Source: Phycisphaerales bacterium (GTDB lineage Bacteria > Planctomycetota > Phycisphaerae > Sedimentisphaerales > UBA12454). From it: a DNA stretch of 64,000 nucleotides. The stretch lies in assembly GCA_003142595.1 (NCBI GenBank), contig PLMU01000011.1:4713-68712 (forward strand). The letters run 5' to 3'. The notes under the pieces are model-generated. The model was not told the DNA's origin. It was given only the letters and a program-made list of their open reading frames with translations, and did no database searches. This document shows, in pieces, positions 1 to 64,000 of this stretch (positions within the stretch are counted from its first letter, which is position 1; every line of letters begins with the position of its first letter). A program made the position numbers and the translations under genes.

Positions 1-274
1 CAAAAGCAGCCTTGTTTCTGTAATTACCCAGTCTGAAAAACTCCTGACCAAGTTTATCCCCGATTGGCAGGGTTCGCTAAAAAGAGCAATAGAAAAAGGC
101 GGCGGCACAGGGCTTCTTGCGGAAAGCGACTCGCTATTCGGCACAGCAAGCGCAGCGGGGAAACTGCCGGCTGCGGCAGGATTCGATTATGGCAAAAATC
201 CCGACGGCTCAGCCAAGAACGCCCCGCCGACACTTCCTAAGCCATCGACTGAAAAAAAGACTGAGAAAAAGTAG
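1..274 (+). CDS. C-terminal end of an unknown protein (truncated by window edge)
   Basis: An open frame enters from the left edge (codons in the frame starting at base 2) and ends with TAG at 272-274, giving about 90 residues. The tail is rich in Gly, Ala, Pro and Lys and finishes with a strongly basic Lys/Glu stretch (KPSTEKKTEKK). No catalytic motif, membrane segment or known domain is visible in this part. Its codon use resembles the genes that follow. I cannot name the family; the missing N-terminal part would be needed. The frame stays open to the edge and the stop is followed by a recognisable promoter, which supports it being a real gene end. Confidence 0.5.
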   Translation, partial: KSSLVSVITQSEKLLTKFIPDWQGSLKRAIEKGGGTGLLAESDSLFGTASAAGKLPAAAGFDYGKNPDGSAKNAPPTLPKPSTEKKTEKK

Positions 275-294
275 CCATATAAATCACACAGAAT

Positions 295-323
295 TTGCAT
301 TCTACCAGTTTATTTCTTATAAT
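295..323 (+). promoter_or_regulatory. Sigma-70-type promoter for the structured RNA/ABC importer operon
   Basis: TTGCAT at 295-300 and a perfect TATAAT at 318-323 are separated by 17 bases. Transcription would start near 330, just ahead of a GC-rich structured stretch (331-424) and about 200 bases before the first importer gene. Confidence 0.55.
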
Positions 324-330
324 ATATATG

Positions 331-424
331 GAGCGGGTAATTCCTGTAGTGGGTTGCCTCGGGCACCGGACCCCAAGGGCGGTTGGGCCCAGGGCGGTCG
401 GCATTACAGGGGCCGCTTTTTTTA
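331..424 (+). ncRNA. Candidate small structured RNA or leader with terminator-like end
   Basis: A GC-rich island in an AT-rich spacer folds as a rod. Bases 332-336 pair with 413-417, bases 343-351 pair with 402-410 (one G-U pair), and 372-376 pair with 383-387 around a 6-base loop. It ends in eight T residues at 417-424. A near-consensus promoter lies directly upstream at the right distance, so it could be an independent ~95-nt RNA. Alternatively it is a leader (riboswitch or attenuator) of the ABC importer operon that starts at 531. It lacks the GGAA tetraloop region of SRP RNA, and I cannot assign it to a known class. Confidence 0.35.
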
Positions 425-530
425 TGCGCAGGATTTAAACAACGTCCAATAAAAGATTGGCACATAGGATGCTTTTTTGATAGAATTTCCAGGTCGTTGA
501 AAATAACAGAAACAATGGAGGTTTGAGCTG

Positions 531-2282
531 ATGAACGGACTGCCGGGCACAGGCACAAAGGCATTTTTTTTACTCTTCCTTCTAATCATCATAATATTAT
601 TGCAGTTATTATCCCAAAACCAGTTTAGCAGGTTCAGCCAAAGATTAAACTCACTCGAAAAAATCATATCCATCGCACCGGTGCAAAATCAAATACCGGC
701 AAAACAAGTCGGAAATGAGTCCTCCTTCGCTAAAGCTACGGAGGATGAAGGCGACTGGCTGGTGTGGGCATTGGCTGTCGAGCCGAAAACGCTAAATCTT
801 ATTTCCTCCGACCAGGATATTTATACCACATGGATGGTATTTGAAACGGTTTTTGAGCCGTTGATGGCGTATGACTACGATGAGGTGAAACTAAAACCGT
901 GTCTTGCAAAAAGCTGCCAGGTATCCGATGACGGACTTGAGATAACATATACATTAAGAGACGATATTCACTTTTCCGATGGCGTGCCGATTACCGCAGA
1001 TGATGTTATTTTTACATATCAAACTCTCATAAATCCGAAAATTGACGCGCAGCTCGTGGCACAATCATACGTTGATGTTGACAGGGTTGAACGCATCGAC
1101 GATAAAACGGTCAAATTCTATATGAAACGGCCGTACTTTCTGGCTCAGGAAGTAACATCGCTGTGGCAGGTGGGCGTATTTCCCAAACATATCTACCAAT
1201 TTAAAGACCCGCAGGAATTTAACAAACGCATATCGAATCCAATCGGCAGCGGACCATATGTTTTTGAAAAATGGGACACGGGAGATAAGGTAACGTTCCG
1301 CAGAAACGAAAACTACTGGGGAACGAAACCGAAGATAAAAAAAGTAATATATAAATTTATTATCAACGATAAGGCCAGACTGCAGGCACTTCGCAGCGGT
1401 GATGTCGATATGATGATTCCTGCGCCGGAACAGTATGCCGAGCTGATTAAGGATAAAAATTTCACGAAAGACTTCAGATGTGTCGCTTACTGGAGTCCGG
1501 GAACACCTTATTTCTATATCGGGTGGAATGAAGACACGCCATTTTTTGCCGACAGGCAGGTAAGACTTGCGATGACGGAGATGCTGGACAGGAAAGGAAT
1601 GGTAAAACATCTTCTCAAAGACAGCGGGCAGGAAATAACCGGACCGTATCAGATACTCACCAGAGAAAACGACCCAAATATTCAGCCGTGGCCTTACGAC
1701 CCTAATAAGACTGCCCAGTTGCTTGACGAAGCCGGGTGGAAAGACCACGACGGCGACGGGATACGCGACAAAAATGGAGTCCCTTTCAGATTCAAATTTG
1801 CTTACGCAGCCGATAACGGCTTATATCAAAATATAGCCAACGTTCTAAAAGACTCCGCAGCTAAAGTGGGGATAGAGGTAATAGCTGACCCTGTCGAATG
1901 GTCAGTCCTGATAACAAGGATTAACGACCGGAAATTCGAGTCGATGATTATGGGCTGGGGCGGGCAGATAATAGAAGACCAATACCAGATTTTTCATTCA
2001 TCGCAAATCGGCAAAGGCGGGTCGAATTATGTAGGCTTTAAAAACGCCGAAGCCGATAAAGTCCTTGAGCAGATAAGGCGCACAATGGACGAGGAAAAAC
2101 GTATAGAATTAAGTCGAAAATTTCACAGCATAGTGCACTACGAACAGCCATATACTTTTTTGTTTTCAAGACCAACATACCGTATAATTTTGCCTCGGTT
2201 TGAAAATGTAATTATTCATAAACTCGGTCTTAAAGAAGAAGAATGGTATGTGCCGAAAGATAAACAGAAATATAAAAATTAA
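531..2282 (+). CDS. ABC importer substrate-binding protein (SBP family 5), first copy
   Basis: 583-residue extracytoplasmic solute-binding protein of the DppA/OppA/NikA type. It captures oligopeptides, nickel complexes or related solutes and delivers them to the permeases encoded downstream. An N-terminal hydrophobic segment (about residues 11-30) is followed directly by a Gln/Ser/Asn-rich linker without a lipobox Cys, so it is probably membrane-anchored. Family hallmarks include FSDGVPITADDVIFTYQTL and the NPIGSGPYVFEKW region. A GGAGGT ribosome site (517-522) fixes the start. It is the first gene of a six-gene operon and is followed by a paralogue. A short palindromic repeat at 720-745 is inserted in frame and encodes the linker peptide SSFAKATEDEG. 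The ligand cannot be told from sequence. Confidence 0.9.
   Translation: MNGLPGTGTKAFFLLFLLIIIILLQLLSQNQFSRFSQRLNSLEKIISIAPVQNQIPAKQVGNESSFAKATEDEGDWLVWALAVEPKTLNLISSDQDIYTTWMVFETVFEPLMAYDYDEVKLKPCLAKSCQVSDDGLEITYTLRDDIHFSDGVPITADDVIFTYQTLINPKIDAQLVAQSYVDVDRVERIDDKTVKFYMKRPYFLAQEVTSLWQVGVFPKHIYQFKDPQEFNKRISNPIGSGPYVFEKWDTGDKVTFRRNENYWGTKPKIKKVIYKFIINDKARLQALRSGDVDMMIPAPEQYAELIKDKNFTKDFRCVAYWSPGTPYFYIGWNEDTPFFADRQVRLAMTEMLDRKGMVKHLLKDSGQEITGPYQILTRENDPNIQPWPYDPNKTAQLLDEAGWKDHDGDGIRDKNGVPFRFKFAYAADNGLYQNIANVLKDSAAKVGIEVIADPVEWSVLITRINDRKFESMIMGWGGQIIEDQYQIFHSSQIGKGGSNYVGFKNAEADKVLEQIRRTMDEEKRIELSRKFHSIVHYEQPYTFLFSRPTYRIILPRFENVIIHKLGLKEEEWYVPKDKQKYKN
720..745 (+). repeat. In-frame palindromic repeat element encoding SFAKATEDE-type peptide
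   Basis: An imperfect 26-base palindrome: the outer six bases at 720-725 and 740-745 pair perfectly, and GCT/AGC pairs flank an AA loop. It sits in the non-conserved linker between the membrane anchor and the binding domain. The same kind of peptide-coding palindrome recurs in unrelated proteins of uncultured bacteria (recalled, not searched), similar in behaviour to Rickettsia palindromic elements. Confidence 0.5.
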
Positions 2283-2317
2283 TTTAAAATTTAAAAATTA
2301 AAATGTAAAATTGTGGA

Positions 2318-2334
2318 ATCAGCCTTCGGCTGAT
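2318..2334. repeat. Short hairpin between the two binding-protein genes
   Basis: Seven perfect base pairs (2318-2324 with 2328-2334) around a 3-base loop, with no T-run after it, so probably not a terminator. The sequence looks like one of the small palindromic repeats scattered through this window. It could also modulate the expression ratio of the two binding proteins. Confidence 0.35.
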
Positions 2335-2357
2335 GAATATTTTATAGGAGTATTATT

Positions 2358-4100
2358 ATGAATGGACGGTCGGGGTGGTTTGCGTTTTTATTGTTTTTAC
2401 TGATTTTGGCGGTAATTTTGCTTCAGGTTCTGTCGATGATTCAGTCGGACAGGCTATATGAAAGGCTTAATGTCCTTCTGGACGCGGTATCTGGCCAGCG
2501 GCAGGAGACAACGAACAAGCAGGAGTCAAATTTGACAGCCCAGCCTGCAAATAAGCAGCCGGGCGACGAAGGCGACTGGCTGGTCCAACACCTTGGTGGA
2601 GAGCCAAGGAGTTTAAATCCTATTTCCGTTGATTACACTATGGAAAGCATAAGGGTATGCGAAAGAAATATTTTTGAGACTTTATTTTATTACGATTTAG
2701 ACTTCGATGGAGTAAAACTCAAACCTGTATTAGCGGAAAGTCTAAAAGTTTCGGATGACGGCCTTGAAATGACTGTCAAACTAAAGGAAAATATCTGGTT
2801 TTCTGACGGCACGCCAATCACAGCAGACGATGTTGTCTTTACGTTTGAAACTATAATGAATCCTCGCATAGACGTTGCCGATTTAAGAGGATATTATCAG
2901 AATATTAAAGAGGTCGTAAAGACAGATAATAAAACTGTTAAATTTATTTTCAACGAGCTTTACTGGAAAACTCTGGAGTCGGTAGGAGTCTTCGAAGTAC
3001 TGCCTAAACATATATACCAGTTTAAAGACCCTAACGAATTTAATAAACGCATATCAAATCCTGTGGGCAGCGGGCCCTATATATTCGATAGATGGGATGT
3101 CGGACAGCAAATAATTCTTAAACGAAACGAAAATTACTGGGGCAAAAAGCCGAATATGAAAAAGATGGTTTTTAAAATCATCACAAACAGCACTGCGGCA
3201 CTTCAGGCACTTCGTTCTCACGATATAGATTATATGGAACCGCGATCAGAACAATTCGCGGAAGTATCCAAAGATGAACAATTTAAAAAAGAATTCAATA
3301 TACTGTCGTATTGGGAGCCAAGCGGAGGATACGCTTATATCGGCTGGAATGAAAATACGCCTTACTTCAAAGACAGTAAAGTAAGACTGGCAATGACTCA
3401 TATAATAAACCGCAAAGCGATTGTCGAATATCTTCTCAAAGGCAATGCTACAGTAATTTCAGGACCATTTTATTTATACGGCAAACAGAACGACCCGAAT
3501 ATCAAGCCTTGGCCGTACGACCCAAATTATGCAAAACAATTACTTAAAAAAGCAGGATGGGCCGATACTGATAAAGATGGAATACTCGATAAAAACGGAA
3601 TTCCTTTTCGCTTTAAATTTTCTTATCCCGCAGAGAGCCAGACCGGAGAAGGCATAGCAAAGCTGTTAAAAGACGATGGCGCCAAAGTCGGCATTGACGT
3701 AATTGCTGATCCGGTTGAATGGTCGATTTTTATTGAAAAAATGAACAGCGGCCAGTTTGATGCATGTATGTCGGGATGGGCAGGCACAATAGAATCAGAC
3801 CCTTATCAGCTATTTCATTCTTCTCAAATGAAAGACAGAGGAAATAACCGTGTCGGATTTAACAATAAAGAAGCCGATGCTCTTATTGAAGAATCAAGAA
3901 GGACACTGGACGAGAATAAGAGATATGCCCTGTATCACAAATTTCACCAACTGCTGCATCAGGAACAGCCATACACATTTTTATTCAGTAAACCAACTTT
4001 TGGATTTATAGATAAAAGATTTGAAAATGTAAATGTTCACAAACTCGGCGTCGATACATTTGAATGGTATGTGCCAAAGGAAAAGCAGCGATATAAATGA
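2358..4100 (+). CDS. ABC importer substrate-binding protein (SBP family 5), second copy
   Basis: 580-residue paralogue of the preceding gene, with the same layout: N-terminal hydrophobic anchor, Gln/Thr/Asn-rich linker, then an SBP family 5 domain (LAESLKVSDDGLEMTVKL, FSDGTPITADDVVFTFETI, NPVGSGPYIFDRW). A GGAG site at 2347-2350 supports the ATG. It ends in an ATGA overlap with the first permease gene, showing translational coupling. It lacks the in-frame palindrome of copy one. The tandem pair suggests one transporter served by two binding proteins with different ligands, which is an inference from context. Confidence 0.9.
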   Translation: MNGRSGWFAFLLFLLILAVILLQVLSMIQSDRLYERLNVLLDAVSGQRQETTNKQESNLTAQPANKQPGDEGDWLVQHLGGEPRSLNPISVDYTMESIRVCERNIFETLFYYDLDFDGVKLKPVLAESLKVSDDGLEMTVKLKENIWFSDGTPITADDVVFTFETIMNPRIDVADLRGYYQNIKEVVKTDNKTVKFIFNELYWKTLESVGVFEVLPKHIYQFKDPNEFNKRISNPVGSGPYIFDRWDVGQQIILKRNENYWGKKPNMKKMVFKIITNSTAALQALRSHDIDYMEPRSEQFAEVSKDEQFKKEFNILSYWEPSGGYAYIGWNENTPYFKDSKVRLAMTHIINRKAIVEYLLKGNATVISGPFYLYGKQNDPNIKPWPYDPNYAKQLLKKAGWADTDKDGILDKNGIPFRFKFSYPAESQTGEGIAKLLKDDGAKVGIDVIADPVEWSIFIEKMNSGQFDACMSGWAGTIESDPYQLFHSSQMKDRGNNRVGFNNKEADALIEESRRTLDENKRYALYHKFHQLLHQEQPYTFLFSKPTFGFIDKRFENVNVHKLGVDTFEWYVPKEKQRYK

Positions 4101-5095
4101 CAACATATATAATCAGGCGAATTTTGTTAATGATTCCGACGATACTGGGCATAACCATAATGGTTTTTGCCATCAGCCGAGCTGCGCCGGGCGACCCTGT
4201 GAGCCTGTCGATGGGACCCAACGGCCAAATGAACGCGCAGCGAGCGGCGGACGTCAGAAAAGCGAGAATGGCGCTTTACGGGCTGGATAAGCCTATACCT
4301 GTCCAATACGCAATATGGCTGAAGCGCGTCGTTAAGCTGGATTTCGGCGATTCAATCAAACATCATCGGCCTGTGATTGACCTCATACGCGAGAGGCTTC
4401 CGGTAACAATTACTCTCAATCTGATTTCAATCGTGATTATTTATCTTATTTCAATACCGCTGGGAATATTTACGGCGGTAAAACAGGGCAAATTTTCCGA
4501 CAAGGTAAGCTCTATAATATTATTTATGCTGTGGTCGCTGCCGAGTATGTGGGTCGGCCAAATGCTGATAGGTTATCTTTGCGGGCCGACATTTAAAAAT
4601 TGGTTTCCGCCTGCGGGGCTGAGCAGCAATTTTGCCGATTCCCTGCCGTTTTTCCCGTGGCTTGGCGACCGGCTTTGGCATCTTGTTCTGCCGGTGGTAT
4701 GCCTGAGCTATTCGGGATTTGCATATCTGACAAAACAGGTGCGAGCGGGAATGCTTGATAATCTTCGCAGCGATTATATCCGCACGGCAAGAGCAAAGGG
4801 ACTGGATAACTGGACGGTAACGTTCAGACACGCATTTCGAAACAGCGTTATACCTGTAATTACAATTATGGCGTCTCTGCTGCCGGCGATGATTGGCGGC
4901 TCTGTCATTATCGAAAGTATTTTCAGCATACCGGGAATGGGCAGACTGGCGTTCGAGGCGATTACAACGCGAGATTATAACGTAGTGATGGCGGTGGCGA
5001 CAACGGCAGGATTTCTCGACATTGTCGGTCTGCTGCTTGCCGATATCGCTTATGCAATCGCAGACCCGAGAATAAGTTTTGAGCGAATGGAATAA
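4097..5095 (+). CDS. dppB: ABC transporter permease, DppB/OppB family
   Basis: 332-residue inner-membrane permease of the peptide/nickel ABC importer family. The first transmembrane segment (residues about 9-29, LMIPTILGITIMVFAISRA) is followed by the conserved periplasmic APGDP motif. The EAA-type cytoplasmic loop (YIRTARAKGLDNWTVTFRHA), which contacts the ATPases, lies near residues 230-250. The ATG overlaps the stop of the second binding protein. Dpp, Opp and Nik permeases cannot be separated by sequence alone, so the symbol denotes family only. It should pair with the next permease to form the membrane channel. Confidence 0.9.
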   Translation: MTTYIIRRILLMIPTILGITIMVFAISRAAPGDPVSLSMGPNGQMNAQRAADVRKARMALYGLDKPIPVQYAIWLKRVVKLDFGDSIKHHRPVIDLIRERLPVTITLNLISIVIIYLISIPLGIFTAVKQGKFSDKVSSIILFMLWSLPSMWVGQMLIGYLCGPTFKNWFPPAGLSSNFADSLPFFPWLGDRLWHLVLPVVCLSYSGFAYLTKQVRAGMLDNLRSDYIRTARAKGLDNWTVTFRHAFRNSVIPVITIMASLLPAMIGGSVIIESIFSIPGMGRLAFEAITTRDYNVVMAVATTAGFLDIVGLLLADIAYAIADPRISFERME

Positions 5096-5104
5096 ATTAA
5101 CCAT

Positions 5105-5140
5105 CCCGATGCGTCGGGACTTTCGCTGCGCTTCAGCGAA
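5105..5140. repeat. Double-hairpin repeat abutting the start of the next gene
   Basis: Two adjacent hairpins: 5105-5109 with 5114-5118 (five pairs, four-base loop) and 5122-5128 with 5134-5140 (seven pairs, five-base loop). They fill the whole gap between the two permease genes, and the last base is the A of the first possible ATG. The spacing leaves no ribosome site, so the element may have been inserted here or may affect translation. Confidence 0.45.
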
Positions 5141-6363
5141 TGAAAACAAATGAATATAAAAAAATGGAATTAAAAACAGAAAAAAAGAACTGGGGAACAT
5201 CTTACGGCCAGCTTGTCTGGCAGCAGTTTTCCAAGAACCGGACAAACCTGGTATGTATGTGGTTTATAATAATACTTTTTACGATTGCGGTTCTTGCACC
5301 GTTTATCGCAAATGATAAGCCTTTGATAATTCATATTGACGGCAAAGTGCATTTTCCGCTTTTCGATACCCTGACGGCAAATGACTATGCGGTGTTTATT
5401 GCGGCGATAACCGGCATCACTCTGATTTCATTAATCAGGCGCAACAGCCGAAAAGTCGACCCATTCCTGCGTTCTGGGGTGTTGTGGAAGCAAGTATTAA
5501 TCTGCACAGGAACTCTGCTTGTCGGCATAATACTTCTGCTTGTTTTTATGCCGCGTAAACTCGACGCTACCGATTACAGGGCGATGATAGCCAGCGGCAA
5601 AGCGAGCGACGCGATTTTCCCGCTTGTTCCCTACGGATACGGGCGAACGGATATAAAGGTTAGCCAGAAACCGCCGAGCAATGAACACTGGCTTGGCACA
5701 GATGACGTCGGTTCGGATGTTTTGTGCAGACTCATTCACGGAACACGCATTTCATTGTCTGTCGGATTTGTAGCGGTAGGCATTGCAAGCGTTATCGGAA
5801 TTGTTTTCGGCGCGATAATGGGATACTTCGGCGGAAAAATAGATTTTCTCGGGATGAGACTACTGGAAATTATGATGTCGGTGCCGACGTTCTTTCTGAT
5901 TATCACTATTGTGGCGTTTTTCCCGCGAAGTCTGCTGAATATAATGATTATCATCGGCATAACAAGCTGGACGGACGACGCAAGATTCATACGCGCGGAA
6001 TTTTTCAAACTGCGCAACCAGGATTTTGTTCAGGCGGCAATCTCGCTGGGTCTTCCGCTGCGAAGCATTCTGTTTCGCCATATGCTGCCCAACGGCATCG
6101 CGCCGGTTCTTGTCAGTATAACATTCGGAGTGGCAGGAGCGATATTTATCGAATCGGCGCTGAGCTTTCTGGGCTTTGGTGTAGCGCCGCCGACGCCGAG
6201 CTGGGGACAGATGCTAAGCACAGGAGTCAGCACGACGGGTGAATTTTTGTGGTGGCTGACACTGTTTCCCGGTCTTGCGATATTTTTTACGGTAACTGCG
6301 TATAACCTGCTTGGCGAAGGCCTGCGGGACGCAATCGACCCGAAACTGAGAAAGGCAGTATGA
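5140..6363 (+). CDS. dppC: ABC transporter permease, DppC/OppC family, enlarged
   Basis: 407-residue permease, about 100 residues longer than typical DppC/OppC proteins. The N-terminal cytoplasmic tail and first membrane segment are normal, but an extra stretch (about residues 65-165) with two further hydrophobic segments precedes the conserved GTDDVGSDVLCRLIHGTRIS motif. The EAA loop (FVQAAISLGLPLRSILFRHM) is intact. The start is uncertain: ATGs at 5140, 5152 and 5164 are in frame and none has a clear ribosome site, because a repeat element occupies the leader. It ends in an ATGA overlap with the first ATPase gene. It forms the channel with the preceding permease. Confidence 0.88.
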   Translation: MKTNEYKKMELKTEKKNWGTSYGQLVWQQFSKNRTNLVCMWFIIILFTIAVLAPFIANDKPLIIHIDGKVHFPLFDTLTANDYAVFIAAITGITLISLIRRNSRKVDPFLRSGVLWKQVLICTGTLLVGIILLLVFMPRKLDATDYRAMIASGKASDAIFPLVPYGYGRTDIKVSQKPPSNEHWLGTDDVGSDVLCRLIHGTRISLSVGFVAVGIASVIGIVFGAIMGYFGGKIDFLGMRLLEIMMSVPTFFLIITIVAFFPRSLLNIMIIIGITSWTDDARFIRAEFFKLRNQDFVQAAISLGLPLRSILFRHMLPNGIAPVLVSITFGVAGAIFIESALSFLGFGVAPPTPSWGQMLSTGVSTTGEFLWWLTLFPGLAIFFTVTAYNLLGEGLRDAIDPKLRKAV

Positions 6364-7352
6364 CAGAAAACGGAAAAATTTTGTCGATTCAAAACCTTTC
6401 GACCTTTTTCGATACCGAACTTGGCGTCGCAAAGGCTGTGCAGGATGTGTCCTTTGAAATTGAAAAGGGAAAGACCCTTGCGCTTGTCGGCGAAAGCGGA
6501 TGCGGCAAAAGCGTAACCGCCCTTTCGATTATGCGGCTGATTCCGACTCCGCCGGGCAGGATAGAATCGGGAAAAATCTTTTATAGAGAGCATAATATTC
6601 TCGAATTTTCCGAAAAACAAATGCGGGGAATACGCGGCAATAAAATCGCGATGATATTTCAGGAGCCGATGACGAGTTTGAATCCGGTTTATACCATCGG
6701 CGACCAGATTGTAGAAGCAATTACGCTGCATCAGAAAAAAACTTACGAACAGGCGTGGTCAATGGCGCAGGAAATGCTTGATAAGGTTCGTATTCCCGAC
6801 CCGGCAAGGAGGATGTCGGAATATCCGCACCTGCTGTCGGGCGGAATGAGGCAGCGAGTTATGATTGCGATGGCGATATCGTGCAAGCCTTCGCTGCTGA
6901 TCGCAGACGAGCCGACGACCGCGCTCGATGTTACCATACAGGCACAGATTCTCGATTTGCTCGACGAACTGCAGCAAAGCGAAAATATGAGCATTCTCCT
7001 GATTACACACGACCTTGGAGTTGTGGCCCAGCGTGCGGACGATGTCGCCGTGATGTATGCTTCGAAAATCGCCGAGAAGTGCTCGTGCAAAGAACTATTT
7101 AAAAATCCGCTGCATCCTTATACGCAAGGACTATTACACTCGCTGCCGCAACTGGGGACAAGACAAAAAAGGCTGAATACCATCGCGGGAAACGTTCCGG
7201 AACCGCTGAATTTCCCCAGCGGGTGCAAATTTCATACCCGCTGCCCTATCGGATGCAACGATAAGAGATGCCAGACGGCCGAACCGGAATTGAAAGAAGT
7301 TTCAAAAGACCATTTCGCTGCGTGCTGGTATGCACCGGGATATGAAAAGTAA
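6360..7352 (+). CDS. dppD: ABC transporter ATP-binding protein, DppD/OppD family
   Basis: 330-residue cytoplasmic ATPase. Walker A GESGCGKS lies near residue 44, the signature LLSGGMRQR near 159, Walker B LLIADEPTTALD near 180 and the switch His in LLITHDLG near 216. The family-specific C-terminal extension carries a Cys-rich motif (FHTRCPIGCNDKRC) that in several members binds an iron-sulfur cluster. The start overlaps the upstream stop (ATGA), and only two bases separate it from the next gene. It works as a heterodimer with the DppF-type protein that follows. Confidence 0.92.
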   Translation: MTENGKILSIQNLSTFFDTELGVAKAVQDVSFEIEKGKTLALVGESGCGKSVTALSIMRLIPTPPGRIESGKIFYREHNILEFSEKQMRGIRGNKIAMIFQEPMTSLNPVYTIGDQIVEAITLHQKKTYEQAWSMAQEMLDKVRIPDPARRMSEYPHLLSGGMRQRVMIAMAISCKPSLLIADEPTTALDVTIQAQILDLLDELQQSENMSILLITHDLGVVAQRADDVAVMYASKIAEKCSCKELFKNPLHPYTQGLLHSLPQLGTRQKRLNTIAGNVPEPLNFPSGCKFHTRCPIGCNDKRCQTAEPELKEVSKDHFAACWYAPGYEK

Positions 7353-7354
7353 TT

Positions 7355-8314
7355 ATGAATAATAATATTTTATTAAAAGTTGAAAATCTTAAGACGTGGT
7401 TTCCCATCAAGAAGGGACTGCTCAGGAAAATCATCGGCCACGTCAAAGCCGTTGACGATATAAGTTTTCAGATACCGCACGGAAGCACGTTCGGACTTGT
7501 GGGCGAAAGCGGCTCAGGTAAAACCACTGCGGCCAGAACGATTGCACGGCTTATTCACGCGACAGGCGGAAAAGTGTACTTTAACGGCGAAAACATTTTG
7601 CCGCTGCATCAGTCGGAACTGAGAAGGATACGAAAAGATATATCGATAGTTTTCCAGGACCCATACAGCTCGCTAAATCCGAGAATGACGGTGGGTTCGA
7701 TTATCGCAGAGCCTTTGAGGATTCATAAAATCGCAAAGGGTTCGGAGCTAATCGACCGAATAGCGACTCTGCTCCAGAAAGTCGGCTTGTCGGCGGCACA
7801 TATCAATCGCTATCCGCACGAATTTTCCGGCGGGCAGCGGCAGCGAATCGGCATTGCAAGAGCGCTGGCGGTTGAGCCGAAACTGGTTATCTGCGATGAG
7901 CCGGTAAGCGCACTGGACGTTTCAATTCAGTCGCAGATTTTAAATCTGCTTAAAGACCTTCAGGAGCAATTCAGACTAACGTATCTTTTTATCGCTCACG
8001 ATTTATCGGTGGTCGAATTTATCAGCGATATTGTGGCGGTAATGTATCTTGGCAAAATTGTTGAAATCGCACCTGCAGTCGAGCTGTATGAAAAACCTCT
8101 GCATCCTTATACGAAACTTTTGCTTAGCGCTATCCCCCTGCCTGTGCCGGAAAGGAAAAAATCTACGGCTTTTGTCTCCGAAATCGGCCAGGAAGCGCCT
8201 GCGGGCTGCCCATTTTCGGGCAGATGCCCCATAGCAGACGGATTTTGCTGCAGAGAAATACCACCGCTGGAAGAAAAAGCACCCGGACATTTCGCGGCCT
8301 GTTTTAAAACATAA
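7355..8314 (+). CDS. dppF: ABC transporter ATP-binding protein, DppF/OppF family
   Basis: 319-residue partner ATPase. Walker A GESGSGKTT is near residue 50, the signature FSGGQRQRIGIARAL near 165 and Walker B LVICDEPVSALD near 185. The C-terminal oligopeptide-transporter motif (CPFSGRCPIADGFCC) is Cys-rich like that of its partner. It closes the importer operon (two binding proteins, two permeases, two ATPases). A 50-base gap separates it from the STAS gene, which may or may not be cotranscribed. Confidence 0.92.
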   Translation: MNNNILLKVENLKTWFPIKKGLLRKIIGHVKAVDDISFQIPHGSTFGLVGESGSGKTTAARTIARLIHATGGKVYFNGENILPLHQSELRRIRKDISIVFQDPYSSLNPRMTVGSIIAEPLRIHKIAKGSELIDRIATLLQKVGLSAAHINRYPHEFSGGQRQRIGIARALAVEPKLVICDEPVSALDVSIQSQILNLLKDLQEQFRLTYLFIAHDLSVVEFISDIVAVMYLGKIVEIAPAVELYEKPLHPYTKLLLSAIPLPVPERKKSTAFVSEIGQEAPAGCPFSGRCPIADGFCCREIPPLEEKAPGHFAACFKT

Positions 8315-8364
8315 ATCTTTCTCGACTTTTATAACGCAGATATATATAATGTATCCGACCATAT

Positions 8365-8733
8365 ATGACAGATTATAACGTAATAAAAATAATAACCGAG
8401 CCGATTGCCACGATAGTATGTTTTAATACTACAAATCTTGGCACCGAGCAGGGTCTGGAGGATGTGGCAGAGCAGATTTCGGAGCTTATAAAAAATCAAA
8501 AGCCCAAAAACATTATTATCGACTTCAGCGGCGTGAAATTTTTCTCGTCGCAGGCCTTAGGATTACTTCTCGACGCAAAGAAAAAAACATCCACCCAGAA
8601 AGGCAATATATTTATCAGCGGGATAAATCCGCAGCTTTACCGTGTTTTTAAGATTACAAACCTCGACAAAATATTCACGTTTTACCCCAACGTCAAAGCT
8701 GCTATAACCGATTTGAAAAAACTCCAAAAATAG
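8365..8733 (+). CDS. STAS-domain protein (anti-sigma-factor antagonist type)
   Basis: 122-residue single-domain protein. The central stretch IIIDFSGVKFFSSQALGLLL is the STAS-domain signature: a beta strand followed by the Ser-containing loop that in SpoIIAA/RsbV-type proteins is phosphorylated by a partner kinase. No kinase or sigma factor lies nearby, so the partner is unknown. No clear ribosome site is visible before the ATG. It may be a tail gene of the importer operon or start a new unit with the ACT-domain gene 17 bases downstream. Confidence 0.75.
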   Translation: MTDYNVIKIITEPIATIVCFNTTNLGTEQGLEDVAEQISELIKNQKPKNIIIDFSGVKFFSSQALGLLLDAKKKTSTQKGNIFISGINPQLYRVFKITNLDKIFTFYPNVKAAITDLKKLQK

Positions 8734-8750
8734 AATTAGAGAGGATAAGT

Positions 8751-9206
8751 ATGAATACTGAAAAGCAGTTTTCGATTTTTATGGTAAACAAGCCCGGCAT
8801 TATGGCGCAGATTCTCTCGGAATTCGCACGGGCAAAAATCAATATTATCGCTCTTACCGTGATGGACTCTGTGGAGCACGGCGTGCTGCGGATTGTGCCG
8901 GAATCGGCGGACAAGATGCGGGACGTACTTAATCATATCAATATGCAGTTCAACGAAACGGAAGTGCTTTGCGTTACACTGCCAAACAGGGCCGGGGCGT
9001 TCGCGGCAGTTGCGGAAAAACTGGCGAAGGCGCATATCAATATAGCTTACGCTTATGTTACGGCCGGTGCCAAAGGCGGCAAAACAACGGCTGTTCTTAA
9101 AGTCGCAGATGTCAAAAAAGCAATGAAGATACTCGGCGAATCTCTTGAATCGGACAGCGACTCGCATCAGGCGGAAAGACGTCCGCCGACGTCAAGGCAA
9201 GGCTGA
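8751..9206 (+). CDS. Tandem ACT-domain protein
   Basis: 151 residues with two ACT domains: residues about 6-70 (FSIFMVNKPGIMAQILSEFA) and about 74-140 (VTLPNRAGAFAAVAEKLAKA). ACT domains bind amino acids and regulate metabolism, and proteins made only of two ACT domains are common in anaerobes. AGGAT six bases upstream supports the start. The last 15 residues are polar and poorly conserved-looking, and the DNA there contains short inverted repeats. The ligand is unknown. Confidence 0.78.
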   Translation: MNTEKQFSIFMVNKPGIMAQILSEFARAKINIIALTVMDSVEHGVLRIVPESADKMRDVLNHINMQFNETEVLCVTLPNRAGAFAAVAEKLAKAHINIAYAYVTAGAKGGKTTAVLKVADVKKAMKILGESLESDSDSHQAERRPPTSRQG

Positions 9207-9234
9207 TTTAAACGATACTGTTTTTTTAAAAAGG

Positions 9235-10809
9235 ATGATGAGGTTGCCGAAAAAGATACAGAACCCGCCCGCTACCCCGCGATCAAAAATCTTCTTTTCA
9301 ACAGGATTGATGTGCGGCTTTTTCTTATTGGGAGCCGTCACTCTGTTTCATCATGAAATGTGGCGGGATGAACTTCAAACATGGATGACGGTAAGGCACT
9401 GTCACTCTTTTTCCGAGCTGTTAGAGAATAAAAAATACGATGAACATCCCATTCTTTGGTATTTGTTTCCTTATTTTGCGAGCAAATTCACCGGCAATCC
9501 CCTAGCGATGCAAATCATCCACCTTCTTATTGCAGGAGGAACGGTTTATCTTTTTACGAACTATTCACCATTTTCACGGCTTCAAAAGGCATTGTTTGCT
9601 TTTGGGTATTTTGCGCTTTACGAGTATGCAGTAATCACACGGGATTACGCCATAGGCATTTTCTTCTTATTTTTGTTTCTTTCCTTCTATGACCCCCGCA
9701 AAAAACCCAGATGGCTGTTGCCTTGTTTGCTGGCCATATGCGCACAAGCCAATGTGTACAGCCTGATGCTTTCCATCTGGCTGGGGAGTCTTTACTATAT
9801 GACTCTGCTCTACACAAAGAAGACCGGGGCTGCTTTTACAAAAAAAGAAGTTTTCCTGTTTCTGTTTGGTGTTGCAATTTTCATTTCAGGCATTTCCCTT
9901 TCTGTGATTCAAATGATTCCTCCGCCCGGCAGTTGGGCCCCCCCTCCGTTTTTGGACATGAACATAAACCTTGTAAAAAAGGTGCTTGCAACGTTATGGA
10001 AAAGTTATGTTCCAATCCCCAGCAACGCAATGCATTTCTGGCAAACGAACATTATCGCTTCACTTAACAGGCAAGTTATCTTATCAGTGGTTTTATTTCT
10101 TTTCTTTTTGCTGGCATTTATAAAAAAACCTCTCATTGCGATTTCCTATTGTGCGGCAACGCTGGGACTCTTCTTGTTCTTTTACACAAGCTATTTCGGC
10201 TACCTGCGGCATCATGGACATTTGTTTATTGTATTAGTGATTTGTTTTTGGTTGTACTCACTTTATTCGGAATACAAAATCCCCAATCGTTTATTAGAAA
10301 ACATCGCTGTTTTGCTGCAGAGAGTCTCCGTTTATTGTTTTACTTTTATTTTAATTCTGCAGGTAATTGCGGGCTTATACGCCTGCGTGTGCGACTGGAG
10401 ATACCCCTTTTCCGCCAGCAAAGAAGTTGCCGAGTATCTTGTGAAACAAAAGTTGGCGCAAAAGCCCATAGTAGGCTGTCTTGATTATGTTGCCTCTGCA
10501 GTGGCCGCTCGCCTGGATACCCCGATTTATTACCCGCAAAATGGCCGGTTGGGGACATACCTTATTTTTGACGGCAAGCGGGAGGAGACATTACGACAAT
10601 ATGGAGCAAGTTCGGCATTTGAGGACTTCATTTTAGACAGAAGTTATGACTATATGTTAAAGAAAAAAGAAGACGTCTTGCTCCTTCTTAGTTTTACGCT
10701 CGGACAAACAAAATACCCCATAATCCCAATTAGAACATTTACGGCAAGCATCCAGCCAGACGAAATATATGCTCTGTATCTTATGAAATATCCGAACACT
10801 CCCAATTGA
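9235..10809 (+). CDS. Multi-pass membrane glycosyltransferase-like protein (GT-C/PMT type)
   Basis: About 524 residues with roughly ten hydrophobic segments. The first periplasmic loop carries HEMWRDELQTW, an acidic pair typical of the catalytic loop of GT-C enzymes such as PMT/ArnT and related families, which transfer sugars from lipid-linked donors. The frame is open further upstream to 9145, but that would overlap the ACT gene and add a polar, non-membrane leader. The paired ATGs at 9235/9238 look more likely, although the ribosome site is weak. Acceptor and donor are unknown. Confidence 0.72.
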   Translation: MMRLPKKIQNPPATPRSKIFFSTGLMCGFFLLGAVTLFHHEMWRDELQTWMTVRHCHSFSELLENKKYDEHPILWYLFPYFASKFTGNPLAMQIIHLLIAGGTVYLFTNYSPFSRLQKALFAFGYFALYEYAVITRDYAIGIFFLFLFLSFYDPRKKPRWLLPCLLAICAQANVYSLMLSIWLGSLYYMTLLYTKKTGAAFTKKEVFLFLFGVAIFISGISLSVIQMIPPPGSWAPPPFLDMNINLVKKVLATLWKSYVPIPSNAMHFWQTNIIASLNRQVILSVVLFLFFLLAFIKKPLIAISYCAATLGLFLFFYTSYFGYLRHHGHLFIVLVICFWLYSLYSEYKIPNRLLENIAVLLQRVSVYCFTFILILQVIAGLYACVCDWRYPFSASKEVAEYLVKQKLAQKPIVGCLDYVASAVAARLDTPIYYPQNGRLGTYLIFDGKREETLRQYGASSAFEDFILDRSYDYMLKKKEDVLLLLSFTLGQTKYPIIPIRTFTASIQPDEIYALYLMKYPNTPN

Positions 10810-10836
10810 TGTTTTGTTTGCAGCCAAAATTAATTC

Positions 10837-10865
10837 TTGACATTCGCCCTGCTAAAAGATAGTAT
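10837..10865 (+). promoter_or_regulatory. Promoter ahead of a 35-residue ORF
   Basis: A perfect TTGACA at 10837-10842, a 17-base spacer and TAGTAT at 10860-10865. Transcription would begin near 10872, about 30 bases ahead of a short ORF that ends just before a strong terminator. Confidence 0.5.
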
Positions 10866-10900
10866 TAGAGTTTTGGTAATTTAACTATCGGAGTTTTTTA

Positions 10901-11008
10901 ATGTTTAAGGTTAAAGAAAACAGGCAAATGCATCTTACAAACCGCGTAGCGGATGCAATGTTCGTCTGCATTTATATTATGCCGCAGATTAAGGAGAAAA
11001 CTCCCTAA
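10901..11008 (+). CDS. Small ORF (35 residues), possible leader peptide
   Basis: An ATG with a GGAG site at 10890-10893 opens a 35-residue frame (MFKVKENRQMHLTNRV..., ending IKEKTP). It lies between a good promoter and a strong rho-independent terminator whose stem begins 23 bases after the stop codon. No domain is recognisable. It may be a free-standing small protein or the leader peptide of an attenuator controlling the methyltransferase gene beyond the terminator. The short sequence GGAGAAAACTCC near the stop can form an alternative hairpin. Confidence 0.4.
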   Translation: MFKVKENRQMHLTNRVADAMFVCIYIMPQIKEKTP

Positions 11009-11030
11009 AAGACTTATTTTACAGATATTA

Positions 11031-11067
11031 AAAGCCTTGCAGGGAGTAAAACCTGCAGGGCTTTTTT
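11031..11067 (+). terminator. Rho-independent terminator (possible attenuator)
   Basis: A 13-pair stem with one G-U pair (11031-11043 with 11052-11064) and an 8-base loop, ending in six T residues. It lies 24 bases upstream of the methyltransferase ATG, so some readthrough would be needed for that gene unless it has its own promoter. Confidence 0.8.
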
Positions 11068-11091
11068 ATTGGCTATAGAAAGGAGCCATCG

Positions 11092-11853
11092 ATGAGAAAA
11101 ATACAGGAAAAACAAAAGATTTGGTATGAGAACAAGAACCTCTGGAAAACCTTTGCGCCCCTGCTGTTCAATCAAAAAATTATAACAGCAGCCGGCGATG
11201 AAATAAAACAAATTATAAAGCTTTCTGGTGTGCGTAACGGTGGAAAGGTCCTCGATTTATGCTGCGGAATCGGCAGGCATTCGCTTGAACTTGCCCGCAA
11301 AGACTTTAAAATTGTCGGCGTTGACCTGACGGAAGAATATCTGGCCAAGGCTCGCAGAAAAGCCAGAGCTGAAGGTCTAAACATAAAGTTTGTCAGAGAT
11401 GATATGAGGCGATTCTGCCAGCTCGATTATTTCGATGCGGTTATTAATATATACACATCTTTTGGATATTTTGACAATCCGGAAGATGACAGACGCGTTC
11501 TAAGCAATACATACTATTCGCTGCACAAAGGCGGAACGCTGATTATAGATGTAATCGGAAAAGAAATTCTGGCTCGCATTTTTAAGCCGCGTGAATGGCA
11601 GGACGATAATGGCAGAATCTTTTTACAGGAACGAAAATTAAGCCGGGACTGGTCGTGGATTGACAACAGGTGGATTATAATCGAAAATGGTAAAAAATAT
11701 GAATTCGAGTTCGGCCATAGAATCTATTCCGCTGCCGAGTTAACTGCCCTGCTGAAAGATTGCGGCTTTAAGTCTGTCAAAATTTTTGGCGATTTGGCCG
11801 GCGCAGATTATGACCATAACGCAAAAAGATTGATAGCTGTTGCTAAAAAATAA
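11092..11853 (+). CDS. SAM-dependent methyltransferase, class I
   Basis: 253 residues. Motif I VLDLCCGIGRHSLELA (near residue 55) and the following acidic strand end IVGVDLTEEYL mark an AdoMet-binding Rossmann fold, and FDAVINIYTSFGYF is the post-motif strand. AAAGGAG at 11078-11084 supports the ATG. The substrate is unknown; the sequence resembles generic small-molecule methyltransferases. The following acetyltransferase gene starts 11 bases later, so the two are probably cotranscribed. Confidence 0.82.
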   Translation: MRKIQEKQKIWYENKNLWKTFAPLLFNQKIITAAGDEIKQIIKLSGVRNGGKVLDLCCGIGRHSLELARKDFKIVGVDLTEEYLAKARRKARAEGLNIKFVRDDMRRFCQLDYFDAVINIYTSFGYFDNPEDDRRVLSNTYYSLHKGGTLIIDVIGKEILARIFKPREWQDDNGRIFLQERKLSRDWSWIDNRWIIIENGKKYEFEFGHRIYSAAELTALLKDCGFKSVKIFGDLAGADYDHNAKRLIAVAKK

Positions 11854-11863
11854 AGGAAAGAAT

Positions 11864-12286
11864 ATGAAAATAACCAAAATGCAAATTAAAGATTACGACG
11901 AGGTTTTTTCGCTTTGGAAAAACACCGAAGGGATGGGACTGCATAGTGATACTGATTCTAAAAAAGGAATCCTGCGATACCTGAAGCGAAACCCCGGTAT
12001 GAGTTTCGTTGCTCGTGAGAACGGCCGGCTTGTCGGCACGGTTTTATGCGGCCAGGACGGCAGACGCGGCCATTTATATCATTTGGCGATTGACCGTTCC
12101 TATCGTAAAAAGGGAATCGCCAAAGCCCTGGTAAATCGGGCACTGTCAAAATTGGCCGCCATAGGTTTTTCAAAATGCACTTTATGCGCCTTTGTGAAAA
12201 ATTATGCCGGGCGGAAGTTCTGGAGACATACCGGCTGGACTGAACGGCCGGATATAATTATGATGGCAAAAGATACTGGAAAATAA
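11864..12286 (+). CDS. GNAT-family N-acetyltransferase
   Basis: 140 residues. The acetyl-CoA-binding motif A is visible as YHLAIDRSYRKKGIAKALVN, followed by the beta-bulge region and the C-terminal YAGRKFWRHTGW motif typical of GNAT enzymes. The ATG at 11864 is chosen over an upstream in-frame ATG because AAAGGA lies at 11852-11857 and the upstream start would overlap the methyltransferase. The substrate is unknown. It sits in a run of small enzyme genes. Confidence 0.8.
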   Translation: MKITKMQIKDYDEVFSLWKNTEGMGLHSDTDSKKGILRYLKRNPGMSFVARENGRLVGTVLCGQDGRRGHLYHLAIDRSYRKKGIAKALVNRALSKLAAIGFSKCTLCAFVKNYAGRKFWRHTGWTERPDIIMMAKDTGK

Positions 12287-12287
12287 A

Positions 12288-12800
12288 ATGCTCAAAAAAA
12301 ATAATCTAAAAATGAGAAAGTTCAAACTCTCTGATTTAGACACAGTCAGAGACTTGATACATAAAACAATCGATATAAATTATCTTCCGTTTTATAACGC
12401 CGAGGCAATAAAATATTTTAAAGATTATCACAATATTAAAAATATCTTGAAAGCCGCAAAAGAAGGATATACCGTTGTTTTAGAAAAAGGCAATCGAATC
12501 ATTGGAACTGCAACTTTAATAGATAACTATATTACGAGAGTTTTTGTTAATCCCAAATTTCAGAAACAGGGCTTTGGAAAACTTCTTATGCAAAAACTTG
12601 AGACAAAAGCCCTTGTGGCTGGAACCAGGCTTGTTAAATTAGATTCATCTCTGCCGGCCAAGAAATTTTACGATTCGCTGGGTTACAAAACTATTAGAAA
12701 AACCTTTGTGAAAGTCGAAAACGGCAAAAAACTTGATTATTACAAAATGAAGAAACTGTTAAGGACGCAGAAAAATGGAGCAATACAAAATAGATTTTGA
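12288..12800 (+). CDS. GNAT-family N-acetyltransferase
   Basis: 170 residues, unrelated in detail to its neighbour but with the same fold. The CoA-binding motif is FVNPKFQKQGFGKLLMQKLE, followed by the AKKFYDSLGYK region. It begins one base after the previous stop, indicating translational coupling; a second ATG at 12321 is possible. Its 3' end overlaps the cupin gene by 26 bases. The substrate is unknown. Confidence 0.8.
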   Translation: MLKKNNLKMRKFKLSDLDTVRDLIHKTIDINYLPFYNAEAIKYFKDYHNIKNILKAAKEGYTVVLEKGNRIIGTATLIDNYITRVFVNPKFQKQGFGKLLMQKLETKALVAGTRLVKLDSSLPAKKFYDSLGYKTIRKTFVKVENGKKLDYYKMKKLLRTQKNGAIQNRF

Positions 12801-13083
12801 ATCAATGGAATGGCAATCGCCGGCGGTCGGTGTAAGGTTCAAGGCCCATGAACAAGGCAGCAGGAAACTGCGGTTAGTAGAGTTTGCCAAAGGATTTATC
12901 GAGCAGGATTGGTGCACAAAGGGGCATATCGGTTATTTACTCCAAGGACAAATGGAAATAAATTTCGATGGAAAATTAATAACTTTCGGTCAGGGAGATG
13001 GCGTCTTTATACCGGCAGGCAAAAAACACAAAGCAAAAGTGCTTACAGATACAGCCAAAGCGATTCTTGTAGAAGATGTTTGA
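12775..13083 (+). CDS. Small cupin-domain protein
   Basis: 102 residues forming a single cupin beta-barrel: the motif GYLLQGQMEINFDGKLITF leads into GDGVFIPAGKKHKAKVL. One motif His (in KKHKA) is present, but the usual HxH pair in motif 1 is replaced (TKGHIGYL), so metal binding is uncertain. The gene overlaps the acetyltransferase gene and ends the forward operon. Sugar- or small-molecule-binding roles are possible, and I cannot choose between them. Confidence 0.72.
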   Translation: MEQYKIDFESMEWQSPAVGVRFKAHEQGSRKLRLVEFAKGFIEQDWCTKGHIGYLLQGQMEINFDGKLITFGQGDGVFIPAGKKHKAKVLTDTAKAILVEDV

Positions 13084-13155
13084 GACTACAAGGACGCTTA
13101 CTGATTCTGCCGAGTCTGACAAAGATTCTCGTCAGGCCAAACGGCGTTCACTGTC

Positions 13156-13177
13156 CACAATAAACGGGGGAAGGTCA
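13156..13177 (+). repeat. Orphan end resembling the right terminus of the nearby IS3 element
   Basis: This 22-base stretch matches the right end of the IS at 18655-18676 at all but one position. No transposase gene lies next to it. It is probably a relic of a second, deleted copy of the same IS. It lies ten bases before the left copy of the long inverted repeat. Confidence 0.5.
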
Positions 13178-13186
13178 CAAATCTGA

Positions 13187-13268
13187 TAATTTTCGTACTG
13201 GTATGCAGTTACGCAATTAAACCTTACAATCCCCCAATAATATCAAAATCTCCCTCGAATTACAACCT
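13187..13268 (+). repeat. Left copy of an ~80-bp inverted repeat
   Basis: Reverse-complementary to 18838-18915 at about 90 percent, with the first ~38 bases essentially identical. The two copies enclose a 5.6-kb segment that includes the IS3 element. The rest of the gap from 13084 to 13349 has no gene. Confidence 0.7.
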
Positions 13269-13286
13269 TGTCCCACATCTATTTAG

Positions 13287-13306
13287 CCCCCGAATTTATT
13301 CGGGGG
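13287..13306. terminator. Hairpin between convergent genes, probable bidirectional terminator
   Basis: Eight perfect pairs (13287-13294 with 13299-13306) around a TTTA loop, followed by a short T-rich stretch. It separates the forward cupin operon from the reverse gene ending at 13350. Confidence 0.45.
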
Positions 13307-13349
13307 TTCGTTTCTGAAATATCAAATTTCAAATATCAAATCCGTTTTT

Positions 13350-13772
13350 TCACCTCATAAGATACGAAAACGGCAATTTATCCTCAAACACTAACTTCGT
13401 AAACCCTTCCGCCAGTTCCTCATCGACATTGCGCTCCATAAACGCCTTTACCAGTTTATCTCTTATCTTTTTCAGGTATTTTTCGTATTTTTGCACTGCC
13501 TTTTTAACGATAGTTTTGTCTTTCGGTAGGTTACATACAAATGGTCCTGCCTGCCTGTGGTGAGCATCGTCGAACCATGTCGAATGGATTCTCCTTGCGT
13601 AAAGCACATATTTCGCCGCCTCGAAATAGTCGAATTCCAAAGGCATCGGCCACTTCTCAGGGCAGATTTGAATCTTTTTCTCAATCTTTAATTCGAATTT
13701 CCCCTCCGGCAGCACTATTACTTCATACATCATTTTCGCTTCTTTTTTTTTAGCGTATTCGTGTAACGTCAT
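13350..13772 (-). CDS. Conserved-looking protein of unknown function with in-frame repeat
   Basis: About 140 residues. The middle (MMYEVIVLPEGKFELKIEKK) looks like a beta-rich N-terminal domain, and the C-terminal half is charged and helical (KKAVQKYEKYLKKIRDKLVK). The frame continues upstream to 13847, but the extra residues come from repeat-like DNA. ATGs at 13772 or 13733/13730 are more plausible, and none has a strong ribosome site. The peptide FDDAHHRQAG in the centre is encoded by a palindromic repeat whose sister copy lies in non-coding DNA at 63505. I do not recognise the family. Confidence 0.5.
   Translation of the reverse strand: MTLHEYAKKKEAKMMYEVIVLPEGKFELKIEKKIQICPEKWPMPLEFDYFEAAKYVLYARRIHSTWFDDAHHRQAGPFVCNLPKDKTIVKKAVQKYEKYLKKIRDKLVKAFMERNVDEELAEGFTKLVFEDKLPFSYLMR
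13554..13576 (-). repeat. In-frame dispersed repeat element inside an unknown gene
   Basis: 23 bases matching the intergenic copy at 63505-63527 at 20 positions. On the coding strand it gives WFDDAHHRQ. The element appears to have been inserted in frame into the gene at 13350-13772. Confidence 0.55.
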
Positions 13773-13906
13773 TGCTTTTAGCAAATTGATATTGTCTAAC
13801 CTATGCCTGCGATTATGACTCCGCCCGCCCGGCAATGAGCGATACATAGTTGCCAGACTTCTGCTCCTTTTCTTACCCCGTTCGTATTTAGCCCCTTTGC
13901 CAGCTA

Positions 13907-14125
13907 TCTTCGTGTCCTTCGTGATCTTCGTGGTTTAAAAAATCAGCGAAATCAGCGTCTAAAAATTTGTGCCTTAGTGCCTTAGTGCCTTAGTGGCTAA
14001 TTCTGGCTATTAAAGATTGCCCAATTTTTTGCCCAAAAACCCATTAAAAACCTGCTCTTTTCGATGTTTTTCGTGTCATTTACCATTACTTTTCAGTGAA
14101 ATCCGCGAAATCTGCGTCTAAAAAT
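13907..14125. repeat. Cluster of simple intergenic repeat families
   Basis: Three degenerate short-unit repeats sit side by side without coding potential: 13907-13936 (repeated CTTCGTG units), 13941-13960 and 14096-14125 (two copies of a GCGAAATC-type unit ending GCGTCTAAAAAT) and 13969-13998 (three CTTAGTGC units). From memory, such repeats are common between genes in planctomycete and other environmental genomes. Nothing else is evident between 13848 and 14228. Confidence 0.6.
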
Positions 14126-14228
14126 ACTCACTTTTTTAGCTTTTCGAGGAGCAAAACAATTAAAACATACATGTTTGTTAAAAAAAATGACGTTTTTGTT
14201 CGAACTTTTTTTCATAACTCCTTATTTT

Positions 14229-14360
14229 TAAAAATAAAATAACGACTTACTTCATTTTCTCCAACGTAAAATAATAACTTACATCAAATTTTCCCTATGT
14301 AAAATAAGAGCTTACGGCAGGTTTTCAGAACGTGAAATAAGGACTTATAATTTTTTTTAA
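14229..14360. repeat. Four degenerate ~33-bp tandem repeats
   Basis: Units at 14229-14262, 14263-14296, 14297-14328 and 14329-14360 share the core pattern GTAAAATAAnnnCTTAC followed by a CATTTTC-like tail. They lie just downstream of the glycosyltransferase gene that ends at 14379. The sequence is too AT-rich to code. They could be protein-binding sites or simply expanded intergenic DNA. Confidence 0.6.
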
Positions 14361-14378
14361 CTATCGATTAAGCGGGCT

Positions 14379-15971
14379 TTATTTTTGTTTTTTAAGTACT
14401 CTGTCGGCTATTACCTGAAGTTTCTCAGCCTGTCTTGACGTCCAGAGAAGTGTCGGCATAAGACTATCATAGCCGGCATAATGCTTATCTACTGATACTG
14501 CCTTGAGATACGCTTGGTCGGCAGAGTCGGTCAATCCCAGGGCATCATAAGTAATCGCCAAACCGGCGATGGGGTCTGCTTCGTTTGGAGCAAGTTGAGA
14601 TGCTTTTGTAAAAGCAGGTATGGCTTTATTATATTCGCCGGTATCAAAAAGAACAAAACCGAGATTGTCGCTGCCGATAAAAGAAAAAGGATTTTTCTTA
14701 ACCGTATCATCCCAAAGAGAAATACTGTTGTGCCACACAAACTCTCGTTGAATCGTATAGTAACCTAAAAATACACATACAGCCGCCGGAATAATTACGC
14801 ATAATGCTTTGGATAACAATTTTTCCTGGATCTTTAATCTGCAAAGTCCCGCACCCAAAGCCAGGCAAACTCCGACCATCGGAAGATATAGATATCTATC
14901 GGCCAGCGGCCTGAATATTGGAACAAAGTTCGATGTCGGCAGCATTGCAAGGCAGAAAAATAAAATACCTGTGCTGAAACCAGTATTTTTACGGGATATC
15001 AATCCAGCTACGACAATTGCCGCGGCCAATACGACCAATGCGGCAGATAAAGTTATGAACCGTATCGAATAATCAGTCTGGTCAGCGCACAGCAGATTAA
15101 GCCGGAAAAGTTCCAGCAGTTGAAATGTCCATATTCGCGGCTGAATGGTAAGCATTCGCCCAAATGAGCCGCCGATATATGAAGCCTTCTGAAAAAAGAT
15201 TACCGACTTGGCTGGAATGAGCGTAAAACGTGCAATCATAAAAGCTGCGTTTGCGATGAAACCGGCGGCAATCAATTTTGTCCAGATGCGCCATTGACCG
15301 GCTTTGCGGACCAGTAGCCAATAAACAAGCAGAAACAATGGTGCCATAGCGCCGCTTTCCTTGACCGCGACGGCAAAGAAACTCAAAATGACAACAAAGC
15401 CGCCCAGCAGCAGATTTGTTGTTTTTTGTTGAGTTGGAAAGTATTCGGCAAAAATGAGCATAAGCAGCACAAAAAACACCGCCAGCAGGTCTTCTCTGTA
15501 AGTTACGACACAAACAGCTTCACTATTTATCGGATGTATCGCGAATATTATCGCCCCGATGACTGCCGCCCGTAATGCGCCGATATTTTTATTGTTTTGT
15601 GCAAACAGCCTGCTCAAAACTCCGTAAATCAGCAGAAACATCATTGCCGAATTTAACGAATGCAGCAGCAGGTTAGTCAAATGATAGCCGAAAGGATTGC
15701 GACCCCACAATAGCGAATCGAGCATCAGCGACAGCACCATTATAGGGCGGTTGTTATCGAGAATATCTTTTCTCATTACCGACAGGCTTAGTACTTCGGC
15801 AAAATGAGCAGGCTTATGGATGTAGTTATCAGTGAGTATTTGCGAGATATCGTCATAGACGAAATCAGCCGACAAAATAGGAATGTATAGCACGGCCGCT
15901 GCAGCGGCGATGATTACAGCAAACGCAGCGACTTTGGATTTGGCCGTTTTTAAAGTTTGCACTTCTCGCAT
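14379..15971 (-). CDS. TMTC-like membrane glycosyltransferase with C-terminal TPR repeats
   Basis: About 530 residues. A first membrane segment is followed by SADFVYDDISQIL, matching the acidic first-loop motif of GT-C enzymes. NRPIMVLSLMLDSLLWG and PFGYHLTNLLLHSLN then follow in the pattern of TMTC/O-mannosyltransferase-like proteins, with about ten membrane segments in all. The last ~100 residues form TPR-like helices (NLGFVLFDTGEYNKAIPAF). The start is uncertain: TTG at 16019, ATG at 15986 and ATG at 15971 are in frame, and I prefer 15971 because the preceding residues are non-conserved-looking. It probably glycosylates exported proteins, but the substrate is unknown. Confidence 0.75.
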   Translation of the reverse strand: MREVQTLKTAKSKVAAFAVIIAAAAAVLYIPILSADFVYDDISQILTDNYIHKPAHFAEVLSLSVMRKDILDNNRPIMVLSLMLDSLLWGRNPFGYHLTNLLLHSLNSAMMFLLIYGVLSRLFAQNNKNIGALRAAVIGAIIFAIHPINSEAVCVVTYREDLLAVFFVLLMLIFAEYFPTQQKTTNLLLGGFVVILSFFAVAVKESGAMAPLFLLVYWLLVRKAGQWRIWTKLIAAGFIANAAFMIARFTLIPAKSVIFFQKASYIGGSFGRMLTIQPRIWTFQLLELFRLNLLCADQTDYSIRFITLSAALVVLAAAIVVAGLISRKNTGFSTGILFFCLAMLPTSNFVPIFRPLADRYLYLPMVGVCLALGAGLCRLKIQEKLLSKALCVIIPAAVCVFLGYYTIQREFVWHNSISLWDDTVKKNPFSFIGSDNLGFVLFDTGEYNKAIPAFTKASQLAPNEADPIAGLAITYDALGLTDSADQAYLKAVSVDKHYAGYDSLMPTLLWTSRQAEKLQVIADRVLKKQK

Positions 15972-16063
15972 AGTGAGTAAAACCATACTCAAAGAAGCAT
16001 TAAATGTCAAACTAAACAATTATTGCCCAAGACGATGACAAAAATAGGCTTATGTAAAAACTG

Positions 16064-16092
16064 TTGCCAAGTTCTGTGTTATAAATTATGAT
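16064..16092 (+). promoter_or_regulatory. Promoter of the deoxyhypusine-synthase-like gene
   Basis: TTGCCA at 16064-16069, a 17-base spacer and TATGAT at 16087-16092, each one mismatch from consensus. The predicted start is near 16099, about 40 bases before the ATG. Confidence 0.55.
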
Positions 16093-16137
16093 TATCCGCT
16101 GCAAAAGTAATCAATGTATTTGAACAGAAAGGGAAAA

Positions 16138-17316
16138 ATGAAACACGATAAACCAAATTGTCCTGGAAAGGCTAAATACTTGGCCGGCAAACGAGTTCTG
16201 CCAAAAGCCATCAGCAAAGACACAAACATTATCGAACTTGTCGATAATATGGATGCCTATAACGGCGGAAGATTACGAGCGGCCTGCCATCTGCTGCGCG
16301 ACAAATATTCTCAACCTGATGTAACTGTAGGACTTAGCCTTGCAGGAGCGTTAACGCCGGCAGGACTGGGACCGTCAACAATAATTCCGCTAATGAACCA
16401 CGGATTCGTCGATTGGATAGTAGCAACCGGCGCCAATATGTACCACGATATTCACTATGCCTTTAATCTGCCAATGTTTAGGGGCAACCATAATGTCGAT
16501 GACGCGGATTTGCGAGCTAAAGGCGTAACGAGAATTTATGATATTCTGTTCGATTACGAAGACGTCTTAATGGAAACAGACAGGCAACTTAGAGAAATTC
16601 TTTGCAGACCTGAATTCCAAAAAGAAATGGGCACGCGCGAATGCTATCATCATCTGGGCAAAGTACTTGACGAACACGAAAAGAAAAACAAAACCGGACA
16701 GGTAAGCATCCTCGCAGCGGCGTATCGTAATGGCATTCCTGTATTTACGTCTTCGCCGGGCGATTCAACTATCGGTATGAATGTGGCAGGACTGGAACTT
16801 CTGGCAGAGGGATTTGGACTGCTGGATAAATTCAAACTTAAAATCAATCCGAGTATCGACTTAAACGATTCAACGGCAATCGTTCTAAACGCTAAAAGAT
16901 ACGAAAAAGGCAAAACCGGCGTTATCCTAATCGGAGGCGGAAGCCCGAAAAACTTCGTGCTGCAAACCGAGCCGCAAATTCAGGAAGTCCTTATGATTCC
17001 AGAAGTTGGGCAGGACTTCGATATCAATGTAACTGACGCAAGACCTGATACAGGCGGACTTTCCGGCGCGTCGCCAAGTGAGGCGGTAAGCTGGGGCAAA
17101 ATCGATCCGACTAAACTTGAAGAAACCGTTACCGCATACCTCGATGTAACTGTAGCATTTCCAATTATGGCAGCATACGCTATACAGTCGGCTAAACCCA
17201 AGAAACTAAAAAGGTTATATGACAGAGCAGATGAACTCCATAAAAAACTTATGGAGTCGTATTTAGAGAACAATAAGGAAATCGAGAAGCTGAAAGCTTT
17301 AATAAAAAAACTGTGA
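16138..17316 (+). CDS. Deoxyhypusine synthase-like protein (possible homospermidine synthase)
   Basis: 392 residues of the deoxyhypusine synthase family, which uses NAD and spermidine to move an aminobutyl group. In eukaryotes and archaea the acceptor is a Lys of eIF5A/aIF5A. Bacteria lack that substrate, and several bacterial homologues make homospermidine or related polyamines instead. Visible landmarks include VGLSLAGALTPAGLGP near the N-terminus, the NAD-binding stretch VILIGGGSPKNFVLQTEP and GASPSEAVSWGKI, whose Lys corresponds to the catalytic Lys of the family. The ATG at 16138 follows AAAGGG. It is monocistronic, with its own promoter and terminator. It lies inside the inverted-repeat-bounded segment. 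Confidence 0.85.
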   Translation: MKHDKPNCPGKAKYLAGKRVLPKAISKDTNIIELVDNMDAYNGGRLRAACHLLRDKYSQPDVTVGLSLAGALTPAGLGPSTIIPLMNHGFVDWIVATGANMYHDIHYAFNLPMFRGNHNVDDADLRAKGVTRIYDILFDYEDVLMETDRQLREILCRPEFQKEMGTRECYHHLGKVLDEHEKKNKTGQVSILAAAYRNGIPVFTSSPGDSTIGMNVAGLELLAEGFGLLDKFKLKINPSIDLNDSTAIVLNAKRYEKGKTGVILIGGGSPKNFVLQTEPQIQEVLMIPEVGQDFDINVTDARPDTGGLSGASPSEAVSWGKIDPTKLEETVTAYLDVTVAFPIMAAYAIQSAKPKKLKRLYDRADELHKKLMESYLENNKEIEKLKALIKKL

Positions 17317-17374
17317 GTTGATAATACGCTGCGTTTAAAATCTTCCCCCCATGGGGTCTCCGCTACGCTTCGAC

Positions 17375-17402
17375 AAACCCCCTGAAAACAGAGGGTTTTT
17401 TA
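17375..17402 (+). terminator. Rho-independent terminator after the deoxyhypusine-synthase-like gene
   Basis: A stem of 17375-17380 with 17393-17398, extended by inner CTG/CAG pairs, and followed by a T-run. It lies 58 bases after the stop codon. The intervening bases 17347-17374 include a short repeat-like palindrome. Confidence 0.6.
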
Positions 17403-17504
17403 TGCTAGAATCAACGCAAAATGGCCTGTTGACCTTTCCCCCAAAAACTGTGCCAGTTGCAATTAGAGTACCGGCATGATAAAACCTTTAAAAGGAGGTG
17501 TACC

Positions 17505-17777
17505 ATGCGTGGTAAAAGATTTAAACAGGAACAGATTATTCCAATCCTCAAGGAGGCAGAAGCTGGTGTCAGTGTGGCTGATTTATGTCGTAAATACGGC
17601 ATAAGCGATTGCACATTTTACAACTGGAAGGCTAAATATGGCGGTCTTTCAGTCAATGAAGCCAGGCGAGTCAAGCTGCTGGAAGATGAGAACAGGCGGC
17701 TCAAGCATATAGTTGCCGAACAAGCTCTGGAAATAAGGCTTTCAAGAGCGTTGTCTCAAAAAACTTTTAAAGCCTAG
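17505..17777 (+). CDS. IS3-family transposase OrfA (HTH subunit)
   Basis: 90 residues. The N-terminal helix-turn-helix is recognisable (EQIIPILKEAEAGVSVADLC then KYGISDCTFYNWKAKYGGL), and a leucine-zipper-like helix (VKLLEDENRRLKHIVAEQAL) follows; both are typical of IS3 OrfA. The strong AAGGAGGT site at 17492-17499 fixes the ATG at 17505 rather than an upstream in-frame ATG. It binds the terminal inverted repeats. A run of six A residues at 17758-17763 near its 3' end is where IS3 elements usually frameshift into orfB. Confidence 0.85.
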   Translation: MRGKRFKQEQIIPILKEAEAGVSVADLCRKYGISDCTFYNWKAKYGGLSVNEARRVKLLEDENRRLKHIVAEQALEIRLSRALSQKTFKA

Positions 17778-17826
17778 GGCGAAGCGTGCGGCAGTTAAGC
17801 AGATAATCGAACGCTTTGGGCTAAGT

Positions 17827-18651
17827 ATGCGGAAGACATGTAAGATGATAGGCTTATCGAGAACAAGCTTTTGTTATAAGCCGGTTTTGAAGCCGGATGA
17901 GGAAGTCATTGTCAAAAGGCTAAAAGAACTGGCCCAGACAAGAGGACGATTTGGCTGTCCGAGATTGCATATAATGCTCAGGCGGGAAGGATTTAAGATT
18001 AATCATAAAAGAACAGAACGCATATACAGCCAACAAGGGCTTATACTGCGTATACGCCGCAGAAAGAAGATATCCTCGCAATTACGAACAGAGATGCCGA
18101 AGCCGAGTTATCCCAACCACATCTGGAGCATGGATTTTATGCGAGACAATCTGGCCAATGGACGAACGATAAAAGTTTTATCAGTTGTTGATGAATATAC
18201 ACGAAAATGTTTCAGGATAGAGGTCGATACATCAATCAACGGGATGCGAGTTGCCAGAGCTCTCAGTGAGATAGGCCGGATAGAAGGACTGCCGGAAATA
18301 ATCATCAACGACAATGGTCCGGAGTTTATCAGCAATGCACTGGACAGTTGGGCATACCAGCGAGGCGTAAAGCTGACATTTATTCGTCCCAGAAAACCTG
18401 TAGAGAATGCATATATCGAAAGTTTTAATGGGCGGCTGCGAGATGAATGTCTGAATGAGAACTGGTTCTTGACGCTGGAACATGCCAGAGGTATTATCGA
18501 GAGATGGCGTATGGACTATAATACGGTCAGGCCGCATAGTTCGCTGGGATATTTAACGCCGGAAGAATTTGCGAGACAGAAAAGTGGAAAAAATTCCACA
18601 GGCATGCCTGTGGAAGCAGGATTGATTAACGCTGGATACTCTAATTCATAG
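17827..18651 (+). CDS. IS3-family transposase OrfB (DDE integrase core)
   Basis: 274 residues from the ATG at 17827, but the same frame is open back to 17737, so the natural protein is probably an OrfAB fusion made by frameshifting. The catalytic triad is intact: Asp in WSMDFM, Asp in INDNGPEF and Glu in ENAYIESFNGRLRDECL. An HTH_21-like region (RGRFGCPRLHIMLRREG) precedes the core. orfB lies in the +1 frame relative to orfA, whereas -1 is usual for this family. That may mean an indel has occurred or that orfB starts independently. Confidence 0.85.
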   Translation: MRKTCKMIGLSRTSFCYKPVLKPDEEVIVKRLKELAQTRGRFGCPRLHIMLRREGFKINHKRTERIYSQQGLILRIRRRKKISSQLRTEMPKPSYPNHIWSMDFMRDNLANGRTIKVLSVVDEYTRKCFRIEVDTSINGMRVARALSEIGRIEGLPEIIINDNGPEFISNALDSWAYQRGVKLTFIRPRKPVENAYIESFNGRLRDECLNENWFLTLEHARGIIERWRMDYNTVRPHSSLGYLTPEEFARQKSGKNSTGMPVEAGLINAGYSNS

Positions 18652-18837
18652 TGGCACAATAAACGGGGGAAAGTCAACCCCGCACCTATTCCTTATACCG
18701 TAGTGATAAGTGGAAAGAACCCCGCACTTATTTTTTTCAATAACTATAATAGTGAATGAATAAGAATATTTGATAAGTGCGAGACAAGTGGGGCGAAATA
18801 TTGGAAAAACGGGATTATGGCTTGGCCATCTTAACGA

Positions 18838-18915
18838 TTGTATTCGAGGAAGATTTTGATATTATTATGGGGTTGAAAGGTTTAATTGCGTAACTGCATA
18901 CCAGTACGAAAATAA
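18838..18915 (-). repeat. Right copy of the ~80-bp inverted repeat
   Basis: Reverse complement of 13187-13268 with a few substitutions and one or two small gaps. It lies immediately upstream of the ABC-F gene and may contain its promoter. The gap 18677-18837 between IS and repeat has no gene, but it shows a 9-base inverted pair CGCACTTAT (18712-18720) / ATAAGTGCG (18773-18781). Confidence 0.7.
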
Positions 18916-18939
18916 TTAGAAAAGGCACATAATAATAGT

Positions 18940-20829
18940 ATGGCTGTAATTGGAATGCAGGATGTGAGCGTTGGTTTTGGCGGTCAGCCATTGCTCGAAC
19001 ATATAAATTTGCAAATCGAGCCGGGCGATAGGATTTGTCTGCTCGGCCGCAATGGCGTAGGCAAAACGACGCTGATGAAGCTGGTTACAGGCGAAGTCCT
19101 GCCCGAAAAAGGCGATGTTTCACGTCTGCCGAAACTTACGATAACGTGTCTGACACAAGATGTGCCGGATAATCTGAGCGGGACGGTGTTTGAGCTGGTA
19201 TCCGAGGGGCTGGGCCAGCGAGGAAAGTTGCTGGCGCAATATCATATTGTCAGCCATCGGCTCGCCCTTGACCACGATAACAAATCGCTGCTGACTAAGC
19301 TTGATGAACTGCATCGCTCGCTCGATGCCGAAAACGGCTGGCAGATGGACAGGTATGTCGAGGACATTATTCAAAATATGGAATTGGATTCCGATGCCCA
19401 GGCCGCGAGCCTTTCGGCCGGGATGAAACGGCGGGTATTGCTGGCGCAGGCGCTTGTTCGCAATCCGGATGTACTGCTGCTTGATGAGCCGACTAACCAT
19501 CTCGATATCGATGCGGTGACGTGGATTGAGGATTTTCTGAGCAGTTATAAAGGAACGCTGATTTTTGTCAGCCATGACCGCGTATTCGTCAGGAAACTGG
19601 CGACGCGTATCATCGAGCTTGATAGAGGCCGGGCAATAAGTTATTCCTGCAACTATGAAACATTCCTCGTTCGCAAGGATATCGCCAATGAAGCACAGGC
19701 GGTTGAGGATGCGCTGTTCGATAAAAAGCTGGCCAAGGAAGAGGTGTGGATTCGCACGGGAATAAGGGCACGGAGGACACGAAACGAGGGTCGTGTACGG
19801 GCACTCAAGAAAATGCGTGACGAGCGAAGAGAGCGCAGAGAGGAAACTGGAAATGTCAAGATGCGGCTGCAGGATGTCCAGCAATCCGGCACGTTGGTAA
19901 TTGATGCAAAAGATATTTCATTTTCATATAAACCCGAAAAACCGATTATTTCGAATTTTTCCACGACCATCACGCGTGGCGACAAAATCGGCGTCATCGG
20001 GCCGAACGGCTCGGGAAAAACGACGCTGCTGCAGGTGCTGCTTAAGGAACTTGCCGCCCTGCAGGGCTCAGTACGTCATGGCACAAATCTGGAAATCGCG
20101 TATTTCGACCAGCTGCACGCGCAGCTCGATTATGAAAAATCCGTATATGAAAATATCGCCGGCGGCAATAAGACGGTAGTGATTAACGGAATTCCCCGGA
20201 ACATCGTCGGCTATCTTCAAGACTTTTTGTTTACGCCTGACCAATCGCTAAGTCCGTTGTCGAATCTTTCCGGCGGTGAGCGGAATCGGCTGTTGCTGGC
20301 TCGACTTTTTGCCAAGCCGTCAAATATATTGGTAATGGATGAGCCGACAAATGACCTTGATATCGAGACGCTCGAGCTGCTCGAAGAATTTTTGCTCAAC
20401 TATCCCGGCACAGTGCTGATGGTAAGTCACGACCGGGAATTTTTGAATAACGTCGTTACTGGTATCATATCGCTGCAGGGCAATGGCATAGTAGAGGAAT
20501 ACGTTGGCGGCTATGATGACTGGCTGAGACAGAGAAAGATATCGCTGAAACCCCAGCCCCAAAACATGCCGGCCAAAGCGGTAAAAGCACCGCCGGTAAA
20601 AGAAAAAGTGCAAAAATTGACCTTCAAGGAAAAAAAGGAACTCAAAGCGTTGCTCTCGCTGATAGAAAAATTAGAAAGCGAGCAAAAGCAATTGAACATT
20701 GCGATGGCTGACCCGGCACTTTATAAAAAGGGTTCAGAAGTTGTCGCAGTCACCACCCGCGCCGGCGAATTAAAAAAGCAGCTCGATGAAGTTTACGCCA
20801 GATGGCAGGAGTTAGAGGGGCGGCAATAG
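18940..20829 (+). CDS. ABC-F family ATPase (Uup-like)
   Basis: 629 residues with two ABC cassettes and no membrane segments, the mark of ABC-F translation factors, which act at the ribosomal E site. Cassette 1 has Walker A LLGRNGVGKTTLMKL near residue 35 and the Walker B region LLLDEPTNHLDIDAV near 185. Cassette 2 has GPNGSGKTTLLQVL near 352 and VMDEPTNDLDIETL near 466. A charged linker joins them, and a C-terminal coiled coil of about 80 residues (ELKALLSLIEKLESEQKQL) points to the Uup branch. The ribosome site is weak. It is preceded by the right inverted repeat. Confidence 0.88.
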   Translation: MAVIGMQDVSVGFGGQPLLEHINLQIEPGDRICLLGRNGVGKTTLMKLVTGEVLPEKGDVSRLPKLTITCLTQDVPDNLSGTVFELVSEGLGQRGKLLAQYHIVSHRLALDHDNKSLLTKLDELHRSLDAENGWQMDRYVEDIIQNMELDSDAQAASLSAGMKRRVLLAQALVRNPDVLLLDEPTNHLDIDAVTWIEDFLSSYKGTLIFVSHDRVFVRKLATRIIELDRGRAISYSCNYETFLVRKDIANEAQAVEDALFDKKLAKEEVWIRTGIRARRTRNEGRVRALKKMRDERRERREETGNVKMRLQDVQQSGTLVIDAKDISFSYKPEKPIISNFSTTITRGDKIGVIGPNGSGKTTLLQVLLKELAALQGSVRHGTNLEIAYFDQLHAQLDYEKSVYENIAGGNKTVVINGIPRNIVGYLQDFLFTPDQSLSPLSNLSGGERNRLLLARLFAKPSNILVMDEPTNDLDIETLELLEEFLLNYPGTVLMVSHDREFLNNVVTGIISLQGNGIVEEYVGGYDDWLRQRKISLKPQPQNMPAKAVKAPPVKEKVQKLTFKEKKELKALLSLIEKLESEQKQLNIAMADPALYKKGSEVVAVTTRAGELKKQLDEVYARWQELEGRQ

Positions 20830-20840
20830 ATAACTTACAG

Positions 20841-21197
20841 TTAAGAAGTTCTCCGTCTTCTTCTGTCTTTCTGCTTCCTGATTTTTTCTATTTTTTTTGA
20901 CTCCGGGCTTTCTTTTCCAAATAATTTATTCTCCAGCAGTTCACACATTTGCTTTCTGGCATAATAACGATTCAGACTCTGGCTGCGGCTCTTTTGAACC
21001 TTGACAGCCAACCCGCTGGGAATATGCTTCAAATGGACACAGGTGGAAGTTTTATTGACTTTCTGCCCTCCTGCTCCACTGCTTCGGACAAACTTTTCCT
21101 CAATATCATTCTCAATCAGATTGCAGTTAAGCATACGCTGCTGGAGCTCTTGTCTTTTTCGTTCTGTAATCCCAAAGTTAATCATATATCCTGTCAT
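20841..21197 (-). CDS. Small peptide-chain-release-factor-like protein (GGQ domain only)
   Basis: 118 residues carrying the peptidyl-tRNA hydrolysis motif RSSGAGGQKVNKTSTCVHL (Gly-Gly-Gln near residue 44) and a basic, Arg/Lys-rich C-terminal tail (IRKQKDRRRRRTS). It has no stop-codon-recognition domain. Such single-domain proteins (ArfB/YaeJ and relatives) rescue stalled ribosomes, with the basic tail entering the mRNA channel. An alternative ATG at 21185 is in frame. It converges on the ABC-F gene with an 11-base gap. Confidence 0.8.
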   Translation of the reverse strand: MTGYMINFGITERKRQELQQRMLNCNLIENDIEEKFVRSSGAGGQKVNKTSTCVHLKHIPSGLAVKVQKSRSQSLNRYYARKQMCELLENKLFGKESPESKKIEKIRKQKDRRRRRTS

Positions 21198-21266
21198 TCA
21201 GGTTCTATTACATCACAAATTACCCGCCTTGGGTATCCCGAATCAACAAAATTATAATGAATACTA

Positions 21267-21935
21267 TTAAACTCTGTGATCTTCGCGGAGGATTGTGCGG
21301 TAACCGCCGGACTGACTTCGGCTCCAATTCTTGGGCGGTTTGATTTTTTTAAGTCTATCGAGCTGGCCGATTTCCTTAAGACGCTTGTATATTAGCTGCC
21401 ATGCGCATTGCCGATTGGGGTCAACTTCACAGCGGTCTTCGCGCGAGCCGCTGCATGGACCGTTTAGCATATGTTTCGCACAGCGAGTGACCGGACAAAT
21501 GCCTCCATAAAGATGGAGAACACATTGACCGCAGGCAGCACATTTTTCAGTCCAAATTCCTCTTTCCTCAAGAATGCCGATGAACGATGTATCAAGGCCG
21601 GCATAGACCGGCTTGGAAGGATAACGCTCTGCGATAGCCTGCACGCCCGCACCGCAGGCAAGCGAAAGAACAGCGTCATTTCTTTGTATGGCCTCTGCGG
21701 CCTGCTCAATAAAAACATTGTCGCACTGGCGTTCTATAGTCAATTCTTCAACTTCAAGCTGCTGCCCTTTCAATTTTGCAGCCATCCGTAACGCAGAGGC
21801 AATAATACTGACCTCACGCTGTCCACCGGCAAGGCATACGGTAACACAGGTTCCGCAGCCAAGCACAAGAAGCTTTTTGTGACTTTTAACTATTTCCAGC
21901 AGGTCTTGTATTTTTTTTCTTTCAGCGACTATCAT
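21267..21935 (-). CDS. metV: MetV-like iron-sulfur partner of methylene-THF reductase (MTHFR_C domain)
   Basis: 222 residues. The N-terminal half contains LVLGCGTCVTVCLAGGQREV, and the C-terminal half the Cys cluster CAACGQCVLHLYGGICPVTR plus RCAKHMLNGPCSG and CEVDPNRQCAWQLIYKRL, the signature of the MTHFR C-terminal zinc/iron-sulfur domain. In acetogens MetV partners MetF and passes electrons to methylene-tetrahydrofolate reduction. The start overlaps the stop of mvhD (ATGA). It is the last gene of a ten-gene operon whose metF lies ~12 kb upstream, so MetV and MetF are probably subunits of one large complex. Confidence 0.82.
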   Translation of the reverse strand: MIVAERKKIQDLLEIVKSHKKLLVLGCGTCVTVCLAGGQREVSIIASALRMAAKLKGQQLEVEELTIERQCDNVFIEQAAEAIQRNDAVLSLACGAGVQAIAERYPSKPVYAGLDTSFIGILEERGIWTEKCAACGQCVLHLYGGICPVTRCAKHMLNGPCSGSREDRCEVDPNRQCAWQLIYKRLKEIGQLDRLKKIKPPKNWSRSQSGGYRTILREDHRV

Positions 21936-22378
21936 AATCGGCTTTCCTTTTTAGATGAACCATTTAACTTTACAGGGTTTGGACCCAGTTTTCGAACGGT
22001 TTCCACCATTTCAATAATTAAATCAGCCAAAGGCCGACCCATCGCGGCAGAAACGTTTACCATCCGGAGGCGTTCTTTTTCGATTCCGATTTCTTCGAGC
22101 ATTTCTCTTGTATAATTCACCCTGCGTTTAGCGCAAATGTTTCCTTCGACAAAATGGCAGCCGCCTTCAAGACATCCGGCGATAAACACGCCGTCGGCGC
22201 CATTTTCAAATGCCTTGATAAAATATTCGGTCTCAAGTCTGCCTGTGCACGGCGTTCGGATAATACGCACATTGGGCGGATATTGAATACGCATTGAGCC
22301 GGCCAAATCCGCCGACGAATACGCACAATAGTGGCAGCAAAAAGCAATTATTTTAGGTTCGAAAACTTCCGGTTTCAT
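21932..22378 (-). CDS. mvhD: MvhD/FlpD-type iron-sulfur electron-transfer subunit
   Basis: 148 residues. The Cys pattern IIAFCCHYCAYSSAD, then RTPCTGR, then IAGCLEGGCHFVEGN is that of the MvhD/FlpD family, which binds a [2Fe-2S] cluster and links an electron donor to HdrA. It lies three bases downstream of hdrA and overlaps metV, exactly where MvhD occurs in HdrABC-MvhD-MetFV complexes of acetogens. A second, divergent family member is the first gene of the same operon. Confidence 0.88.
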   Translation of the reverse strand: MKPEVFEPKIIAFCCHYCAYSSADLAGSMRIQYPPNVRIIRTPCTGRLETEYFIKAFENGADGVFIAGCLEGGCHFVEGNICAKRRVNYTREMLEEIGIEKERLRMVNVSAAMGRPLADLIIEMVETVRKLGPNPVKLNGSSKKESRL

Positions 22379-22381
22379 AAT

Positions 22382-25300
22382 TTATACTTTTTCCGTTATT
22401 TTTTTTATTTCTGTTTCCTGTTGCGCCTGGCCATTGCCGCTTTCAAACAACTGGCGAATCATAACCAGGAACTGGTCTGTCTCAAAATGGTGTAATTGTA
22501 TCGCTCGTGCCGGACATTCAGATGCACAAATACCGCAACCCATGCACTTGGCGGCTTCGATTTGCCCTTTGCCGTCCTTGTTGCAGAATGGCGCCGAATA
22601 CGGACAGGTGTTGACGCAGGTCATGCAAGATATACACTTCTGCTGGTCAACGTAAGAAACCTGTGCGCTGACTTCGAGCTGTGTTTTGGATAGTACCGTA
22701 GCGGCTCTTGCAGCGGCGGCGCGTGCCTGCGAGATATTCTCGTCAATGGCCTTTGGCGAATGAGCAAGACCGCAAAGGAAAATGCCTTCTGTTGTGAAAT
22801 CAACCGGACGCAATTTCATATGCGCTTCGACGTAGAAACCATCAGCGTTAAGCGGCACCTTTAGCATATCAGAGATACGCTTGTTGTTTACTTTGTCGGC
22901 TTCAACGCCGGTGCTCAGCACAACGTTATCAGCTTCAATTTCAATCTGCTCGGACAAGTCAGGACTTTTTAGCGTCACTACAAGTTCGCCGTTCTGGCGA
23001 ATCTGCGGCGGAGCATCGGGATTATAACGGATGAAAACAACGCCGGCTTCGCGAGCCTGCATATAATATTTTTCTCTGAAGCCGTAAGTTCTGACGTCTC
23101 TGTAAAGCACATAGATGTTAGCATTGGGGTCCTGCTTTTTGATTGCCAGTGCGTTTTTGACAGCCATAGAACAGCAAATTCGGCTGCAATACGGATGTTC
23201 GGTGTTGCGTGAGCCGACGCACTGAATCATTACTATATTTTGTCCTTTTGCAGGATATGTTTTTTCGAACAGGCGTTTTTCAAGTTCAACCTGCGTCAAA
23301 ACCTGCTGGGATTTGCCATATAAAAATTCGCTGGTTTGCGCCTTGCCTGCTCCTGTGGCAACAATTATGGCACCGGTCGTAATTTCGGATTTCTGGCCGG
23401 CTTTGCTGAGCGTTATATTAAATTTACCAATGTGCCCTGCGATGCTCGCGATTTCAGTCCCCAGATAAACTTTAATATTAGGATTACTCTCAACCTTTTT
23501 AATAAGATTTTTTGTAAAGCCGGTTATATCATTTTGCTCAAATGTAAAGTGAATATCGTGCAGATTTCCGCCGAGGCGGTCAGCCTGTTCAACAAGATGC
23601 GTAACGAATCCCTGGTTTGCCAATGCCAGAGCCGATGTCATTCCGCTCAGACCTCCGCCAATGACCAGACCTGTTTGATTGACCTGCAGAGTTCCGCTTT
23701 CAAGAGGTGAAAGCAGGTGTGCCCTTGCGATTGCCATCTTTACAAGTTCGGTCGCTTTTTCGGTGGCCGACTGCGGCTGTGTCGTGTGCACCCAGGAACA
23801 CTGGTCACGTATATTAGCCATTTCGAATAGATATGGGTTCAGGCCTGCTTCACGCAGTGTTTCACGGAACAAAGGCTCATGAGTTCGAGGCGTACATGAC
23901 GCGACCACGATGCGATTAAGCCGATGCTCTCGAATCATATCCTTGATGTTCGACAGGCTCGTATCCGAACAGGTGAACATTGTATGATTAGCCACGACAA
24001 CGCCAGGCTGGTTCTCGATATTTTTAACCACGCCTTCAACATCCACCACCGATGCGATATTCATTCCACAATGACAGACAAACACGCCGATTCGCGGCTT
24101 TTCGTCAGTAACATCATGCTCCGGCGGATAGACTTTTTTAGTAATAAGAGTATTTCGCGACGAGGCCAGCAGTTCCATCGCCATAGAAGCGGCGGCACTT
24201 GCCTGCGTTACCGTTTCTGGAATATCTTTCGGCTCCTGGAATGCCCCGCCGACAAAAACGCCTGGCACAGAAGTTGACAACGGATTCAGCCTGTCCGTAA
24301 GACAGAAATTGTAATCGTTAAGTTTAATATCGAGCCGCGACGTTAATTCTTTCATCGAGGCAGGCGATTCCATTCCGACCGACAATACGACAAGGTCAAA
24401 ATCTCTCATCTGCACCTGGTTGTTTTCATCGATGAAATTGACGCTAAGGTCTTTGCTCTGGAAATCCTGATAAATCCGCGAAGGAATGCTCTTTATATAA
24501 TGTATATTTTCCTGAGCTTTCGCGCGCTCATAATATTGGTCGAAATCTTTGCCGTAAGCGCGTATGTCGATATAAAAGATTGTCGCGTCAAGTCCGCTGA
24601 CGTGGTCGCTTGCGACCATAGCCTGTTTTGTCGCCATCATACAGCATATCGACGAACAGTATTCGTTGCCGCAGCTTGAATCTCTCGAGCCTACGCACTG
24701 AATCCAGGCGATGCGTTTAGCCTCCCTGCCGTCTGACAAACGTATAACATGGCCTTCGAACGGTCCTGCCGCAGAAAGCATTCTTTCAAATTGAACACTT
24801 GTAACGACATTCGCATATCGTCCGTAGCCGAATTCACCTTTTCGTTCGGCATCAAATTCCTTAAATCCGGGCGTAAGAATAACCGAACCAACCTCCAGTT
24901 CGATTGTTCGTTCTTTCATAGCGTGGTCAATAGCGTGCTGCTCACAGGCCTCGACGCATTGGTTGCACTCCGAACACAGCGCACAATTCAGGCAACGTTC
25001 AGCCTCGGCAAGTGCCTGTTCTTCGGTAAGTCCTTTTTCAACTTCATCGAAGCTGCTCAGTCTTTTTGAAACAGGAAGTTCTTCGGGCTTTGGCCGTGTT
25101 TTTTTCTCTACATCATCTATGGAAGGAAGCAAATCCTCCGGAATCGGGCGGATAGTTTCGCTGAACCTATCTGCCAGTAAATCTTTTTCATTTATGAACC
25201 GTTCGATTGATTCCGCCGCCCTTTTGCCTGCCGCTATTGCCTCAATAACAGACAAAGGTCCTGAGGAGTTATCCCCGCCGGCAAAAACATTTTTCTGCGA

Positions 25301-26875
25301 ACATTGCCCGGTTATCGGGTCGGTCTTAAAACAGCCGCGTTCGCTAAGAATATCTATATGCTCGATAAATTGCTCATCGACCATCTGGCCGATGGCAACG
25401 ATAATCTGGTCGGCATCAACCGTCATAACATCTTTTTCATCATAAACGGGACGGAAACGCTTCTGGTCGTCGAAAACTCTTGTGCAGCGTTTCAACTCTA
25501 TTGCGACCGCTGAATTTTTGCTTACAATTCGCTTCGGTCCCCAGCCGTTTCGAATCTTTATATTTTCTGCCAGTGTCGCTTCAACCTCTTCTTTGTAAGC
25601 GGGCATTTCGTTTCGCTGCTCAAGACAAATCATTTCGACATTTTTGGCACCGAGCCGCAGCGCGGTTCTTGCGACATCGACAGCAACATTACCGCCGCCG
25701 ATAACAACCACTTTGTTTTTAACTTTCGGTTTATTTGCTGAAGCGGCCTGTCTGAGGAATTCAACTCCGCCAAGAACACCGTTTATTTGCTCGCCTTCAA
25801 TACCAACTTTTCTGCTTTTGTTGGCGCCGGCACCGATGAACACAGCAGCATTGTCTTTCCGCAGCGTGTGAATGGTAATATCCTGACCGACGCGGCAATT
25901 ATAAATAAATTTAACGCCCTTTCGGCGGATAATTTCGATTTCATGGTCAAGGACTTTCTTCGGCAGCCGATATTCTGGAATGCCCCATCTAAGCATACCG
26001 CCGGCGGCGTCGAGTGCTTCATAAACCGTAACAGCAAATCCCGCATCTGCCAAATCATTTGCTGCGGTAAGCCCTGCAGGCCCTGAACCTATTATTGCGA
26101 TTTTTTTGGCGTCAGCCGAAGGAGTTTTTTCCGGCGGCAGTTCCAGTTGACCTGCCTGGAGTAATTCCATTTCTTTATCCGATGCGAACCGTTTGAGCAA
26201 TCTTATCGCAATCGGGTCGTCCGCTTTGCCTCGCATGCATTCAGCTTCGCACGGATGTGTGCATACCCTGCCGCAAATAGCGGAAAGCGGATTTCTTTGG
26301 CGAATCAGATTAACGGCTTTTACATATTCTTTTTTCTTTATAAGCTGAACATATCCCTGAACATTTACATTCGCAGGACATTTAATCTTACAAGGCGAGT
26401 GCCCGTTTTTAAGAATTCCAAAAATATTCGGAGTCGCTTGCGCGTAATGTTTGGCGATGCCTTTTCTGGTTCCCAGACATCGGTTGAACTCATCCGGTAT
26501 GTCCACCGGGCAAACCTGTGTGCATTCACTGCAGCCGGTGCATTTATCTTCGTCCACATATCGCGGATATCTTTTGACCGTTGCTTTAAAATTGCCGGGC
26601 TGTCCCTGCAGGTCCACCAGTTCAGAAAGCGTCAATATCTCAATATTTAAATTTCGTGCGCACTCGACAAGTTTCGGCGAGACGATGCACGTTGCACAGT
26701 CGCCTGTCGGAAATGTCTTGTCCAGATGCGCCATCATTCCGCCGATAGCAGCATCACGCTCGACCAGATATACCTTAAAACCGCTGTTTGCTAAATCCAG
26801 CGCCGCCTGAACACCGGCGATACCGCCGCCCTGCACAAGCACTGCACCTGTTTTTTTGTCATCAAGTTTACTCAT
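22382..26875 (-). CDS. hdrA: Giant HdrA with inserted GltD/NfnB-like NADPH module and duplicated HdrA core
   Basis: 1497 residues, about twice the size of ordinary HdrA. Order: a HdrA FAD site (VQGGGIAGVQAALDLANSG, ~15-33) with a [4Fe-4S] motif (CTGCSECTQVCPVD, ~112); a GltD/NfnB-like module with its own Cys motifs (CKIKCPANVNVQGY; CGRVCTHPCEAECMRG), an FAD site (IIGSGPAGLTAANDLA, ~262) and an NADP site (VVVIGGGNVAVDVA, ~391); the rest of the first HdrA (CLNCALCSECNQCVEACEQ and WIQCVGSRDSSCGNEYCSS); a second HdrA core (VFVCHCGMNIASVVDVEG; VIGGGLSGMTSALAL; MIQCVGSRNTEHPYCSRIC); and a C-terminal ferredoxin pair (CISCMTCVNTCPYSAP; CMGCGICASECPARAI). HdrA is the electron-bifurcating flavoprotein. 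The inserted module suggests direct NAD(P)H oxidation or reduction. It overlaps hdrB by 8 bases. Confidence 0.88.
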   Translation of the reverse strand: MSKLDDKKTGAVLVQGGGIAGVQAALDLANSGFKVYLVERDAAIGGMMAHLDKTFPTGDCATCIVSPKLVECARNLNIEILTLSELVDLQGQPGNFKATVKRYPRYVDEDKCTGCSECTQVCPVDIPDEFNRCLGTRKGIAKHYAQATPNIFGILKNGHSPCKIKCPANVNVQGYVQLIKKKEYVKAVNLIRQRNPLSAICGRVCTHPCEAECMRGKADDPIAIRLLKRFASDKEMELLQAGQLELPPEKTPSADAKKIAIIGSGPAGLTAANDLADAGFAVTVYEALDAAGGMLRWGIPEYRLPKKVLDHEIEIIRRKGVKFIYNCRVGQDITIHTLRKDNAAVFIGAGANKSRKVGIEGEQINGVLGGVEFLRQAASANKPKVKNKVVVIGGGNVAVDVARTALRLGAKNVEMICLEQRNEMPAYKEEVEATLAENIKIRNGWGPKRIVSKNSAVAIELKRCTRVFDDQKRFRPVYDEKDVMTVDADQIIVAIGQMVDEQFIEHIDILSERGCFKTDPITGQCSQKNVFAGGDNSSGPLSVIEAIAAGKRAAESIERFINEKDLLADRFSETIRPIPEDLLPSIDDVEKKTRPKPEELPVSKRLSSFDEVEKGLTEEQALAEAERCLNCALCSECNQCVEACEQHAIDHAMKERTIELEVGSVILTPGFKEFDAERKGEFGYGRYANVVTSVQFERMLSAAGPFEGHVIRLSDGREAKRIAWIQCVGSRDSSCGNEYCSSICCMMATKQAMVASDHVSGLDATIFYIDIRAYGKDFDQYYERAKAQENIHYIKSIPSRIYQDFQSKDLSVNFIDENNQVQMRDFDLVVLSVGMESPASMKELTSRLDIKLNDYNFCLTDRLNPLSTSVPGVFVGGAFQEPKDIPETVTQASAAASMAMELLASSRNTLITKKVYPPEHDVTDEKPRIGVFVCHCGMNIASVVDVEGVVKNIENQPGVVVANHTMFTCSDTSLSNIKDMIREHRLNRIVVASCTPRTHEPLFRETLREAGLNPYLFEMANIRDQCSWVHTTQPQSATEKATELVKMAIARAHLLSPLESGTLQVNQTGLVIGGGLSGMTSALALANQGFVTHLVEQADRLGGNLHDIHFTFEQNDITGFTKNLIKKVESNPNIKVYLGTEIASIAGHIGKFNITLSKAGQKSEITTGAIIVATGAGKAQTSEFLYGKSQQVLTQVELEKRLFEKTYPAKGQNIVMIQCVGSRNTEHPYCSRICCSMAVKNALAIKKQDPNANIYVLYRDVRTYGFREKYYMQAREAGVVFIRYNPDAPPQIRQNGELVVTLKSPDLSEQIEIEADNVVLSTGVEADKVNNKRISDMLKVPLNADGFYVEAHMKLRPVDFTTEGIFLCGLAHSPKAIDENISQARAAAARAATVLSKTQLEVSAQVSYVDQQKCISCMTCVNTCPYSAPFCNKDGKGQIEAAKCMGCGICASECPARAIQLHHFETDQFLVMIRQLFESGNGQAQQETEIKKITEKV

Positions 26876-27746
26876 TGCTGTTTTGAGCCACCTTTTCTAA
26901 AATATTTGAAGCCGGAACCATAAGTTTTTTGAATCCGAGTTTATCCGGGCTGATGCCGAAACTTAGTCCGAGAAGTTGCGTGATATATACAATCGGCATT
27001 TCATAATCTCTGCCGGTTTGCTTTTTAATGTCCTGCTGCCGCAAATCAAGATTGACCTGGCACATCGGGCAGCTCACCGCTATGCAATCGGCCCCTGCCT
27101 TCTGAGCCATACCGAGAATTGAATCCGTCAGATCTACCACCACATCAGTTCTCGTAAGCGACAAACCTCCGCCACAGCATTCGACCTTGCCCGACCAGTC
27201 AATACTTTCTCCGCCAATAACTTTTACCAGCTTATCGAGCGATGTCGGATTTTCAGGGTCGTCGAATTTCATAACTTTCGGCGGACGAACAAGCAGGCAG
27301 CCGTAATAACAAGCTACCTTAAGACCTTTTAGCGAATGTTTGACGGCCTTTTTAATTGTCTCAAGTCCGACATCTTTAAGAAGCACTTCTACAAAGTGTC
27401 GAACGTTAACCGAACCATCGTAATCTCTGCCGATTGCGTCGCAAACACTTGTGCGAATTTCGGAATCGGTCGAGATTTCGTTGTTTGCCATTTTCATTCT
27501 GTTGTAGCAAGCTGCGCAATTAACAACCATATCCAGTCCCATATCCTTAACTTTGACCAGGCTGGCAGCTGGCAACGAAGCGGCCAATATTCGGTCCGTT
27601 TGATGACCCGCAGTTGCTCCGCAGCATGTCCAGCCTTTTGGCTCTACCATCTCGATTCCCAAAGCCTTGGCAACAGCCAAAGTAGATTCGTGCATATCGC
27701 GGGCTGTCGATTCAGCAGAACATCCTGGATAATAAGCATACCTCAT
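26868..27746 (-). CDS. hdrB: Heterodisulfide reductase-type subunit HdrB (two CCG domains)
   Basis: 292 residues. The first CCG domain shows YYPGCSAESTA, WTCCGATAGHQ and VVNCAACYNRMK; the second shows CYYGCLLVRPP, KVECCGGGLSL and SCPMCQVNLDLR. These Cys sets bind the non-cubane [4Fe-4S] clusters of HdrB. In methanogens HdrB reduces CoM-S-S-CoB. In bacteria without that disulfide it acts as an electron relay or reduces other acceptors. The start overlaps the hdrC stop (4 bases). Here it probably relays electrons within an HdrABC-MvhD-MetFV complex. Confidence 0.9.
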   Translation of the reverse strand: MRYAYYPGCSAESTARDMHESTLAVAKALGIEMVEPKGWTCCGATAGHQTDRILAASLPAASLVKVKDMGLDMVVNCAACYNRMKMANNEISTDSEIRTSVCDAIGRDYDGSVNVRHFVEVLLKDVGLETIKKAVKHSLKGLKVACYYGCLLVRPPKVMKFDDPENPTSLDKLVKVIGGESIDWSGKVECCGGGLSLTRTDVVVDLTDSILGMAQKAGADCIAVSCPMCQVNLDLRQQDIKKQTGRDYEMPIVYITQLLGLSFGISPDKLGFKKLMVPASNILEKVAQNSNE

Positions 27747-28312
27747 ACTTTGGCCCCTTTATTTTCTTTAGTTTTTTTGAATATCCTTCGGACGATTTTT
27801 CTGTCGCCATGGAGCGAAGGTATCAGCGATATTTTGCCTTTTTTGATCATTGTCGGAAATTTTTCCGTGTCGTTCATAAATTTACCTGTCCCAAGTTTAT
27901 AGGCGGCTATCATCGCGATTTCGTATGTTCGGCCGAAAATTTCCACTGTTTTCAAAAATGCCTTGTTAAACAGCGGCACATTGCCTTTCTGTTTCGATGC
28001 CTTCCTTTCAAGTGCCAGTTTTCGCAACGCGTCTATTATCGCCGCAACTTCAATTCCCATCGGACAGCGAGTCGAACAGGTCTCGCACGAAACGCACGTC
28101 CATATAATATCGCTTTCAAGCAGCTCATCCCCTGCGTTCAGGTGCAACCGTCGCATAATCTCCGAAGGCCTTGATACAGTCTGTTTATTCACAGGACATC
28201 CGCTGGAGCATTTCTTGCACTGCAAACAAATGCTCAGGTCAGCGCCGCTTAGCTGCTCAACAATCTCCTTAAGACGGTCGCTTTTTTTAGTTTTTCTAAT
28301 CGTTATCGTCAT
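27743..28312 (-). CDS. hdrC: Heterodisulfide reductase-type subunit HdrC (2x[4Fe-4S])
   Basis: 189 residues. Two ferredoxin motifs, ICLQCKKCSSGCPVNK (near residue 29) and WTCVSCETCSTRCPMGIE (near 71), carry the cubane clusters that connect HdrA to HdrB. The rest is helical and soluble. It follows the glutamate-synthase amidotransferase gene by 15 bases and overlaps hdrB by four. The gene order C-B-A is the common bacterial arrangement. Confidence 0.9.
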   Translation of the reverse strand: MTITIRKTKKSDRLKEIVEQLSGADLSICLQCKKCSSGCPVNKQTVSRPSEIMRRLHLNAGDELLESDIIWTCVSCETCSTRCPMGIEVAAIIDALRKLALERKASKQKGNVPLFNKAFLKTVEIFGRTYEIAMIAAYKLGTGKFMNDTEKFPTMIKKGKISLIPSLHGDRKIVRRIFKKTKENKGAKV

Positions 28313-28327
28313 ATTTTCTTTCGCAAT

Positions 28328-31003
28328 CTATTCTGTTTTTGCGGCCGGTTCTTCCTCTTCTTCAAATGCCTCTTCAGTATCGTCCGTATTTTCTTCCGAG
28401 GCTGCAGCAGAAATATGGCCGGGAACAACTTTTCGATAAACTTTTTCCGGTTTCTGTTTTCGGCCGTTCACTGTCAAAAGCTGGTCTATTGTTATTCCAA
28501 AAAGTTTTTGATTTTCTTCAAGGTAAGGCAGAATCAAATCCCAGTCCTGGTCTGTAAGCTCGGCAAAGTGTCCGCCGTTCAACTGCTGGTCGACCAGCAT
28601 ATTATTGGGGTCGCGGACATAAATCGCCCCGCCCGATGCGAGAGAAAACAGGTTGCTGCCCGGATAAGGATGCGGCAGAGAAACCAATCGTCCGTCGTCA
28701 TCGAATTTGACACCGTTTAATACAACAAAACCACCACCGTTATAAGGATCGCCCGCCATAAATGATTCAGCGAGAAAATCCAGACACGTGCCATTTATTA
28801 CCACTCTGGGTCTGCCGACAGAATTGATAAGAGGTCTTCCCGCCGCGTTTCCCAGAACAAATACGCTTCCGCCTTTGGCTCCGTACATAAATGTCTGGCC
28901 CACGTCGCCGTAAATAACTAATTTTCCCCTTTTTATAATTTGCCCAAGCTGGTCCTGTGCGTTTCCATGCACGCTAATTGTAAGTCCGTCGATGCCCGAA
29001 CTGAGATAATCGCCGCTGCTGCCGTAAACATCTATTGTCACTTCATCGGTATCAGGCCCAAGTCCGCAGCCTATGTACCGCTGACCGATGCAATTAAAGC
29101 TGATAAAATGCCGCCACCCTTTTATATATGCGTTGACCAGCAGAGTCGCGTCGCAGTCGTTCCCTTCCGGCGCAAAATGTGCTGCGTCTATTACAAGAGT
29201 CTTTTCATTGCCCTGCGGACCTCTTAGACTGTCACGAGTATCAAAATCTATTAGGCGAAATTCGCCTTCATAAGAATTATTATTGATGATATTTGGAATT
29301 CCGTTCAGCAGCCGTTTCATCTCACCGTGTATTATATGAAGAATATGACTGCGTTTCTTCGAACCGGTCGAATATCTTCGGTCGTTAAGCCGGCTCAAAA
29401 CCTCTATAGCGGTAGTCGTTTCAGCCGCGTTTTTCGCCTGGTTCACTATTTGCTGACACGCCAGCCGAAACTCATCGAACGTCCACTCGGGTATCAGCTC
29501 TCGCATCATTTCGAAAATCGCCAGGCTGTTGCCGGGCACGAATTTTTCGTTGATTACAGTCTGGATTGCTTCCTCGGATTCGGAGGATACCAAAACTCCC
29601 TGTGTAAAATCGCATCTATCTGTACCAGCCGGCATTTGAACTTCTTTGCCGAATTTGTCTGTGCACGTAATTTTCATTTTGCCGGCCGAATCTTTTTCAA
29701 GATTGAATATAAACGACCCGCCGTCCGTATAACTGCCGCCGCGTGCGTTCCAGTATTTGTCCGCCACCGGGCATATTCTATCGTCATCTTGCGACATACT
29801 GAGCAATGTCGCATCAATCGCCTGTTTTTCCGAGCATATCAATCCGACCTGCACCTCGCCATCGCAGAATGCGAACACCTGCGGCCGCAGCATTGCGGTA
29901 TCGGTAATGCCCATCAGTTGCAATTTCTTTTCGCGAACAATATTGCGTGCGATAATGAAAAACCACGGGCCGTCAGGCGAACCGTGTATGTGAGCCGCCT
30001 GTATGGCTCTGTAATTTTTTTGTTTCTCTTCGTCCAGTCGGTCGAAATCCAATTCCGTCGTCGGGGCAAGTGCCTCGATGATATACTCGAGCGGATAATG
30101 ATAAGTCCTGCTCAATAAATCAAACAGCAGTGCCGATACTTCTGTATCCGTCAGAAATTGCGGATATATATTTCGCTGCCTCAGATATTCCGTTACCGAA
30201 TGGTAATTTGCAAAGTCGCCGTTGTGTACAAGCGCCATATCGATTGCCGCGAAAGGATGTGCTCCGCCGGGATGCCATACTCGGCCCTTTGTCGGGAACC
30301 GTTGATGTGCTATCCAAACGTGAGCACGAAGGTCTTCAATTTTATAATATTTTACAATCGCTTCAGCAAAGCCGACGACCTTTAATATCATAATATTTCT
30401 GCCGTGAGAAAGAACAAAGGCTCTCTTCTCGCCTAAAGACGCGTAATATTTCTGATTAAGCTCAAAGCTGTTCTGACTAATAAATTCTTCTTCCGCTTCC
30501 CCGCGCTCAAGTTTCTGCAGATTATTCTTTGCAATAAACGAATCCAGCACCGCAGGCTTAACGCGAACAAAATATCGGCAGACATCGGGAGGTTTTACTT
30601 CCAGGCCGGGCACGGTTTTCCAGTCATCGACTTTATCGAGCTGACTCATCGCCGCGATATCGAAATTGGGCGTGATAAATTGCTTTTCTATTTCCGGCCG
30701 GACTTTATCGTCCAGGAACGCTACGTGCAGCATATAATAATTTTCGAGCACTTCCCTGCTTACGCCCATTTGTTCCGACACAAATCCAACCGCAGCTATA
30801 CCGCCGCCTTTGCCGTTTCCTCGATTGTGCATCTGCCGCGAAGGTTCGTAAATATGTTTGCCCGCCGCCGGCTCACTGCAGCAAAAACCGACAACGCCGC
30901 AACCGCCTTCTTCTGCTTCTTTTTTTATCTCAGAAGAACAGTTGAGGTTTTCAGCCAGTTGTTTTCTCGAATATGCAAGTTTTTTTATTAATTCATCGTT
31001 CAT
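28328..31003 (-). CDS. gltB: Glutamate synthase glutamine amidotransferase + GXGXG subunit
   Basis: 891 residues combining two of the three GltB regions. The class II amidotransferase domain starts at EGGCGVVGFCC; the Cys at residue 35 would become the N-terminal nucleophile after removal of a ~34-residue propeptide, as in other GltB proteins. HQRFPTKGRVWHPGGAHPFA is the glutamine-site motif. After ~residue 600 comes the beta-helix GXGXG domain (GDYLSSGIDGLTISVHGNAQ; GAKGGSVFVLGNAAGRPL). The FMN synthase region is absent here and lies in the two neighbouring genes. It ends with an acidic tail. It hydrolyses glutamine and passes ammonia to the synthase subunit. Confidence 0.86.
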   Translation of the reverse strand: MNDELIKKLAYSRKQLAENLNCSSEIKKEAEEGGCGVVGFCCSEPAAGKHIYEPSRQMHNRGNGKGGGIAAVGFVSEQMGVSREVLENYYMLHVAFLDDKVRPEIEKQFITPNFDIAAMSQLDKVDDWKTVPGLEVKPPDVCRYFVRVKPAVLDSFIAKNNLQKLERGEAEEEFISQNSFELNQKYYASLGEKRAFVLSHGRNIMILKVVGFAEAIVKYYKIEDLRAHVWIAHQRFPTKGRVWHPGGAHPFAAIDMALVHNGDFANYHSVTEYLRQRNIYPQFLTDTEVSALLFDLLSRTYHYPLEYIIEALAPTTELDFDRLDEEKQKNYRAIQAAHIHGSPDGPWFFIIARNIVREKKLQLMGITDTAMLRPQVFAFCDGEVQVGLICSEKQAIDATLLSMSQDDDRICPVADKYWNARGGSYTDGGSFIFNLEKDSAGKMKITCTDKFGKEVQMPAGTDRCDFTQGVLVSSESEEAIQTVINEKFVPGNSLAIFEMMRELIPEWTFDEFRLACQQIVNQAKNAAETTTAIEVLSRLNDRRYSTGSKKRSHILHIIHGEMKRLLNGIPNIINNNSYEGEFRLIDFDTRDSLRGPQGNEKTLVIDAAHFAPEGNDCDATLLVNAYIKGWRHFISFNCIGQRYIGCGLGPDTDEVTIDVYGSSGDYLSSGIDGLTISVHGNAQDQLGQIIKRGKLVIYGDVGQTFMYGAKGGSVFVLGNAAGRPLINSVGRPRVVINGTCLDFLAESFMAGDPYNGGGFVVLNGVKFDDDGRLVSLPHPYPGSNLFSLASGGAIYVRDPNNMLVDQQLNGGHFAELTDQDWDLILPYLEENQKLFGITIDQLLTVNGRKQKPEKVYRKVVPGHISAAASEENTDDTEEAFEEEEEPAAKTE

Positions 31004-32580
31004 TTTTTCACCCCGACATCATTGGAATAGTCAAGATGCATTAAAAGATCGCTGCGGCCTCGAAGTTCTTTGACGCTGCGCATTCCAAACTGCTGAAGAA
31101 TCCTGACAATCTCTTTGCGCCATGCGCTATAAAGGTTAATAATCCGCTGAGTGCCCCAGTCGATATTTAATTTTTTACACAATTCCGGGTCGGTAGTCGC
31201 GATACCTCTCGGACAGCCTCGTCCGCTTTCACATCTGCTGCAACGTATGCAGCCAAGCGCGACCAATTCCGCTGTTCCTACGACGACTCCATCTGCACCA
31301 AGTGCGATAGCTTTGGCAATATCGTGTGCCGAGCGTATTCCGCCGCTTGCTATGAGCGTTACCTTGTCACGAGCCCCTTCATCCGTCAGAAAATTATGCA
31401 CCCTGCCAATAGCATACTCAATCGGCATCGCGATATTTTTCTTTGCGATATCAGGTGCCGCGCCGGTTCCGCCGTATCCGCCGTCTATATGTACGATATG
31501 AGTGCCCGCAGAATAACTGCCGACCGCGACCATATCGACATCCGTCGGCGTCGATACTTTTGTCGATATCAATGCCCGTCTGTTGACATGCTTAATCCAG
31601 TCGATGTGTTTCATATGGTCTTCGATGGAATATACGCTGTGAAACGGGAATGGCGAGAACAGTGATATCCCAAGCACCGCTTCGCGCATTTTCGCGACTG
31701 CGACAGTATTTTTATCGCCCAGCAAATGTCCACCAAGACCCGGCTTTGCTCCCTGCGCATATTTGAATTCCACGATCGGCACACGCTGAATCGTTTCCTC
31801 GCGCACACCGAATAGGCCCGTCGCAACCTGTGTAATCACATGTTCGTCGTATGGCCTCATACGTTCCATATACCCGCCTTCGCCGGTGCACGTGAACGTA
31901 TTCCACGCGACAGCAGCCCTTGCTTTTGATAATTGCGTTGCGTTGCTCACCGAGCCGAACGACATTCCGCCCCCATACCACGGAATATCAATTTTTATTT
32001 TCGGCCGTCCATCGTCGCGTTTATTCAGCAGGATGCTCGTATCAATCTCGTCTTCGCTGAGTTTTACAGGCGGCTTGTCAGGGAATTTGAATCTAAGTTT
32101 ATCGAATCCCCCGCCGGAATTGCCGCACTGGTAATTATAACCGTAAGCCGAATCGGGCACATCGCCGGTTTCCGCCATTTTCCACGTCGCCAAAATCAAA
32201 TCCGCCGGCCAGCGATAATCCCCCATCGTCTTATACATCGAGCTTTCTTTGAGCTCCAATGCTCCGTTGGGACAGTTCGCTATGCAGTAATGACCACTTT
32301 TTTCGCAGGATGTTCCAATGCACAAATGATTATTCGGCTCGCCGAAATATTTGTAGCCCGGTTTCAGCGTATGAACGTTATATTTGCACAATTGGGCGCA
32401 TTTGCCGCAAAGTTTGCATTTGCCATTGCGATGGACAATATACCTGGCGATTTCATTCCGATACCGCGGCGGCGTAAATTTGACATCGCGCGTCACTTTT
32501 TCCTGCGGCACAAGTGTCTTCACCGTATTTTCGGGTAATATTTCCCTAATTGCTTTTTCTTGTTCCGAATAATTTGCCAA
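31000..32580 (-). CDS. Glutamate synthase FMN-binding subunit with ferredoxin motifs (archaeal-type)
   Basis: About 526 residues. An N-terminal ferredoxin part (CKLCGKCAQLCKYNV, then CIGTSCEKSGHYCIANCP) precedes the FMN synthase barrel: PWYGGGMSFGSVSNATQLS, CTGEGGYMERMRPYDEH, FKYAQGAKPGLGGHL, HIDGGYGGTGAAPDIAKK and ASGGIRSAHDIAKAIALGAD. A Cys set near the end (CIRCSRCESGRGCPRG) matches the GltB [3Fe-4S] site. It makes glutamate from 2-oxoglutarate and ammonia. The frame is open to an ATG at 32625, but that gives an 80-base overlap with the upstream gene. I prefer TTG at 32580, preceded by GAAAAGGA. The stop overlaps the gltB start. Confidence 0.84.
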   Translation of the reverse strand: MANYSEQEKAIREILPENTVKTLVPQEKVTRDVKFTPPRYRNEIARYIVHRNGKCKLCGKCAQLCKYNVHTLKPGYKYFGEPNNHLCIGTSCEKSGHYCIANCPNGALELKESSMYKTMGDYRWPADLILATWKMAETGDVPDSAYGYNYQCGNSGGGFDKLRFKFPDKPPVKLSEDEIDTSILLNKRDDGRPKIKIDIPWYGGGMSFGSVSNATQLSKARAAVAWNTFTCTGEGGYMERMRPYDEHVITQVATGLFGVREETIQRVPIVEFKYAQGAKPGLGGHLLGDKNTVAVAKMREAVLGISLFSPFPFHSVYSIEDHMKHIDWIKHVNRRALISTKVSTPTDVDMVAVGSYSAGTHIVHIDGGYGGTGAAPDIAKKNIAMPIEYAIGRVHNFLTDEGARDKVTLIASGGIRSAHDIAKAIALGADGVVVGTAELVALGCIRCSRCESGRGCPRGIATTDPELCKKLNIDWGTQRIINLYSAWRKEIVRILQQFGMRSVKELRGRSDLLMHLDYSNDVGVKK

Positions 32581-33943
32581 AGGTTTCCTTTTCAAGATTC
32601 TCAAAAAACATTGCGCGTCCGACATCGCCCCTAAGCCGCCGAACCTCGCGCATTCCCATCGCTCCCATAACTTCTATCAGTTGGTCGTGCCAGGCCGCGA
32701 CAAGATTCGTCATTCGCCCGACACCGTATTGGAAATCGATTTTTTCCAGCTTCGCCGGACACGTCATCCCCGGCCTGCAGCTACTGCAAAGATGGCATTC
32801 CAGTGCAATCATCACAGGCAGATTAATTGTTACCACATCCGCCCCGCATATTATCGCTTTTGCAACATGTTCCGGCAGTGCGATTCCACCCCCTGCCATA
32901 ATAGTTATTTCATCCCGGCACCCTTTTTCAATCAGCGCCGTATGAATCTGACGCAGCATATCTTTAATGAAACGCGGTTTCGCCGCTCCAATTTCATTGC
33001 CATTCAGGTCCGCCGAAACGTGTATCACTTCAACTTCTTTAAGCTGTGCAAGTTCGATCGCTCGTTCAATTCCACCAGCCGCCAAATCAACTCTGATAGC
33101 TATAACTATTTTTGGATGTATTGCTTTTATATCTTTAATGCGATCTGCCACACGAGGACTGTCGGCTATTTCAACCAGCCTCGTTTTCTTTAGCAGCTCA
33201 TTCGGCAAAGCAGGACTATCCGGCCCTAAATAAAATGCTATATGTTCCAGTTTTTTTTCGTCAACTGGTTTGTTGCGCCATTCAATTATTGCTATTATGT
33301 CGGTATTAACCGCCGTCTGTATAATAATTTCATCAAGTTGCGGCAGCGTGTGCACGTCCGATGTCATATCCAAAATCAATGGCATTGGAATCGAAACAAG
33401 TGGATGCGGATTTTTCGCTGTTGCGCCTGCCTGAAAATCCAGATACGATAATTTTCTGCCGATATCCACTGAGGTACTGATATACTCCCGCCCATGAATA
33501 CCATCCCGCGTCGGACGAACAATCTCGGACATGTCCGTCCACATAGAATCAAAACCCTGTCCTGAAAACGGGCCACGATATCCTGCTCCGGAAACCGGAA
33601 TTTTCGCTGTTTCAGCCTGAAGCCATGTCGTTTTAATAATGTCCGCTGTCCAATAACTGTTCCCGAGTTTTTCATATTCAGGATTTACCGCCATCTTCAG
33701 AATTCCTTTTGTGCAATCCTGAACGCACGATAAACATCCCATGCAATCGAAAAACAAAGCGTTCACTTCGCTTAGACTTCGAATATAATCCGCCTCCTGC
33801 CTGTAGCGGTCATAAACGCACGCCTTTTTCACGCAGTTATGACAGCATGCGCAATCTTCGCGCCAATCCACTATGCCGTATTTACCAATGCGCGGCATAC
33901 GCGGCGGTACAGGTTGAGTTTTAATATGATATTTTTCCGGCAT
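32546..33943 (-). CDS. Second glutamate-synthase-like FMN-domain protein, divergent active site
   Basis: 465 residues, paralogous to the downstream protein. Its N-terminal Cys motifs (CACCHNCVKKACVYDR; FDCMGCLSCVQDCTKG) and C-terminal region (CHLCSSCRPGMTCPAK; YGVGRMTNLVAAWHDQLIEV) align with it. The barrel core is divergent: the GGGMSFGS, EGGY and GGYGGTGAAP stretches are missing or replaced (for example SADLNGNEIGAAKPRFIKD), while MAGGGIALPEHVAKAIICGA keeps the phosphate-binding end. It may therefore be a structural or electron-transfer subunit rather than a synthase. It starts 14 bases after metF ends. Confidence 0.75.
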   Translation of the reverse strand: MPEKYHIKTQPVPPRMPRIGKYGIVDWREDCACCHNCVKKACVYDRYRQEADYIRSLSEVNALFFDCMGCLSCVQDCTKGILKMAVNPEYEKLGNSYWTADIIKTTWLQAETAKIPVSGAGYRGPFSGQGFDSMWTDMSEIVRPTRDGIHGREYISTSVDIGRKLSYLDFQAGATAKNPHPLVSIPMPLILDMTSDVHTLPQLDEIIIQTAVNTDIIAIIEWRNKPVDEKKLEHIAFYLGPDSPALPNELLKKTRLVEIADSPRVADRIKDIKAIHPKIVIAIRVDLAAGGIERAIELAQLKEVEVIHVSADLNGNEIGAAKPRFIKDMLRQIHTALIEKGCRDEITIMAGGGIALPEHVAKAIICGADVVTINLPVMIALECHLCSSCRPGMTCPAKLEKIDFQYGVGRMTNLVAAWHDQLIEVMGAMGMREVRRLRGDVGRAMFFENLEKETFGKLFGTRKSN

Positions 33944-33957
33944 ATCTTTCCCAGTAT

Positions 33958-34863
33958 TTACAGCCCGGATGCGGCGAGAATTTGGGGCACCAATTCTTCC
34001 TTACCTCCCGAAAGAATATGTATCCCTCTCAAACCTTTCATCTTTTTTAGCTTGCTGATTATTTCAATACAAATATTCATTCCTTCTTTTTTCTGCGAAT
34101 CTTTGTCGCCTGCTTTTTTCAGCCGTTCGACAATCGCGTCAGAAACATAATAGTCGGTATAAGTATCTCGCAGATTTTGTGCCTCATCGGCGCTGTCCAA
34201 AGGAAAGACACCGGCCAAAATAGCTGTTTTTTTATCGATGCCTTCACTGACAACTGCATTAAACCATTGACCGAATGTTTCAACATCGAATACCGCGTGA
34301 GTCTGAATAAATTTTGCTCCGGCTTCGACTTTTTTGCCGAGCTTGAGTATGTTAAGCTCCAGAGGCTTCAAAAACGGGTTTGCGACTGCCCCGACAAGCA
34401 TCGAAAATTGCCCGTCAATCTTTGCCCCGTTGTCAAGCTCACCTTTTTCCGACATTTTCGTTACCATTTCGATAAACTGAGTCGAATCTATATCATAAAC
34501 ATTGGCCGATTCCGGGTATCCCGTCAGCACCTGATGATAGCCCGATAAACATAATATATTTTTTATTCCAAGATAGCTTGCTCCGAGCAAATCGGACTGA
34601 ATCGCTATTCGATTTCTGTCGCGTGTTACAACCTGATAAATCGGTTCGGCACCGGATTTGATTACCGCAACTGATGCCGCAAGAGACGACATAGCCATAC
34701 CGTGATGGTTGTCGGATACATTTATCGATGCAAGTCCCTTACCCAGGGCTTTCAAAGCTGCTTCAGTCGCCAAGCCGTTCGCTTCTGCTATGGGCTGTAG
34801 CTCGGCGGTGACAATAAAATCTCCGGTTTCAATTTTCTTTGCGAGTTTGCTATCTGCTTTCAT
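33958..34863 (-). CDS. metF: Methylenetetrahydrofolate reductase MetF
   Basis: 301-residue flavoprotein TIM barrel that reduces methylene-THF to methyl-THF in the methyl branch of the Wood-Ljungdahl pathway or for methionine synthesis. Landmarks are FIVTAELQPIAEANG at the N-terminus, INVSDNHHGMAMSS, PIYQVVTRDRNRIAIQSDLL, and KFIQTHAVFDVETFGQWF near residue 190. The loop that in homologues I recall reads GDHQ/GDPP is SGYHQ here. With metV at the far end of the operon it forms the MetFV pair of acetogen type, which uses HdrABC/MvhD-delivered electrons instead of free NADH. It is separated by 14 bases from each neighbour. Confidence 0.9.
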   Translation of the reverse strand: MKADSKLAKKIETGDFIVTAELQPIAEANGLATEAALKALGKGLASINVSDNHHGMAMSSLAASVAVIKSGAEPIYQVVTRDRNRIAIQSDLLGASYLGIKNILCLSGYHQVLTGYPESANVYDIDSTQFIEMVTKMSEKGELDNGAKIDGQFSMLVGAVANPFLKPLELNILKLGKKVEAGAKFIQTHAVFDVETFGQWFNAVVSEGIDKKTAILAGVFPLDSADEAQNLRDTYTDYYVSDAIVERLKKAGDKDSQKKEGMNICIEIISKLKKMKGLRGIHILSGGKEELVPQILAASGL

Positions 34864-34877
34864 ATGACGCTGGTTTC

Positions 34878-35300
34878 CTATTCCTTAACAGAATTGCTGC
34901 ATAAATTGGATTTAGGCAGATTTATAATCTTGTTGAAGAAATTATTTATTTCCCCAAGAGTTTGTTTCGTATCGTCTTTTAATTCGATAACAGCCATTCG
35001 TCCGGCGCCCATTCCAATTTCCTCAAGAAGCGATTCCACCGCTTCGGCACGTTTCTGTGCCCGCAAATTTCCCTCATTATTCTGACATTCATTTTTCTTG
35101 CACGTTACTATTACCGCGCCGTCTGCGCCGGTTTCAAACGCTTTCATTAAATAAGGAACATCCACTTTGCCGGAACAGGGCAGACTAATTGTCTTAACCG
35201 TGATACCATCGGCTCGGCTGCAAACGCCGGACAACTGCTCTTTATCAAGGCTGTTTGAGCAGCAAAAGACATATATCTTCTTCATGACTCGATTATTCAT
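34878..35300 (-). CDS. Divergent MvhD/FlpD-like protein, first gene of the bifurcation operon
   Basis: 140 residues related to the mvhD product (IYVFCCSNSLDKEQ, LPCSGKVDVPYLMKAFETGA, IVTCKKNECQNNEGN), so it keeps the Cys-pair framework but with different spacing and fewer Cys at the N-terminus. It may dock the glutamate-synthase or MetF module to the electron-transfer core. A second in-frame ATG at 35285 is possible. A promoter lies about 110 bases upstream. The presence of two MvhD-type subunits in one operon is unusual. Confidence 0.75.
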   Translation of the reverse strand: MNNRVMKKIYVFCCSNSLDKEQLSGVCSRADGITVKTISLPCSGKVDVPYLMKAFETGADGAVIVTCKKNECQNNEGNLRAQKRAEAVESLLEEIGMGAGRMAVIELKDDTKQTLGEINNFFNKIINLPKSNLCSNSVKE

Positions 35301-35412
35301 TCTTCTTATCCACTGTATTAAACATACTGATAAACTATCATTATTGTTTGTTTTATCATAACATTTTGGGGTTATGAAAGGGATACTACTTCACCTTATG
35401 CCCAGAACCATT

Positions 35413-35441
35413 AATATATCTTATACTGACTATTTTAGCAA
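35413..35441 (-). promoter_or_regulatory. Promoter of the hdr/met/glt operon
   Basis: On the minus strand, TTGCTA (35436-35441), a 17-base spacer and TATATT (35413-35418). Transcription would start near 35406, giving a ~105-base leader with a weak hairpin (CATAAC/GTTATG, near 35356-35376). The remainder of the 320-base gap to nuoN (35301-35620) shows no gene. Confidence 0.45.
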
Positions 35442-35620
35442 TATTTTTTTCCCTTCTGCCAAAATAAGGGGATTTCCTACCTAAAATAAGATTTGGAAAC
35501 ATCTAAAAAAGCATATAAAGCCTATATATTATCTCGAAGAGAAGTGGAAACCTTAGACTTTCAGCCCGGCAATATGAAGTGGCTGTTTGCAACTATTTGT
35601 CAATAAATGACTAATAATTG

Positions 35621-37048
35621 TCAAAAAAATGACTGTGAATATTTTACCCAGTTTAAAAAAGGAGTAACGTAAAGACCGGCTATCAACACACCTGCCGTCA
35701 CAATAGCCAGTGCAATCTGAAGAGGCACTGATTTGGGCCCAATCTCCTTGGCTTTTGGCTCCTCAAGATACATAAATTTAATAATTCGCATATAATAATA
35801 TGCCGCAACGATGCTATTTATGACCCCAACTACCGCCAGCAAAATAAATTTTGATTGAATTGCCGCGTTAAATACAAGAAATTTTCCCCAAAATCCCGCC
35901 AACGGCGGAACGCCTGTAAGAGACAGTAAAAATATGCTCAGCATAAACGATGTTACGGGGTCCTTCTTATAAAGTCCTGCATAGTCCTCGATAGCATCGC
36001 TTTTTAAATAGTTCGAAACAAGAATAACACATCCAAAAGCGCCGAGATTCATAAGCGTATAGGCAAAAATGTAATATAAGACGCCTTCTATGCCCCCCGC
36101 CGTTCCGACAACAAATCCGATGAGCATATACCCGGCCTGCGCAATGGATGAATACGCCAGCATTCGTTTTATATTGGTCTGTGATATCGCGATGACATTT
36201 CCAATTGTCATCGTGAAGATTGATATGAGCATCACCAAAGTGACCCAGTTTATATATAGATGGAAGAAATTATTTGAGAATATGCGTAAAAGCACGGCAA
36301 AGCCGACAGCTTTCGGCCCAACCGAAAGAAATGCTGTAACGGCCGTCGGCGCACCCTGATAAACATCAGGCGCCCACATATGAAATGGAACCAGGCTGCA
36401 TTTAAAACAAAGTCCTGCCAATATCAATACGAGCAAAATTAGCGAGACCAGATTATTTATTTGACCAGCGCTAACGGCTTTTGAAATCATAGCCAGGTCT
36501 GTCGTGCCGAATAAACCGTAGACAAGCGAGATGCCGTAGAGCATTATTCCGGTTGACAGAGCGCCAAACAAAAAGTATTTCAGGGCAGCCTCACTTGACA
36601 GAGTATTATTTTTCAAAAAGGCCACCAGGATATACGAAATCAACGAGAGCATTTCAATGGACAAATATATCATAAGCAGATTATTGCTCGATACCGCCAG
36701 CAGCATTGCGATTGCGCCGTTCAGAAGCAGAAAAAAGAATTCCCCAATATACTTTTCTTTCAGCTCCTCATAACCAATTGATATTAGTATGATGATACCG
36801 GTGATAAATAAAATTATTTCCTTAAAAAACAGGGAGAACGAGTCATTTGTAAGCATATTAAAAAATAGAACCGGCTCCACTTTCTGGCTTTGAGGCAAAT
36901 ATAACGATGCAGCGACGATTGCCGACAATGCAAACACGCCCAGCACGTTTTTATTGCTGACAAAAAGCGAAAACATCAGGATTATAATCGCTCCGGCGAG
37001 CAATATAATTTCCGGCGTTATAAATCTTATGCTTTCAATCAAACTCAA
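35621..37048 (-). CDS. nuoN: NADH-quinone oxidoreductase-type subunit N
   Basis: 475 residues, about 14 membrane segments, of the antiporter-like proton-pumping subunits of complex I. LLMIYLSIEMLSLISYILVA holds the conserved Glu of the pump channel, and LVPFHMWAPDVYQGAPTAVT is the ubiquitous family motif with the broken helix. The end of the gene is the end of the nuo operon. The start overlaps the nuoM stop by four bases. No terminator hairpin is evident after it. Confidence 0.92.
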   Translation of the reverse strand: MSLIESIRFITPEIILLAGAIIILMFSLFVSNKNVLGVFALSAIVAASLYLPQSQKVEPVLFFNMLTNDSFSLFFKEIILFITGIIILISIGYEELKEKYIGEFFFLLLNGAIAMLLAVSSNNLLMIYLSIEMLSLISYILVAFLKNNTLSSEAALKYFLFGALSTGIMLYGISLVYGLFGTTDLAMISKAVSAGQINNLVSLILLVLILAGLCFKCSLVPFHMWAPDVYQGAPTAVTAFLSVGPKAVGFAVLLRIFSNNFFHLYINWVTLVMLISIFTMTIGNVIAISQTNIKRMLAYSSIAQAGYMLIGFVVGTAGGIEGVLYYIFAYTLMNLGAFGCVILVSNYLKSDAIEDYAGLYKKDPVTSFMLSIFLLSLTGVPPLAGFWGKFLVFNAAIQSKFILLAVVGVINSIVAAYYYMRIIKFMYLEEPKAKEIGPKSVPLQIALAIVTAGVLIAGLYVTPFLNWVKYSQSFF

Positions 37049-38523
37049 AATATCATTCCTCCCAGCTTCGCAATAAGCTGTTCAATAGCTGCCATTTGAA
37101 ATTTCAGCGCCGCCAAAGGATACACGCCAATTAGTATCGCGATTGCCATTAGAGGAATCAGCGTAAAAAGCTCGCGTTTATTTATATCGGAAATGGCCGC
37201 CAATTTTTCATTCAAAGGCCCCATAAGCACTCGCTGAAGCATATATAAAAAGTATCCAGCGGTAATAACTATCCCTAACACAGAGATGATGGTTATTATT
37301 TTGAACGCAGCATAAGAACCCAGCAGGGACATAAATTCGCTTACAAATCCGCTCAGGCCCGGAAGCCCCAGCGATGCAAGCGAGAACACGGTCAGCATTC
37401 CTGCGTAAACAGGCATCTTGACGCCCAGTCCGCCGAATTTATTAAGATCTCTTGTGTGTGCGCGGTCATAAATAACGCCGACCAGAAAGAACATCGCTCC
37501 GGTAATTATTCCATGATTGAACATTTGAAGAAGCGCGCCGTTAAATCCCGTTGTAGTCATACTCGCAAGCCCCAGCATGACAAATCCCATATGGCTTACT
37601 GATGAATAGGCGACCATCTTTTTAAAATCGACTTGCGCCATCGCCACAACAGCCCCATACACTATGTTAATCGCGCCAAGAATCGCAAACGGCAAAACAA
37701 AATAATGTGCCGCGTCTTTAAGCAACGGAAAACTTATTCTGAAAAATCCATATCCGCCCATTTTCAGCAGCACTCCTGCCAGCAAAACGCTTATGGGAGT
37801 CGGCGCCTCGACGTGCGCATCGGGCAGCCATGTATGAAATGGAAAAACCGGAACTTTTACCGCGAACCCCAGATAAAAAGCTATGAAAATGAGAATCTGA
37901 ATTGGCATTGTCAATGCGTCTGTCGTTTTACCAAGCTCCAATATGCTGAACGTATGCGGAGTTGATGTAAAATAAAATGCCAATATACCCAGCAGCATAA
38001 AAATAGAGCCTGCCAAGGTATATATGAAGAACTTGATAGCCGCGTATTCTTTTCTCGGCCCACCCCAGATGCCGATTAAAAAATACATTGGAACCAGCAC
38101 TATTTCCCAGAAGACATAGAACAAAACAAGGTCAAGAGCGACAAATGTGCCCAGCATTCCTGTCGCCAGCAAAAGATACAAAAAGAAATATTCTTTTTGA
38201 CGCATGCCTATACTGTAAGACCCTATACACGCCAGGAAACTTAATAGCGTCGTTAAAAATATCAGCCCGATGCTTATGCCGTCAATTCCAAGATGATAAA
38301 AGATGTTGACCGACGGTATCCAGCTTAAGTTTTCCTCGAATTGCATCGACCCCGAGTAGTTGAAATTGACCAGCAGAATTATCGAAAGAATCAAATCAAT
38401 TGCGGTAACCGCCGTTGCGACTGTCTTTATTAAACCAATATTTTGTTTCGGAACAAAAAGTATTATCAAACCACCCGCAAGCGGCAGAAATACGATACAG
38501 GTCAAAATCGGAAATAACATCAT
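37045..38523 (-). CDS. nuoM: NADH-quinone oxidoreductase-type subunit M
   Basis: 492 residues with about 14 membrane segments. The NuoM signature is clear: FYVFWEIVLVPMYFLIGIWG (conserved Glu), VPVFPFHTWLPDAHVEAPTP and YSSVSHMGFVMLGLA. It pumps protons in the membrane arm of complex I. The start shares one base with the stop of nuoL, so translation is coupled. No unusual features. Confidence 0.93.
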   Translation of the reverse strand: MMLFPILTCIVFLPLAGGLIILFVPKQNIGLIKTVATAVTAIDLILSIILLVNFNYSGSMQFEENLSWIPSVNIFYHLGIDGISIGLIFLTTLLSFLACIGSYSIGMRQKEYFFLYLLLATGMLGTFVALDLVLFYVFWEIVLVPMYFLIGIWGGPRKEYAAIKFFIYTLAGSIFMLLGILAFYFTSTPHTFSILELGKTTDALTMPIQILIFIAFYLGFAVKVPVFPFHTWLPDAHVEAPTPISVLLAGVLLKMGGYGFFRISFPLLKDAAHYFVLPFAILGAINIVYGAVVAMAQVDFKKMVAYSSVSHMGFVMLGLASMTTTGFNGALLQMFNHGIITGAMFFLVGVIYDRAHTRDLNKFGGLGVKMPVYAGMLTVFSLASLGLPGLSGFVSEFMSLLGSYAAFKIITIISVLGIVITAGYFLYMLQRVLMGPLNEKLAAISDINKRELFTLIPLMAIAILIGVYPLAALKFQMAAIEQLIAKLGGMIF

Positions 38524-40433
38524 TAACCTCCTATTATCAATTTAACGAAGATAATAATCACCAGCCCGAAGAATGCTATGAGCAGATAAGTCTGAATGTA
38601 GCCCGTTTGCATTCGCCGAAGCACCAGTGAAAAAATCCCAACAATCTTTGCCGTCATATTTACCGCGCCGTCAACAATATAGCGGTCAATCCACGCGGCG
38701 ATTTTACTCAATATCACAGTTAACCTTGCAACGCCATTTACCGTGCCATCTATCACTCCAAGGTCGAATTTGAACGCGAGCTTCGCCAGTCGCATAGTTG
38801 GCCTGATAAACAGAAAATCATAAATCTCGTCGATATAATATTTATTATATACGAGGTTATATAACGGCCCAAAATATTGTCGCACCCGCTGCGGCAATAA
38901 ATTCTTGTTCAGCATATATAATAGATAGGCGACTGCGATTCCCAGCATTGCTAAAAGTGTAGAAAGCCCCATAACCGCATAATCCGGTTTCATAATTTCG
39001 GCTTCGTGAGGATATATAAAATTCTGAAATGCGTTATTCATAAATGGCGAACCAACCAGCCCAATAAATATCGCAAACACTGCCAGTATTCCTAAAGGAA
39101 TCGTCATAACGTTTGGAGATTCGTGTGGATGAATTTCCGAACGGGATTTACCGAACAGGACTAAAAAAACAAGCCTGAACATATAAAAGGCAGTCAATAA
39201 ACTTGTTACCGTAGCCAAAACAAATAAGAATGGATGACCATTCTTTAGAATTTCAGATAATATTTCATCCTTTGACCAGAACCCCGCAAATGGCGGGATA
39301 CCTGAAATCGCAAGACTCGCTATCACAAAACTCAGTCCTGTGATTTTCATTTTTCGAAAAACACCGCCCATTTTTTGTATATCCTGTGTGCCGATTGAGT
39401 GAATAACGCTGCCCGCGCACAGGAAAAGCAGTGCCTTAAAAAACGCATGCGTCATTAGATGAAAAACTCCAGCCGAATATCCACCGACGCCCAAACCCAT
39501 CATCATAAATCCCAATTGGCTTATCGTCGAATACGCCAGTATCCGTTTTATATCGTTGTTAACTACAGCGATAGTAGCGGCAAAAAACGCCGTAATCCCG
39601 CCGACATACGCGACAGTGATAAGAGCCGCCCCATGTGCGGAAAATAGCACAAAGCATCTGGCAACCAGATACACGCCTGCCGCGACCATTGTTGCCGCGT
39701 GGATTAAAGCCGAGACAGGGGTTGGGCCTTCCATCGCGTCTGGCAGCCATACATGAAGCGGAAACTGCGCCGATTTCCCAACCGCTCCGCAGAATATCAA
39801 TAATGCCGCCGCTGTAAACAATGGACCTGTGCCAAGGTTTCCAAGTTCACTGAAATAAACGGTATGCGCGGAAAAAATCAGGATAAAAATTCCGATAAGA
39901 AGACCCGTATCGCCGATTCTTGTCGTGATGAACGCTTTCATACCCGCTTTTGCCGCCGATGGCTTTTCAAACCAGAACGAAATTAATAGATATGAGCAAA
40001 GACCCACGCCTTCCCAGAAGATGTAGAGCATCACAAAATTATCAGCAAGCAGAAGTCCGAGCATCGAGCCCATAAACAGCGACATATACGCGAAAAATCT
40101 TGAGAAACGCGCATCGCCTTTCATATAGCCTATTGAGTAAATCTGTATAAGCGTTCCAATAATCGTTACGACAACAAGCATCATACAGGTCAGCGGGTCC
40201 ACTATCACGCCGATGTTCAAAGATATGCCGCCGAAGATAAGCCAGTTGAATAAACTATACGCCCCCTGTCCCTTCAGAAAACAGACAAGGGTATATACAG
40301 ACAGGCAAAATGAAATGACAGATGCCGAGATTGAGACAATCGCGCTGAATTTTTTGACCTTTCGGCCAAAAAGAATGTTTACCACAAACGCAGCAAACGG
40401 AAAAACAGGAATTAAATGCGCTAAATTTACCAT
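38523..40433 (-). CDS. nuoL: NADH-quinone oxidoreductase-type subunit L
   Basis: 636 residues, the largest antiporter-like subunit. Motifs are YIFWEGVGLCSYLLISFW, SAQFPLHVWLPDAMEGPTPV with the following HAATMVAAGVYLVAR, and YSTISQLGFMMMGLGVGGYS. The long C-terminal lateral helix region that clamps the membrane arm is present (residues after ~520). The start overlaps the end of nuoK by 7 bases. Confidence 0.93.
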   Translation of the reverse strand: MVNLAHLIPVFPFAAFVVNILFGRKVKKFSAIVSISASVISFCLSVYTLVCFLKGQGAYSLFNWLIFGGISLNIGVIVDPLTCMMLVVVTIIGTLIQIYSIGYMKGDARFSRFFAYMSLFMGSMLGLLLADNFVMLYIFWEGVGLCSYLLISFWFEKPSAAKAGMKAFITTRIGDTGLLIGIFILIFSAHTVYFSELGNLGTGPLFTAAALLIFCGAVGKSAQFPLHVWLPDAMEGPTPVSALIHAATMVAAGVYLVARCFVLFSAHGAALITVAYVGGITAFFAATIAVVNNDIKRILAYSTISQLGFMMMGLGVGGYSAGVFHLMTHAFFKALLFLCAGSVIHSIGTQDIQKMGGVFRKMKITGLSFVIASLAISGIPPFAGFWSKDEILSEILKNGHPFLFVLATVTSLLTAFYMFRLVFLVLFGKSRSEIHPHESPNVMTIPLGILAVFAIFIGLVGSPFMNNAFQNFIYPHEAEIMKPDYAVMGLSTLLAMLGIAVAYLLYMLNKNLLPQRVRQYFGPLYNLVYNKYYIDEIYDFLFIRPTMRLAKLAFKFDLGVIDGTVNGVARLTVILSKIAAWIDRYIVDGAVNMTAKIVGIFSLVLRRMQTGYIQTYLLIAFFGLVIIIFVKLIIGG

Positions 40434-40735
40434 TTCATTAAATTAATTTTATTCACCAGTATAGTTTTTGAGTTTCTGTATATCGATATAACCAGGCAAA
40501 GTCCCACAACAGCCGACGCAGCTGCTATCGCTATCACGAAAAGGGCAAAAATTTGCCCCAGACCGTCGGGACTTGCCGAAAATTTGCTGAATGTTATCAG
40601 GTTTATATTCGCTGCATTCAATATCAATTCGATAGACATTAGAATTCCGATTGCGTTCCTGCGGGTAAACACGCCGAATACACCTATCGAAAACAGCGCC
40701 GCGCCAAGAATCAAAAAGTGGCTTTCCGGTATCAT
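40427..40735 (-). CDS. nuoK: NADH-quinone oxidoreductase-type subunit K
   Basis: 102 residues with three membrane segments. The conserved Glu of helix 2 appears in GILMSIELILNAANINLITF, which is diagnostic for NuoK. The second helix-3 Glu position is replaced by small residues (VIAIAAASAVVGLCLVIS). The ATG overlaps the nuoJ stop (ATGA), as usual for these two genes. Confidence 0.92.
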   Translation of the reverse strand: MIPESHFLILGAALFSIGVFGVFTRRNAIGILMSIELILNAANINLITFSKFSASPDGLGQIFALFVIAIAAASAVVGLCLVISIYRNSKTILVNKINLMKW

Positions 40736-41292
40736 CTCTTCTCCGCCTTTCCAATAACAAGGGCTCCGACCAGTGCCGCCAGTGAAATCAATGAAATAAC
40801 TTCGAACGGGAGCGCATATCCCGTCATTAGAGATTTCCCTAATTGCGACAGACTAATGGATGCTCCCGCCGGCACAGCCGTCTTCCAAGCCGTCACCATA
40901 TTTATTACCTTGAAAAGAATAAAAAATATTGCCAGCGAGGCCACTGCTGCCACCGACATACGTCGTAATGTTCCGACAAATGTGCCGCTATCGATATCCG
41001 CCGTTAACATTACCGTAAAGATAAACAAAACCACGATAGCACCGACATATATCAGCACCTGAACAACAGCCAGAAATTCCGCGTCTAGAAATAGATAAAC
41101 TGCGGCAATGCCGGTCAGCACTACGGCAAGATATACCGCGGCACGAAATATATGGCGGGAAAGCACAACGAAAAGTGCGAACAGCAAAGTCAGAGCGGCT
41201 ATGAAATAAAAGGCAGCTTTTATAACAAAGTCTTGCGGTATGCCGTGGCTATTTAATAGTTGTATGAGTCCACTCATCGTATTTTTTATCAT
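40732..41292 (-). CDS. nuoJ: NADH-quinone oxidoreductase-type subunit J
   Basis: 186 residues with five predicted membrane segments. EFLAVVQVLIYVGAIVVLFI is the pi-bulge helix motif of NuoJ. Two in-frame ATGs (41292 and 41277) lie within the end of nuoI, so the genes overlap by 44 or 29 bases. It belongs to the membrane arm close to the quinone site. Confidence 0.91.
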   Translation of the reverse strand: MIKNTMSGLIQLLNSHGIPQDFVIKAAFYFIAALTLLFALFVVLSRHIFRAAVYLAVVLTGIAAVYLFLDAEFLAVVQVLIYVGAIVVLFIFTVMLTADIDSGTFVGTLRRMSVAAVASLAIFFILFKVINMVTAWKTAVPAGASISLSQLGKSLMTGYALPFEVISLISLAALVGALVIGKAEKR

Positions 41293-41701
41293 CCAAAAGA
41301 TTTATATCTAATTTTTTTCGGTCATACACGCTAATCTCATAAATTTTAGTCATTACTATTGCGTCTGCCGGGCAAACCTGCTCGCACAATCCGCAAAAAC
41401 AGCAAAGTTCCATATTATATTTGAACGTTTCGAGCGTTTTTTTCTTATCTTCCAGTTTATGAGTAATCGCAAGACAGGCCGTTGGACACATCTTGACGCA
41501 CTGATAGCAAACTATGCATTTTTCCGGGTGAAGCCCGACCAATCCCCTGTAACAATCGCTCATTGGCCGTTTTTGGGTCGGATATTGCAGTGTAACTGCG
41601 GGCCTGAAACAATATTTTATCGTAACGGCAAGTCCTTTTATAAGACTCCATATCCCGATAACAAAATTTTTGGAATACTTTATCATTTCAATAATAGCCA
41701 T
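41249..41701 (-). CDS. nuoI: NADH-quinone oxidoreductase-type subunit I (2x[4Fe-4S])
   Basis: 150 residues. An N-terminal amphipathic helix precedes two ferredoxin motifs, CIVCYQCVKMCPTACLAI and CCFCGLCEQVCPADAIVM, which hold clusters N6a and N6b. In a complex I lacking NuoEFG this subunit is the likely entry point for electrons from ferredoxin or another soluble carrier. It overlaps nuoH by 19 bases and nuoJ by at least 29. Confidence 0.93.
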   Translation of the reverse strand: MAIIEMIKYSKNFVIGIWSLIKGLAVTIKYCFRPAVTLQYPTQKRPMSDCYRGLVGLHPEKCIVCYQCVKMCPTACLAITHKLEDKKKTLETFKYNMELCCFCGLCEQVCPADAIVMTKIYEISVYDRKKLDINLLDDKKYDEWTHTTIK

Positions 41702-42645
41702 CCTGTTATTGCCAGGTTAACAAACGATATCGGCGTTAAAATCTTCCACGCAAATCCCATCAATTGGTCCACTCTTAGCCGCGGGAATGTCCACCTGACC
41801 CACATCAATACAAAAACTATGCCATACGACTTTATAAGAAACCATACAACTCCGGGAAGAATTGGCCCCTGCCACCCGCCGAAGAAAAGCGTTGCCGCGA
41901 TTGCCGAAATGATGAAAAGGTTTGTGTATTCGCCGATGAAGAACATCGCGAACTTCATCCCCGAATATTCCGTATGAAATCCCGCAACCAGTTCCGACTC
42001 GGCCTCTGGTATATCGAACGGCACGCGGTTTATCTCTGCAGTGGCCGCTATTATATAAACAATAAAAGCCATCGCCATATTAGGATGAAGAATATTCCAG
42101 CACCCCGCCTGCGCCAAAACTATCTTTTGCATCGAAAGTGAACCGGCCTGCATCGCTACGATAATCATTGATATTATCAGCGGAAGCTCATAACTTATTA
42201 TTTGTGCCGCCGATCTCATTCCGCCAATCAAAGAATATTTATTATTCGACCCCCACCCTGCCATAAAAATCCCGATAACGCTCACGGAAGACAGCGCCAT
42301 AAGATACAGAACGCCTACATTCAAATCTTTTACAATTAAATTTTTCCCAAACGGCAGCACTACGAACGCCATCACGGGCGGCACTATGGCAATAAAAGGC
42401 GCCAGCCACCATACTAATTTATCCGCTTCCGCGGGAATTATGTTTTCCTTAAGCAAAAGTTTTACCGCGTCCGCTACGGATTGTAAAACACCGTGCCAGC
42501 CCACTCGCATAGGCCCGTATCTCGATTGAATATGGGCGGATACTTTTCTTTCCCACCATATCAGGAACATTGCCGAGGCCGCGATGAATCCTAATACTAT
42601 GATTCCGACTATCAGCGCCCAAATTATTGTCAGTATGCTTAGCAT
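41683..42645 (-). CDS. nuoH: NADH-quinone oxidoreductase-type subunit H
   Basis: 320 residues with eight membrane segments. RYGPMRVGWHGVLQSVADAV near the N-terminus and NRVPFDIPEAESELVAGFHT are the characteristic quinone-chamber loops of NuoH, and WVRWTFPRLRVDQLMGFAWK is the conserved C-terminal stretch. It links the hydrophilic and membrane arms. It shares one base with the nuoD stop. Confidence 0.93.
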   Translation of the reverse strand: MLSILTIIWALIVGIIVLGFIAASAMFLIWWERKVSAHIQSRYGPMRVGWHGVLQSVADAVKLLLKENIIPAEADKLVWWLAPFIAIVPPVMAFVVLPFGKNLIVKDLNVGVLYLMALSSVSVIGIFMAGWGSNNKYSLIGGMRSAAQIISYELPLIISMIIVAMQAGSLSMQKIVLAQAGCWNILHPNMAMAFIVYIIAATAEINRVPFDIPEAESELVAGFHTEYSGMKFAMFFIGEYTNLFIISAIAATLFFGGWQGPILPGVVWFLIKSYGIVFVLMWVRWTFPRLRVDQLMGFAWKILTPISFVNLAITGWLLLK

Positions 42646-43766
42646 TATCTGTCAATCTCCCCCATCAGAACATCGAAACTTCCAAGCACACAAACTATGT
42701 CCGCAACTTTTATCCCTTTCACCAATTCCGGCAGCACCGCCAAATTCGAAAACGATGGCGACCTGATTTTTAATCTATATGGATACACCGAGCCGTCGCC
42801 AACAATATAAAATCCCAATTCGCCTCGCGGATTTTCCGTCCTGAAATATGTTTCAGACGCAGAAGGCTTAAGGATACGTCCAACCCTAACGGTAACTTCC
42901 CCTTGCGGCAGCGACTCTATCGCCTGCTCAATAATTCTCAAACTTTGTCTCATCTCTTCGATTCTGACTTTATACCTGTCCCACGCATCGCCGTTTTCCC
43001 CGACAGGAATATCAAATTCTAATTTATCATAAACAAGATAAGGCTCATCTTTCCTCAAATCCCATTTAACCCCAGACCCACGCAGATTAGGCCCCGTTAC
43101 GCTGTAATTTATCGCCATTTCTTTCGACAGCACGCCGATATGTTTCGACCTTGCCAGAAATATCACATTGTAGGTTATCAGTTCGTCGTAATCGTCGACT
43201 TTCGGCCTCATATATTCGATGAATTCTTTTATCTTCTCGATTATTTCGCCCGACAAATCCGCCAGAACTCCGCCAATCCGCATATAATTATAGGTAAGCC
43301 GGTTTCCGCATATCTGGTCGAATATTTCTACTATTTTTTCTCGCTCCCGGAAACAATAAAACAGCGGCGTCGCGAATGCTCCCAAATCCTGCGCAAATGT
43401 CCCGGTAGCGATAAGATGACTTGCAATCCTGTTCAGCTCAGCGATTATTACCCGGATATATTTCGCCCGCTCGGATATTTCCAGGTTCAATAATTTTTCA
43501 ACCGCCATCACGTATCCCAGGTTATTATTCATTGACGCGACATAGTCGAGCCTGTCGGTAAATGGAATAAATTGCGTAAATGTCCGGTTCTCAGCTATTT
43601 TTTCCATTGAACGATGCAGATAACCGATATGCGGCGTGCAGTTCCTGATAGTTTCGCCGTCTAATTTTAATTCAAGAGAAAGAACGCCGTGCGTCGATGG
43701 ATGCTGCGGCCCCATATTGATGAGAAACTCTTCTGTGTACATTTCCTTTGTTTGCGTTGCATCCAT
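42645..43766 (-). CDS. nuoD: NADH-quinone oxidoreductase-type subunit D
   Basis: 373 residues, related to [NiFe]-hydrogenase large subunits but without metal ligands. NMGPQHPSTHGVLSLELKLD is the N-terminal signature with the quinone-binding His region, and VGRILKPSASETYFRTENPR and VCVLGSFDVLMGEIDR mark the C-terminal part. NuoC and NuoD are separate proteins here, as in most bacteria other than enterics. Nine bases separate it from nuoC. Confidence 0.93.
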   Translation of the reverse strand: MDATQTKEMYTEEFLINMGPQHPSTHGVLSLELKLDGETIRNCTPHIGYLHRSMEKIAENRTFTQFIPFTDRLDYVASMNNNLGYVMAVEKLLNLEISERAKYIRVIIAELNRIASHLIATGTFAQDLGAFATPLFYCFREREKIVEIFDQICGNRLTYNYMRIGGVLADLSGEIIEKIKEFIEYMRPKVDDYDELITYNVIFLARSKHIGVLSKEMAINYSVTGPNLRGSGVKWDLRKDEPYLVYDKLEFDIPVGENGDAWDRYKVRIEEMRQSLRIIEQAIESLPQGEVTVRVGRILKPSASETYFRTENPRGELGFYIVGDGSVYPYRLKIRSPSFSNLAVLPELVKGIKVADIVCVLGSFDVLMGEIDR

Positions 43767-43775
43767 ACAGTTTAA

Positions 43776-44237
43776 TTACATCCTTGGTTTGGCTATAAAA
43801 TCCGGGTTAGAATAATTTTTCCGCAGCGGATATCCCTGCCAGTCGTAGGGATTTAATATCCTCCGTAAATCCGGATGCCCTGAAAATATTACGCCGAATA
43901 AATCATAAACTTCCCGCTCCAGCCAGTTTGCGGATTTCCAAATCTCAGATAAACTCGCGACATTTAAGTCTTCCGGCGTTAAATTTACTTTAAGCGTTAC
44001 GCCATGATGTTCGCCGATGGAATAAAAAGTGTAAACCACTTCTATTTTCTCTTTCCTGTCGATTCCCGTTATGCAATGTAAATTATCCATTCCCAGCGGC
44101 GGATTTTTTATATATTGTGCGACTTCTAAAATGGATTCTTTGGGCACAATGATATAATTAGTTCCCGCTTCTTCTTTTACCTGCGGAAATTTAGATTTTA
44201 TAATTGCTGCTATTTCATCTGGCCGCATTTTTTTCAT
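43776..44237 (-). CDS. nuoC: NADH-quinone oxidoreductase-type subunit C
   Basis: 153 residues. The 30-kDa-subunit signature is present as [20 protein letters not shown] followed by [18 protein letters not shown]. It supports NuoB/NuoD in the connecting fragment of complex I. It overlaps the end of nuoB by 23 bases, so translation is coupled. Confidence 0.92.
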
Positions 44238-44730
44238 TCCTGATTTTTTCCTGCAGTTTCATCAGCCCGAAGAGCAAATTTTCCGGCCGCGGCGGGCAGC
44301 CGGGTATAAACACATCCACCCCGATACCAAGTGCTTCCGTCCCTTTCGTAACCGAATAGGTGTCATAATAGAATATGCCTCCCGAAATCGCGCAATTCCC
44401 CATAGCGATTATATATTTAGGTTCAGGCATTTGCGCGTAAAGCCGTCGGATGCAGTCGTTCATTTTAACGCATATCGTCCCTGCCACTACCATAACGTCG
44501 CACTGCCGCGGGCTTGCACGGAACACTCCTGCCCCGAACCGGTCAATATCAAAATGTGGGGCGCCTGTAGCAATCATTTCAATCGCACAGCAGGCCAGTC
44601 CGAATGTCATAGGCCAAAGAGACGATACCTTCCCCCATTTTAAAATGCTCTCGCTGGTCGTCAGAAAGAATCCGCCTCCCGGCACTTTTTCTATTATTTT
44701 CGAACAGGGAATTTTTTCTATTACTGCCAT
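44215..44730 (-). CDS. nuoB: NADH-quinone oxidoreductase-type subunit B (cluster N2)
   Basis: 171 residues. All cluster-N2 ligands are visible: the Cys pair in [19 protein letters not shown], the Cys in [11 protein letters not shown] and the Cys in [17 protein letters not shown]2 donates electrons to quinone. It overlaps nuoA by 10 bases. Its presence without nuoE, F or G supports an 11-subunit enzyme. Confidence 0.93.
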
Positions 44731-45080
44731 TCAAAAACTCCCTTCTTCCACGCATAGATTAAACCGACAACGAGGATTGCGACAAAAATCATCATTTCGA
44801 TATAAGAAACCACGCCCAGTTCGCGGAATATTACAATCCACGGCACCAGGAATAAAACTTCAATATCGAATATTACAAACATAAGTGCCACAAGGTAGTA
44901 TCCGACGTTAAATTGAACTCGTGAATCTCCTTTCACGATTTCCCCGCACTCGTAAGTTGAGTTTTTAACCGGATTTGGGTCGCGCGGCCGAAGCAGCCAC
45001 GATACAATAAACGCTGCTGCGGCAAAAGCGATACCTAAAACAAGAAACAGACCGACAATGCCATAATCCTGAATGACCAT
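44721..45080 (-). CDS. nuoA: NADH-quinone oxidoreductase-type subunit A
   Basis: 119 residues with three membrane segments. The loop [20 protein letters not shown] carries the conserved Cys of NuoA at the quinone chamber. It is the first gene of the nuoABCDHIJKLMN operon. The ribosome site is poor, and a promoter with a perfect -10 lies about 60 bases upstream. Confidence 0.92.
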
Positions 45081-45139
45081 TTTGATTGCTTAAAATCCGT
45101 TTTTATAAATCTATTTTGTTTTAAAAATTACCGGCAGGA

Positions 45140-45168
45140 ATTATATACTTTACCCCCTCTTTCCGCAA
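45140..45168 (-). promoter_or_regulatory. Promoter of the nuo operon
   Basis: On the minus strand, TTGCGG (45163-45168), a 17-base spacer and a perfect TATAAT (45140-45145), about 60 bases before nuoA. The stretch from 45169 to 45551 between this promoter and the tRNA promoter has no gene I can support. Confidence 0.55.
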
Positions 45169-45551
45169 ATGCTAATTCCAACCGTTTGCCAGCAGGCATC
45201 TCAATTTTTTTCTACAAATTTGTCGAAAGTAATGAGTGCGAATAATCAGTATTATAATCAATAACCCATTTGTTCAATGTTGCCCGGAATTCAAACGGCG
45301 TTGCAAAATCATTCGGCCAAACTAAGTCTTCCTTTATCGTCTTTCAGTATCAGCATTTGACTTTTGGATTATCATAACTGGTAAATATCTGTTTTATCTC
45401 AACAACTGTTTGCCGTTCGCGCATCATTGATTGGAAAAAAAGCTGCCTATTCGAGCTGTTCAGAAATTGGCTGGCCACTCCAAAATTATGACCAAATTGA
45501 CGAATTTTCGACGAACTTTGCCATTTTTGGCACTTTTTGGGAACGAAACAA

Positions 45552-45581
45552 TTGACAACTAAGGCGGGAACCTGTTATTAT
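45552..45581 (+). promoter_or_regulatory. Promoter of the tRNA-Met/tRNA-Glu unit
   Basis: A perfect TTGACA at 45552-45557, an 18-base spacer and TATTAT at 45576-45581, about 20 bases upstream of the first tRNA. Confidence 0.6.
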
Positions 45582-45601
45582 ACAACCGCTTACGATTTTA
45601 T

Positions 45602-45675
45602 GGCGGCGTAGCTCAGTTGGTTAGAGCATGGGATTCATAAGCCCAGGGTCGGCGGTTCGACTCCACCCGCCGCCA
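45602..45675 (+). tRNA. tRNA-Met (CAT anticodon)
   Basis: A 74-base cloverleaf: acceptor GGCGGCG (45602-45608) pairs with CGCCGCC (45668-45674), discriminator A, D-stem GCTC/GAGC, anticodon loop TTCATAA, T-loop TTCGACT. CCA is not encoded. Two imperfect pairs are seen (A-G at the base of the anticodon loop, C-A in the T-stem). CAT could also be tRNA-Ile2 with lysidine, but elongator Met fits best. Confidence 0.88.
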
Positions 45676-45680
45676 TTTTT

Positions 45681-45752
45681 GCCCCCATCGTCTAGCGGCT
45701 AGGACGTCGGGTTCTCAACCCGGCAACAGGAGTTCGATTCTCCTTGGGGGTA
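45681..45752 (+). tRNA. tRNA-Glu (CTC anticodon), attachment site of the island
   Basis: A 72-base cloverleaf: acceptor GCCCCCA with TGGGGGT, anticodon stem CGGG/CCCG, loop TTCTCAA giving anticodon CTC, T-loop TTCGATT. It follows tRNA-Met by five bases on one transcript. Its last 25 bases plus three more are duplicated exactly at 52413-52440. Confidence 0.9.
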
Positions 45753-45755
45753 TTT
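45728..45755 (+). repeat. attL-like direct repeat (3' end of tRNA-Glu)
   Basis: 28 bases identical to 52413-52440. The repeat covers the T-arm and 3' acceptor of tRNA-Glu, the usual crossover region for tyrosine recombinases, and keeps the tRNA intact. Confidence 0.75.
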
Positions 45756-45775
45756 GAGCAGCGGCAAAACGGTCT

Positions 45776-46363
45776 TCACTTAGGCCACAGTATGCTATAA
45801 ATAATTTTCTTGATTGACTGAAGCCAGCCGAAGTCAGCAAAGATGTCAACTACTATCGCCGTAATAACAGCGACAAAAATAGCACTAATAACCGTTAAAA
45901 TAAAATGCGAAGTTTTCTTGAACATCCATCCAGTTACCCTCTTAATTCCCCAGCATTTTGCAGTATCTGCTTTCGGGGTTAATTCTCTCTCAAGGTCTCT
46001 AATCAATTCCATATTGCCCTCAAAGGTGTTCGGGTAATCGCTTATGCGAATAGATAACTTAGGCTCGGACTCCGCAAGTTTAATTAAACGGCTTTTTATA
46101 GGGTGGTCTGGGCCGCCTTCACCGAACCGGTAACGGCTGAAAATAAATTCCCACTTATTCCAAAACCTTTTCAGTAGTGGCACTATTTCCCTAAGCGTTT
46201 TAGCTTTCCAAATAGCCTCTGATTCTTCGCCAAATTCACGAAGCTGCTGCTTGTTTAAGGTGTCAGGGGATGCCCCGAAAGGCAAAGCCGAAAGTCTTTC
46301 ATCTTCAAGAGATTCCCACGTATAAACTCTTTTGGGCTTTTCAGTTTGCTTTTCTTTTTTCAT
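45776..46363 (-). CDS. Unknown protein with C-terminal membrane segment
   Basis: 195 residues. The first ~145 are charged and soluble-looking (ETLEK-rich, with KFWNKWEFIFSRYRFGEGGP). Residues ~148-175 (SHFILTVISAIFVAVITAIV) form one hydrophobic helix, and the end is short and basic. No known domain recognised. It is the first gene inside the island and probably cotranscribed with the gene upstream of it (12-base gap). GGCGGG seven bases before the ATG may serve as the ribosome site. Confidence 0.6.
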   Translation of the reverse strand: MKKEKQTEKPKRVYTWESLEDERLSALPFGASPDTLNKQQLREFGEESEAIWKAKTLREIVPLLKRFWNKWEFIFSRYRFGEGGPDHPIKSRLIKLAESEPKLSIRISDYPNTFEGNMELIRDLERELTPKADTAKCWGIKRVTGWMFKKTSHFILTVISAIFVAVITAIVVDIFADFGWLQSIKKIIYSILWPK

Positions 46364-46375
46364 TTTACCCGCCTT

Positions 46376-46828
46376 TTACCTTATACACAACATTACAACA
46401 ATACTGATAAAAGCTAATATTGCCGCCACTGCTGCCCATATACAAGCCCCTTTAGCAGTAGTAGAGGATTGTTCAGCCGAAACACAAGCATTTACCATAG
46501 TCTCTGTCTGTAATGCGTTATTTATCCCGAATATAAGTTCTGTTATTACTTCTTTTTTAGCCTTGATGTCTTTTTCTCCTATATCTAAAGCAGTTACGTC
46601 TTTTGCGTCAGAATAATATTTTTCGATAAGAAACCAGCCCGTCCCAATACTTGTACTCGCACCAACTTTCTCAGCTAACGATGTAATATCGTTAAGTATA
46701 TTATCTAATTTGCCATTAGCATCTTTTAATCCCTGAGCAGATGACAGTGAAAATCCTTTGATTTCGTTTGACCTATTAACAATCTGCTTTAGGTCATTTT
46801 TATATTTTACAATTTCTTCGTTCGTCAT
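46376..46828 (-). CDS. Unknown small membrane protein
   Basis: 150 residues. The N-terminal two thirds are predicted helical and polar (EIVKYKNDLKQIVNRSNEIK), with one glycine-rich patch (GASTSIGTGWFLIEKYY). The end is a single hydrophobic segment (CIWAAVAAILAFISIVVMLC), so it is probably anchored with its bulk in the cytoplasm or periplasm. AGGTG at the proper distance supports the ATG. No family recognised. It precedes the other anchored island protein on the same strand. Confidence 0.58.
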   Translation of the reverse strand: MTNEEIVKYKNDLKQIVNRSNEIKGFSLSSAQGLKDANGKLDNILNDITSLAEKVGASTSIGTGWFLIEKYYSDAKDVTALDIGEKDIKAKKEVITELIFGINNALQTETMVNACVSAEQSSTTAKGACIWAAVAAILAFISIVVMLCIR

Positions 46829-47167
46829 TTTTCACCTGTCTTTTTTCGGGTCGGTATGGCCTGTAGCAGGTTAGCAGGTGAATACGAACCTTGCCACAGG
46901 TCAAACCGCTTGGCAGGTGTACGGCCTGCCGTCCCGATAAATCTTAGCTTTTACGCTATTTTACCACATAAACCAGTATATCAAAAAACCATTTTTTCTT
47001 GAGAAAACCTTTTAAAGCTTGATATATTCCTGATAAAGTATTCCCAAATGATTAAAATTCGAGTTGCCCATAGGGCTGCCTCGTTCAATAACCATATTGA
47101 ATGGCGAAAAGGCAATTTTGAACGTTCTCAAGCGAAATAAACAAGAAATTCGGAGTTTATTAAGCTA
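46829..47167. other. Intergenic region within the island, no gene seen
   Basis: 339 bases between divergent genes. It contains a GC-rich part with short inverted pieces (46850-46940) and an AT-rich part (46950-47160) that should hold the two divergent promoters. I cannot pin down either promoter. Confidence 0.4.
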
Positions 47168-47443
47168 ATGGACAAAATACCTGAAAAACTCGGTGATATT
47201 CTAATTAGACAATTTACTGACAATCTTCAAAAGGATGGGATAGCTGCCAATACGCGAAAATCATTAGTAACTATTAGATATAACCTTGAGACATACATTA
47301 CACAGATCACAAGAGCGCGTGAATTATTGACAAATAAAGAATTGTGGCTCCCTAATGCCTATCTTGCGAATTTGTTGAATGAGGCCAAAGCAGCCCTTGT
47401 AACAATTGAAAAGCGTCTGGCTGAAGGTGATTATACATACTGA
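47168..47443 (+). CDS. Unknown small helical protein
   Basis: 91 residues, predicted all-helical and soluble (LGDILIRQFTDNLQKDGIAA, then ELWLPNAYLANLLNEAKAAL). No catalytic motif or membrane segment. CGGAG lies about 12 bases before the ATG, a rather long spacing. It is the only longer forward gene in the island and shows no similarity I can recognise. Confidence 0.45.
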   Translation: MDKIPEKLGDILIRQFTDNLQKDGIAANTRKSLVTIRYNLETYITQITRARELLTNKELWLPNAYLANLLNEAKAALVTIEKRLAEGDYTY

Positions 47444-47490
47444 ATTTTTAAGGCTTACGAATACTGTCATAACTTTTTAAGGAGCAAAAA

Positions 47491-47670
47491 ATGCCAGAAT
47501 TAATTGTACCTATGATTATAGGGTCGTCTTTGTGGGATTTTCACTTTGTTCCGTCTGCTGTGTTATTGCTATGCGTATCATCTGTTCCCGTCTTGTTTAA
47601 ATGTAATGCCATCCGCCTTAATTCTGCGCGTTCTTCAGGGGTTAATTTAATAGGCTTTTCGGTTGTCTGA
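47491..47670 (+). CDS. Doubtful 59-residue ORF on the strand opposite a terminase remnant
   Basis: A strong AAGGAG site seven bases before the ATG opens MPELIVPMIIGSSLWDFHF..., a hydrophobic N-terminus. The second part reads the antisense of the duplicated terminase-like segment. The first ~13 codons may be a real gene start that was cut by the arrival of that duplicated segment. Probably not functional. Confidence 0.22.
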   Translation: MPELIVPMIIGSSLWDFHFVPSAVLLLCVSSVPVLFKCNAIRLNSARSSGVNLIGFSVV

Positions 47671-47822
47671 TTGTTGATATTATCAGTGAACATAGCCAGA
47701 TACTTGCCCTGCAATTCAGTGCAGCTTTTTGATACGCTGTATTGGTGATGGTTTCTTGCCATTAGCTTATCATGTTCCAAGTCGGCCAAAACCTTGTCCA
47801 CTGTTATCATATTTCGCTGCAT
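47541..47822 (-). CDS. Truncated terminase small-subunit-like protein
   Basis: 93 residues corresponding to the C-terminal half of a phage terminase small subunit: ITVDKVLADLEHDKLMARNH followed by the ELQGKYLAMFTDN stretch and a polar tail. The tail HLNKTGTDDTHSNN is nearly identical to that of the full-length relative at 51659-52126, and the DNA is ~75-80 percent alike over the last ~150 bases. The N-terminal helix-turn-helix is missing. The frame is open upstream to about 47930 without an ATG, as if the 5' end was deleted when the PEP-CTERM gene arrived. Likely a relic. Confidence 0.5.
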   Translation of the reverse strand: MQRNMITVDKVLADLEHDKLMARNHHQYSVSKSCTELQGKYLAMFTDNINNQTTEKPIKLTPEERAELRRMALHLNKTGTDDTHSNNTADGTK

Positions 47823-47935
47823 ATTTTCTTTGTGTAATTCAAAAATACGTTCAGCAACAGGAAAAGGAAGACACAGGACAAGCGCAGCTTGAATTTTAAA
47901 GTACCACGCCTGTAAAGGCCGTGGGGTATCTATTT

Positions 47936-48814
47936 TTACCGGCGTTTTTGCAATAGAACTATACTACCGATACCAAGAAGACAAAAAGTAACAGGTTCGG
48001 GAACGGGAACGGCTGTAGCCAAATCGCCAATATTTACACCCGCGGGCATAGTTGCTACAGGACCTCCTATGCTCAAGAAAGTCGCTGGGTCAAGTTCATA
48101 AATTTGACCTGTGCCCCCCGGTCCCAGATTACTACCATAGAGCCTGCCATAAACCCATGCAAGGCCTGCATGGTCCGCACCTTCCTCTTTAGTTAGTGTA
48201 TGACTGGTCGGATCCCAGATATAGTTATTAACAGAATCATAGCCGAAAAATACATTGCTCGTGCTTATATAAAGTTTATCATCAGGCCCCCATGCAATGT
48301 CACCTAAGGCGTATCCTTTAATCCCCATAGCGCCACCAATAGGAAGCGTAGCCTGCAGAGTTCTGGCACCTGTTGTTTTATCAATGGTCCAGAGCTGGCC
48401 ACCGGGGTCGTCAGTCAGAGCCAGGAATCCTCCCGAAGCCAGGGGATCGCGGCTTCTCGTTGTATCCATAACCCACAACTTGCCGTTCTTGTCTACATCT
48501 GCATTTTGCTCGGATATATCAGTTGTGCTGATACTTGTATTTATGTTGGTCAGCGGATTCCATTTGCTTATGCCCCGCTGTGTCACTTTATCACAGTTCC
48601 AGTAAAAAAGATTTGTCCCATCAAACGCGATACTTATTGTTGAATAATTTGCCGTAACGCTGACCGGTGTGACACTACCGGTACTTACATCGATATAGTA
48701 TATGCTGTCGTTATTAACGGCCATCGCATACAAAGAAGGAATCGCAGATGCCTGGCTGATATTAGCGATTAGCACAATTACCATAACTGAAACAATAATT
48801 GGTAGTTTTTTCAT
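47936..48814 (-). CDS. PEP-CTERM exported protein, beta-propeller-like
   Basis: 292 residues. A signal peptide (MKKLPIIVSVMVIVLIANIS, cut near ASA) is followed by a domain with repeated beta-strand motifs (GTNLFYWNCDKV, GKLWVMDTT, DKLYISTSN, GRLYGSNLG) that suggests an NHL/propeller-like fold. The C-terminus is a classic PEP-CTERM signal: VPVPEPVTFCLLGIGSIVLL, then basic QKRR. Exosortase would process such proteins for export to the cell surface, but no exosortase gene is in this window. AAGGGG precedes the ATG. It is 28 bases after the second PEP-CTERM gene and probably cotranscribed. Confidence 0.82.
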   Translation of the reverse strand: MKKLPIIVSVMVIVLIANISQASAIPSLYAMAVNNDSIYYIDVSTGSVTPVSVTANYSTISIAFDGTNLFYWNCDKVTQRGISKWNPLTNINTSISTTDISEQNADVDKNGKLWVMDTTRSRDPLASGGFLALTDDPGGQLWTIDKTTGARTLQATLPIGGAMGIKGYALGDIAWGPDDKLYISTSNVFFGYDSVNNYIWDPTSHTLTKEEGADHAGLAWVYGRLYGSNLGPGGTGQIYELDPATFLSIGGPVATMPAGVNIGDLATAVPVPEPVTFCLLGIGSIVLLQKRR

Positions 48815-48842
48815 TTTTCTGTTCCCCTTTTTTGCTTAATAC

Positions 48843-49463
48843 TTAACAATAGTTCCCTCTTCTTTTTTTTCTGCGAATCAGACTCAAAACACCAAGGCCA
48901 AGCAGGCAAATTGTCGCTGGTTCAGGAACTGGCAAAACTGTCATATTTGTGCTGCCTGTAAAACCAGGGGAGGAGAAATTACTGATAGTGTTCGGCGTGA
49001 CGGAAAACGTGATGTCAACCAGTTTGCCTTCCGAACCAAAATCCGGCTGCAGAGTCCCACCTGAAACATTAAAGTAGCCCTGCCCTGCGAACATTCCGGA
49101 ATTATCATATATTTCGGTCAGGTTAAAGGACACGATTGTGCCTGAAAGCAGCACATTAGAACCAGCGTCCATATAGGAGAAGGACCCGCCGGCAAAATCT
49201 CCGCTGGCTATACCGCTGGATGAATTATCGCTCATAAGGGTCGTATTCAGACTGAACTGGGCGTTGCCATACGTGTTCACAAAACCTGATAAATACTCGC
49301 AATTGATTCCACCCACGCCATTCATAGTCAACACACTGCCGATACCGCCCCCGAACGATGTTCCTACATTAGTTGCGCTCATCGATTTTATCGGCTCTGC
49401 CTGAACCATCGAACCTGCTGCTATCAGCGCCACAGCAAAAATGATTAAAAATTTTCTTATCAT
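48843..49463 (-). CDS. PEP-CTERM exported protein
   Basis: 206 residues. It has an N-terminal signal peptide (IIFAVALIAAGSMVQA), a Gly/Ser/Asn-rich beta domain (SMSATNVGTSFGGGIGSVLT) and a C-terminal sorting tail LPVPEPATICLLGLGVLSLI followed by RRKKRR. Function is unknown; such proteins are cell-surface or matrix components. A 65-bp direct repeat pair lies in the leader (49505-49678). First gene of a two-gene unit with the next PEP-CTERM gene. Confidence 0.8.
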   Translation of the reverse strand: MIRKFLIIFAVALIAAGSMVQAEPIKSMSATNVGTSFGGGIGSVLTMNGVGGINCEYLSGFVNTYGNAQFSLNTTLMSDNSSSGIASGDFAGGSFSYMDAGSNVLLSGTIVSFNLTEIYDNSGMFAGQGYFNVSGGTLQPDFGSEGKLVDITFSVTPNTISNFSSPGFTGSTNMTVLPVPEPATICLLGLGVLSLIRRKKRRGNYC

Positions 49464-49504
49464 ACTGTTTGTACCTCACTTTCTATATTAAAGTTATTCT
49501 TTCA

Positions 49505-49678
49505 CGCTTTAAAAAAGCGCACAAACTCTCTACGAATTACTTCTCTCCGGATCAAAAACAAAAGACTTGCTTTAAAACAATGCTGCAAACCACAAAGACA
49601 TTTATTATTTTTATCGCTTTAAAAAAAAGCGCGCAAACTCTCCGCAAATAACTTCTCTCCGGGTTAAAAAAAGACTTG
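49505..49678 (-). repeat. Pair of ~65-bp direct repeats upstream of a PEP-CTERM gene
   Basis: Copies at 49505-49569 and 49615-49678 share a GCTTTAAAA hairpin-forming part, CAAACTCTC and ACTTCTCTCCGG blocks and end in GACTTG. They lie in the untranslated leader of the gene at 48843-49463. They could be a regulatory RNA/DNA element repeated twice. Nothing codes between 49464 and 49880. Confidence 0.6.
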
Positions 49679-49882
49679 TGCAAACCAATACAGAAAAAGG
49701 AAACCAGAACGCGAAACCCAATGTAACAAGCTTATTCTGACTGGTTAACTAACTTCCCTACCCCATTCTGATAGGTATTGTATCACAACGGGAATAGAAA
49801 TGCAAGAGAAAAAACCGCTTTATTAAAGATTTTTATCATTCCTTTCCTTTGAAAGTCGGGATGTTTTCGAAGATTTACACAC

Positions 49883-49915
49883 AAAAATAGGGCCAGTCTG
49901 GTGACTGACCGGCCC
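49883..49915 (-). terminator. Terminator after the PEP-CTERM pseudogene
   Basis: GGGCC/GGCCC and AGTC/GACT pairs form a stem with a four-base bulge around a TGGT loop. On the minus strand it is followed by a T-rich run. It lies 31 bases downstream of the pseudogene stop. Confidence 0.55.
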
Positions 49916-49946
49916 CATCTGAATGACAAAAGTCCTTTAGAGGAAC

Positions 49947-50407
49947 TTATTTTCTGCATTTTATCTTCATAGAGATAAATAAACCAACTGTGAGCAATAC
50001 AGTTTCAGCAGGTTCAGAAACTGCTGATGAAGTAAACGACGCTGTAGCGGTAAATCCATCGCCGCCGGTTTGGAACTGGGCGATGGCGGCAAAACTGAAA
50101 GAGAATTTCTCCAATGAAATGGTATCTGCAATTTAGGAGCCTGTAATTATGACATTTTGAATGACAAAATCATCACACCCCAGACTTTGCCGCGATACAA
50201 AGACATCACTAAAACTAATACTCACCAAAGGCGTCGTCGATCCCGAGTGGTCATCCGCATAGAACCTAATCTGTCCGGAACCTGTCTTGCTGTATGTGAC
50301 GTCCCACACCATCTAAGTCTCAACTATACCTATCTGATCCATCCTGAACCATGCGTTGTCAAAAGTACTGTCGCCATATGGTATTTGGAAAGTCAAACCT
50401 GGCTTTC
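49947..50407 (-). pseudogene. PEP-CTERM protein pseudogene with two in-frame stops
   Basis: A single reading frame on the minus strand runs from about 50407 to the stop at 49947-49949, interrupted by TAG at 50313-50315 and TAA at 50133-50135. All pieces stay in one frame. Conceptual translation gives beta-rich pieces (DNAWFRMDQIGIVET; TGSGQIRFYADDHSGSTT; DDFVIQNVIITGS; KFSFSFAAIAQFQTGGDGF) and the sorting tail AVSEPAETVLLTVGLF followed by KIKCRK. The 5' part with a start codon and signal peptide is absent. A terminator follows. Stop-codon recoding is possible but less likely than decay. Confidence 0.65.
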
Positions 50408-50417
50408 CAAATACCAT
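50378..50417. repeat. Perfect 15-bp inverted repeat at the pseudogene/outer-membrane gene junction
   Basis: Bases 50378-50392 and 50403-50417 are exact reverse complements around a 10-base loop. It lies 11 bases downstream of the outer-membrane protein gene. There is no T-run after it, so it is either a rearrangement scar or an atypical terminator. Confidence 0.6.
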
Positions 50418-50428
50418 CTACGAAGCCT

Positions 50429-51286
50429 TTAAAATTTCCAGGTAAGATTCATTGCTAAGGCATCGGCAGAAGGTGTATGCTGATATTCAATACAGTAGAA
50501 AACGCTCTTGGTTAATTTTACCTCACTGCCGATATAGAGGCCAAATTGTCTCAAATTGTCAATATCATAAGAAGATTTGGTGATTCTGTGGACATCCTGT
50601 TCTGTAGTCTCTTCTCTACTGCCAGAAATATCGCTGGAGCCAAAATTAGCATAGTGCCAGAATGGACCGCCATAGATTGAGACTTTTTCCGTGAGGTGGT
50701 AGGTTGGACCTACCGCAATTTGCATTTCAGTTAACTTCAATTTAGCAGTTTCTGAAACGTCCTCTCCACCTCTCATACCATGAAATCTGGCTGTGGACTC
50801 AGCCCAGCTTATTTGGAATAATGCACCAATCTCCAATTTATCCTTATTGTAGAAAGTCTTTTTTGTTCCAAAGCCGTATGCAAAACCTGCGTCACCATCG
50901 TAATTTCTCGCTGAGGCACTTGAACCTGTTGGGAACAAATTGTCGCTCCAATCAGCGCTCATTCCTCCCAGTCGCACAAAAACTTCCCAGTCGTCTGTTA
51001 TACCATAACCAATATTGCCGTAAACTTTGTCCATATCCAATTTGACCTTGAATGGTGCAACTTTGCTTGAACTTTCACTAAATACCCCGTCAAGAACAAT
51101 TGTAGTCACTGTTTCGTACCCATCCATTTTTAGTTTCATTCTGGTGTGTGAGTAATCAGCCCCTAAACCGAACTTTCCCTTACTCAGACCAGCCGTAGGC
51201 GGGCCCATTGGATCCAGCGCAAAAGCTGCTGAGCCAATCAGACCAACCAACACAAAAACGATAATTAACAGTAATTTCTTTTGCAT
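50429..51286 (-). CDS. Outer-membrane beta-barrel-like protein
   Basis: 285 residues. A signal peptide (MQKKLLLIIVFVLVGLIGSA, cut after AFA) is followed by alternating hydrophobic/polar strands with Gly and aromatic residues (KFGLGADYSHTRMKLKMDGY, DWEVFVRLGGMSADW, FGLYIGSEVKLTKSVFYCIE) and ends with LTWKF. A terminal aromatic residue is the BAM recognition signal of outer-membrane barrels. The ATG at 51286 is preferred over 51301 because AAGGTG lies six bases upstream. Possibly a small porin or assembly marker; exact role unknown. Confidence 0.7.
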   Translation of the reverse strand: MQKKLLLIIVFVLVGLIGSAAFALDPMGPPTAGLSKGKFGLGADYSHTRMKLKMDGYETVTTIVLDGVFSESSSKVAPFKVKLDMDKVYGNIGYGITDDWEVFVRLGGMSADWSDNLFPTGSSASARNYDGDAGFAYGFGTKKTFYNKDKLEIGALFQISWAESTARFHGMRGGEDVSETAKLKLTEMQIAVGPTYHLTEKVSIYGGPFWHYANFGSSDISGSREETTEQDVHRITKSSYDIDNLRQFGLYIGSEVKLTKSVFYCIEYQHTPSADALAMNLTWKF

Positions 51287-51301
51287 AATCACACCTTTCA
51301 T

Positions 51302-51424
51302 ATGGGAACAATTTCAAACAAAAAACCGTGTTTTTTCTAAATTTTTTATCGGTGCTTTTTCAATAGAACTATATTACTGATTCCATGGGAACAATTTCAA
51401 GCAAAAAATCGTGTTTTTTACTAA
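51302..51424 (-). repeat. Two ~40-bp direct repeats flanking a PEP-CTERM tail remnant
   Basis: Copies at 51302-51340 and 51385-51424 differ at few positions. Between them (51346-51384, minus strand) lies a decayed coding end reading GISNIVLLKKHR then stop, clearly related to the tail GIGSIVLLQKRR of the protein at 47936. The arrangement marks a deletion or duplication in the PEP-CTERM cluster. A GC-rich hairpin (51438-51457) follows. No gene in 51425-51658. Confidence 0.55.
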
Positions 51425-51658
51425 TTTCTCGGGAGTCCCCCGCCTGTGAAGGCGGGGCTTGAATGTTAAATTTTGTTAAGTTTATTGCCTATAAAAAACT
51501 GTAGTTTTCTGTAAATTCTAAATGTTATCTTTTATTAGTATTTTAAAAACGGATTCAACGTGTCCACAATTCAAAAAATGATATATCTTTCTTGGCAGCC
51601 TATTGCTTTCAAGACCGGCGGCGGGTCTGGGGGCGTTAGGGTCGTCTTTAGGGGATTT

Positions 51659-52126
51659 TCACTTTGTTCCGTCTGCTGCGTTATTGCTATGCGTATCGTC
51701 AGTACCAGTCTTATTTAAGTGTATGGCCATACGTCTAAGCTCTTCACGGTCTTCATCGGTTAATTTAATAGGCTCTGGAGTATTATTGTTGTTGATATTG
51801 TCCGTAAAATCGGCTTCAGACTTGCCTAATAATTCTGAAGCTCTTAACCTGTCCGGCAATGGTTTGCCAGTATCGTTCATAATCTGCGTCCAAAACTCCT
51901 GCCGCTGCTGTCTTGTCGCTATGTCGCAGGGTCTTATCTCAGTTTCCTGCCGTTTTTTGATAAGTTCTAAAATGTTGCTTTTTGTAGCCAGTCGGCGGCA
52001 ATATTGATATGTTAATCCAGCTTTTTCAGCCGCTTCTTTGATATTACCCGCAAAACAATCAACAAACTTCTGCTGCTTCAGGGTAAGGTTTCTCGTAACT
52101 GGTTTAAGTGTTTCTGTTTCGTTCAT
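51659..52126 (-). CDS. Terminase small-subunit-like protein
   Basis: 155 residues. LTLKQQKFVDCFAGNIKEAA and EKAGLTYQYCRRLATKSNIL form the helix-turn-helix DNA-binding domain of phage terminase small subunits. PLPDRLRASELLGKSEADFT is the usual C-terminal motif, and a polar tail follows. It would recognise packaging sites on phage DNA. The ATG at 52126 (GGAG 12 bases upstream) is preferred to 52156. No large terminase, portal or capsid gene is nearby. A truncated relative lies at 47541. Confidence 0.68.
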   Translation of the reverse strand: MNETETLKPVTRNLTLKQQKFVDCFAGNIKEAAEKAGLTYQYCRRLATKSNILELIKKRQETEIRPCDIATRQQRQEFWTQIMNDTGKPLPDRLRASELLGKSEADFTDNINNNNTPEPIKLTDEDREELRRMAIHLNKTGTDDTHSNNAADGTK

Positions 52127-52412
52127 AATCAATTCTCCATAAATTTTATCGCCCATTAATTCTCCAAAGCCGTGAGAAAATATGCTTCTGGCGAGAAACG
52201 GTCTTTGAATGCGTCTTTGTAGAAATTTATACTCCTCTCTCCCTTATCAATGCTATAATCTCTGTTTGATATGTTCCGACAGGTTCGGCCAAGCGAAAAT
52301 TACCTGCTCAATTTCGGGGTGATTTTGCAGGAGTTTACACAAACTGGCACACAAATCAGCCTCTTGACTTTTTATAAGTTCTTTGTTATTAAATGGTTCT
52401 GTGTTTTCCTTA

Positions 52413-52440
52413 AGGAGTTCGATTCTCCTTGGGGGTATTT
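52413..52440 (+). repeat. attR-like direct repeat
   Basis: An exact copy of the 3' end of tRNA-Glu (45728-45755), 38 bases before tadA. The spacer 52157-52412 has no gene I can support, although a forward frame open across 52271-52440 could be the relic tail of a lost gene. Confidence 0.75.
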
Positions 52441-52477
52441 TTTATCGAATCGAACAACAAATTTCCTCTTAAACAAA

Positions 52478-52954
52478 ATGGATGAAAAACAAGACCAGCA
52501 ATTTATGCGAGCGGCAATCGACCAGGCTTATATCGCCCTGGAAAATGATGATGTGCCGGTCGGAGCGGTCATAGTTCACCAAAATCAAATTATCGCCAAA
52601 GGCTGCAATCAGCGGCATCAACTCAACGACCCAACGGCTCATGCGGAAATTATCGCGCTTACGGCCGCGGCCGAGCATATCGGCCACTGGCGATTGCATA
52701 ACTGCACGATTTATGTTACACTTGAGCCCTGCTCAATGTGCGCAGGGGCACTTGTCCTTGCGAGAATCGAAAGATTAGTTTTCGGCTGCGACGACCCCAA
52801 AACGGGCGCCTGCGGCAGTTTGTATAATATCGTGCAGGACAAACGGCTAAACCATAGAGTCGAAATAACCAAGGGTGTTCTGGCTGAAGACTGCTCAAAA
52901 ATTCTGCAGGACTTCTTCCGTGTAAAAAGAGAACGAAGCGATAACGAGTTTTAA
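52478..52954 (+). CDS. tadA: tRNA-specific adenosine deaminase TadA
   Basis: 158 residues. The zinc-dependent deaminase motifs are complete: [12 protein letters not shown] with the catalytic Glu, and [20 protein letters not shown] with both zinc Cys. It converts A34 of tRNA-Arg(ACG) to inosine. The frame continues upstream to 52271, but the ATG at 52478 matches the family N-terminus ([20 protein letters not shown]). It lies between the island end and tRNA-Ser. Confidence 0.9.
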
Positions 52955-52970
52955 AATAAAAATCAGCGAT

Positions 52971-52985
52971 TCCGCCTTAGGCGGA
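52971..52985. repeat. Short palindrome between tadA and tRNA-Ser
   Basis: Six perfect pairs (52971-52976 with 52980-52985) around a 3-base loop. One of the small hairpin repeats scattered through the window; no T-run follows. Confidence 0.35.
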
Positions 52986-52993
52986 TAATTTAT

Positions 52994-53082
52994 GGAGAGG
53001 TGTCGGAGCGGCTGATCGAGCACGCTTGGAAAGCGTGTGTACGGTGTAAACCGTACCGCGGGTTCGAATCCCGCCCTCTCCG
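52994..53082 (+). tRNA. tRNA-Ser (GGA anticodon)
   Basis: An 89-base class II tRNA: acceptor GGAGAGG with CCTCTCC, discriminator G, anticodon arm with loop containing GGA, long variable arm (TACGGTG...CACCGTA-like pairing) and T-loop TTCGAAT. CCA is not encoded. A run of six T residues directly follows. Confidence 0.92.
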
Positions 53083-53654
53083 TTTTTTCTTTATCCACCA
53101 AAATAACGTTCATAAATTATTATAACTCAGGCAGTTGCGGATTGTTGCTTATTTTAGACTCCTCCGTTGCCATTAAGTTGCCCTTAGTTTGGTCAAATAT
53201 ATCGAAGAAATGGATGATGCCGATAGGGCAGTGGAAGGCTGCCTTGAGCCAGTTTTCGATTAGATTTGCCGACGGATTTGAACTGTAGGAAAAAGGAGCC
53301 CGTTTTCAGCGGAACTGATTTGTTGAGTTTATCGCTTATAAGCCAAAACAGAAAAAGCTCCGGCAGCGATAACATATGCGGGGGTTTTCTGTTCCGGCAT
53401 CGGCCTGACGCTCGGGTTGCTCTCCAGCAGAGCCTTATCCTTCAGAGCGATATGGACAAACTAAGGGAAATGAACTATAATAAGAGTAAATTGGAGCTGC
53501 GTAGCGTATTACGCAGCGAATCGTTAAGGCCATTTATACAGTTAAATGAACAGACCCGCAGGATAAGTTATAACTCTCGCCAGCTTTTTCAAGACCAATT
53601 TCATTGCCTATATCTAAGATTTTACACTATTTAATTACCTACAAATGTTCTCTA

Positions 53655-53760
53655 AACGTGTTTGAATATATGCAGCGATATTTTGATTATTACAACAATC
53701 ATCGTTCGCACAGCAACCTGGGCTATCGAATACCGTCGGAGGTATACTTCGAAGGACACG
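53655..53760 (+). pseudogene. IS3-family transposase OrfB fragment
   Basis: About 35 codons in frame read NVFEYMQRYFDYYNNHRSHS and then NLGYRIPSEVYF, the C-terminal motif of IS3/IS2-type integrase domains. The catalytic core is missing upstream. It differs from the intact IS at 17430, so it comes from another element. The rest of the gap 53083-53960 contains short open frames without recognisable content, probably decayed DNA. Confidence 0.65.
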
Positions 53761-53960
53761 ATTCGCTTTGCCCCGCTTATATAAAGCAAAAATTGGTCTT
53801 GACAATGGGTACCACAGAAACAGCACTGCATCAGGACTACAAGTTAAATACCCTTTATGAAATTCAAATTACAGCTACCGAATTTCTAAGGATTTCTGAA
53901 GTCCGGATTGCCGATGCCCAAGGGAAACAATAGGCGAACAGTTCTGTCTTTTGTGATTGC

Positions 53961-54004
53961 AAAAAAAAAGACTTACGCCTGTTTAATTGCAGGCGTAAGT
54001 CTTT
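53961..54004 (-). terminator. Rho-independent terminator of the tpsBA operon
   Basis: A perfect 13-pair stem, extended by A-T pairs (about 53967-53981 with 53990-54004). On the minus strand it is followed by a long T-run (53961-53969). It lies 18 bases after the tpsA stop. Confidence 0.9.
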
Positions 54005-54021
54005 GGTTTTAGTCTTTGGTT

Positions 54022-57000
54022 TTAGTTTGACAAGCTTGCTATGGGGCCAATCTTGGATTTTCCGAGCTGAGCCTGAATATACATATAGATGTTTTCATTT
54101 TCAGCCTTAGTTAGATTGCTGCCGTATTTTTCAAGAACAAAAGCTGTAGAGTCTCCTACTGGCGCGCCCAGTTCGGTATCGAGTACTTTTGCGTACTCAA
54201 CGAAAGCATCAACATATTCCATTGCAGTTGCGTATTGCGGCATATCAGGATTGTTTTTATAGTCGGCAAACGCATTGGCTATCATTGCTCCCATTTCAGG
54301 AGAATACGGTGTATTGGCAGGTGCAAGCTGGTTAAAGACCTGAACCATAGCGGCCATGTGCTGGCCTTGCGAGTCTTTGAGGATGCCAGCATAGTTTACG
54401 ACCTTTTTACAAGCCTCACAAGGTTGCGTATCCGGAGTGTCGGTAAGAGAATTTCCAATCGCGACCTGGATGTCTGCGGGATTGATTCCAAGCTCCATAG
54501 CAACAGCACCCATCAGTTCGGGACATCCCGATATCTCCGGCAATCTTATGACAGGCAAAGGTGCCGCCGATAATATTGGTTTGATTTCTTCTGCAGTTAC
54601 AGTAACTGTAACAGTGCCATTACCATACTCAGGAACCACGCTGCTGATCTCACCATTCACAAACATATATTTATTCTGGCCATCCCATACATTGATAGTA
54701 AACTCTTCGCTGCCTACATAGCCTTGTGCCGGTGTATAAATCCACTTAGTGCCGTCAAATTCAAGTTTGCCGCCGGCTGAACCGTTATAAGTACCAATTA
54801 TATGACTTAGAGTATCGAGACCATTATCCTGGTCAACAACGCCTACAGGTTTGCTAACTCCATTTTGGGTTACTGTAAGAGCGGTTCCCTCCGGTGTACT
54901 TCCAAGATCGCCACTGCCGGTCGGTAAAGTATCGGTTATTGCAACTTTCAGTGTTCCGGTACGAACAACAGGGGTTGCTGTAGCACTTACTATGCTTTTA
55001 TCGTTAACTGTATACTCAAAGCTGTCCGGCGTACCTCCAGTAACATAACCATCAAGAGGATGGTAGGTTACGATATTTCCGGAGATGCTTGGGGTGCCAG
55101 TGTGAGGAGTAGGGCCATCACCCAGACCCAGCACTAAGTCCTCAGGCGAACCATCGATATCCGTTATTATTGGATTAGTACCCAAAACGAATTTAGCATC
55201 CGGTGCGCCATTCGTAGTTGTTACCATATGGATCGTAGTGTCAGCATTACCTGGTACAGGCAGGAAGTTTGTAACGTCGATCGTCACCTTTGCGATATTT
55301 GTAGAATGTATCGTTACGCCATTTACCACTTTTTCGGCTTGGTATGTAAAGGTGTCAGTGTAAATCGCTGGATTAACAGGATTGCCAGCCGCATCAACAA
55401 TGCCATCCCATACGAATACAGCACCTTTTGGTGGGGTATATATGAATCCCTGTATGGCACCACCATGGTCATCCGTTCCAATTACTCCCAATGTCCATTT
55501 GCCGCCGCCTTGGGTTGCATTGATAATTTCACCATTATAAAGCCGCAATAGACTATCATCATTTGCCAGCACATCGACAGGATGATCCTCTGTACTCCAA
55601 CTTATGGTATCGAAATCATCTGCTATCAAGAAGTTCTGCGGCACAAGAACCCATGCCCTGCCATCGGTAATGACCGGATTTCTACTAGGATCAAGACCGG
55701 CACCACGCAATATGTATGCATAGCCAGGCGGGAAAGGTAAAGGATTACCGTTAAGTATATCAAGTGCATAAGGCAGACGTCCGACGGCACCTTCAAGCCA
55801 TTCTGTTATACGAGAGCATACTTCCAGTCTGTCACCAACATTACCGCTTGCTAATGAGGCTTCAAACGGACCACCGGGGACTCCGCCATCAAAAGTTACA
55901 TTTGTCTTTGCATCGATGACCATTGCTCCCTTTGGTACAAGCTCGCATTGCGGTTCTACTGCCACAGCAGCCATAATCTGTCCTTGTTGCCCAATAGGCT
56001 CCTCAATAGGCTTGCAGGACATAATTGAAACTGGTGCACTGACATCTACATCGCCGTTCAGACTCGCAACATAAATCGCTAAATCAAACGGGACGCCCTG
56101 ATTTCTTGGGTATGCGCCCGGCAGCGGAATATCAGCAGGAACATCAAGGAAATCGATAGCTGCACGGTCATCAACATCATCATAGTACTTTCCATAAGCA
56201 TGCAACTGGGCACCTGAGCCTATATTCAGGCTCTCATGACTCATAATCACAATTGCCGCCCTCGGAACTAATCCGCCGCCTTCAACTGCAAATGGGTCAT
56301 AATCTTTGCCATATATTCCGGCATCATAAATGCCGGTTTGAGCGGAATGGTTGGAACTGCCTTTTATGGAAACATTAATTGTATCGTCGGCACCACCACT
56401 TGTGTAAATCTTGCCGTTCTTAGAATAAACGGCCACGCCGCCGGTAGGCCTGCACCAATCATCGCCGTCGTCAAATGTCGTCAGGTCACCGCTGATTTGA
56501 ACGTCGCCCTGACCAATAATCCACAGGTTGCCCAGACAAGTGCTTGCAGCAGGCTGCCCATCAGTACTATTATGGCGGAGGTCCACAGCAAAGGTCGGCG
56601 AACCGCCAATCAGCCACATATCGCCTTCGGTAACCTTGTGGATAAAGCCTTGAGCGGTAAGTGTGCCAGTCTGGGCTTTTATTGTTTGTGTGTCAGAACC
56701 GTTAACGACGGTATTATCGTTCAGTGAAACATTCCCATAGGCGATTACATCGCCGCCAAGATAAGTCGTACTATCCGATGAATAAATATTGATGCTGCCC
56801 TTTGTCGAAGTAAGATCACTCTTGGCTATCATATCACTGCCAGCGTTCAAAGTCATGTCCTGAACAGTCGTCACAGCACCGCCAAGGATAACATTGTGAC
56901 CTGCCTGTACTGTCAAATTACCAAGACCATCCAACGTCTTGCCATCTGCCAGAATCGCATCATGGCCGGCATCAATTATCACACCGTCATCTGCGACTGT

Positions 57001-60000
57001 TTTGTTGTTGAGATAAATATCACTGCCTGCTTTTACGTCAGCTGGCGCAAACATATCAGCAGACTTGTGTATGTTAATAGTTGAATCGCCCGCTGTCATA
57101 TTAATCGTGCCGACTGCTACAAGTCCATTAACATTAAGATTACCAGTGCCGTCATTGTCTAAATCAGCGTTCAGGGTCATATCACCACCAGCGGTGGCAA
57201 TATCCTGAAGATTAATAGATTCGTCTGCGGAAACCTCCATTTTGCCAGTCTGTGCCATTAATGTACTATAAGCATTTATATAGCTATTACCATATATAAG
57301 TGCATCAGCCTTCAAAATCAAGTCAGTGTGTGCGTCAACAGCACCGGATAAATTGATGTACCAATCGGAAAAAACATCTATCTTGCCAGTCTGGGCCGTT
57401 AATGTACTATAAGCATTTATATGGCTGTCATCATATGTAAGTGCATCGGCCTTCAAAATCAAGTCAGTGTATGCGTCAACAGCACCGTATAACTTTATGT
57501 ACCAATCGGAAAAAACATCTATCTTGCCATCTTCAGATGTAAGGGGACCATAAGCATTAACATGACCCATGTCGCCACCGCTTACACCGCTTACCAGGAT
57601 ATCATTCTTGGCTTTTACTGCACCATCAAGGTCAACTCCAACGCCCGAGATATCAATTTTACCACCCATATTAGTTATTGTGCTCTTGGCATGTATATTG
57701 CCAATACTGTCCGTATCCGCGTCAGCATCAATTTTTAAATCTCCATTTGTAACAACTGATGTTGTTACAGCTCCTCCGAGAGTAATGTCTCGGTCAGCTT
57801 CAACAGTCAGGGCACCGTTACCAGTTAGGGTCTTGCCGTCTGCCAGAATAACATCATGACCAGCATCAATTATCACGCCATCATCCGCTATCGTGTTGTT
57901 ATGTAATGTAATATCTCCAACGGCTGTATCATTGCCGTGCAGATAGGTCGTAAAATCTGACGAATATATGTCTATATTTCTGCCTGCATTTAAGACATCG
58001 GCATGTACATCCTTGCCGGCTGTTAAGGTTATATTTTTTGCTGCTGTCGCCTTATCATGCAGATATATGCTCCCATTAGAAGTATAAGGTTCCGTGCCAC
58101 CTGTGAAAGTCGGACCTGTTACAGATGGAGTTCCGTTAAAGCCATCTGCTGTAATTGTAATACCGCCGCCTGAAGTAAGTTCACCGGTAACATCAACATC
58201 GCCACCAGCAATAATCTGATCTCCAGGATGGCTTAACTTCCACAGCCCATGAGCATAAAGTGTCATATCGTGACCAGACTGTGCACCTTGGAGATAAACG
58301 TTAGTGCCTTCAATATACATTGTTCCAACAGCATCCAGGAAACCATGAGCAACTACATTATTGCCCCAATAGTTGTCTGTATCGGCATGAAGCGTCATAT
58401 CTCCACCGGAACTGATATTTTGGGCATCAATACCATGTTTTGCCTCAATATCAACGTTGCCCTTATCAGCCGTTATATCTTTGCCGGCTATTACGTTATA
58501 ACCGGCCGTTACGCCTATGTTGCCATTCTTGGCCCACAGCGACTTGGTTGCATCTGTACCGCTATTACCTAAAGTTATGCTGCCGCCGTTACCGACAAGA
58601 GTAATGTTTTGATTCGCTGTCGCACCTATTGAATGCCATTTATCTGCGGCATTTGCTAATTTTGTTTCATCTGCTGTAACAGAGCTATTATCGCTGATCA
58701 GCGTAAGGTCTGTGTTTGTTTGATTGGCAAAGGTATAGTTCTTCAAATTCAAATCCAGTCCCTGATGCATTGTCAGTGTGCTGCCCGTAACGCTTATAAC
58801 AGTGTCCGGAGCAACTATCTCGTTACCGGCCCACAACGTCAGAGCATGCGTGCCGGTCAATACCGAGCAATATCCCGGATATCCAATAGGATCAGTTGCT
58901 GTTCCTCCATTTTGGAGAAGGATATTTTTGCCGGCTTTAAGCGTTATACCATTGCCTGTATATGTGTCGTTGAAAAGCGAAAGATTACCACTTACGGCGG
59001 TAACATCGCCATCCAAAGTTATCGTACCTGGATAATAGTTATCCTCATAATATCCTGTATCTGAAATCACAATATCGCCGCCTGCAGTGAGAGTTTTCTT
59101 GGCCCATACATTGCCCCAGTCCGGAGTAGTGTCAGACTCGCATTGCCTGCCTGTTATGGTTATATCTTTGCCGGCTGTTACGGTATCGCCGAACACAATG
59201 TCATTACCCGAAATCTGTATATTGCCGCCCGCACTGAGAGGGGCGTTGGAATACATAAAATCATGTTCATCTTTAGGTGCGGATATGATGTGATCCTTAT
59301 CAGCAATGATATCCATATCGCCGCCGGTTTGAATAGTACCGTTTATGATGATATAATCCTTGGCATTCAGTGCAATTTTCCCGTTGCCGGTATTAGTGAT
59401 TGGAGCACCAGCCTCTACCTCTATGTAAGTTCCTGCGTTAAATGTTAGGGTTCTTGGACTGTTATAGATTAGATCGTTCATGACTTTGATCCAACCACCC
59501 GTAGTAGCCAGCGTGACATCGGTTGTATTACCATTAAGAAGATTTGCCAACTCCCCTGTATTCCAATTCCAATTTGAACCAGAAAAATCGTTGCCGCTAA
59601 TGCTTATCGACAAGTTAGTTGGGTCTATCAAAAACATACCCGTTTCACCATGAGGTGCTCGTGTATCAACAGCTGGAATTGATGACAGTGATGTCTTGGC
59701 GGAGACCTCGACAAAACCGCCATTACCGGACAGGCTTCCGCCTTTGGCTTCAACTACTGCGCCATCGTGGAAAAGTGCAGTATCGGGCGAATATATGATG
59801 ACTTCGCCGCCGTTGCCGTTTGTCCCGGCATTTGCAGTGGTCCTGCTATCGGAGCCAAGAGCAACCATATCGCCGGCAGTTAAACTAACACTACCGCTAC
59901 CGGCATTGATCGTGCCAAGCTGGGCAACCCGACCGTTACCACCATCAACTTTAACCGCTTTGGTATCAGTATTCATGGCGGCCGAGTAAATATCGCCTGC

Positions 60001-60810
60001 AGCTAATACGATTTGTCCACCGGGCGATGTAATGCTGCCAGTAGTATTATTAGTAACACTGCCGGTACCTTCTATATTCGAAGTGGAAGAGGCCATTTCG
60101 ACAATGATCTTGCTTCCCGGCTGGCCGAGAACAACTTTATCTCCCGCGGCCATTACTACTACATATCCGCCATTGCTGGTTACAATTGCTCCGTTGTTGA
60201 GTATTTTTTGGCCAATCAGTGCGACACCTTCGGTGCCGGTAATTGTGCCATTGTTGATTATGCCGATTTGCTGGCTGGGATTAATGCCGGGAATACCGCC
60301 TTCGAAGTTGAACTGGCCTGTATTGATGCCGTTTAGGAAGTCGGCATCGGTAATGTTCAAGCTTGAAGCTATCAATTGATTGACATTCACCGATGAGCCG
60401 GCTCCGAACAGAACACCGGCCGGGTTGATAATAAACACTCGTCCGTTTGCATTCAATGTTCCCATAATGCCAGTTGGGTTACCATCGAATACTCTGTTGA
60501 GCATTGCCGCGGAGGCAGAAGCCTGATTAATGTTAACAGTTGCAGCAGAACCGATGTCAAAGTTCTTCCAGTTAACGACCGCCCCGTTCTGCACGTTATT
60601 AATGGTTAGTTTATTCAGTACTGTACGGTCAAAATTCCCTGCACCAACAGTTGTCCCCGGCAAAATTCCGTTTGGCAGTGCATTACTGGCCGGATTTACA
60701 TCGGCCCAGCAGGTGAACGGTACTGTCGCAAATATCGCCCACACAGCCAGGAAATACATAATTGCCTGTCTTACATGGTATGTTCTGTAAAGTCTTTTTG
60801 TCGTCTTCAT
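54022..60810 (-). CDS. Two-partner secretion exoprotein TpsA (filamentous haemagglutinin-like)
   Basis: 2262 residues. A long signal peptide ends near residue 36 (VPFTCWADVNPA). The TPS domain follows (to ~residue 260), with NGRVFIINPAGVLFGAGSSV corresponding to the conserved NPNG(I/L) motif recognised by the TpsB POTRA domains. A long beta-helix of degenerate ~20-residue repeats (GG/AGKDI/LTAGG units) fills ~270-1480, with two 47-residue tandem units near 1095-1188. Cadherin/Ig-like modules (VDVLANDDSLLRLYNG, GSTPEGTALTVTQNG) occupy ~1830-2120, and the last ~120 residues are helical. It is a surface adhesin or matrix fibre. The gene follows tpsB by 86 bases. Confidence 0.88.
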   Translation of the reverse strand: MKTTKRLYRTYHVRQAIMYFLAVWAIFATVPFTCWADVNPASNALPNGILPGTTVGAGNFDRTVLNKLTINNVQNGAVVNWKNFDIGSAATVNINQASASAAMLNRVFDGNPTGIMGTLNANGRVFIINPAGVLFGAGSSVNVNQLIASSLNITDADFLNGINTGQFNFEGGIPGINPSQQIGIINNGTITGTEGVALIGQKILNNGAIVTSNGGYVVVMAAGDKVVLGQPGSKIIVEMASSTSNIEGTGSVTNNTTGSITSPGGQIVLAAGDIYSAAMNTDTKAVKVDGGNGRVAQLGTINAGSGSVSLTAGDMVALGSDSRTTANAGTNGNGGEVIIYSPDTALFHDGAVVEAKGGSLSGNGGFVEVSAKTSLSSIPAVDTRAPHGETGMFLIDPTNLSISISGNDFSGSNWNWNTGELANLLNGNTTDVTLATTGGWIKVMNDLIYNSPRTLTFNAGTYIEVEAGAPITNTGNGKIALNAKDYIIINGTIQTGGDMDIIADKDHIISAPKDEHDFMYSNAPLSAGGNIQISGNDIVFGDTVTAGKDITITGRQCESDTTPDWGNVWAKKTLTAGGDIVISDTGYYEDNYYPGTITLDGDVTAVSGNLSLFNDTYTGNGITLKAGKNILLQNGGTATDPIGYPGYCSVLTGTHALTLWAGNEIVAPDTVISVTGSTLTMHQGLDLNLKNYTFANQTNTDLTLISDNSSVTADETKLANAADKWHSIGATANQNITLVGNGGSITLGNSGTDATKSLWAKNGNIGVTAGYNVIAGKDITADKGNVDIEAKHGIDAQNISSGGDMTLHADTDNYWGNNVVAHGFLDAVGTMYIEGTNVYLQGAQSGHDMTLYAHGLWKLSHPGDQIIAGGDVDVTGELTSGGGITITADGFNGTPSVTGPTFTGGTEPYTSNGSIYLHDKATAAKNITLTAGKDVHADVLNAGRNIDIYSSDFTTYLHGNDTAVGDITLHNNTIADDGVIIDAGHDVILADGKTLTGNGALTVEADRDITLGGAVTTSVVTNGDLKIDADADTDSIGNIHAKSTITNMGGKIDISGVGVDLDGAVKAKNDILVSGVSGGDMGHVNAYGPLTSEDGKIDVFSDWYIKLYGAVDAYTDLILKADALTYDDSHINAYSTLTAQTGKIDVFSDWYINLSGAVDAHTDLILKADALIYGNSYINAYSTLMAQTGKMEVSADESINLQDIATAGGDMTLNADLDNDGTGNLNVNGLVAVGTINMTAGDSTINIHKSADMFAPADVKAGSDIYLNNKTVADDGVIIDAGHDAILADGKTLDGLGNLTVQAGHNVILGGAVTTVQDMTLNAGSDMIAKSDLTSTKGSINIYSSDSTTYLGGDVIAYGNVSLNDNTVVNGSDTQTIKAQTGTLTAQGFIHKVTEGDMWLIGGSPTFAVDLRHNSTDGQPAASTCLGNLWIIGQGDVQISGDLTTFDDGDDWCRPTGGVAVYSKNGKIYTSGGADDTINVSIKGSSNHSAQTGIYDAGIYGKDYDPFAVEGGGLVPRAAIVIMSHESLNIGSGAQLHAYGKYYDDVDDRAAIDFLDVPADIPLPGAYPRNQGVPFDLAIYVASLNGDVDVSAPVSIMSCKPIEEPIGQQGQIMAAVAVEPQCELVPKGAMVIDAKTNVTFDGGVPGGPFEASLASGNVGDRLEVCSRITEWLEGAVGRLPYALDILNGNPLPFPPGYAYILRGAGLDPSRNPVITDGRAWVLVPQNFLIADDFDTISWSTEDHPVDVLANDDSLLRLYNGEIINATQGGGKWTLGVIGTDDHGGAIQGFIYTPPKGAVFVWDGIVDAAGNPVNPAIYTDTFTYQAEKVVNGVTIHSTNIAKVTIDVTNFLPVPGNADTTIHMVTTTNGAPDAKFVLGTNPIITDIDGSPEDLVLGLGDGPTPHTGTPSISGNIVTYHPLDGYVTGGTPDSFEYTVNDKSIVSATATPVVRTGTLKVAITDTLPTGSGDLGSTPEGTALTVTQNGVSKPVGVVDQDNGLDTLSHIIGTYNGSAGGKLEFDGTKWIYTPAQGYVGSEEFTINVWDGQNKYMFVNGEISSVVPEYGNGTVTVTVTAEEIKPILSAAPLPVIRLPEISGCPELMGAVAMELGINPADIQVAIGNSLTDTPDTQPCEACKKVVNYAGILKDSQGQHMAAMVQVFNQLAPANTPYSPEMGAMIANAFADYKNNPDMPQYATAMEYVDAFVEYAKVLDTELGAPVGDSTAFVLEKYGSNLTKAENENIYMYIQAQLGKSKIGPIASLSN
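57242..57523 (-). repeat. 141-bp tandem repeats inside tpsA
   Basis: Two near-identical units (57242-57382 and 57383-57523), with the start of a third, more divergent unit at 57524. Each encodes 47 residues (VFSDWYI...LILKADAL...NAYSTL). They expand the beta-helix and are a likely site of length variation by recombination or slippage. Confidence 0.75.
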
Positions 60811-60896
60811 TTTTCTTCCCCTTATGATTTTAGGGTTCCATATTTATATTATGCATCCTGCTACGCAAGAAAATCCTTCTTTGCTTTATAACAATA

Positions 60897-62858
60897 TTAC
60901 CATTGCAGCATTGCAAACATGTTTATTCTTCCATCGCCAACACTTGTCGTTGAGGTTGCCTTTAACGGGTAGCCGTAATATACACCGCCGCTTAGATGCT
61001 TGCCCCATTCGAAGAGAATACCTGTACCAATTGAGTAGAGTTCTTCATGTGGTTTTTCACCGGCAACAGCGTCTTTCATCTGGGCTCGTCCATAGTCAAA
61101 AAATACCAGAGGCGCAAGTTTTCTGAGTTTCTCTGTTTTTTCCTGCGGCTCGCCTTTTTTAGCGAGTTTGGCCTCATTATGTTTTACGATGTCATATTCA
61201 TACTGGACTGAAGCGAGTATGCCGCCATCAGCGACGATTGCGCTTTCATCATAACCCCTGACCGTGTACATACCGCCGAAAGTAGTCATTTTTGCAGGAA
61301 TCAGGCGTGTATTCGGGCGAATGTAACTGAAAGATCCAAGTATCCGATGCACTTTTGCGGCATCAAGATACTGATAACGTGTCGCACTGAAATTCCATAT
61401 CCAGAAGTTTTTTTCGGAGTTGACTCTTGCACCAGTCGCGGTGGCAGCATCCCAGTAGGCATCCTGGCCTGAACCGCCGATTCTCTGAACTCTTTCAAGA
61501 TTGATGTTAGTTTTGCTCATATCATCGGTTTTATGCACCTTTAAGCCCATGTGCCAGAGCTGCATCCTGACATCGCTGCCAAGGGCCGATGGGAATTGCG
61601 AAGCTGTTACATGGGTCTCTTCATAGCTTAATCCGGTGAAAATATCAAAGAACCAGTTGTTGTGCTGGTAAATGTTGTATGTCAAATTACTTCCTACGAC
61701 CGTGCCATTTCCAAGGAAGTCGATGCCTTGGCCGCCGTTTACGTTGAATTCACTTCTTCCGGCATAAACATTTAATCGTAACCTGGGGGAAAACATTGGC
61801 ACATCATAGCTCATAAAAGCAGAATAGCGGTGCTTAGAGGGCTCATCGAGGGGGGCCTGCAAAACCGCGGTAAACGTATCGTCACGTCCGGTAAGATTTG
61901 TATTTATAAGTCCTATTCTTGGCGCCCACCGCTGGTCTTTGGTGCCGGAATTATCTACCTGGAGGAAGAAATGCCAGGGCGATACTTCATAGATGTTATA
62001 GCCTACTTTCAGGGTGTTAGGCTCTCCTGTGTTAGGCTCTCCTTTGGATACGGTTGCAGTGACATATCTATCCGGGTTAAGATTGAGCAGATTAAGGTAG
62101 TCATCAAGTTTTTTCTGGTTTATAGGCTGACCTGGTTTTACAGGAGACCATTTCTTGACGATCTCTGGTTTTAGATAAGTCTTTTTCGGAGGATTCCCAT
62201 TAGCGTCAAAATAGGTCGTATTGACTTGATATGTAACCGTTTCTATAACTTTAACCAGCAGAATCCCGTTTTTTAATTCCTGTTTTTGCGAGAAGGTTTC
62301 AGCGGGTATGTAGATATATACTCCTCCATAGCCTTTTGTTTGATAAACACTAGACAGGTATTGTTCAAATCCCTGTATCGTTCTTACGGAGACCTGATGT
62401 GTCTGGTCGGGTGCTTCCAATACCCTTTTGATATTTCTTAAATCATAAAGAAAAACCGGGTCAGTCTTTTCAATTTTTTGGTTTGAAGTATTGTATACAG
62501 AAGGCATGCCTTTGAGCAGCTGGTCTGTCGTCAGAAGTTTATTTCCGACAACCTCAATTTTAGAAACACTAAGCAGAAGAGTTGTGTCTTCAGGTAGATT
62601 GATATTTTTAGGTAGGCCATTAGCTTCCTGAACAGTTTTCTTCTTGGACGCCAGTCGTTTCTCCTGCTGAGCGGCTTCTCGCTTCTCCTTAATTTTCTCT
62701 GCTTCTTTGGTTGTTGGTGTCAACGTTTCCTTCTCGATGTCACTTTCAGCAGCAACACTCGCTGCGACACCTGTGAACATGAAGCAGTAAAGCAGGCAGC
62801 AAGCCAGACCAGATACCAATGTTAGACGACAATGTTTTAAATTTGTTTGTTTAACCAT
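60897..62858 (-). CDS. Two-partner secretion outer-membrane porin TpsB (FhaC/ShlB family)
   Basis: About 653 residues. A signal peptide (LVSGLACCLLYCFMFTGVAA) and a charged coiled stretch (KEAEKIKEKREAAQQEKRLA) precede a POTRA domain (SKIEVVGNKLLTTDQLLKGM) and a second POTRA with KGYGGVYIYIPAETFSQKQE. A 16-strand-type barrel follows from ~300, with VRGYDESAIVADGGI matching the conserved VRGY/F tetrad of the Omp85 superfamily, and the protein ends in an aromatic residue (MLQW). It transports the TpsA protein. The ATG at 62858 is preferred over 62879 because GGAG lies upstream. Confidence 0.87.
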   Translation of the reverse strand: MVKQTNLKHCRLTLVSGLACCLLYCFMFTGVAASVAAESDIEKETLTPTTKEAEKIKEKREAAQQEKRLASKKKTVQEANGLPKNINLPEDTTLLLSVSKIEVVGNKLLTTDQLLKGMPSVYNTSNQKIEKTDPVFLYDLRNIKRVLEAPDQTHQVSVRTIQGFEQYLSSVYQTKGYGGVYIYIPAETFSQKQELKNGILLVKVIETVTYQVNTTYFDANGNPPKKTYLKPEIVKKWSPVKPGQPINQKKLDDYLNLLNLNPDRYVTATVSKGEPNTGEPNTLKVGYNIYEVSPWHFFLQVDNSGTKDQRWAPRIGLINTNLTGRDDTFTAVLQAPLDEPSKHRYSAFMSYDVPMFSPRLRLNVYAGRSEFNVNGGQGIDFLGNGTVVGSNLTYNIYQHNNWFFDIFTGLSYEETHVTASQFPSALGSDVRMQLWHMGLKVHKTDDMSKTNINLERVQRIGGSGQDAYWDAATATGARVNSEKNFWIWNFSATRYQYLDAAKVHRILGSFSYIRPNTRLIPAKMTTFGGMYTVRGYDESAIVADGGILASVQYEYDIVKHNEAKLAKKGEPQEKTEKLRKLAPLVFFDYGRAQMKDAVAGEKPHEELYSIGTGILFEWGKHLSGGVYYGYPLKATSTTSVGDGRINMFAMLQW

Positions 62859-63016
62859 TAGTATATCTCCATATATCAAAATCCATTTGGTTATTTTTTC
62901 CCACTTTCTGAATTATGCATCCTCTCGATTACACATTTTATCAGTACTGATACACCAGTTTTTTTACCGCAACAGCCGAACAAGGCTCCTGAATCGGAAC
63001 CTCTGTAAGTCATGGG

Positions 63017-63045
63017 ATTGTAGCACATATACTGTATCTTTTCAA
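63017..63045 (-). promoter_or_regulatory. Promoter of the tpsBA operon
   Basis: On the minus strand, TTGAAA (63040-63045), a 17-base spacer and TACAAT (63017-63022), each one mismatch from consensus. This gives a ~150-base leader before tpsB. The leader is GC-rich around 62955-63005 with possible pairing, and no known riboswitch is recognised. Confidence 0.6.
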
Positions 63046-63449
63046 ATATAATTTGACAGTTTTTTGATACATTTTATGTTATTGGCACAAGACCGCATTT
63101 TTGGCATTGCATAAACCTTATTATCGGTAATTGCTGTATAGTCGTTACCAAAAGTGAGACAAAAAACCTCTGAATTAAGGGGTAGTTTCGGCCACTGTTA
63201 TTAATGGTTGTTATACTTTTCAGGCATTTTTCTTTCAGCTCAAATCCATCAGTATGCCCGACATCCCCAGACGTGCAACAGTACTTTCTCCTTGGCAGAC
63301 TTGCGAAACATTTCAATCTTACCGTTAGTCTGGAGAGGATACGGGCTTTACGAAATATCCCCGATATCTTTTGCTTTCAAGGCCATATAATCACCAAAAT
63401 TTTTACTGACCAAAGTCGTCAAAGCCGCCCCCGTAGCTTTTTGCCTACC

Positions 63450-63527
63450 GCCTCGACTGGCGTCGATAGACGCGGAGGCAGGTCAATAAAAAGTTACATT
63501 CCTTCTTGTGGTGAGCGTAGTCGAACC
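63450..63527. repeat. Two dispersed repeat elements in the spacer upstream of tpsB
   Basis: A nested hairpin (63450-63454 with 63475-63479, 63460-63464 with 63469-63473 around GATA), followed by a copy at 63505-63527 of the element that lies in frame inside the gene at 13350. The remaining spacer 63046-63560 has no gene I can support. Confidence 0.5.
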
Positions 63528-63561
63528 TAATTTCCCCTGTATGGTGCTCCCAGATTGTCAT

Positions 63562-63598
63562 CAAAAAGGGCTGCAAGCATTATGCTCACAGCCTTTTG
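63562..63598 (-). terminator. Terminator of the gene at the right edge
   Basis: On the minus strand, AAAGGCTG and CAGCCCTTT pair with one bulge, and AGCA/TGCT pairs in the middle; a T-run follows. It begins about 20 bases after the stop codon at 63617. Confidence 0.65.
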
Positions 63599-63616
63599 CT
63601 TAACATATTACTAACC

Positions 63617-64000
63617 CTATTTTTTAGAACTACCCTTATTGTGTGGAACTGTAACAGTTGCACTACTCAACGTAAGATTCCCAGAATTGTCAACAGCCTG
63701 ATAAGTTATAGTGTAAATCCTGCCATTACCAAGGCCGCTGCGTTCAGCCCTCAGATAAATTTCCCCATCTATTATTTGAATATCATCGTTTTTATTTCCA
63801 TCACCATTGGCATCATCTTCGCTGTTTGTAATACTCACTAACGATACCTTTGGTGTAGGATCACATAAATCGCTTAGTACCCAGGATGGGGCAATTTCAA
63901 CCATTTTGTGATTCACCAGCCACAGTTTATCAGGTGTGACAGAAAGCGTAAACTCAGGTGGCGTTGTATCCCGAGCAAGAAAAAGCACTTGTGTTTGTGA
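63617..64000 (-). CDS. C-terminal end of a secreted Ig-like/HYR-type protein (truncated)
   Basis: 128 residues run off the right edge with the frame open. DTTPPEFTLSVTPDKLW and IYTITYQAVDNSGNLTLSSA are typical of bacterial Ig-like or HYR domains at the end of secreted multidomain proteins. DANGDGNKNDDIQI resembles a calcium-binding dockerin-like loop. No sorting tail is present; the protein ends in a basic KKGSSKK-like sequence. Its size and full domain set lie beyond the window. Confidence 0.65.
   Translation of the reverse strand, partial: SQTQVLFLARDTTPPEFTLSVTPDKLWLVNHKMVEIAPSWVLSDLCDPTPKVSLVSITNSEDDANGDGNKNDDIQIIDGEIYLRAERSGLGNGRIYTITYQAVDNSGNLTLSSATVTVPHNKGSSKK

Follow-up and report, generated by a model that had tools for sequence, protein, structure and literature searches.

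HdrABC-MvhD-MetFV is known from Moorella and Sporomusa, and in the available part of the work on Sporomusa ovata MetVF is tied to MvhD-HdrCBA (PMC9430772). HdrA proteins of the HdrL or type III kind, found in Desulfobacterium autotrophicum and archaea, carry a GltD/NfnB-like insert; HdrL adjoins MvhD in D. autotrophicum, and in the portions of these papers available to us HdrL loci contain sulfite reductase, formate dehydrogenase or mvhADG but are nowhere described with glutamate-synthase genes (PMC2702500, PMC12054007, PMC9012536). The split glutamate synthase (GltS) of Monoglobus pectinilyticus (locus L151) is made of a glutaminase with a Cys nucleophile, a ferredoxin-FMN synthase, a GXGXG subunit and an FAD-oxidoreductase partner. 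Three glutamate-synthase-like parts are also found in N-methylglutamate synthase/GlxBCD, which we take the Paracoccus and Rhizobium example proteins to be. The operon described here resembles each of these systems in part. The earlier note on this DNA knew of no described system of this composition, and a search of the full-text literature, as far as texts were accessible, likewise found none. We put at about one half the probability that the operon encodes a split GltS that draws its electrons from NAD(P)H by way of HdrA and in which MetFV has been repurposed to relay electrons.

The window, by which we mean the whole analyzed stretch of 64,000 nucleotides from a Phycisphaerales bacterium, contains ten minus-strand genes between 21267 and 35300 that are separated by at most 15 nt or overlap. 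The open reading frames lie where the earlier note had placed them, and Pfam and NCBIfam agree with its gene identities, except that only one of its two ‘FMN-domain’ genes, P0007, is intact, while in P0008 the GltS barrel is degenerate and has no substrate-loop segment. The genes are as follows.

mvhD1 (P0010), 34878..35300, minus strand: MvhD/FlpD-like iron-sulfur protein that opens the operon (PF02662, E 6e-24)
metF (P0009), 33958..34863, minus strand: MTHFR-family flavoprotein (PF02219, E 1.8e-26) with Y109 and H189 at the folate Asp and Gln positions
gltFMN2 (P0008), 32546..33943, minus strand: degenerate glutamate-synthase FMN barrel (PF01645, E 2.1e-16)
gltFMN (P0007), 31000..32625, minus strand: ferredoxin-like domain at the N-terminus, followed by an FMN/synthase barrel (PF01645, E 1.4e-91)
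gltGAT-GX (P0006), 28328..31003, minus strand: class-II glutaminase fused to a GXGXG beta-helix (PF01493, PF13522)
hdrC (P0005), 27743..28312, minus strand: two 4-Cys [4Fe-4S] motifs by Cys spacing (TIGR03290, E 9.3e-19)
hdrB (P0004), 26868..27746, minus strand: two CCG cysteine sets by Cys positions (PF02754; TIGR03288, E 2.1e-64)
hdrA (P0003), 22382..26875, minus strand: 1497 aa, with Pfam and NCBIfam matches
mvhD2 (P0002), 21932..22378, minus strand: PF02662, E 2.1e-49
metV (P0001), 21267..21935, minus strand: closes the operon (PF12225, E 1.4e-37)

All six gene families of HdrABC-MvhD-MetFV are thus present by Pfam and NCBIfam, and the likeness to the Moorella/Sporomusa arrangement is one of adjacent families judged by family-level matches rather than by direct protein comparison. 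In contrast to that arrangement, glutamate-synthase genes lie within the operon, MvhD is encoded twice and HdrA contains a GltD insert. The genes at 32546-33943 and 31000-32625 overlap by 80 nt, possibly only because of a misplaced start codon: an in-frame GTG near 32525, just past the gltFMN2 stop, may be the true gltFMN start.

Conservation was assessed in the best 80 of 268 matches to P0008, the odd FMN protein; because P0008 was the sole query, neither MetF nor Hdr influenced which loci were chosen. Among the informative loci of these best 80, the gene immediately upstream of FMN2 is MetF in 71 of 75, MvhD lies upstream in 66 of 68, a second FMN gene follows downstream in all 73, and GAT-GX is present in 56 of 58, HdrA in 43 of 52, and HdrB and HdrC in 40 of 52, so that some loci lack HdrBC or HdrA. 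This is the conserved co-occurrence that the earlier note had proposed to look for in other genomes. When wider stretches were re-read for 11 HdrA-type genomes, seven kept the window's gene order through HdrC-HdrB-HdrA-MvhD-MetV and two had a NuoF-containing HdrA variant followed by MvhD-MetV, giving metV after hdrA-mvhD in 9 of the 11; one contig ends after MvhD, and the remaining genome (L213) has neither MvhD2 nor MetV downstream of HdrA. A Desulfosudis oleivorans MAG (L125) carries the cluster in rearranged order. The order is maintained across many phylum labels in the best 80 of 268 loci, and distances co-vary (r 0.83-0.95) in all 21 pairs of cluster protein families. Misassembly or chance as the source of the arrangement is ruled out by the conserved order in loci selected with P0008 only, and order and co-varying distances together bear out the earlier proposal to the extent that a complete split glutamate synthase and HdrABC-MvhD-MetFV make up one conserved, co-inherited unit. 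A link to the neighboring nuo genes was dropped, as these flank only the close kin L048 among the best 80 of 268 loci.

Within the phylum the distribution appears patchy, and the cluster has perhaps been transferred. Strong P0006 matches occur in 6 of 392 genomes of the phylum sample, counting the window's own, and in none of 10 other genomes of its order; in the stretches read, Met/Hdr genes stand beside the P0006 match only in genome G277. Three planctomycete stretches (L036-L038) carry the three glutamate-synthase genes with no Met/Hdr genes detected alongside.

Residue counts in the protein families refer to complete ORFs inside length and score limits, the window included (GAT-GX, 59 of 86 ORFs; FMN, 75 of 97; FMN2, 76 of 85; MetF, 69 of 76). 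P0006 fits a class-II glutaminase whose Cys nucleophile is predicted to be exposed by propeptide cleavage. Cys35, found in 59/59 members and invariant in an alignment of 42, is preceded by 34 residues and equals mature Cys1 by alignment. Structural alignment of the predicted model (pLDDT 82.6) pairs residue 35 with residue 1 of GltS 1ofd, 1ea0 and 6s6s, and the same start is found against PurF and GlmS. The model follows GltS to residue 863 (35..863 on 22..1473 of 7mfm; Z 27.7, rmsd 3.3, 584 aligned), including the C-terminal GXGXG beta-helix (PF01493). Compared with split GltS of the Firmicutes/archaeal type, the operon has glutaminase and GXGXG fused, an extra degenerate FMN barrel, the GltD part inside HdrA and a synthase loop that reads FPFHS.

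This loop belongs to P0007, which aligns with the GltS alpha subunits of solved structure. K294 (74/75 members), H300 (74/75), R314 (75/75) and E335 (75/75) are conserved, and K294, R314 and E335 are equivalent, numbered by offset from the alignment, to Synechocystis K972, R992 and E1013, presumably the 2-OG and coupling residues of GltS. The Q978 position is His in P0007, as in Monoglobus. Where P0007 has FPFHS (F326, F328, H329 and S330 in 75/75 members), the canonical and split GltS sequences of our alignment show PxPHHD, a motif that we define by comparison within this analysis and do not treat as a known defining feature of GltS; the substrate of P0007 could therefore differ. In the synthase domain, four Cys (459, 462, 465, 471) take the place of the three that A. 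brasilense GltS has in its [3Fe-4S] region. Identity with N-methylglutamate synthase was rejected: the Paracoccus/Rhizobium loop reads RSACRHPDW versus FSPFPFHSVYS in P0007, and the FMN subunit of that system has no ferredoxin domain, unlike P0007.

P0008 carries Cys motifs at both ends, two of them N-terminal and one, with four Cys, C-terminal, and by alignment lacks the substrate-loop segment of GltS barrels. Its predicted fold matches the 6s6s synthase domain (788-1179; Z 23.8, rmsd 3.8, 317 aligned), while Foldseek alone ranks IMPDH and hydroxy-acid oxidases first; shared folds say nothing on function. P0008 was also considered as the GltS ‘central domain’, which was rejected as an identity since the model's best match was the synthase domain of 6s6s; P0008 may nevertheless stand in for the central domain.

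HdrA consists of an N-terminus, a GltD-like NAD(P)H insert (~157-640), the HdrA core and a second HdrA copy (~925-1480). Models of the PRK12771 and gltA type match residues ~156-663, flanked by HdrA parts, and PDB matches agree, so a counterpart of the glutamate-synthase small subunit lies inside HdrA. At 11 cluster loci a NuoF-like gene takes the place of the GltD insert, and residues 132-635 of the HdrA query are unmatched there. For the nucleotide site of the insert we assume that YRR-type residues mark NADPH preference and that LEQ is not of the NADPH type; the window HdrA reads LEQ, and YRR occurs at that position in 4 of 26 HdrA-family rows. The nucleotide motif, GGGNVA, is of the form GXGXXA, versus GXGXXG in archaeal HdrL, and the available text reads GXGXXA as pointing to NADP, not NAD (PMC12054007). 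The LEQ residues and the NuoF-like gene favor NADH, which is the more likely electron donor at the GltD-like domain, and the GXGXXA motif counts against it.

The MetF of the window has Tyr109 at the MTHFR Asp120 position and His189 at the Gln183 position by alignment. Both residues have folate-binding roles in MTHFR (PMC11094777, PMC9900621), and, in the parts of the E. coli study available to us, kcat of D120N is down to 0.3%, and substitutions at Gln183 increase Km >250-fold (PMC11094777). Of 70 cluster MetFs, 58 lack the folate Asp; all 21 non-cluster MTHFRs read have it. The MTHFR matches read were those with an available locus, which are, in addition to the window's own, 30 loci (9 cluster copies and 21 non-cluster), and row L182, the cluster MetF of L055's genome, is counted as cluster. 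The 12 cluster MetFs that keep the Asp include those of the HdrA-bearing loci L034 and L102; L114 also has a MetFV of the Asp type. Loss of the Gln is partial across the family, as 40 of the 58 Asp-less cluster MetFs retain it, and the catalytic Glu28 equivalent (E21 in the window) is kept in 67/69. Clusters that lack HdrA and have MetF mostly keep the folate Asp, with MetV adjoining. The window's genome encodes two further MTHFR-family matches, both with the folate Asp, and has no PF03598 match for acetyl-CoA synthase (ACS); the missing ACS match and a MetF devoid of the folate Asp and Gln are further departures from the Moorella/Sporomusa system. ACS matches occur in 3 of 7 genomes carrying glutamate-synthase genes; among 16 other cluster genomes, 11 have one. 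The cluster is thus not tied to the acetyl-CoA pathway.

Neighboring genes in other lineages suggest nitrogen assimilation, not carbon fixation. Among the best 80 of 268 loci, amtB, P-II, NrpR or glnA lie near 24 of 80, or 22 of the 49 whose upstream sequence reaches 2 kb or more, compared with 0 of 20 control stretches, all from just two genomes, and in eight loci NrpR immediately precedes the operon, at -11 to 45 nt. No nitrogen genes were found in the window or at its Phycisphaerales kin L048-L051. Upstream regions gave no support for NrpR operator-like sites, either as GGAA-N6-TTCC, which we take to be the operator consensus (2 of 61 regions versus 0.73 expected), or with looser spacing (4 of 61 versus 2.23). 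Strict sigma-54 sites were found in 3 of 61 regions (0.14 expected), and the sister lineages L064/L067 account for two of the three; there is no general enrichment, and the window has none. A canonical GltB (1542-aa frame) lies within ~5 kb of two amtB genes in the window's genome, and long GltB frames occur in 6 of 16 other genomes. This gltB near amtB and the lack of the operon in most close relatives in the phylum count against the reading favored here.

On the relay reading, Cys35 of P0006 would hydrolyze glutamine, and the FMN barrel of P0007 would transfer the ammonia to 2-oxoglutarate and reduce the resulting imine to glutamate. P0008, with its degenerate barrel and iron-sulfur motifs, would be a structural and electron-relay partner. 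NAD(P)H electrons, more likely from NADH, would enter at the GltD-like domain within HdrA, in place of which some lineages have a NuoF-like protein. The relay, rather than a methylene-THF reductase, would be made up of MvhD, MetV and a MetF derived from an MTHFR by loss of folate-binding residues, and we infer that the products form a physical complex. HdrA may in addition bifurcate, reducing ferredoxin simultaneously, because glutamate synthesis from NADH is strongly downhill. A nitrogen-controlled, flavin-bifurcating enzyme of this kind, in which NADH would reduce both 2-iminoglutarate and ferredoxin via HdrA and an MTHFR would have turned into an internal relay, is a tentative proposal and less likely than not.

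The earlier note had instead proposed coupling to C1 reduction. On that reading MetFV would be a working MTHFR joined to the glutamate synthase in a single complex, and methylene-THF would be a second acceptor or methyl-THF the electron donor for glutamate synthesis. The couple lies at -200 mV according to the available text (PMC8760232). The full gene set, the retained Glu28 equivalent, the Asp-bearing MetFs beside MetV in HdrA-less clusters and the Sporomusa precedent all speak for such an enzyme; the widespread loss of the Asp120 equivalent, the severe damage caused by the corresponding E. coli changes, the missing ACS match and the two other Asp-bearing MTHFR-family matches in the genome make it unlikely, and with nitrogen-assimilation genes flanking the cluster in other lineages the C1 claim is not supported.

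Glutamate synthase, Hdr and MetFV could also be separate enzymes on one transcript, as the planctomycete trios of L036-L038 and the loci that dispense with HdrBC or HdrA would allow, but the order held over many phylum labels, the co-inheritance of the genes and the fusion of the GltD partner into HdrA render mere co-regulation quite unlikely. Less probable still is a different product, for example through another keto acid acceptor or an exchange like that of N-methylglutamate synthase: the change from HHD to FHS in 75/75 substrate loops and the coexistence of canonical GltB in some genomes are in its favor, yet the K972, R992 and E1013 equivalents are kept, the Paracoccus and Rhizobium (Glx-type) enzymes diverge far more at the substrate loop, and nitrogen genes accompany the cluster.

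If the relay reading is true, a central nitrogen-assimilation step of many uncultured anaerobic lineages runs on an undescribed enzyme complex, one that may spare energy in the very settings that are shortest of it. Were the bifurcating version also true, these anaerobes would recover as reduced ferredoxin the energy wasted by ordinary glutamate synthase, and a further electron-donor class would stand beside the NADPH-, NADH- and ferredoxin-dependent glutamate synthases. HdrABC-MvhD-MetFV genes alone are no evidence for acetogenesis in such genomes, because they are found with glutamate synthase, in several genomes without detectable ACS, and because the cluster MetF usually lacks the folate-binding residue. 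In metagenome-assembled genomes, this cluster may mislead annotators who deduce an acetyl-CoA pathway from metF, metV and hdr hits.

The ten open reading frames of the operon at 21267-35300 are at the coordinates that the earlier note gives; all are minus-strand, and neighbors either overlap or are separated by no more than 15 nt. Its gene identities are confirmed by Pfam and NCBIfam, which give, in transcription order, MvhD, MetF, two Glu_synthase proteins, a glutaminase/GXGXG protein, HdrC, HdrB, HdrA, a second MvhD and MetV. The first five genes, with Pfam/NCBIfam assignments, are:

34878-35300, minus strand, MvhD, first gene
33958-34863, minus strand, MetF
32546-33943, minus strand, Glu_synthase protein 1 (P0008, with an odd, degenerate FMN barrel)
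31000-32625, minus strand, Glu_synthase protein 2 (P0007, the synthase barrel)
28328-31003, minus strand, glutaminase/GXGXG protein (P0006, GAT-GX)

HdrA has 1497 aa, with a GltD-like domain (~157-640) splitting the HdrA sequence and a second HdrA copy following. An HdrA with such an insert is named HdrL in Desulfobacterium autotrophicum (PMC2702500), and archaeal ones are classed as type III or HdrA9-11 (PMC12054007, PMC9012536). MetVF has been linked to MvhD and HdrCBA in Sporomusa ovata (PMC9430772). The hdrABC-mvhD-metVF clusters of marine Chloroflexi (PMC5736913) and Actinobacteria (PMC7325909) are presented, in the relevant passages of those papers, with no mention of glutamate-synthase genes. 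A search of open full-text literature, judged from listings, abstract openings and selected passages, found no description of this operon composition.

Directly upstream of the operon is a complex I (nuo) set (35621-44730, minus strand) with NuoH, NuoD, NuoB and three antiporter-like subunits (35621-40433); among 80 loci, nuo adjoins the cluster only in the close relative L048. The window also holds a gene of the deoxyhypusine synthase family in this bacterium (16114-17316, plus strand, PF01916, E 2e-66), after which comes an integrase-core transposase gene (17827-18651). Other gene sets are a two-partner secretion pair (54022-62879, minus strand) of a 2262-aa TPS-domain protein and a ShlB/FhaC-type transporter, and an oligopeptide-type ABC transporter cluster (531-6363, plus strand) with an OppC-type permease and two tandem family-5 solute-binding proteins.

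Relatives were sought with P0008 alone as query, using one genome per species. A P0008 relative is encoded in 268 of 327 candidate stretches, and we used the best 80 of these 268. Among them, MetF lies at most 1.2 kb upstream of the P0008 homologue in 71 of the 75 loci with room, and MvhD at most 2.5 kb upstream in 66 of 68. Downstream, the second FMN gene follows directly in 73/73 loci, and GAT-GX is found in 56/58, HdrA in 43/52, and HdrB and HdrC in 40/52. The records, nearly all of them MAGs, carry 13 phylum names: Planctomycetota, Verrucomicrobiota, Thermodesulfobacteriota, Chloroflexota, Bacteroidota, Ignavibacteriota, Omnitrophota, Latescibacterota, Hydrogenedentota, Armatimonadota, Sumerlaeota, Kiritimatiellota and Fibrobacterota. 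Fourteen carrier genomes were re-read in wider stretches, 11 of them HdrA-type; the order continues through HdrC-HdrB-HdrA-MvhD-MetV in seven of the 11 and as HdrA-NuoF-HdrA-MvhD-MetV in two, while one contig ends after MvhD and one locus (L213) lacks MvhD2 and MetV. The earlier note's observation stands, and the operon, which links a split glutamate synthase with an electron module of Hdr, MvhD and MetFV, is real and widespread. Pairwise distances of seven tested families co-vary in 21/21 pairs (r 0.83 to 0.95; as high in 0 of 500 permutations), which shows common inheritance, not contact.

Few genomes in the window's phylum carry the operon. P0006 has matches at E 0.001 in 168 of 392 sampled genomes, with strong ones (>350 bits) in six (the window's, G277, G099, G071, G037 and G081) and in none of 10 other genomes of the order; in G263 a contig end truncates the match. 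Besides the window, only G277 has MetF and Hdr genes beside the strong match. Contig ends truncate the neighborhoods in G099 and G263, while G071, G037 and G081 carry only the glutamate-synthase genes.

The cluster occurs in four variants. Variant (a) is the full set, as in the window. In variant (b), HdrA is split around a NuoF-like protein, which lies beside the short HdrA part in 11 cluster loci (L058, L092, L094, L096, L097, L102, L103, L105, L107, L108 and L112). With the window HdrA as query, residues 132-635 (the GltD insert) have no match at these loci, and the NuoF-like protein in place of the insert is an exchange of the NADH-input module. Four of the loci (L105, L107, L108 and L112) have no HdrB or HdrC between GAT-GX and HdrA; in two of the four, re-read as L216 and L217, an HdrC-like stretch and further HdrA come after MetV. 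Variant (c), mostly under delta-proteobacterial labels, combines MvhD with the glutamate-synthase genes and has no nearby HdrA (L111, L114, L118, L120, L122, L123 and L126); most of these loci have MetV-MetF on one side or the other of the set, and at L118 and L122 MetF is not adjacent. Variant (d) is the three glutamate-synthase genes alone (L036-L038). The steady core is glutamate synthase plus MvhD, usually with MetF, and the part for NAD(P)H input can be exchanged. Two differing versions stand in tandem at locus L124; one has MetV-MetF and lacks Hdr genes, and HdrC, HdrB and HdrA follow the other.

In P0006, C35 is found in 59/59 members and is invariant in a second set (n=42). In the predicted model (pLDDT 82.6), residue 35 aligns on residue 1 of GltS chains 1ofd, 1llw, 6s6s, 1ea0 and 2vdc (22 in 7mfm), and likewise on residue 1 of PurF and GlmS; in the A. 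brasilense GltB frame, the Cys is preceded by a similar number of residues. The match of the model to GltS extends as far as the beta-helix (7mfm, Z 27.7, rmsd 3.3, 584 aligned; 1ofd, Z 27.0, rmsd 3.2, 576 aligned). P0007 residues K294, H300, R314 and E335, kept in 74, 74, 75 and 75 of 75, correspond by an offset from a solved-structure alignment to Synechocystis K972, Q978, R992 and E1013. The main doubt on the P0007 substrate is the loop before E335, which reads FPFHS in 75/75, whereas A. brasilense and Monoglobus GltS have PxPHHD. P0008 lacks the stretch bearing these four positions, and its invariant residues cluster at 116-155, 383-443 and the N-terminal cysteines. Its predicted model has a pLDDT of 76.2, with <50 over most of 117-150, and fits the synthase domain of GltS (6s6s, Z 23.8, rmsd 3.8, 317 aligned; GltS domain layout from PMC8097209). 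The otherwise well conserved FMN gene of L075 has two in-frame TGA codons, one of them falling on the fourth Cys in the 4-Cys motif at the C terminus; these codons may represent selenocysteine, recoding, a pseudogene or a sequencing error.

The window MetF has Tyr109 at the folate Asp position (E. coli Asp120) and His189 at the Gln183 position. In E. coli MTHFR, the D120N variant retains 0.3% of kcat, and the Km is >250-fold higher with Q183A or Q183E (PMC11094777, PMC9900621). Of 70 cluster MetFs, 12 have the Asp and 58 another residue in its place (Tyr 30, Thr 14, Phe 5, His 4, others 5); 40 of the 58 have the Gln. The Asp is kept in 21/21 non-cluster MTHFRs read from carrier genomes. The MetF tree places 59 cluster MetFs in one group (support 98/96), all but that of L034 without Asp, and the Asp-bearing MetFs of variant (c), L102 and L106 outside it among non-cluster MTHFRs. 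The simplest reading of these sequences is that an MTHFR was recruited to glutamate synthase and folate binding was then lost in the Hdr-bearing line. Since Glu28 (67/69) and the RDRNR motif (69/69) are kept, flavin chemistry probably remains. For clusters of the window's type, the coupling to C1 reduction proposed in the earlier note is probably incorrect; for the HdrA-less type it is possible. Elsewhere in the window's genome, L003 encodes a long protein with an MTHFR-like N-terminal part that keeps the folate Asp and, by eye, a MetV-like cysteine region and more.

In the window's genome, which is 98.47% complete and has FTHFS, acetyl-CoA synthase (PF03598) gave no match, nor did it in G399, where the cluster is on a 3.5-Mb chromosome record. 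Matches are found in 3/7 planctomycete genomes that carry the glutamate-synthase genes and in 11/16 other cluster genomes. GDH-family genes occur in 18/20 genomes. The window's genome also has, in the region G000:C6:88179-97171, a canonical GltB (1542-aa frame) ~5 kb or less from two adjacent amtB genes, so two differing types coexist and the operon is a second glutamate synthase in this organism. GltB frames >1,500 aa are found in 6/16 other cluster genomes, with strong partial ones in G402 and G406. Apart from the cluster's own, Glu_synthase matches better than 1e-30 were not seen in four of the seven (G099, G263, G037, G081) and six of the 16 (G394, G395, G396, G397, G404, G405), several of which are incomplete or have no stated completeness.

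Recurrent cluster neighbors are NrpR (PF01995), AmtB (PF00909), P-II (PF00543), class-I amidotransferase (PF00117), sigma-54 activators (PF00158) and glutamine synthetase (PF00120). Homologues of AmtB, P-II, NrpR or GlnA are found at 24/80 loci (22 of the 49 that have 2 kb or more upstream; 419 kb total flank) and in 0/20 control stretches (400 kb, two genomes). Examples are AmtB-PII-NrpR-MvhD-MetF-FMN2 in L065 and AmtB-PII-GlnA-GATase-MvhD-MetV-MetF-FMN2-FMN-GATGX in L114. NrpR is directly ahead of MvhD (-11 to 45 nt) at eight loci and one or two ORFs off at two more. None of the recurrent nitrogen neighbors is found within the window or in its Phycisphaerales kin L048-L051. The related carriers L064 and L067 have sigma-54 promoter matches (TGGCAC-N5-TTGCT) ~52 nt before the first cluster gene.

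The HdrA insert reads LEQR, and YRR, which we take to be an NADPH-type sign, is found in 4/26 HdrA-family rows. LEQR in place of YRR, together with the replacement of the insert by NuoF elsewhere, suggests NADH as donor; NADPH is suggested by GGGNVA in the insert, which fits GXGXXA, an NADP sign (PMC12054007). Electrons from NAD(P)H would enter through HdrA, and MvhD, MetV and MetF would pass them on to P0007/P0008. From free energies, we estimate glutamate synthesis at ~ -55 mV. Reported values are -320 mV for NADH and -200 mV for methylene-THF (PMC8760232). By this comparison, ferredoxin bifurcation would be better served by glutamate than by methylene-THF as the high-potential partner.

Follow-up and report, generated by a model that had tools for sequence, protein, structure and literature searches.

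The island at tRNA-Glu(CTC) in the window, as we call the whole stretch of 64,000 nucleotides analysed here from a Phycisphaerales bacterium, is very probably a decayed, and probably stranded, member of a family of small elements of the Sedimentisphaerales (Planctomycetota) that target tRNA genes and tmRNA and carry attP inside their integrase gene. Sequence comparison shows the attachment repeats, the empty site in relatives, the severed integrase tail and the arm-type site, and, in intact relatives, the continuity of the integrase frame.

Insertion site and integrase remains

Exact 28-bp direct repeats (AGGAGTTCGATTCTCCTTGGGGGTATTT) at 45728-45755 (attL core, + strand) and 52413-52440 (attR core, + strand) bound an insertion of 6,685 bp between tRNA-Glu(CTC) and tadA. 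They are the sole copies in the window at up to 3 mismatches (0 expected from 100 shuffles), and across the 2.28-Mb genome a 22-bp part of the repeat, searched with up to 2 mismatches, hits these two places and no other. The island and exact 28-bp repeats proposed in a sequence-only reading of this DNA are thus real and the repeat is not scattered, although two details change. Since ARAGORN places the intact target tRNA-Glu(CTC) at 45680..45753 (+), the repeat consists of the last 26 tRNA bases plus two, not three; and with the ATG of tadA (52478..52954, +) at 52478, the second repeat does lie just before this gene, but at 37 bases and not 38.

The local gene order is tRNA-Met (45601..45676, +; ARAGORN), tRNA-Glu, island, tadA and tRNA-Ser. 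Both flanks are conserved, tRNA-Met being the same neighbour in loci L015, L016, L024 and L028. Among the genomes compared, all of which are draft assemblies, tRNA-Glu and tadA follow each other without interruption in two of the same genus, G006 (L016) and G003 (L015), the TadA of the latter being 93% identical. The arrangement is likewise uninterrupted in a genome of the same family (G011, L024) and in two of the same order (G018, L028; G134, L109). The close relatives carry neither the second repeat at this place nor the island genes, so that the refuting comparison suggested earlier came out in favour of the island.

The island contains no catalytic integrase domain, the six PF00589 matches of the genome all lying on other contigs, and neither HMM nor six-frame BLAST searches gave a significant integrase remnant in the island body. 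The earlier statement that no recombinase is visible holds for the catalytic domain only, as an integrase C-terminal module and one arm-type site are encoded at the far end. The severed module (52256..52441, -) starts within the att repeat and reads out of the core; it meets a stop at 52256, beyond which the frame is shifted, and the part from 52438 to 52256 matches the far-end ORF of an element in the same-genus genome G004 (37% over 76 aa, E 2e-12). Within it lies a putative arm-type integrase binding site, TTTGTGTGCCAGTTTGTGTAA (52335..52355, -), identical (21/21) to the pair of the G004 element, while the left arm site, which an integrase would need, is missing. Twenty bases next to attL (45756..45775, -) may, tentatively, hold the final codons of the lost integrase, judging by eye from their likeness to the integrase 3' end of G045. 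Tail and arm are thus present and the integrase body is lost, and because the severed module and one arm-type site remain at the far end, the family of the responsible integrase can be named.

A helper integrase in the same genome was considered and rejected. The other integrases are located at tRNA-Lys, tmRNA and tRNA-Ala, the elements at tRNA-Lys(CTT) and tmRNA being intact. A fragment lies beside no tRNA, and two further matches, of 314 and 346 aa, presumably represent Xer; the search suggested earlier for a recombinase specific to tRNA-Glu therefore returned none among the six matches.

Gene content of the island

Next to attL lies P1 (45776..46363, -), a C-terminal transmembrane protein of 195 aa that occupies the position of the integrase in relatives and has C-terminal homologues in G056 and G030. 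It is followed by P2 (46376..46828, -), a small C-terminal membrane protein of 150 aa whose homologues in G004 and G067 stand immediately upstream of integrases that target tRNA genes. Neither matched a known defence gene in PADLOC, and the idea that P2 forms mini-islands beside tRNA-Glu(TTC), each with an att of its own, was dropped, the second repeat not being found. P3 (47168..47443, +), a 91-aa ORF, had no significant match; with a Pfam E of 0.089, its reading as the N-terminal domain of an integrase was not accepted. The surface-protein genes noticed in the first reading are present as cargo, all on the minus strand: a DUF6923/PEP-CTERM surface protein (47936..48814; Pfam), a PEP-CTERM protein (48843..49463; Pfam), a degenerate PEP-CTERM gene left as ORF fragments (49947..50312; 33% over 52 aa to its neighbour) and an outer-membrane beta-barrel protein (50429..51301; Pfam PF13505), of which relatives have homologues elsewhere.

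The terminase small subunit (TerS) claimed earlier is likewise genuine and phage-derived. A 165-aa gene (51659..52156, -; phrog_51, E 1.6e-8) fills the far-end slot adjoining the integrase tail, and its viral homologues adjoin a terminase large subunit. The C-terminal half of a second copy (47541..47963, -; open to 47963) is related to the TerS of a same-genus element (L046); this truncated gene gave a match of 33% over 96 aa (E 2e-11) and shares a 199-nt repeat with 51637-51835. A tandem insertion, with a third, decayed att between the TerS copies, was rejected, since the best match inside the island reached 18/28 and the background already 16/28.

These genes could be the leftover of a head gene block, the island then being the remnant of a full prophage. 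Close homologues adjoin the large subunit in viral contigs and also in two prophage-like loci, and G047 has a decayed TerS locus by tRNA-Ser(GCT), which speaks for this origin, though we think it rather improbable. Against it, the island has no remnant of a terminase large subunit, its TerS sits beside the integrase module, a slot in which the small intact element of G093 has a TerS too, and intact elements of this integrase family measure 6-15 kb. We infer that the ancestor was satellite-like and not a full prophage.

That the island still works as a phage satellite, borrowing the integrase and capsid of a helper as first suggested, is unlikely, and considerably more so than a prophage origin. 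Its small size does fit such a satellite, as does a TerS unaccompanied by genes for the terminase large subunit, capsid or tail, and the intact relatives have TerS-like genes and no structural genes among the ORFs examined. However, the island has lost its integrase and left arm, its tail carries a frameshift, one TerS is truncated and one PEP-CTERM gene broken, and no replication, excisionase or regulator gene was recognised in the island, whereas integrase, regulator and replication gene are present in intact relatives. With a tRNA-Glu integrase also absent among the six matches, decay is supported and helper dependence weak in the earlier alternative of the two.

A probable attachment site inside the integrase gene

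In G004, the same tRNA-Glu(CTC) is occupied by an element that has kept its integrase intact and also carries a P2 homologue; the 27-bp repeats of the tRNA 3' end that bound it lie 15.3 kb apart. Counting this one, six intact elements were compared, at tRNA-Glu(CTC), tRNA-Glu(TTC) (twice), tRNA-Asn, tRNA-Lys and tmRNA. In all six, the integrase frame crosses the near att, and a conserved module of about 50-85 aa resumes the same frame from the far att; as two of these cases also went into building the profile, only four are independent. Element-specific repeats of 19-39 bp flank the core on either side (6/6) and exceed all 200 shuffles. The in-frame module and the core-flanking repeats argue that attP lies within the integrase gene and that integration swaps the C-terminus of the enzyme. 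The rebuilt circle-form integrases have 508-537 aa, compared with 443-484 aa for the integrated catalytic part; in the joined enzyme of G004 (536 aa), PF00589 covers residues 206-383 and the split falls after residue 451.

One could regard the module as an ordinary, separate small gene beside att, its frame match being coincidental. It is indeed a separate ORF when integrated, and no uninterrupted full-length integrase-module fusion was found in the genomes examined (L229, with the motif at its N-terminus, was set aside). Yet the frame agrees in six cases out of six, and integrase tail, core and module form one unbroken frame at two loci, in G002 (E 1e-10) and G005 (84% over 89 aa). Moreover, the module ORFs open in tRNA-antisense codons, a perfect T-arm standing just upstream of 21 of the 48 compared with 8 of 2,650 control windows, and paired arm repeats occur on both sides, so that coincidence is improbable. 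It is scarcely credible that the window repeats arose by misassembly or from a tRNA-like fragment present by chance. The draft state of the genome is the one argument for this; against it, the tail and arm stand at the right copy just as a far att should have them, and the flanks agree with relatives on both sides.

The module is not in Pfam. In the order, 87 of 161 genomes carry it, and in the phylum 75 of 392. With dN of 0.33-0.78 and dS of 0.68-4.9, its substitutions are close to saturation, and selection at the protein level is therefore supported only moderately; the arm site may account for some of the conservation of the module. No excised circle was found, and a scan of viral contigs with the joined protein gave nothing.

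We favour a decayed element with attP in its integrase gene, and propose the following course. In the excised circle, the integrase gene would run through attP and encode an enzyme of about 508-537 aa. Integration would cut it at the core. The catalytic part would remain by the tRNA, ending in a few tRNA-antisense codons, while the terminal 50-85 codons, and with them the second arm-type site, would move to the far att. On this view, an integrase that shared its core and arm specificity with the G004 enzyme brought the window element into tRNA-Glu(CTC). The catalytic gene and left arm would later have been lost and the severed tail frameshifted, leaving surface-protein cargo and two TerS genes, one of them truncated.

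The long and short enzymes may differ in activity and so form a switch between integration and excision. We lean slightly towards the broader view that Planctomycetota hold a large class of tyrosine integrases whose C-terminal module is lost on integration and regained on excision as a directionality switch, the window island being a fossil of this class. If so, the enzyme sequence would report the integration state. Such a switch would then be present in over half of the genomes sampled from one order, and the severed tail would be the sole recognisable mark of the fossil in the window.

Comparison with known systems

Phage-inducible chromosomal islands and other TerS-carrying satellites are the natural comparison for the gene content. 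The intact relatives resemble the former in being small and tRNA-targeted, with integrase, regulators, a replication-like gene and accessory genes, a TerS-like gene in some and no recognised structural genes. The window island shares the presence of TerS and the absence of large-subunit, capsid and tail genes, but differs in lacking its own integrase, regulator and replication gene.

Islander genomic islands pair an intact tRNA gene with a correctly oriented, displaced 3' fragment (PMC4383910). The window island has both, bounding foreign DNA at a site empty in relatives, but of an integrase ORF only the severed C-terminal module is left, and the Islander filter would reject it for want of a catalytic integrase. 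Islander already provides for integrases extending across attP (PMC4383910). The severed tail could serve as a marker for the far end of such islands, including integrase-less ones that island finders miss; here it turns an island without recombinase into one of a known integrase family.

An attachment site in the integrase gene has been described for very few integrative elements (PMC4701971). Here the arrangement is repeated at tmRNA and at several tRNA genes, with a removable conserved module and arm sites in coding sequence, and the many natural long/short pairs make it testable whether integration changes the enzyme and its direction. The archaeal SSV-type 'suicidal' integrases, whose gene contains the target site and is split by integration, belong to self-disrupting integrases that a review calls exclusively archaeal (PMC8371274). 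In SSV the N- and C-parts are separated and the catalytic domain is cut off, whereas here that domain stays whole with its N-terminal part (in G004, the split follows residue 451) and the tail is severed. Streptococcal ICEs with a rumA-specific serine integrase also have att in the integrase gene, with a C-terminus that differs between integrated and excised forms (PMC4701971), but they are conjugative and target rumA, and the enzymes here are tyrosine integrases.

The closest likeness is to Myxococcus phage Mx8, whose attP lies within the coding sequence of its tyrosine integrase and whose integration replaces the C-terminal 112 residues by 13, with altered activity (PMC4701971, PMC6070905). 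As in Mx8, integration swaps the C-terminus of a tyrosine integrase, the frame running through attP into the far end in all six intact relatives. Mx8, however, is a 49.5-kbp phage, while the elements described here are small and occur at many tRNAs and tmRNA, their replaced tail is a conserved module, and arm sites lie in the integrase frame on both sides of the core.

Insertion site and gene content of the island

The two repeat copies that bound the island (45728-45755 and 52413-52440) are exact and unique and lie 6,685 bp apart, which bears out the sequence-only reading that exact repeats enclose an insertion at tRNA-Glu(CTC). The left copy consists of the final 26 bases of this tRNA gene plus two, and the right copy stands 37 bases ahead of the tadA ATG, not 38 as first counted. 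The empty site that the same reading proposed to look for in relatives exists: in G006 and G003, two genomes of the same genus, tRNA-Met, tRNA-Glu(CTC) and tadA are consecutive, with a gap of about 50-100 bp and no island between tRNA-Glu and tadA. This tRNA-tadA neighbourhood is also shared by G011 (same family) and by G018 and G134 (same order). Immediately 5' of tadA the window DNA is similar to its counterpart in G006, which marks the right flank as native sequence and the island as having been inserted within the genus. The window comes from a draft genome (2.28 Mb, 18 contigs), and all compared genomes are drafts; the gene family names used here are annotations.

From the tRNA inward, the island carries the small ORFs P1 (45776-46363, minus), P2 (46376-46828, minus) and P3 (47168-47443, plus), a truncated terminase small subunit (TerS) gene, genes for two PEP-CTERM proteins, a broken PEP-CTERM gene, an outer-membrane barrel gene and an intact TerS gene. 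P1 and P2 are small proteins whose C-terminal part includes a membrane segment. The island yielded no gene for a terminase large subunit, a head or a tail. The phage-like nature first ascribed to TerS was upheld, since homologues in several viral contigs and at two loci that resemble prophages are directly followed by a large terminase-type gene and are thus true phage genes; the large genes in G114, G097 and L130 are mutually homologous. TerS changes fall more on third codon positions than on first and second, as expected if the gene had been under past selection. A 199-nt repeat (77%; 47519-47717 and 51637-51835) spans the C-terminal tail of both TerS genes, and as its differences (11, 8 and 26 by codon position) are mostly at the third, the tail seems to have been formerly under selection in both copies. 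A 52-nt repeat (79%; 47933-47984 and 51343-51394) is coding sequence of a PEP-CTERM tail, and its second copy appears to be the last remnant of an additional PEP-CTERM gene.

Two observations concern the DNA outside the island. Upstream of tRNA-Met, at 45446-45510 (plus), the in-frame peptide LPIRAVQKLAGHSKIMTK is similar to the C-terminal motif of the integrase, at E 0.005 in a search of small size; it may be a piece of a further integrase, now lost, that lay on the opposite side of the tRNA pair. An ORF with FDYYNNHRSHSNLGYRIPSEVYF at 53604-53933 (plus), between tRNA-Ser and a filamentous haemagglutinin-like gene (54022-60810, minus, 2,262 aa), resembles the end of an IS3-type transposase.

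An integrase tail severed at the far att

Small membrane proteins of the P2 type are present in 14 of the 161 genomes of the order (loci L081, L115 and L117 among them). In G009 the gene lies 134 bp from tRNA-Glu(TTC), its 3' end towards the tRNA; in G067 and in G004, of our genus, it is directly upstream of a tRNA-targeting integrase. A gap of 19 bp separates the G004 homologue from the downstream gene for a 454-aa tyrosine integrase, which extends into the tRNA-Glu(CTC) 3' end, and 27-bp repeats of that same end, 15.3 kb apart, bound an element with restriction-modification genes, assigned to type I by reading ORFs. The window att site is therefore also used in the genus by an integrase-intact element.

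When the island was searched with proteins of related elements, the minus strand from 52438 to 52256 matched the far-end ORF of the G004 island (37% over 76 aa, E 2e-12). The earlier statement that no recombinase is visible is not quite accurate: the window is the sole locus of our frame test without an integrase, but a severed integrase tail is present. Both far ORFs start inside the att core, and their frame is the one used by the integrase, or by its expected remnant, across the near core: the G004 integrase ends in ISIPSRGVEPLLPA and its far ORF reads LPSRGVEPLQGNDEP onward. The tRNA-Lys element of our own genome shows the same pattern. The window tail has an early stop after HIKQRL and continues in a different frame, and is therefore a pseudogene.

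A profile of this tail, or module, matched 87 of the 161 genomes, mostly as short stand-alone ORFs. Seven of the loci, retrieved with up to 20 kb of sequence, included the far att together with a complete tRNA or tmRNA gene (tRNA-Glu(TTC) twice, tRNA-Asn, tRNA-Lys, tRNA-Glu(CTC) of G004, tmRNA and the window). Integrase and module agree in frame in all six integrase-bearing loci; for the four that are independent of the profile the chance is 1/81 (1/729 for all six). Joined at the core, these integrases lengthen from 443-484 to 508-537 aa. In G002 and G005, integrase tail, core and module form one continuous frame, placed in G005 at the element's outer edge as if from a tandem neighbour. A perfect tRNA T-arm lies immediately upstream of 21 of 48 unique tail ORFs versus 8 of 2,650 slightly smaller random windows. 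Across the phylum the module matched 75 of 392 sampled genomes, many weakly and over its second half only; its synonymous sites are near saturation, and it belongs to no Pfam family. At L229, a 384-aa integrase ORF (5232, minus) carries a motif resembling the module (LQEIFERWDMLSEHIKAAI) towards its N-terminus, not its C-terminus.

Intact relatives and arm-type repeats

The intact members examined span 6.3-15.3 kb and share a variable set of integrase, small HTH protein, DnaD/replication-like gene, small Cys-rich protein, excisionase-like HTH and cargo. Two are in our own genome, on contigs C15 (L088; 7.9 kb at tRNA-Lys(CTT), with an Eco57I-type restriction-modification enzyme gene as cargo) and C16 (L087, L152; 8.3 kb at tmRNA). 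In the intact members the module is adjoined at the far end by a gene for an HTH protein or for TerS, the latter in G093 (phrog_2538, E 1.7e-13). The window TerS occupies this slot, which favours, and does not settle, descent from a satellite-like element rather than from a full prophage. G051 (L045, 6204-16358) has two tandem elements at tRNA-Met. The first, of 6.6 kb, carries integrase, excisionase, TerS, a DnaD-like loader gene and a head-maturation protease, with no other head or tail genes recognised; the second opens, at the far att of the first, with its own integrase and a gene that reads like one for a rolling-circle replication protein.

The six integrase-bearing elements of the frame test all have a 19-39-bp direct repeat on both sides of the core, the near copy inside the integrase gene, ending 76-139 nt ahead of the core, and the far copy inside the module, beginning 75-97 nt past the core start. 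Each exceeds all 200 shuffles, and in cross-comparison they are element-specific, with overlap confined to two pairs, G004 with G005 and G045 with G093. Their position suggests that they bind the integrase. The window copy, TTTGTGTGCCAGTTTGTGTAA (52335-52355), is identical to that of G004 at 21 of 21 positions, which ties the island to the G004 integrase specificity. The second copy is absent from the island's left end, which shows what the island has lost.

Mechanism and comparison with known systems

At the level of sequence, these comparisons show that attP lies inside the integrase frame in the relatives, that integration splits this frame, that repeats are paired around the core, and that a remnant persists in the window. 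We found no description of such elements in Planctomycetota in the open-access library searched. The island lacks an integrase and one arm, and no matching integrase was found in its own genome, so that it can probably no longer move. No excised circle was seen in any of the genomes. In intact members, the long integrase would be the product of the excised circle and the short integrase that of the integrated element. The two would be expected to differ in activity by analogy with Mx8, for which such a difference between long and short enzyme forms has been reported (PMC6070905, PMC4701971). Since the catalytic domain lies well ahead of the split point, the short form may have kept the ability to cut DNA, in contrast to the archaeal suicidal integrases (PMC8371274).
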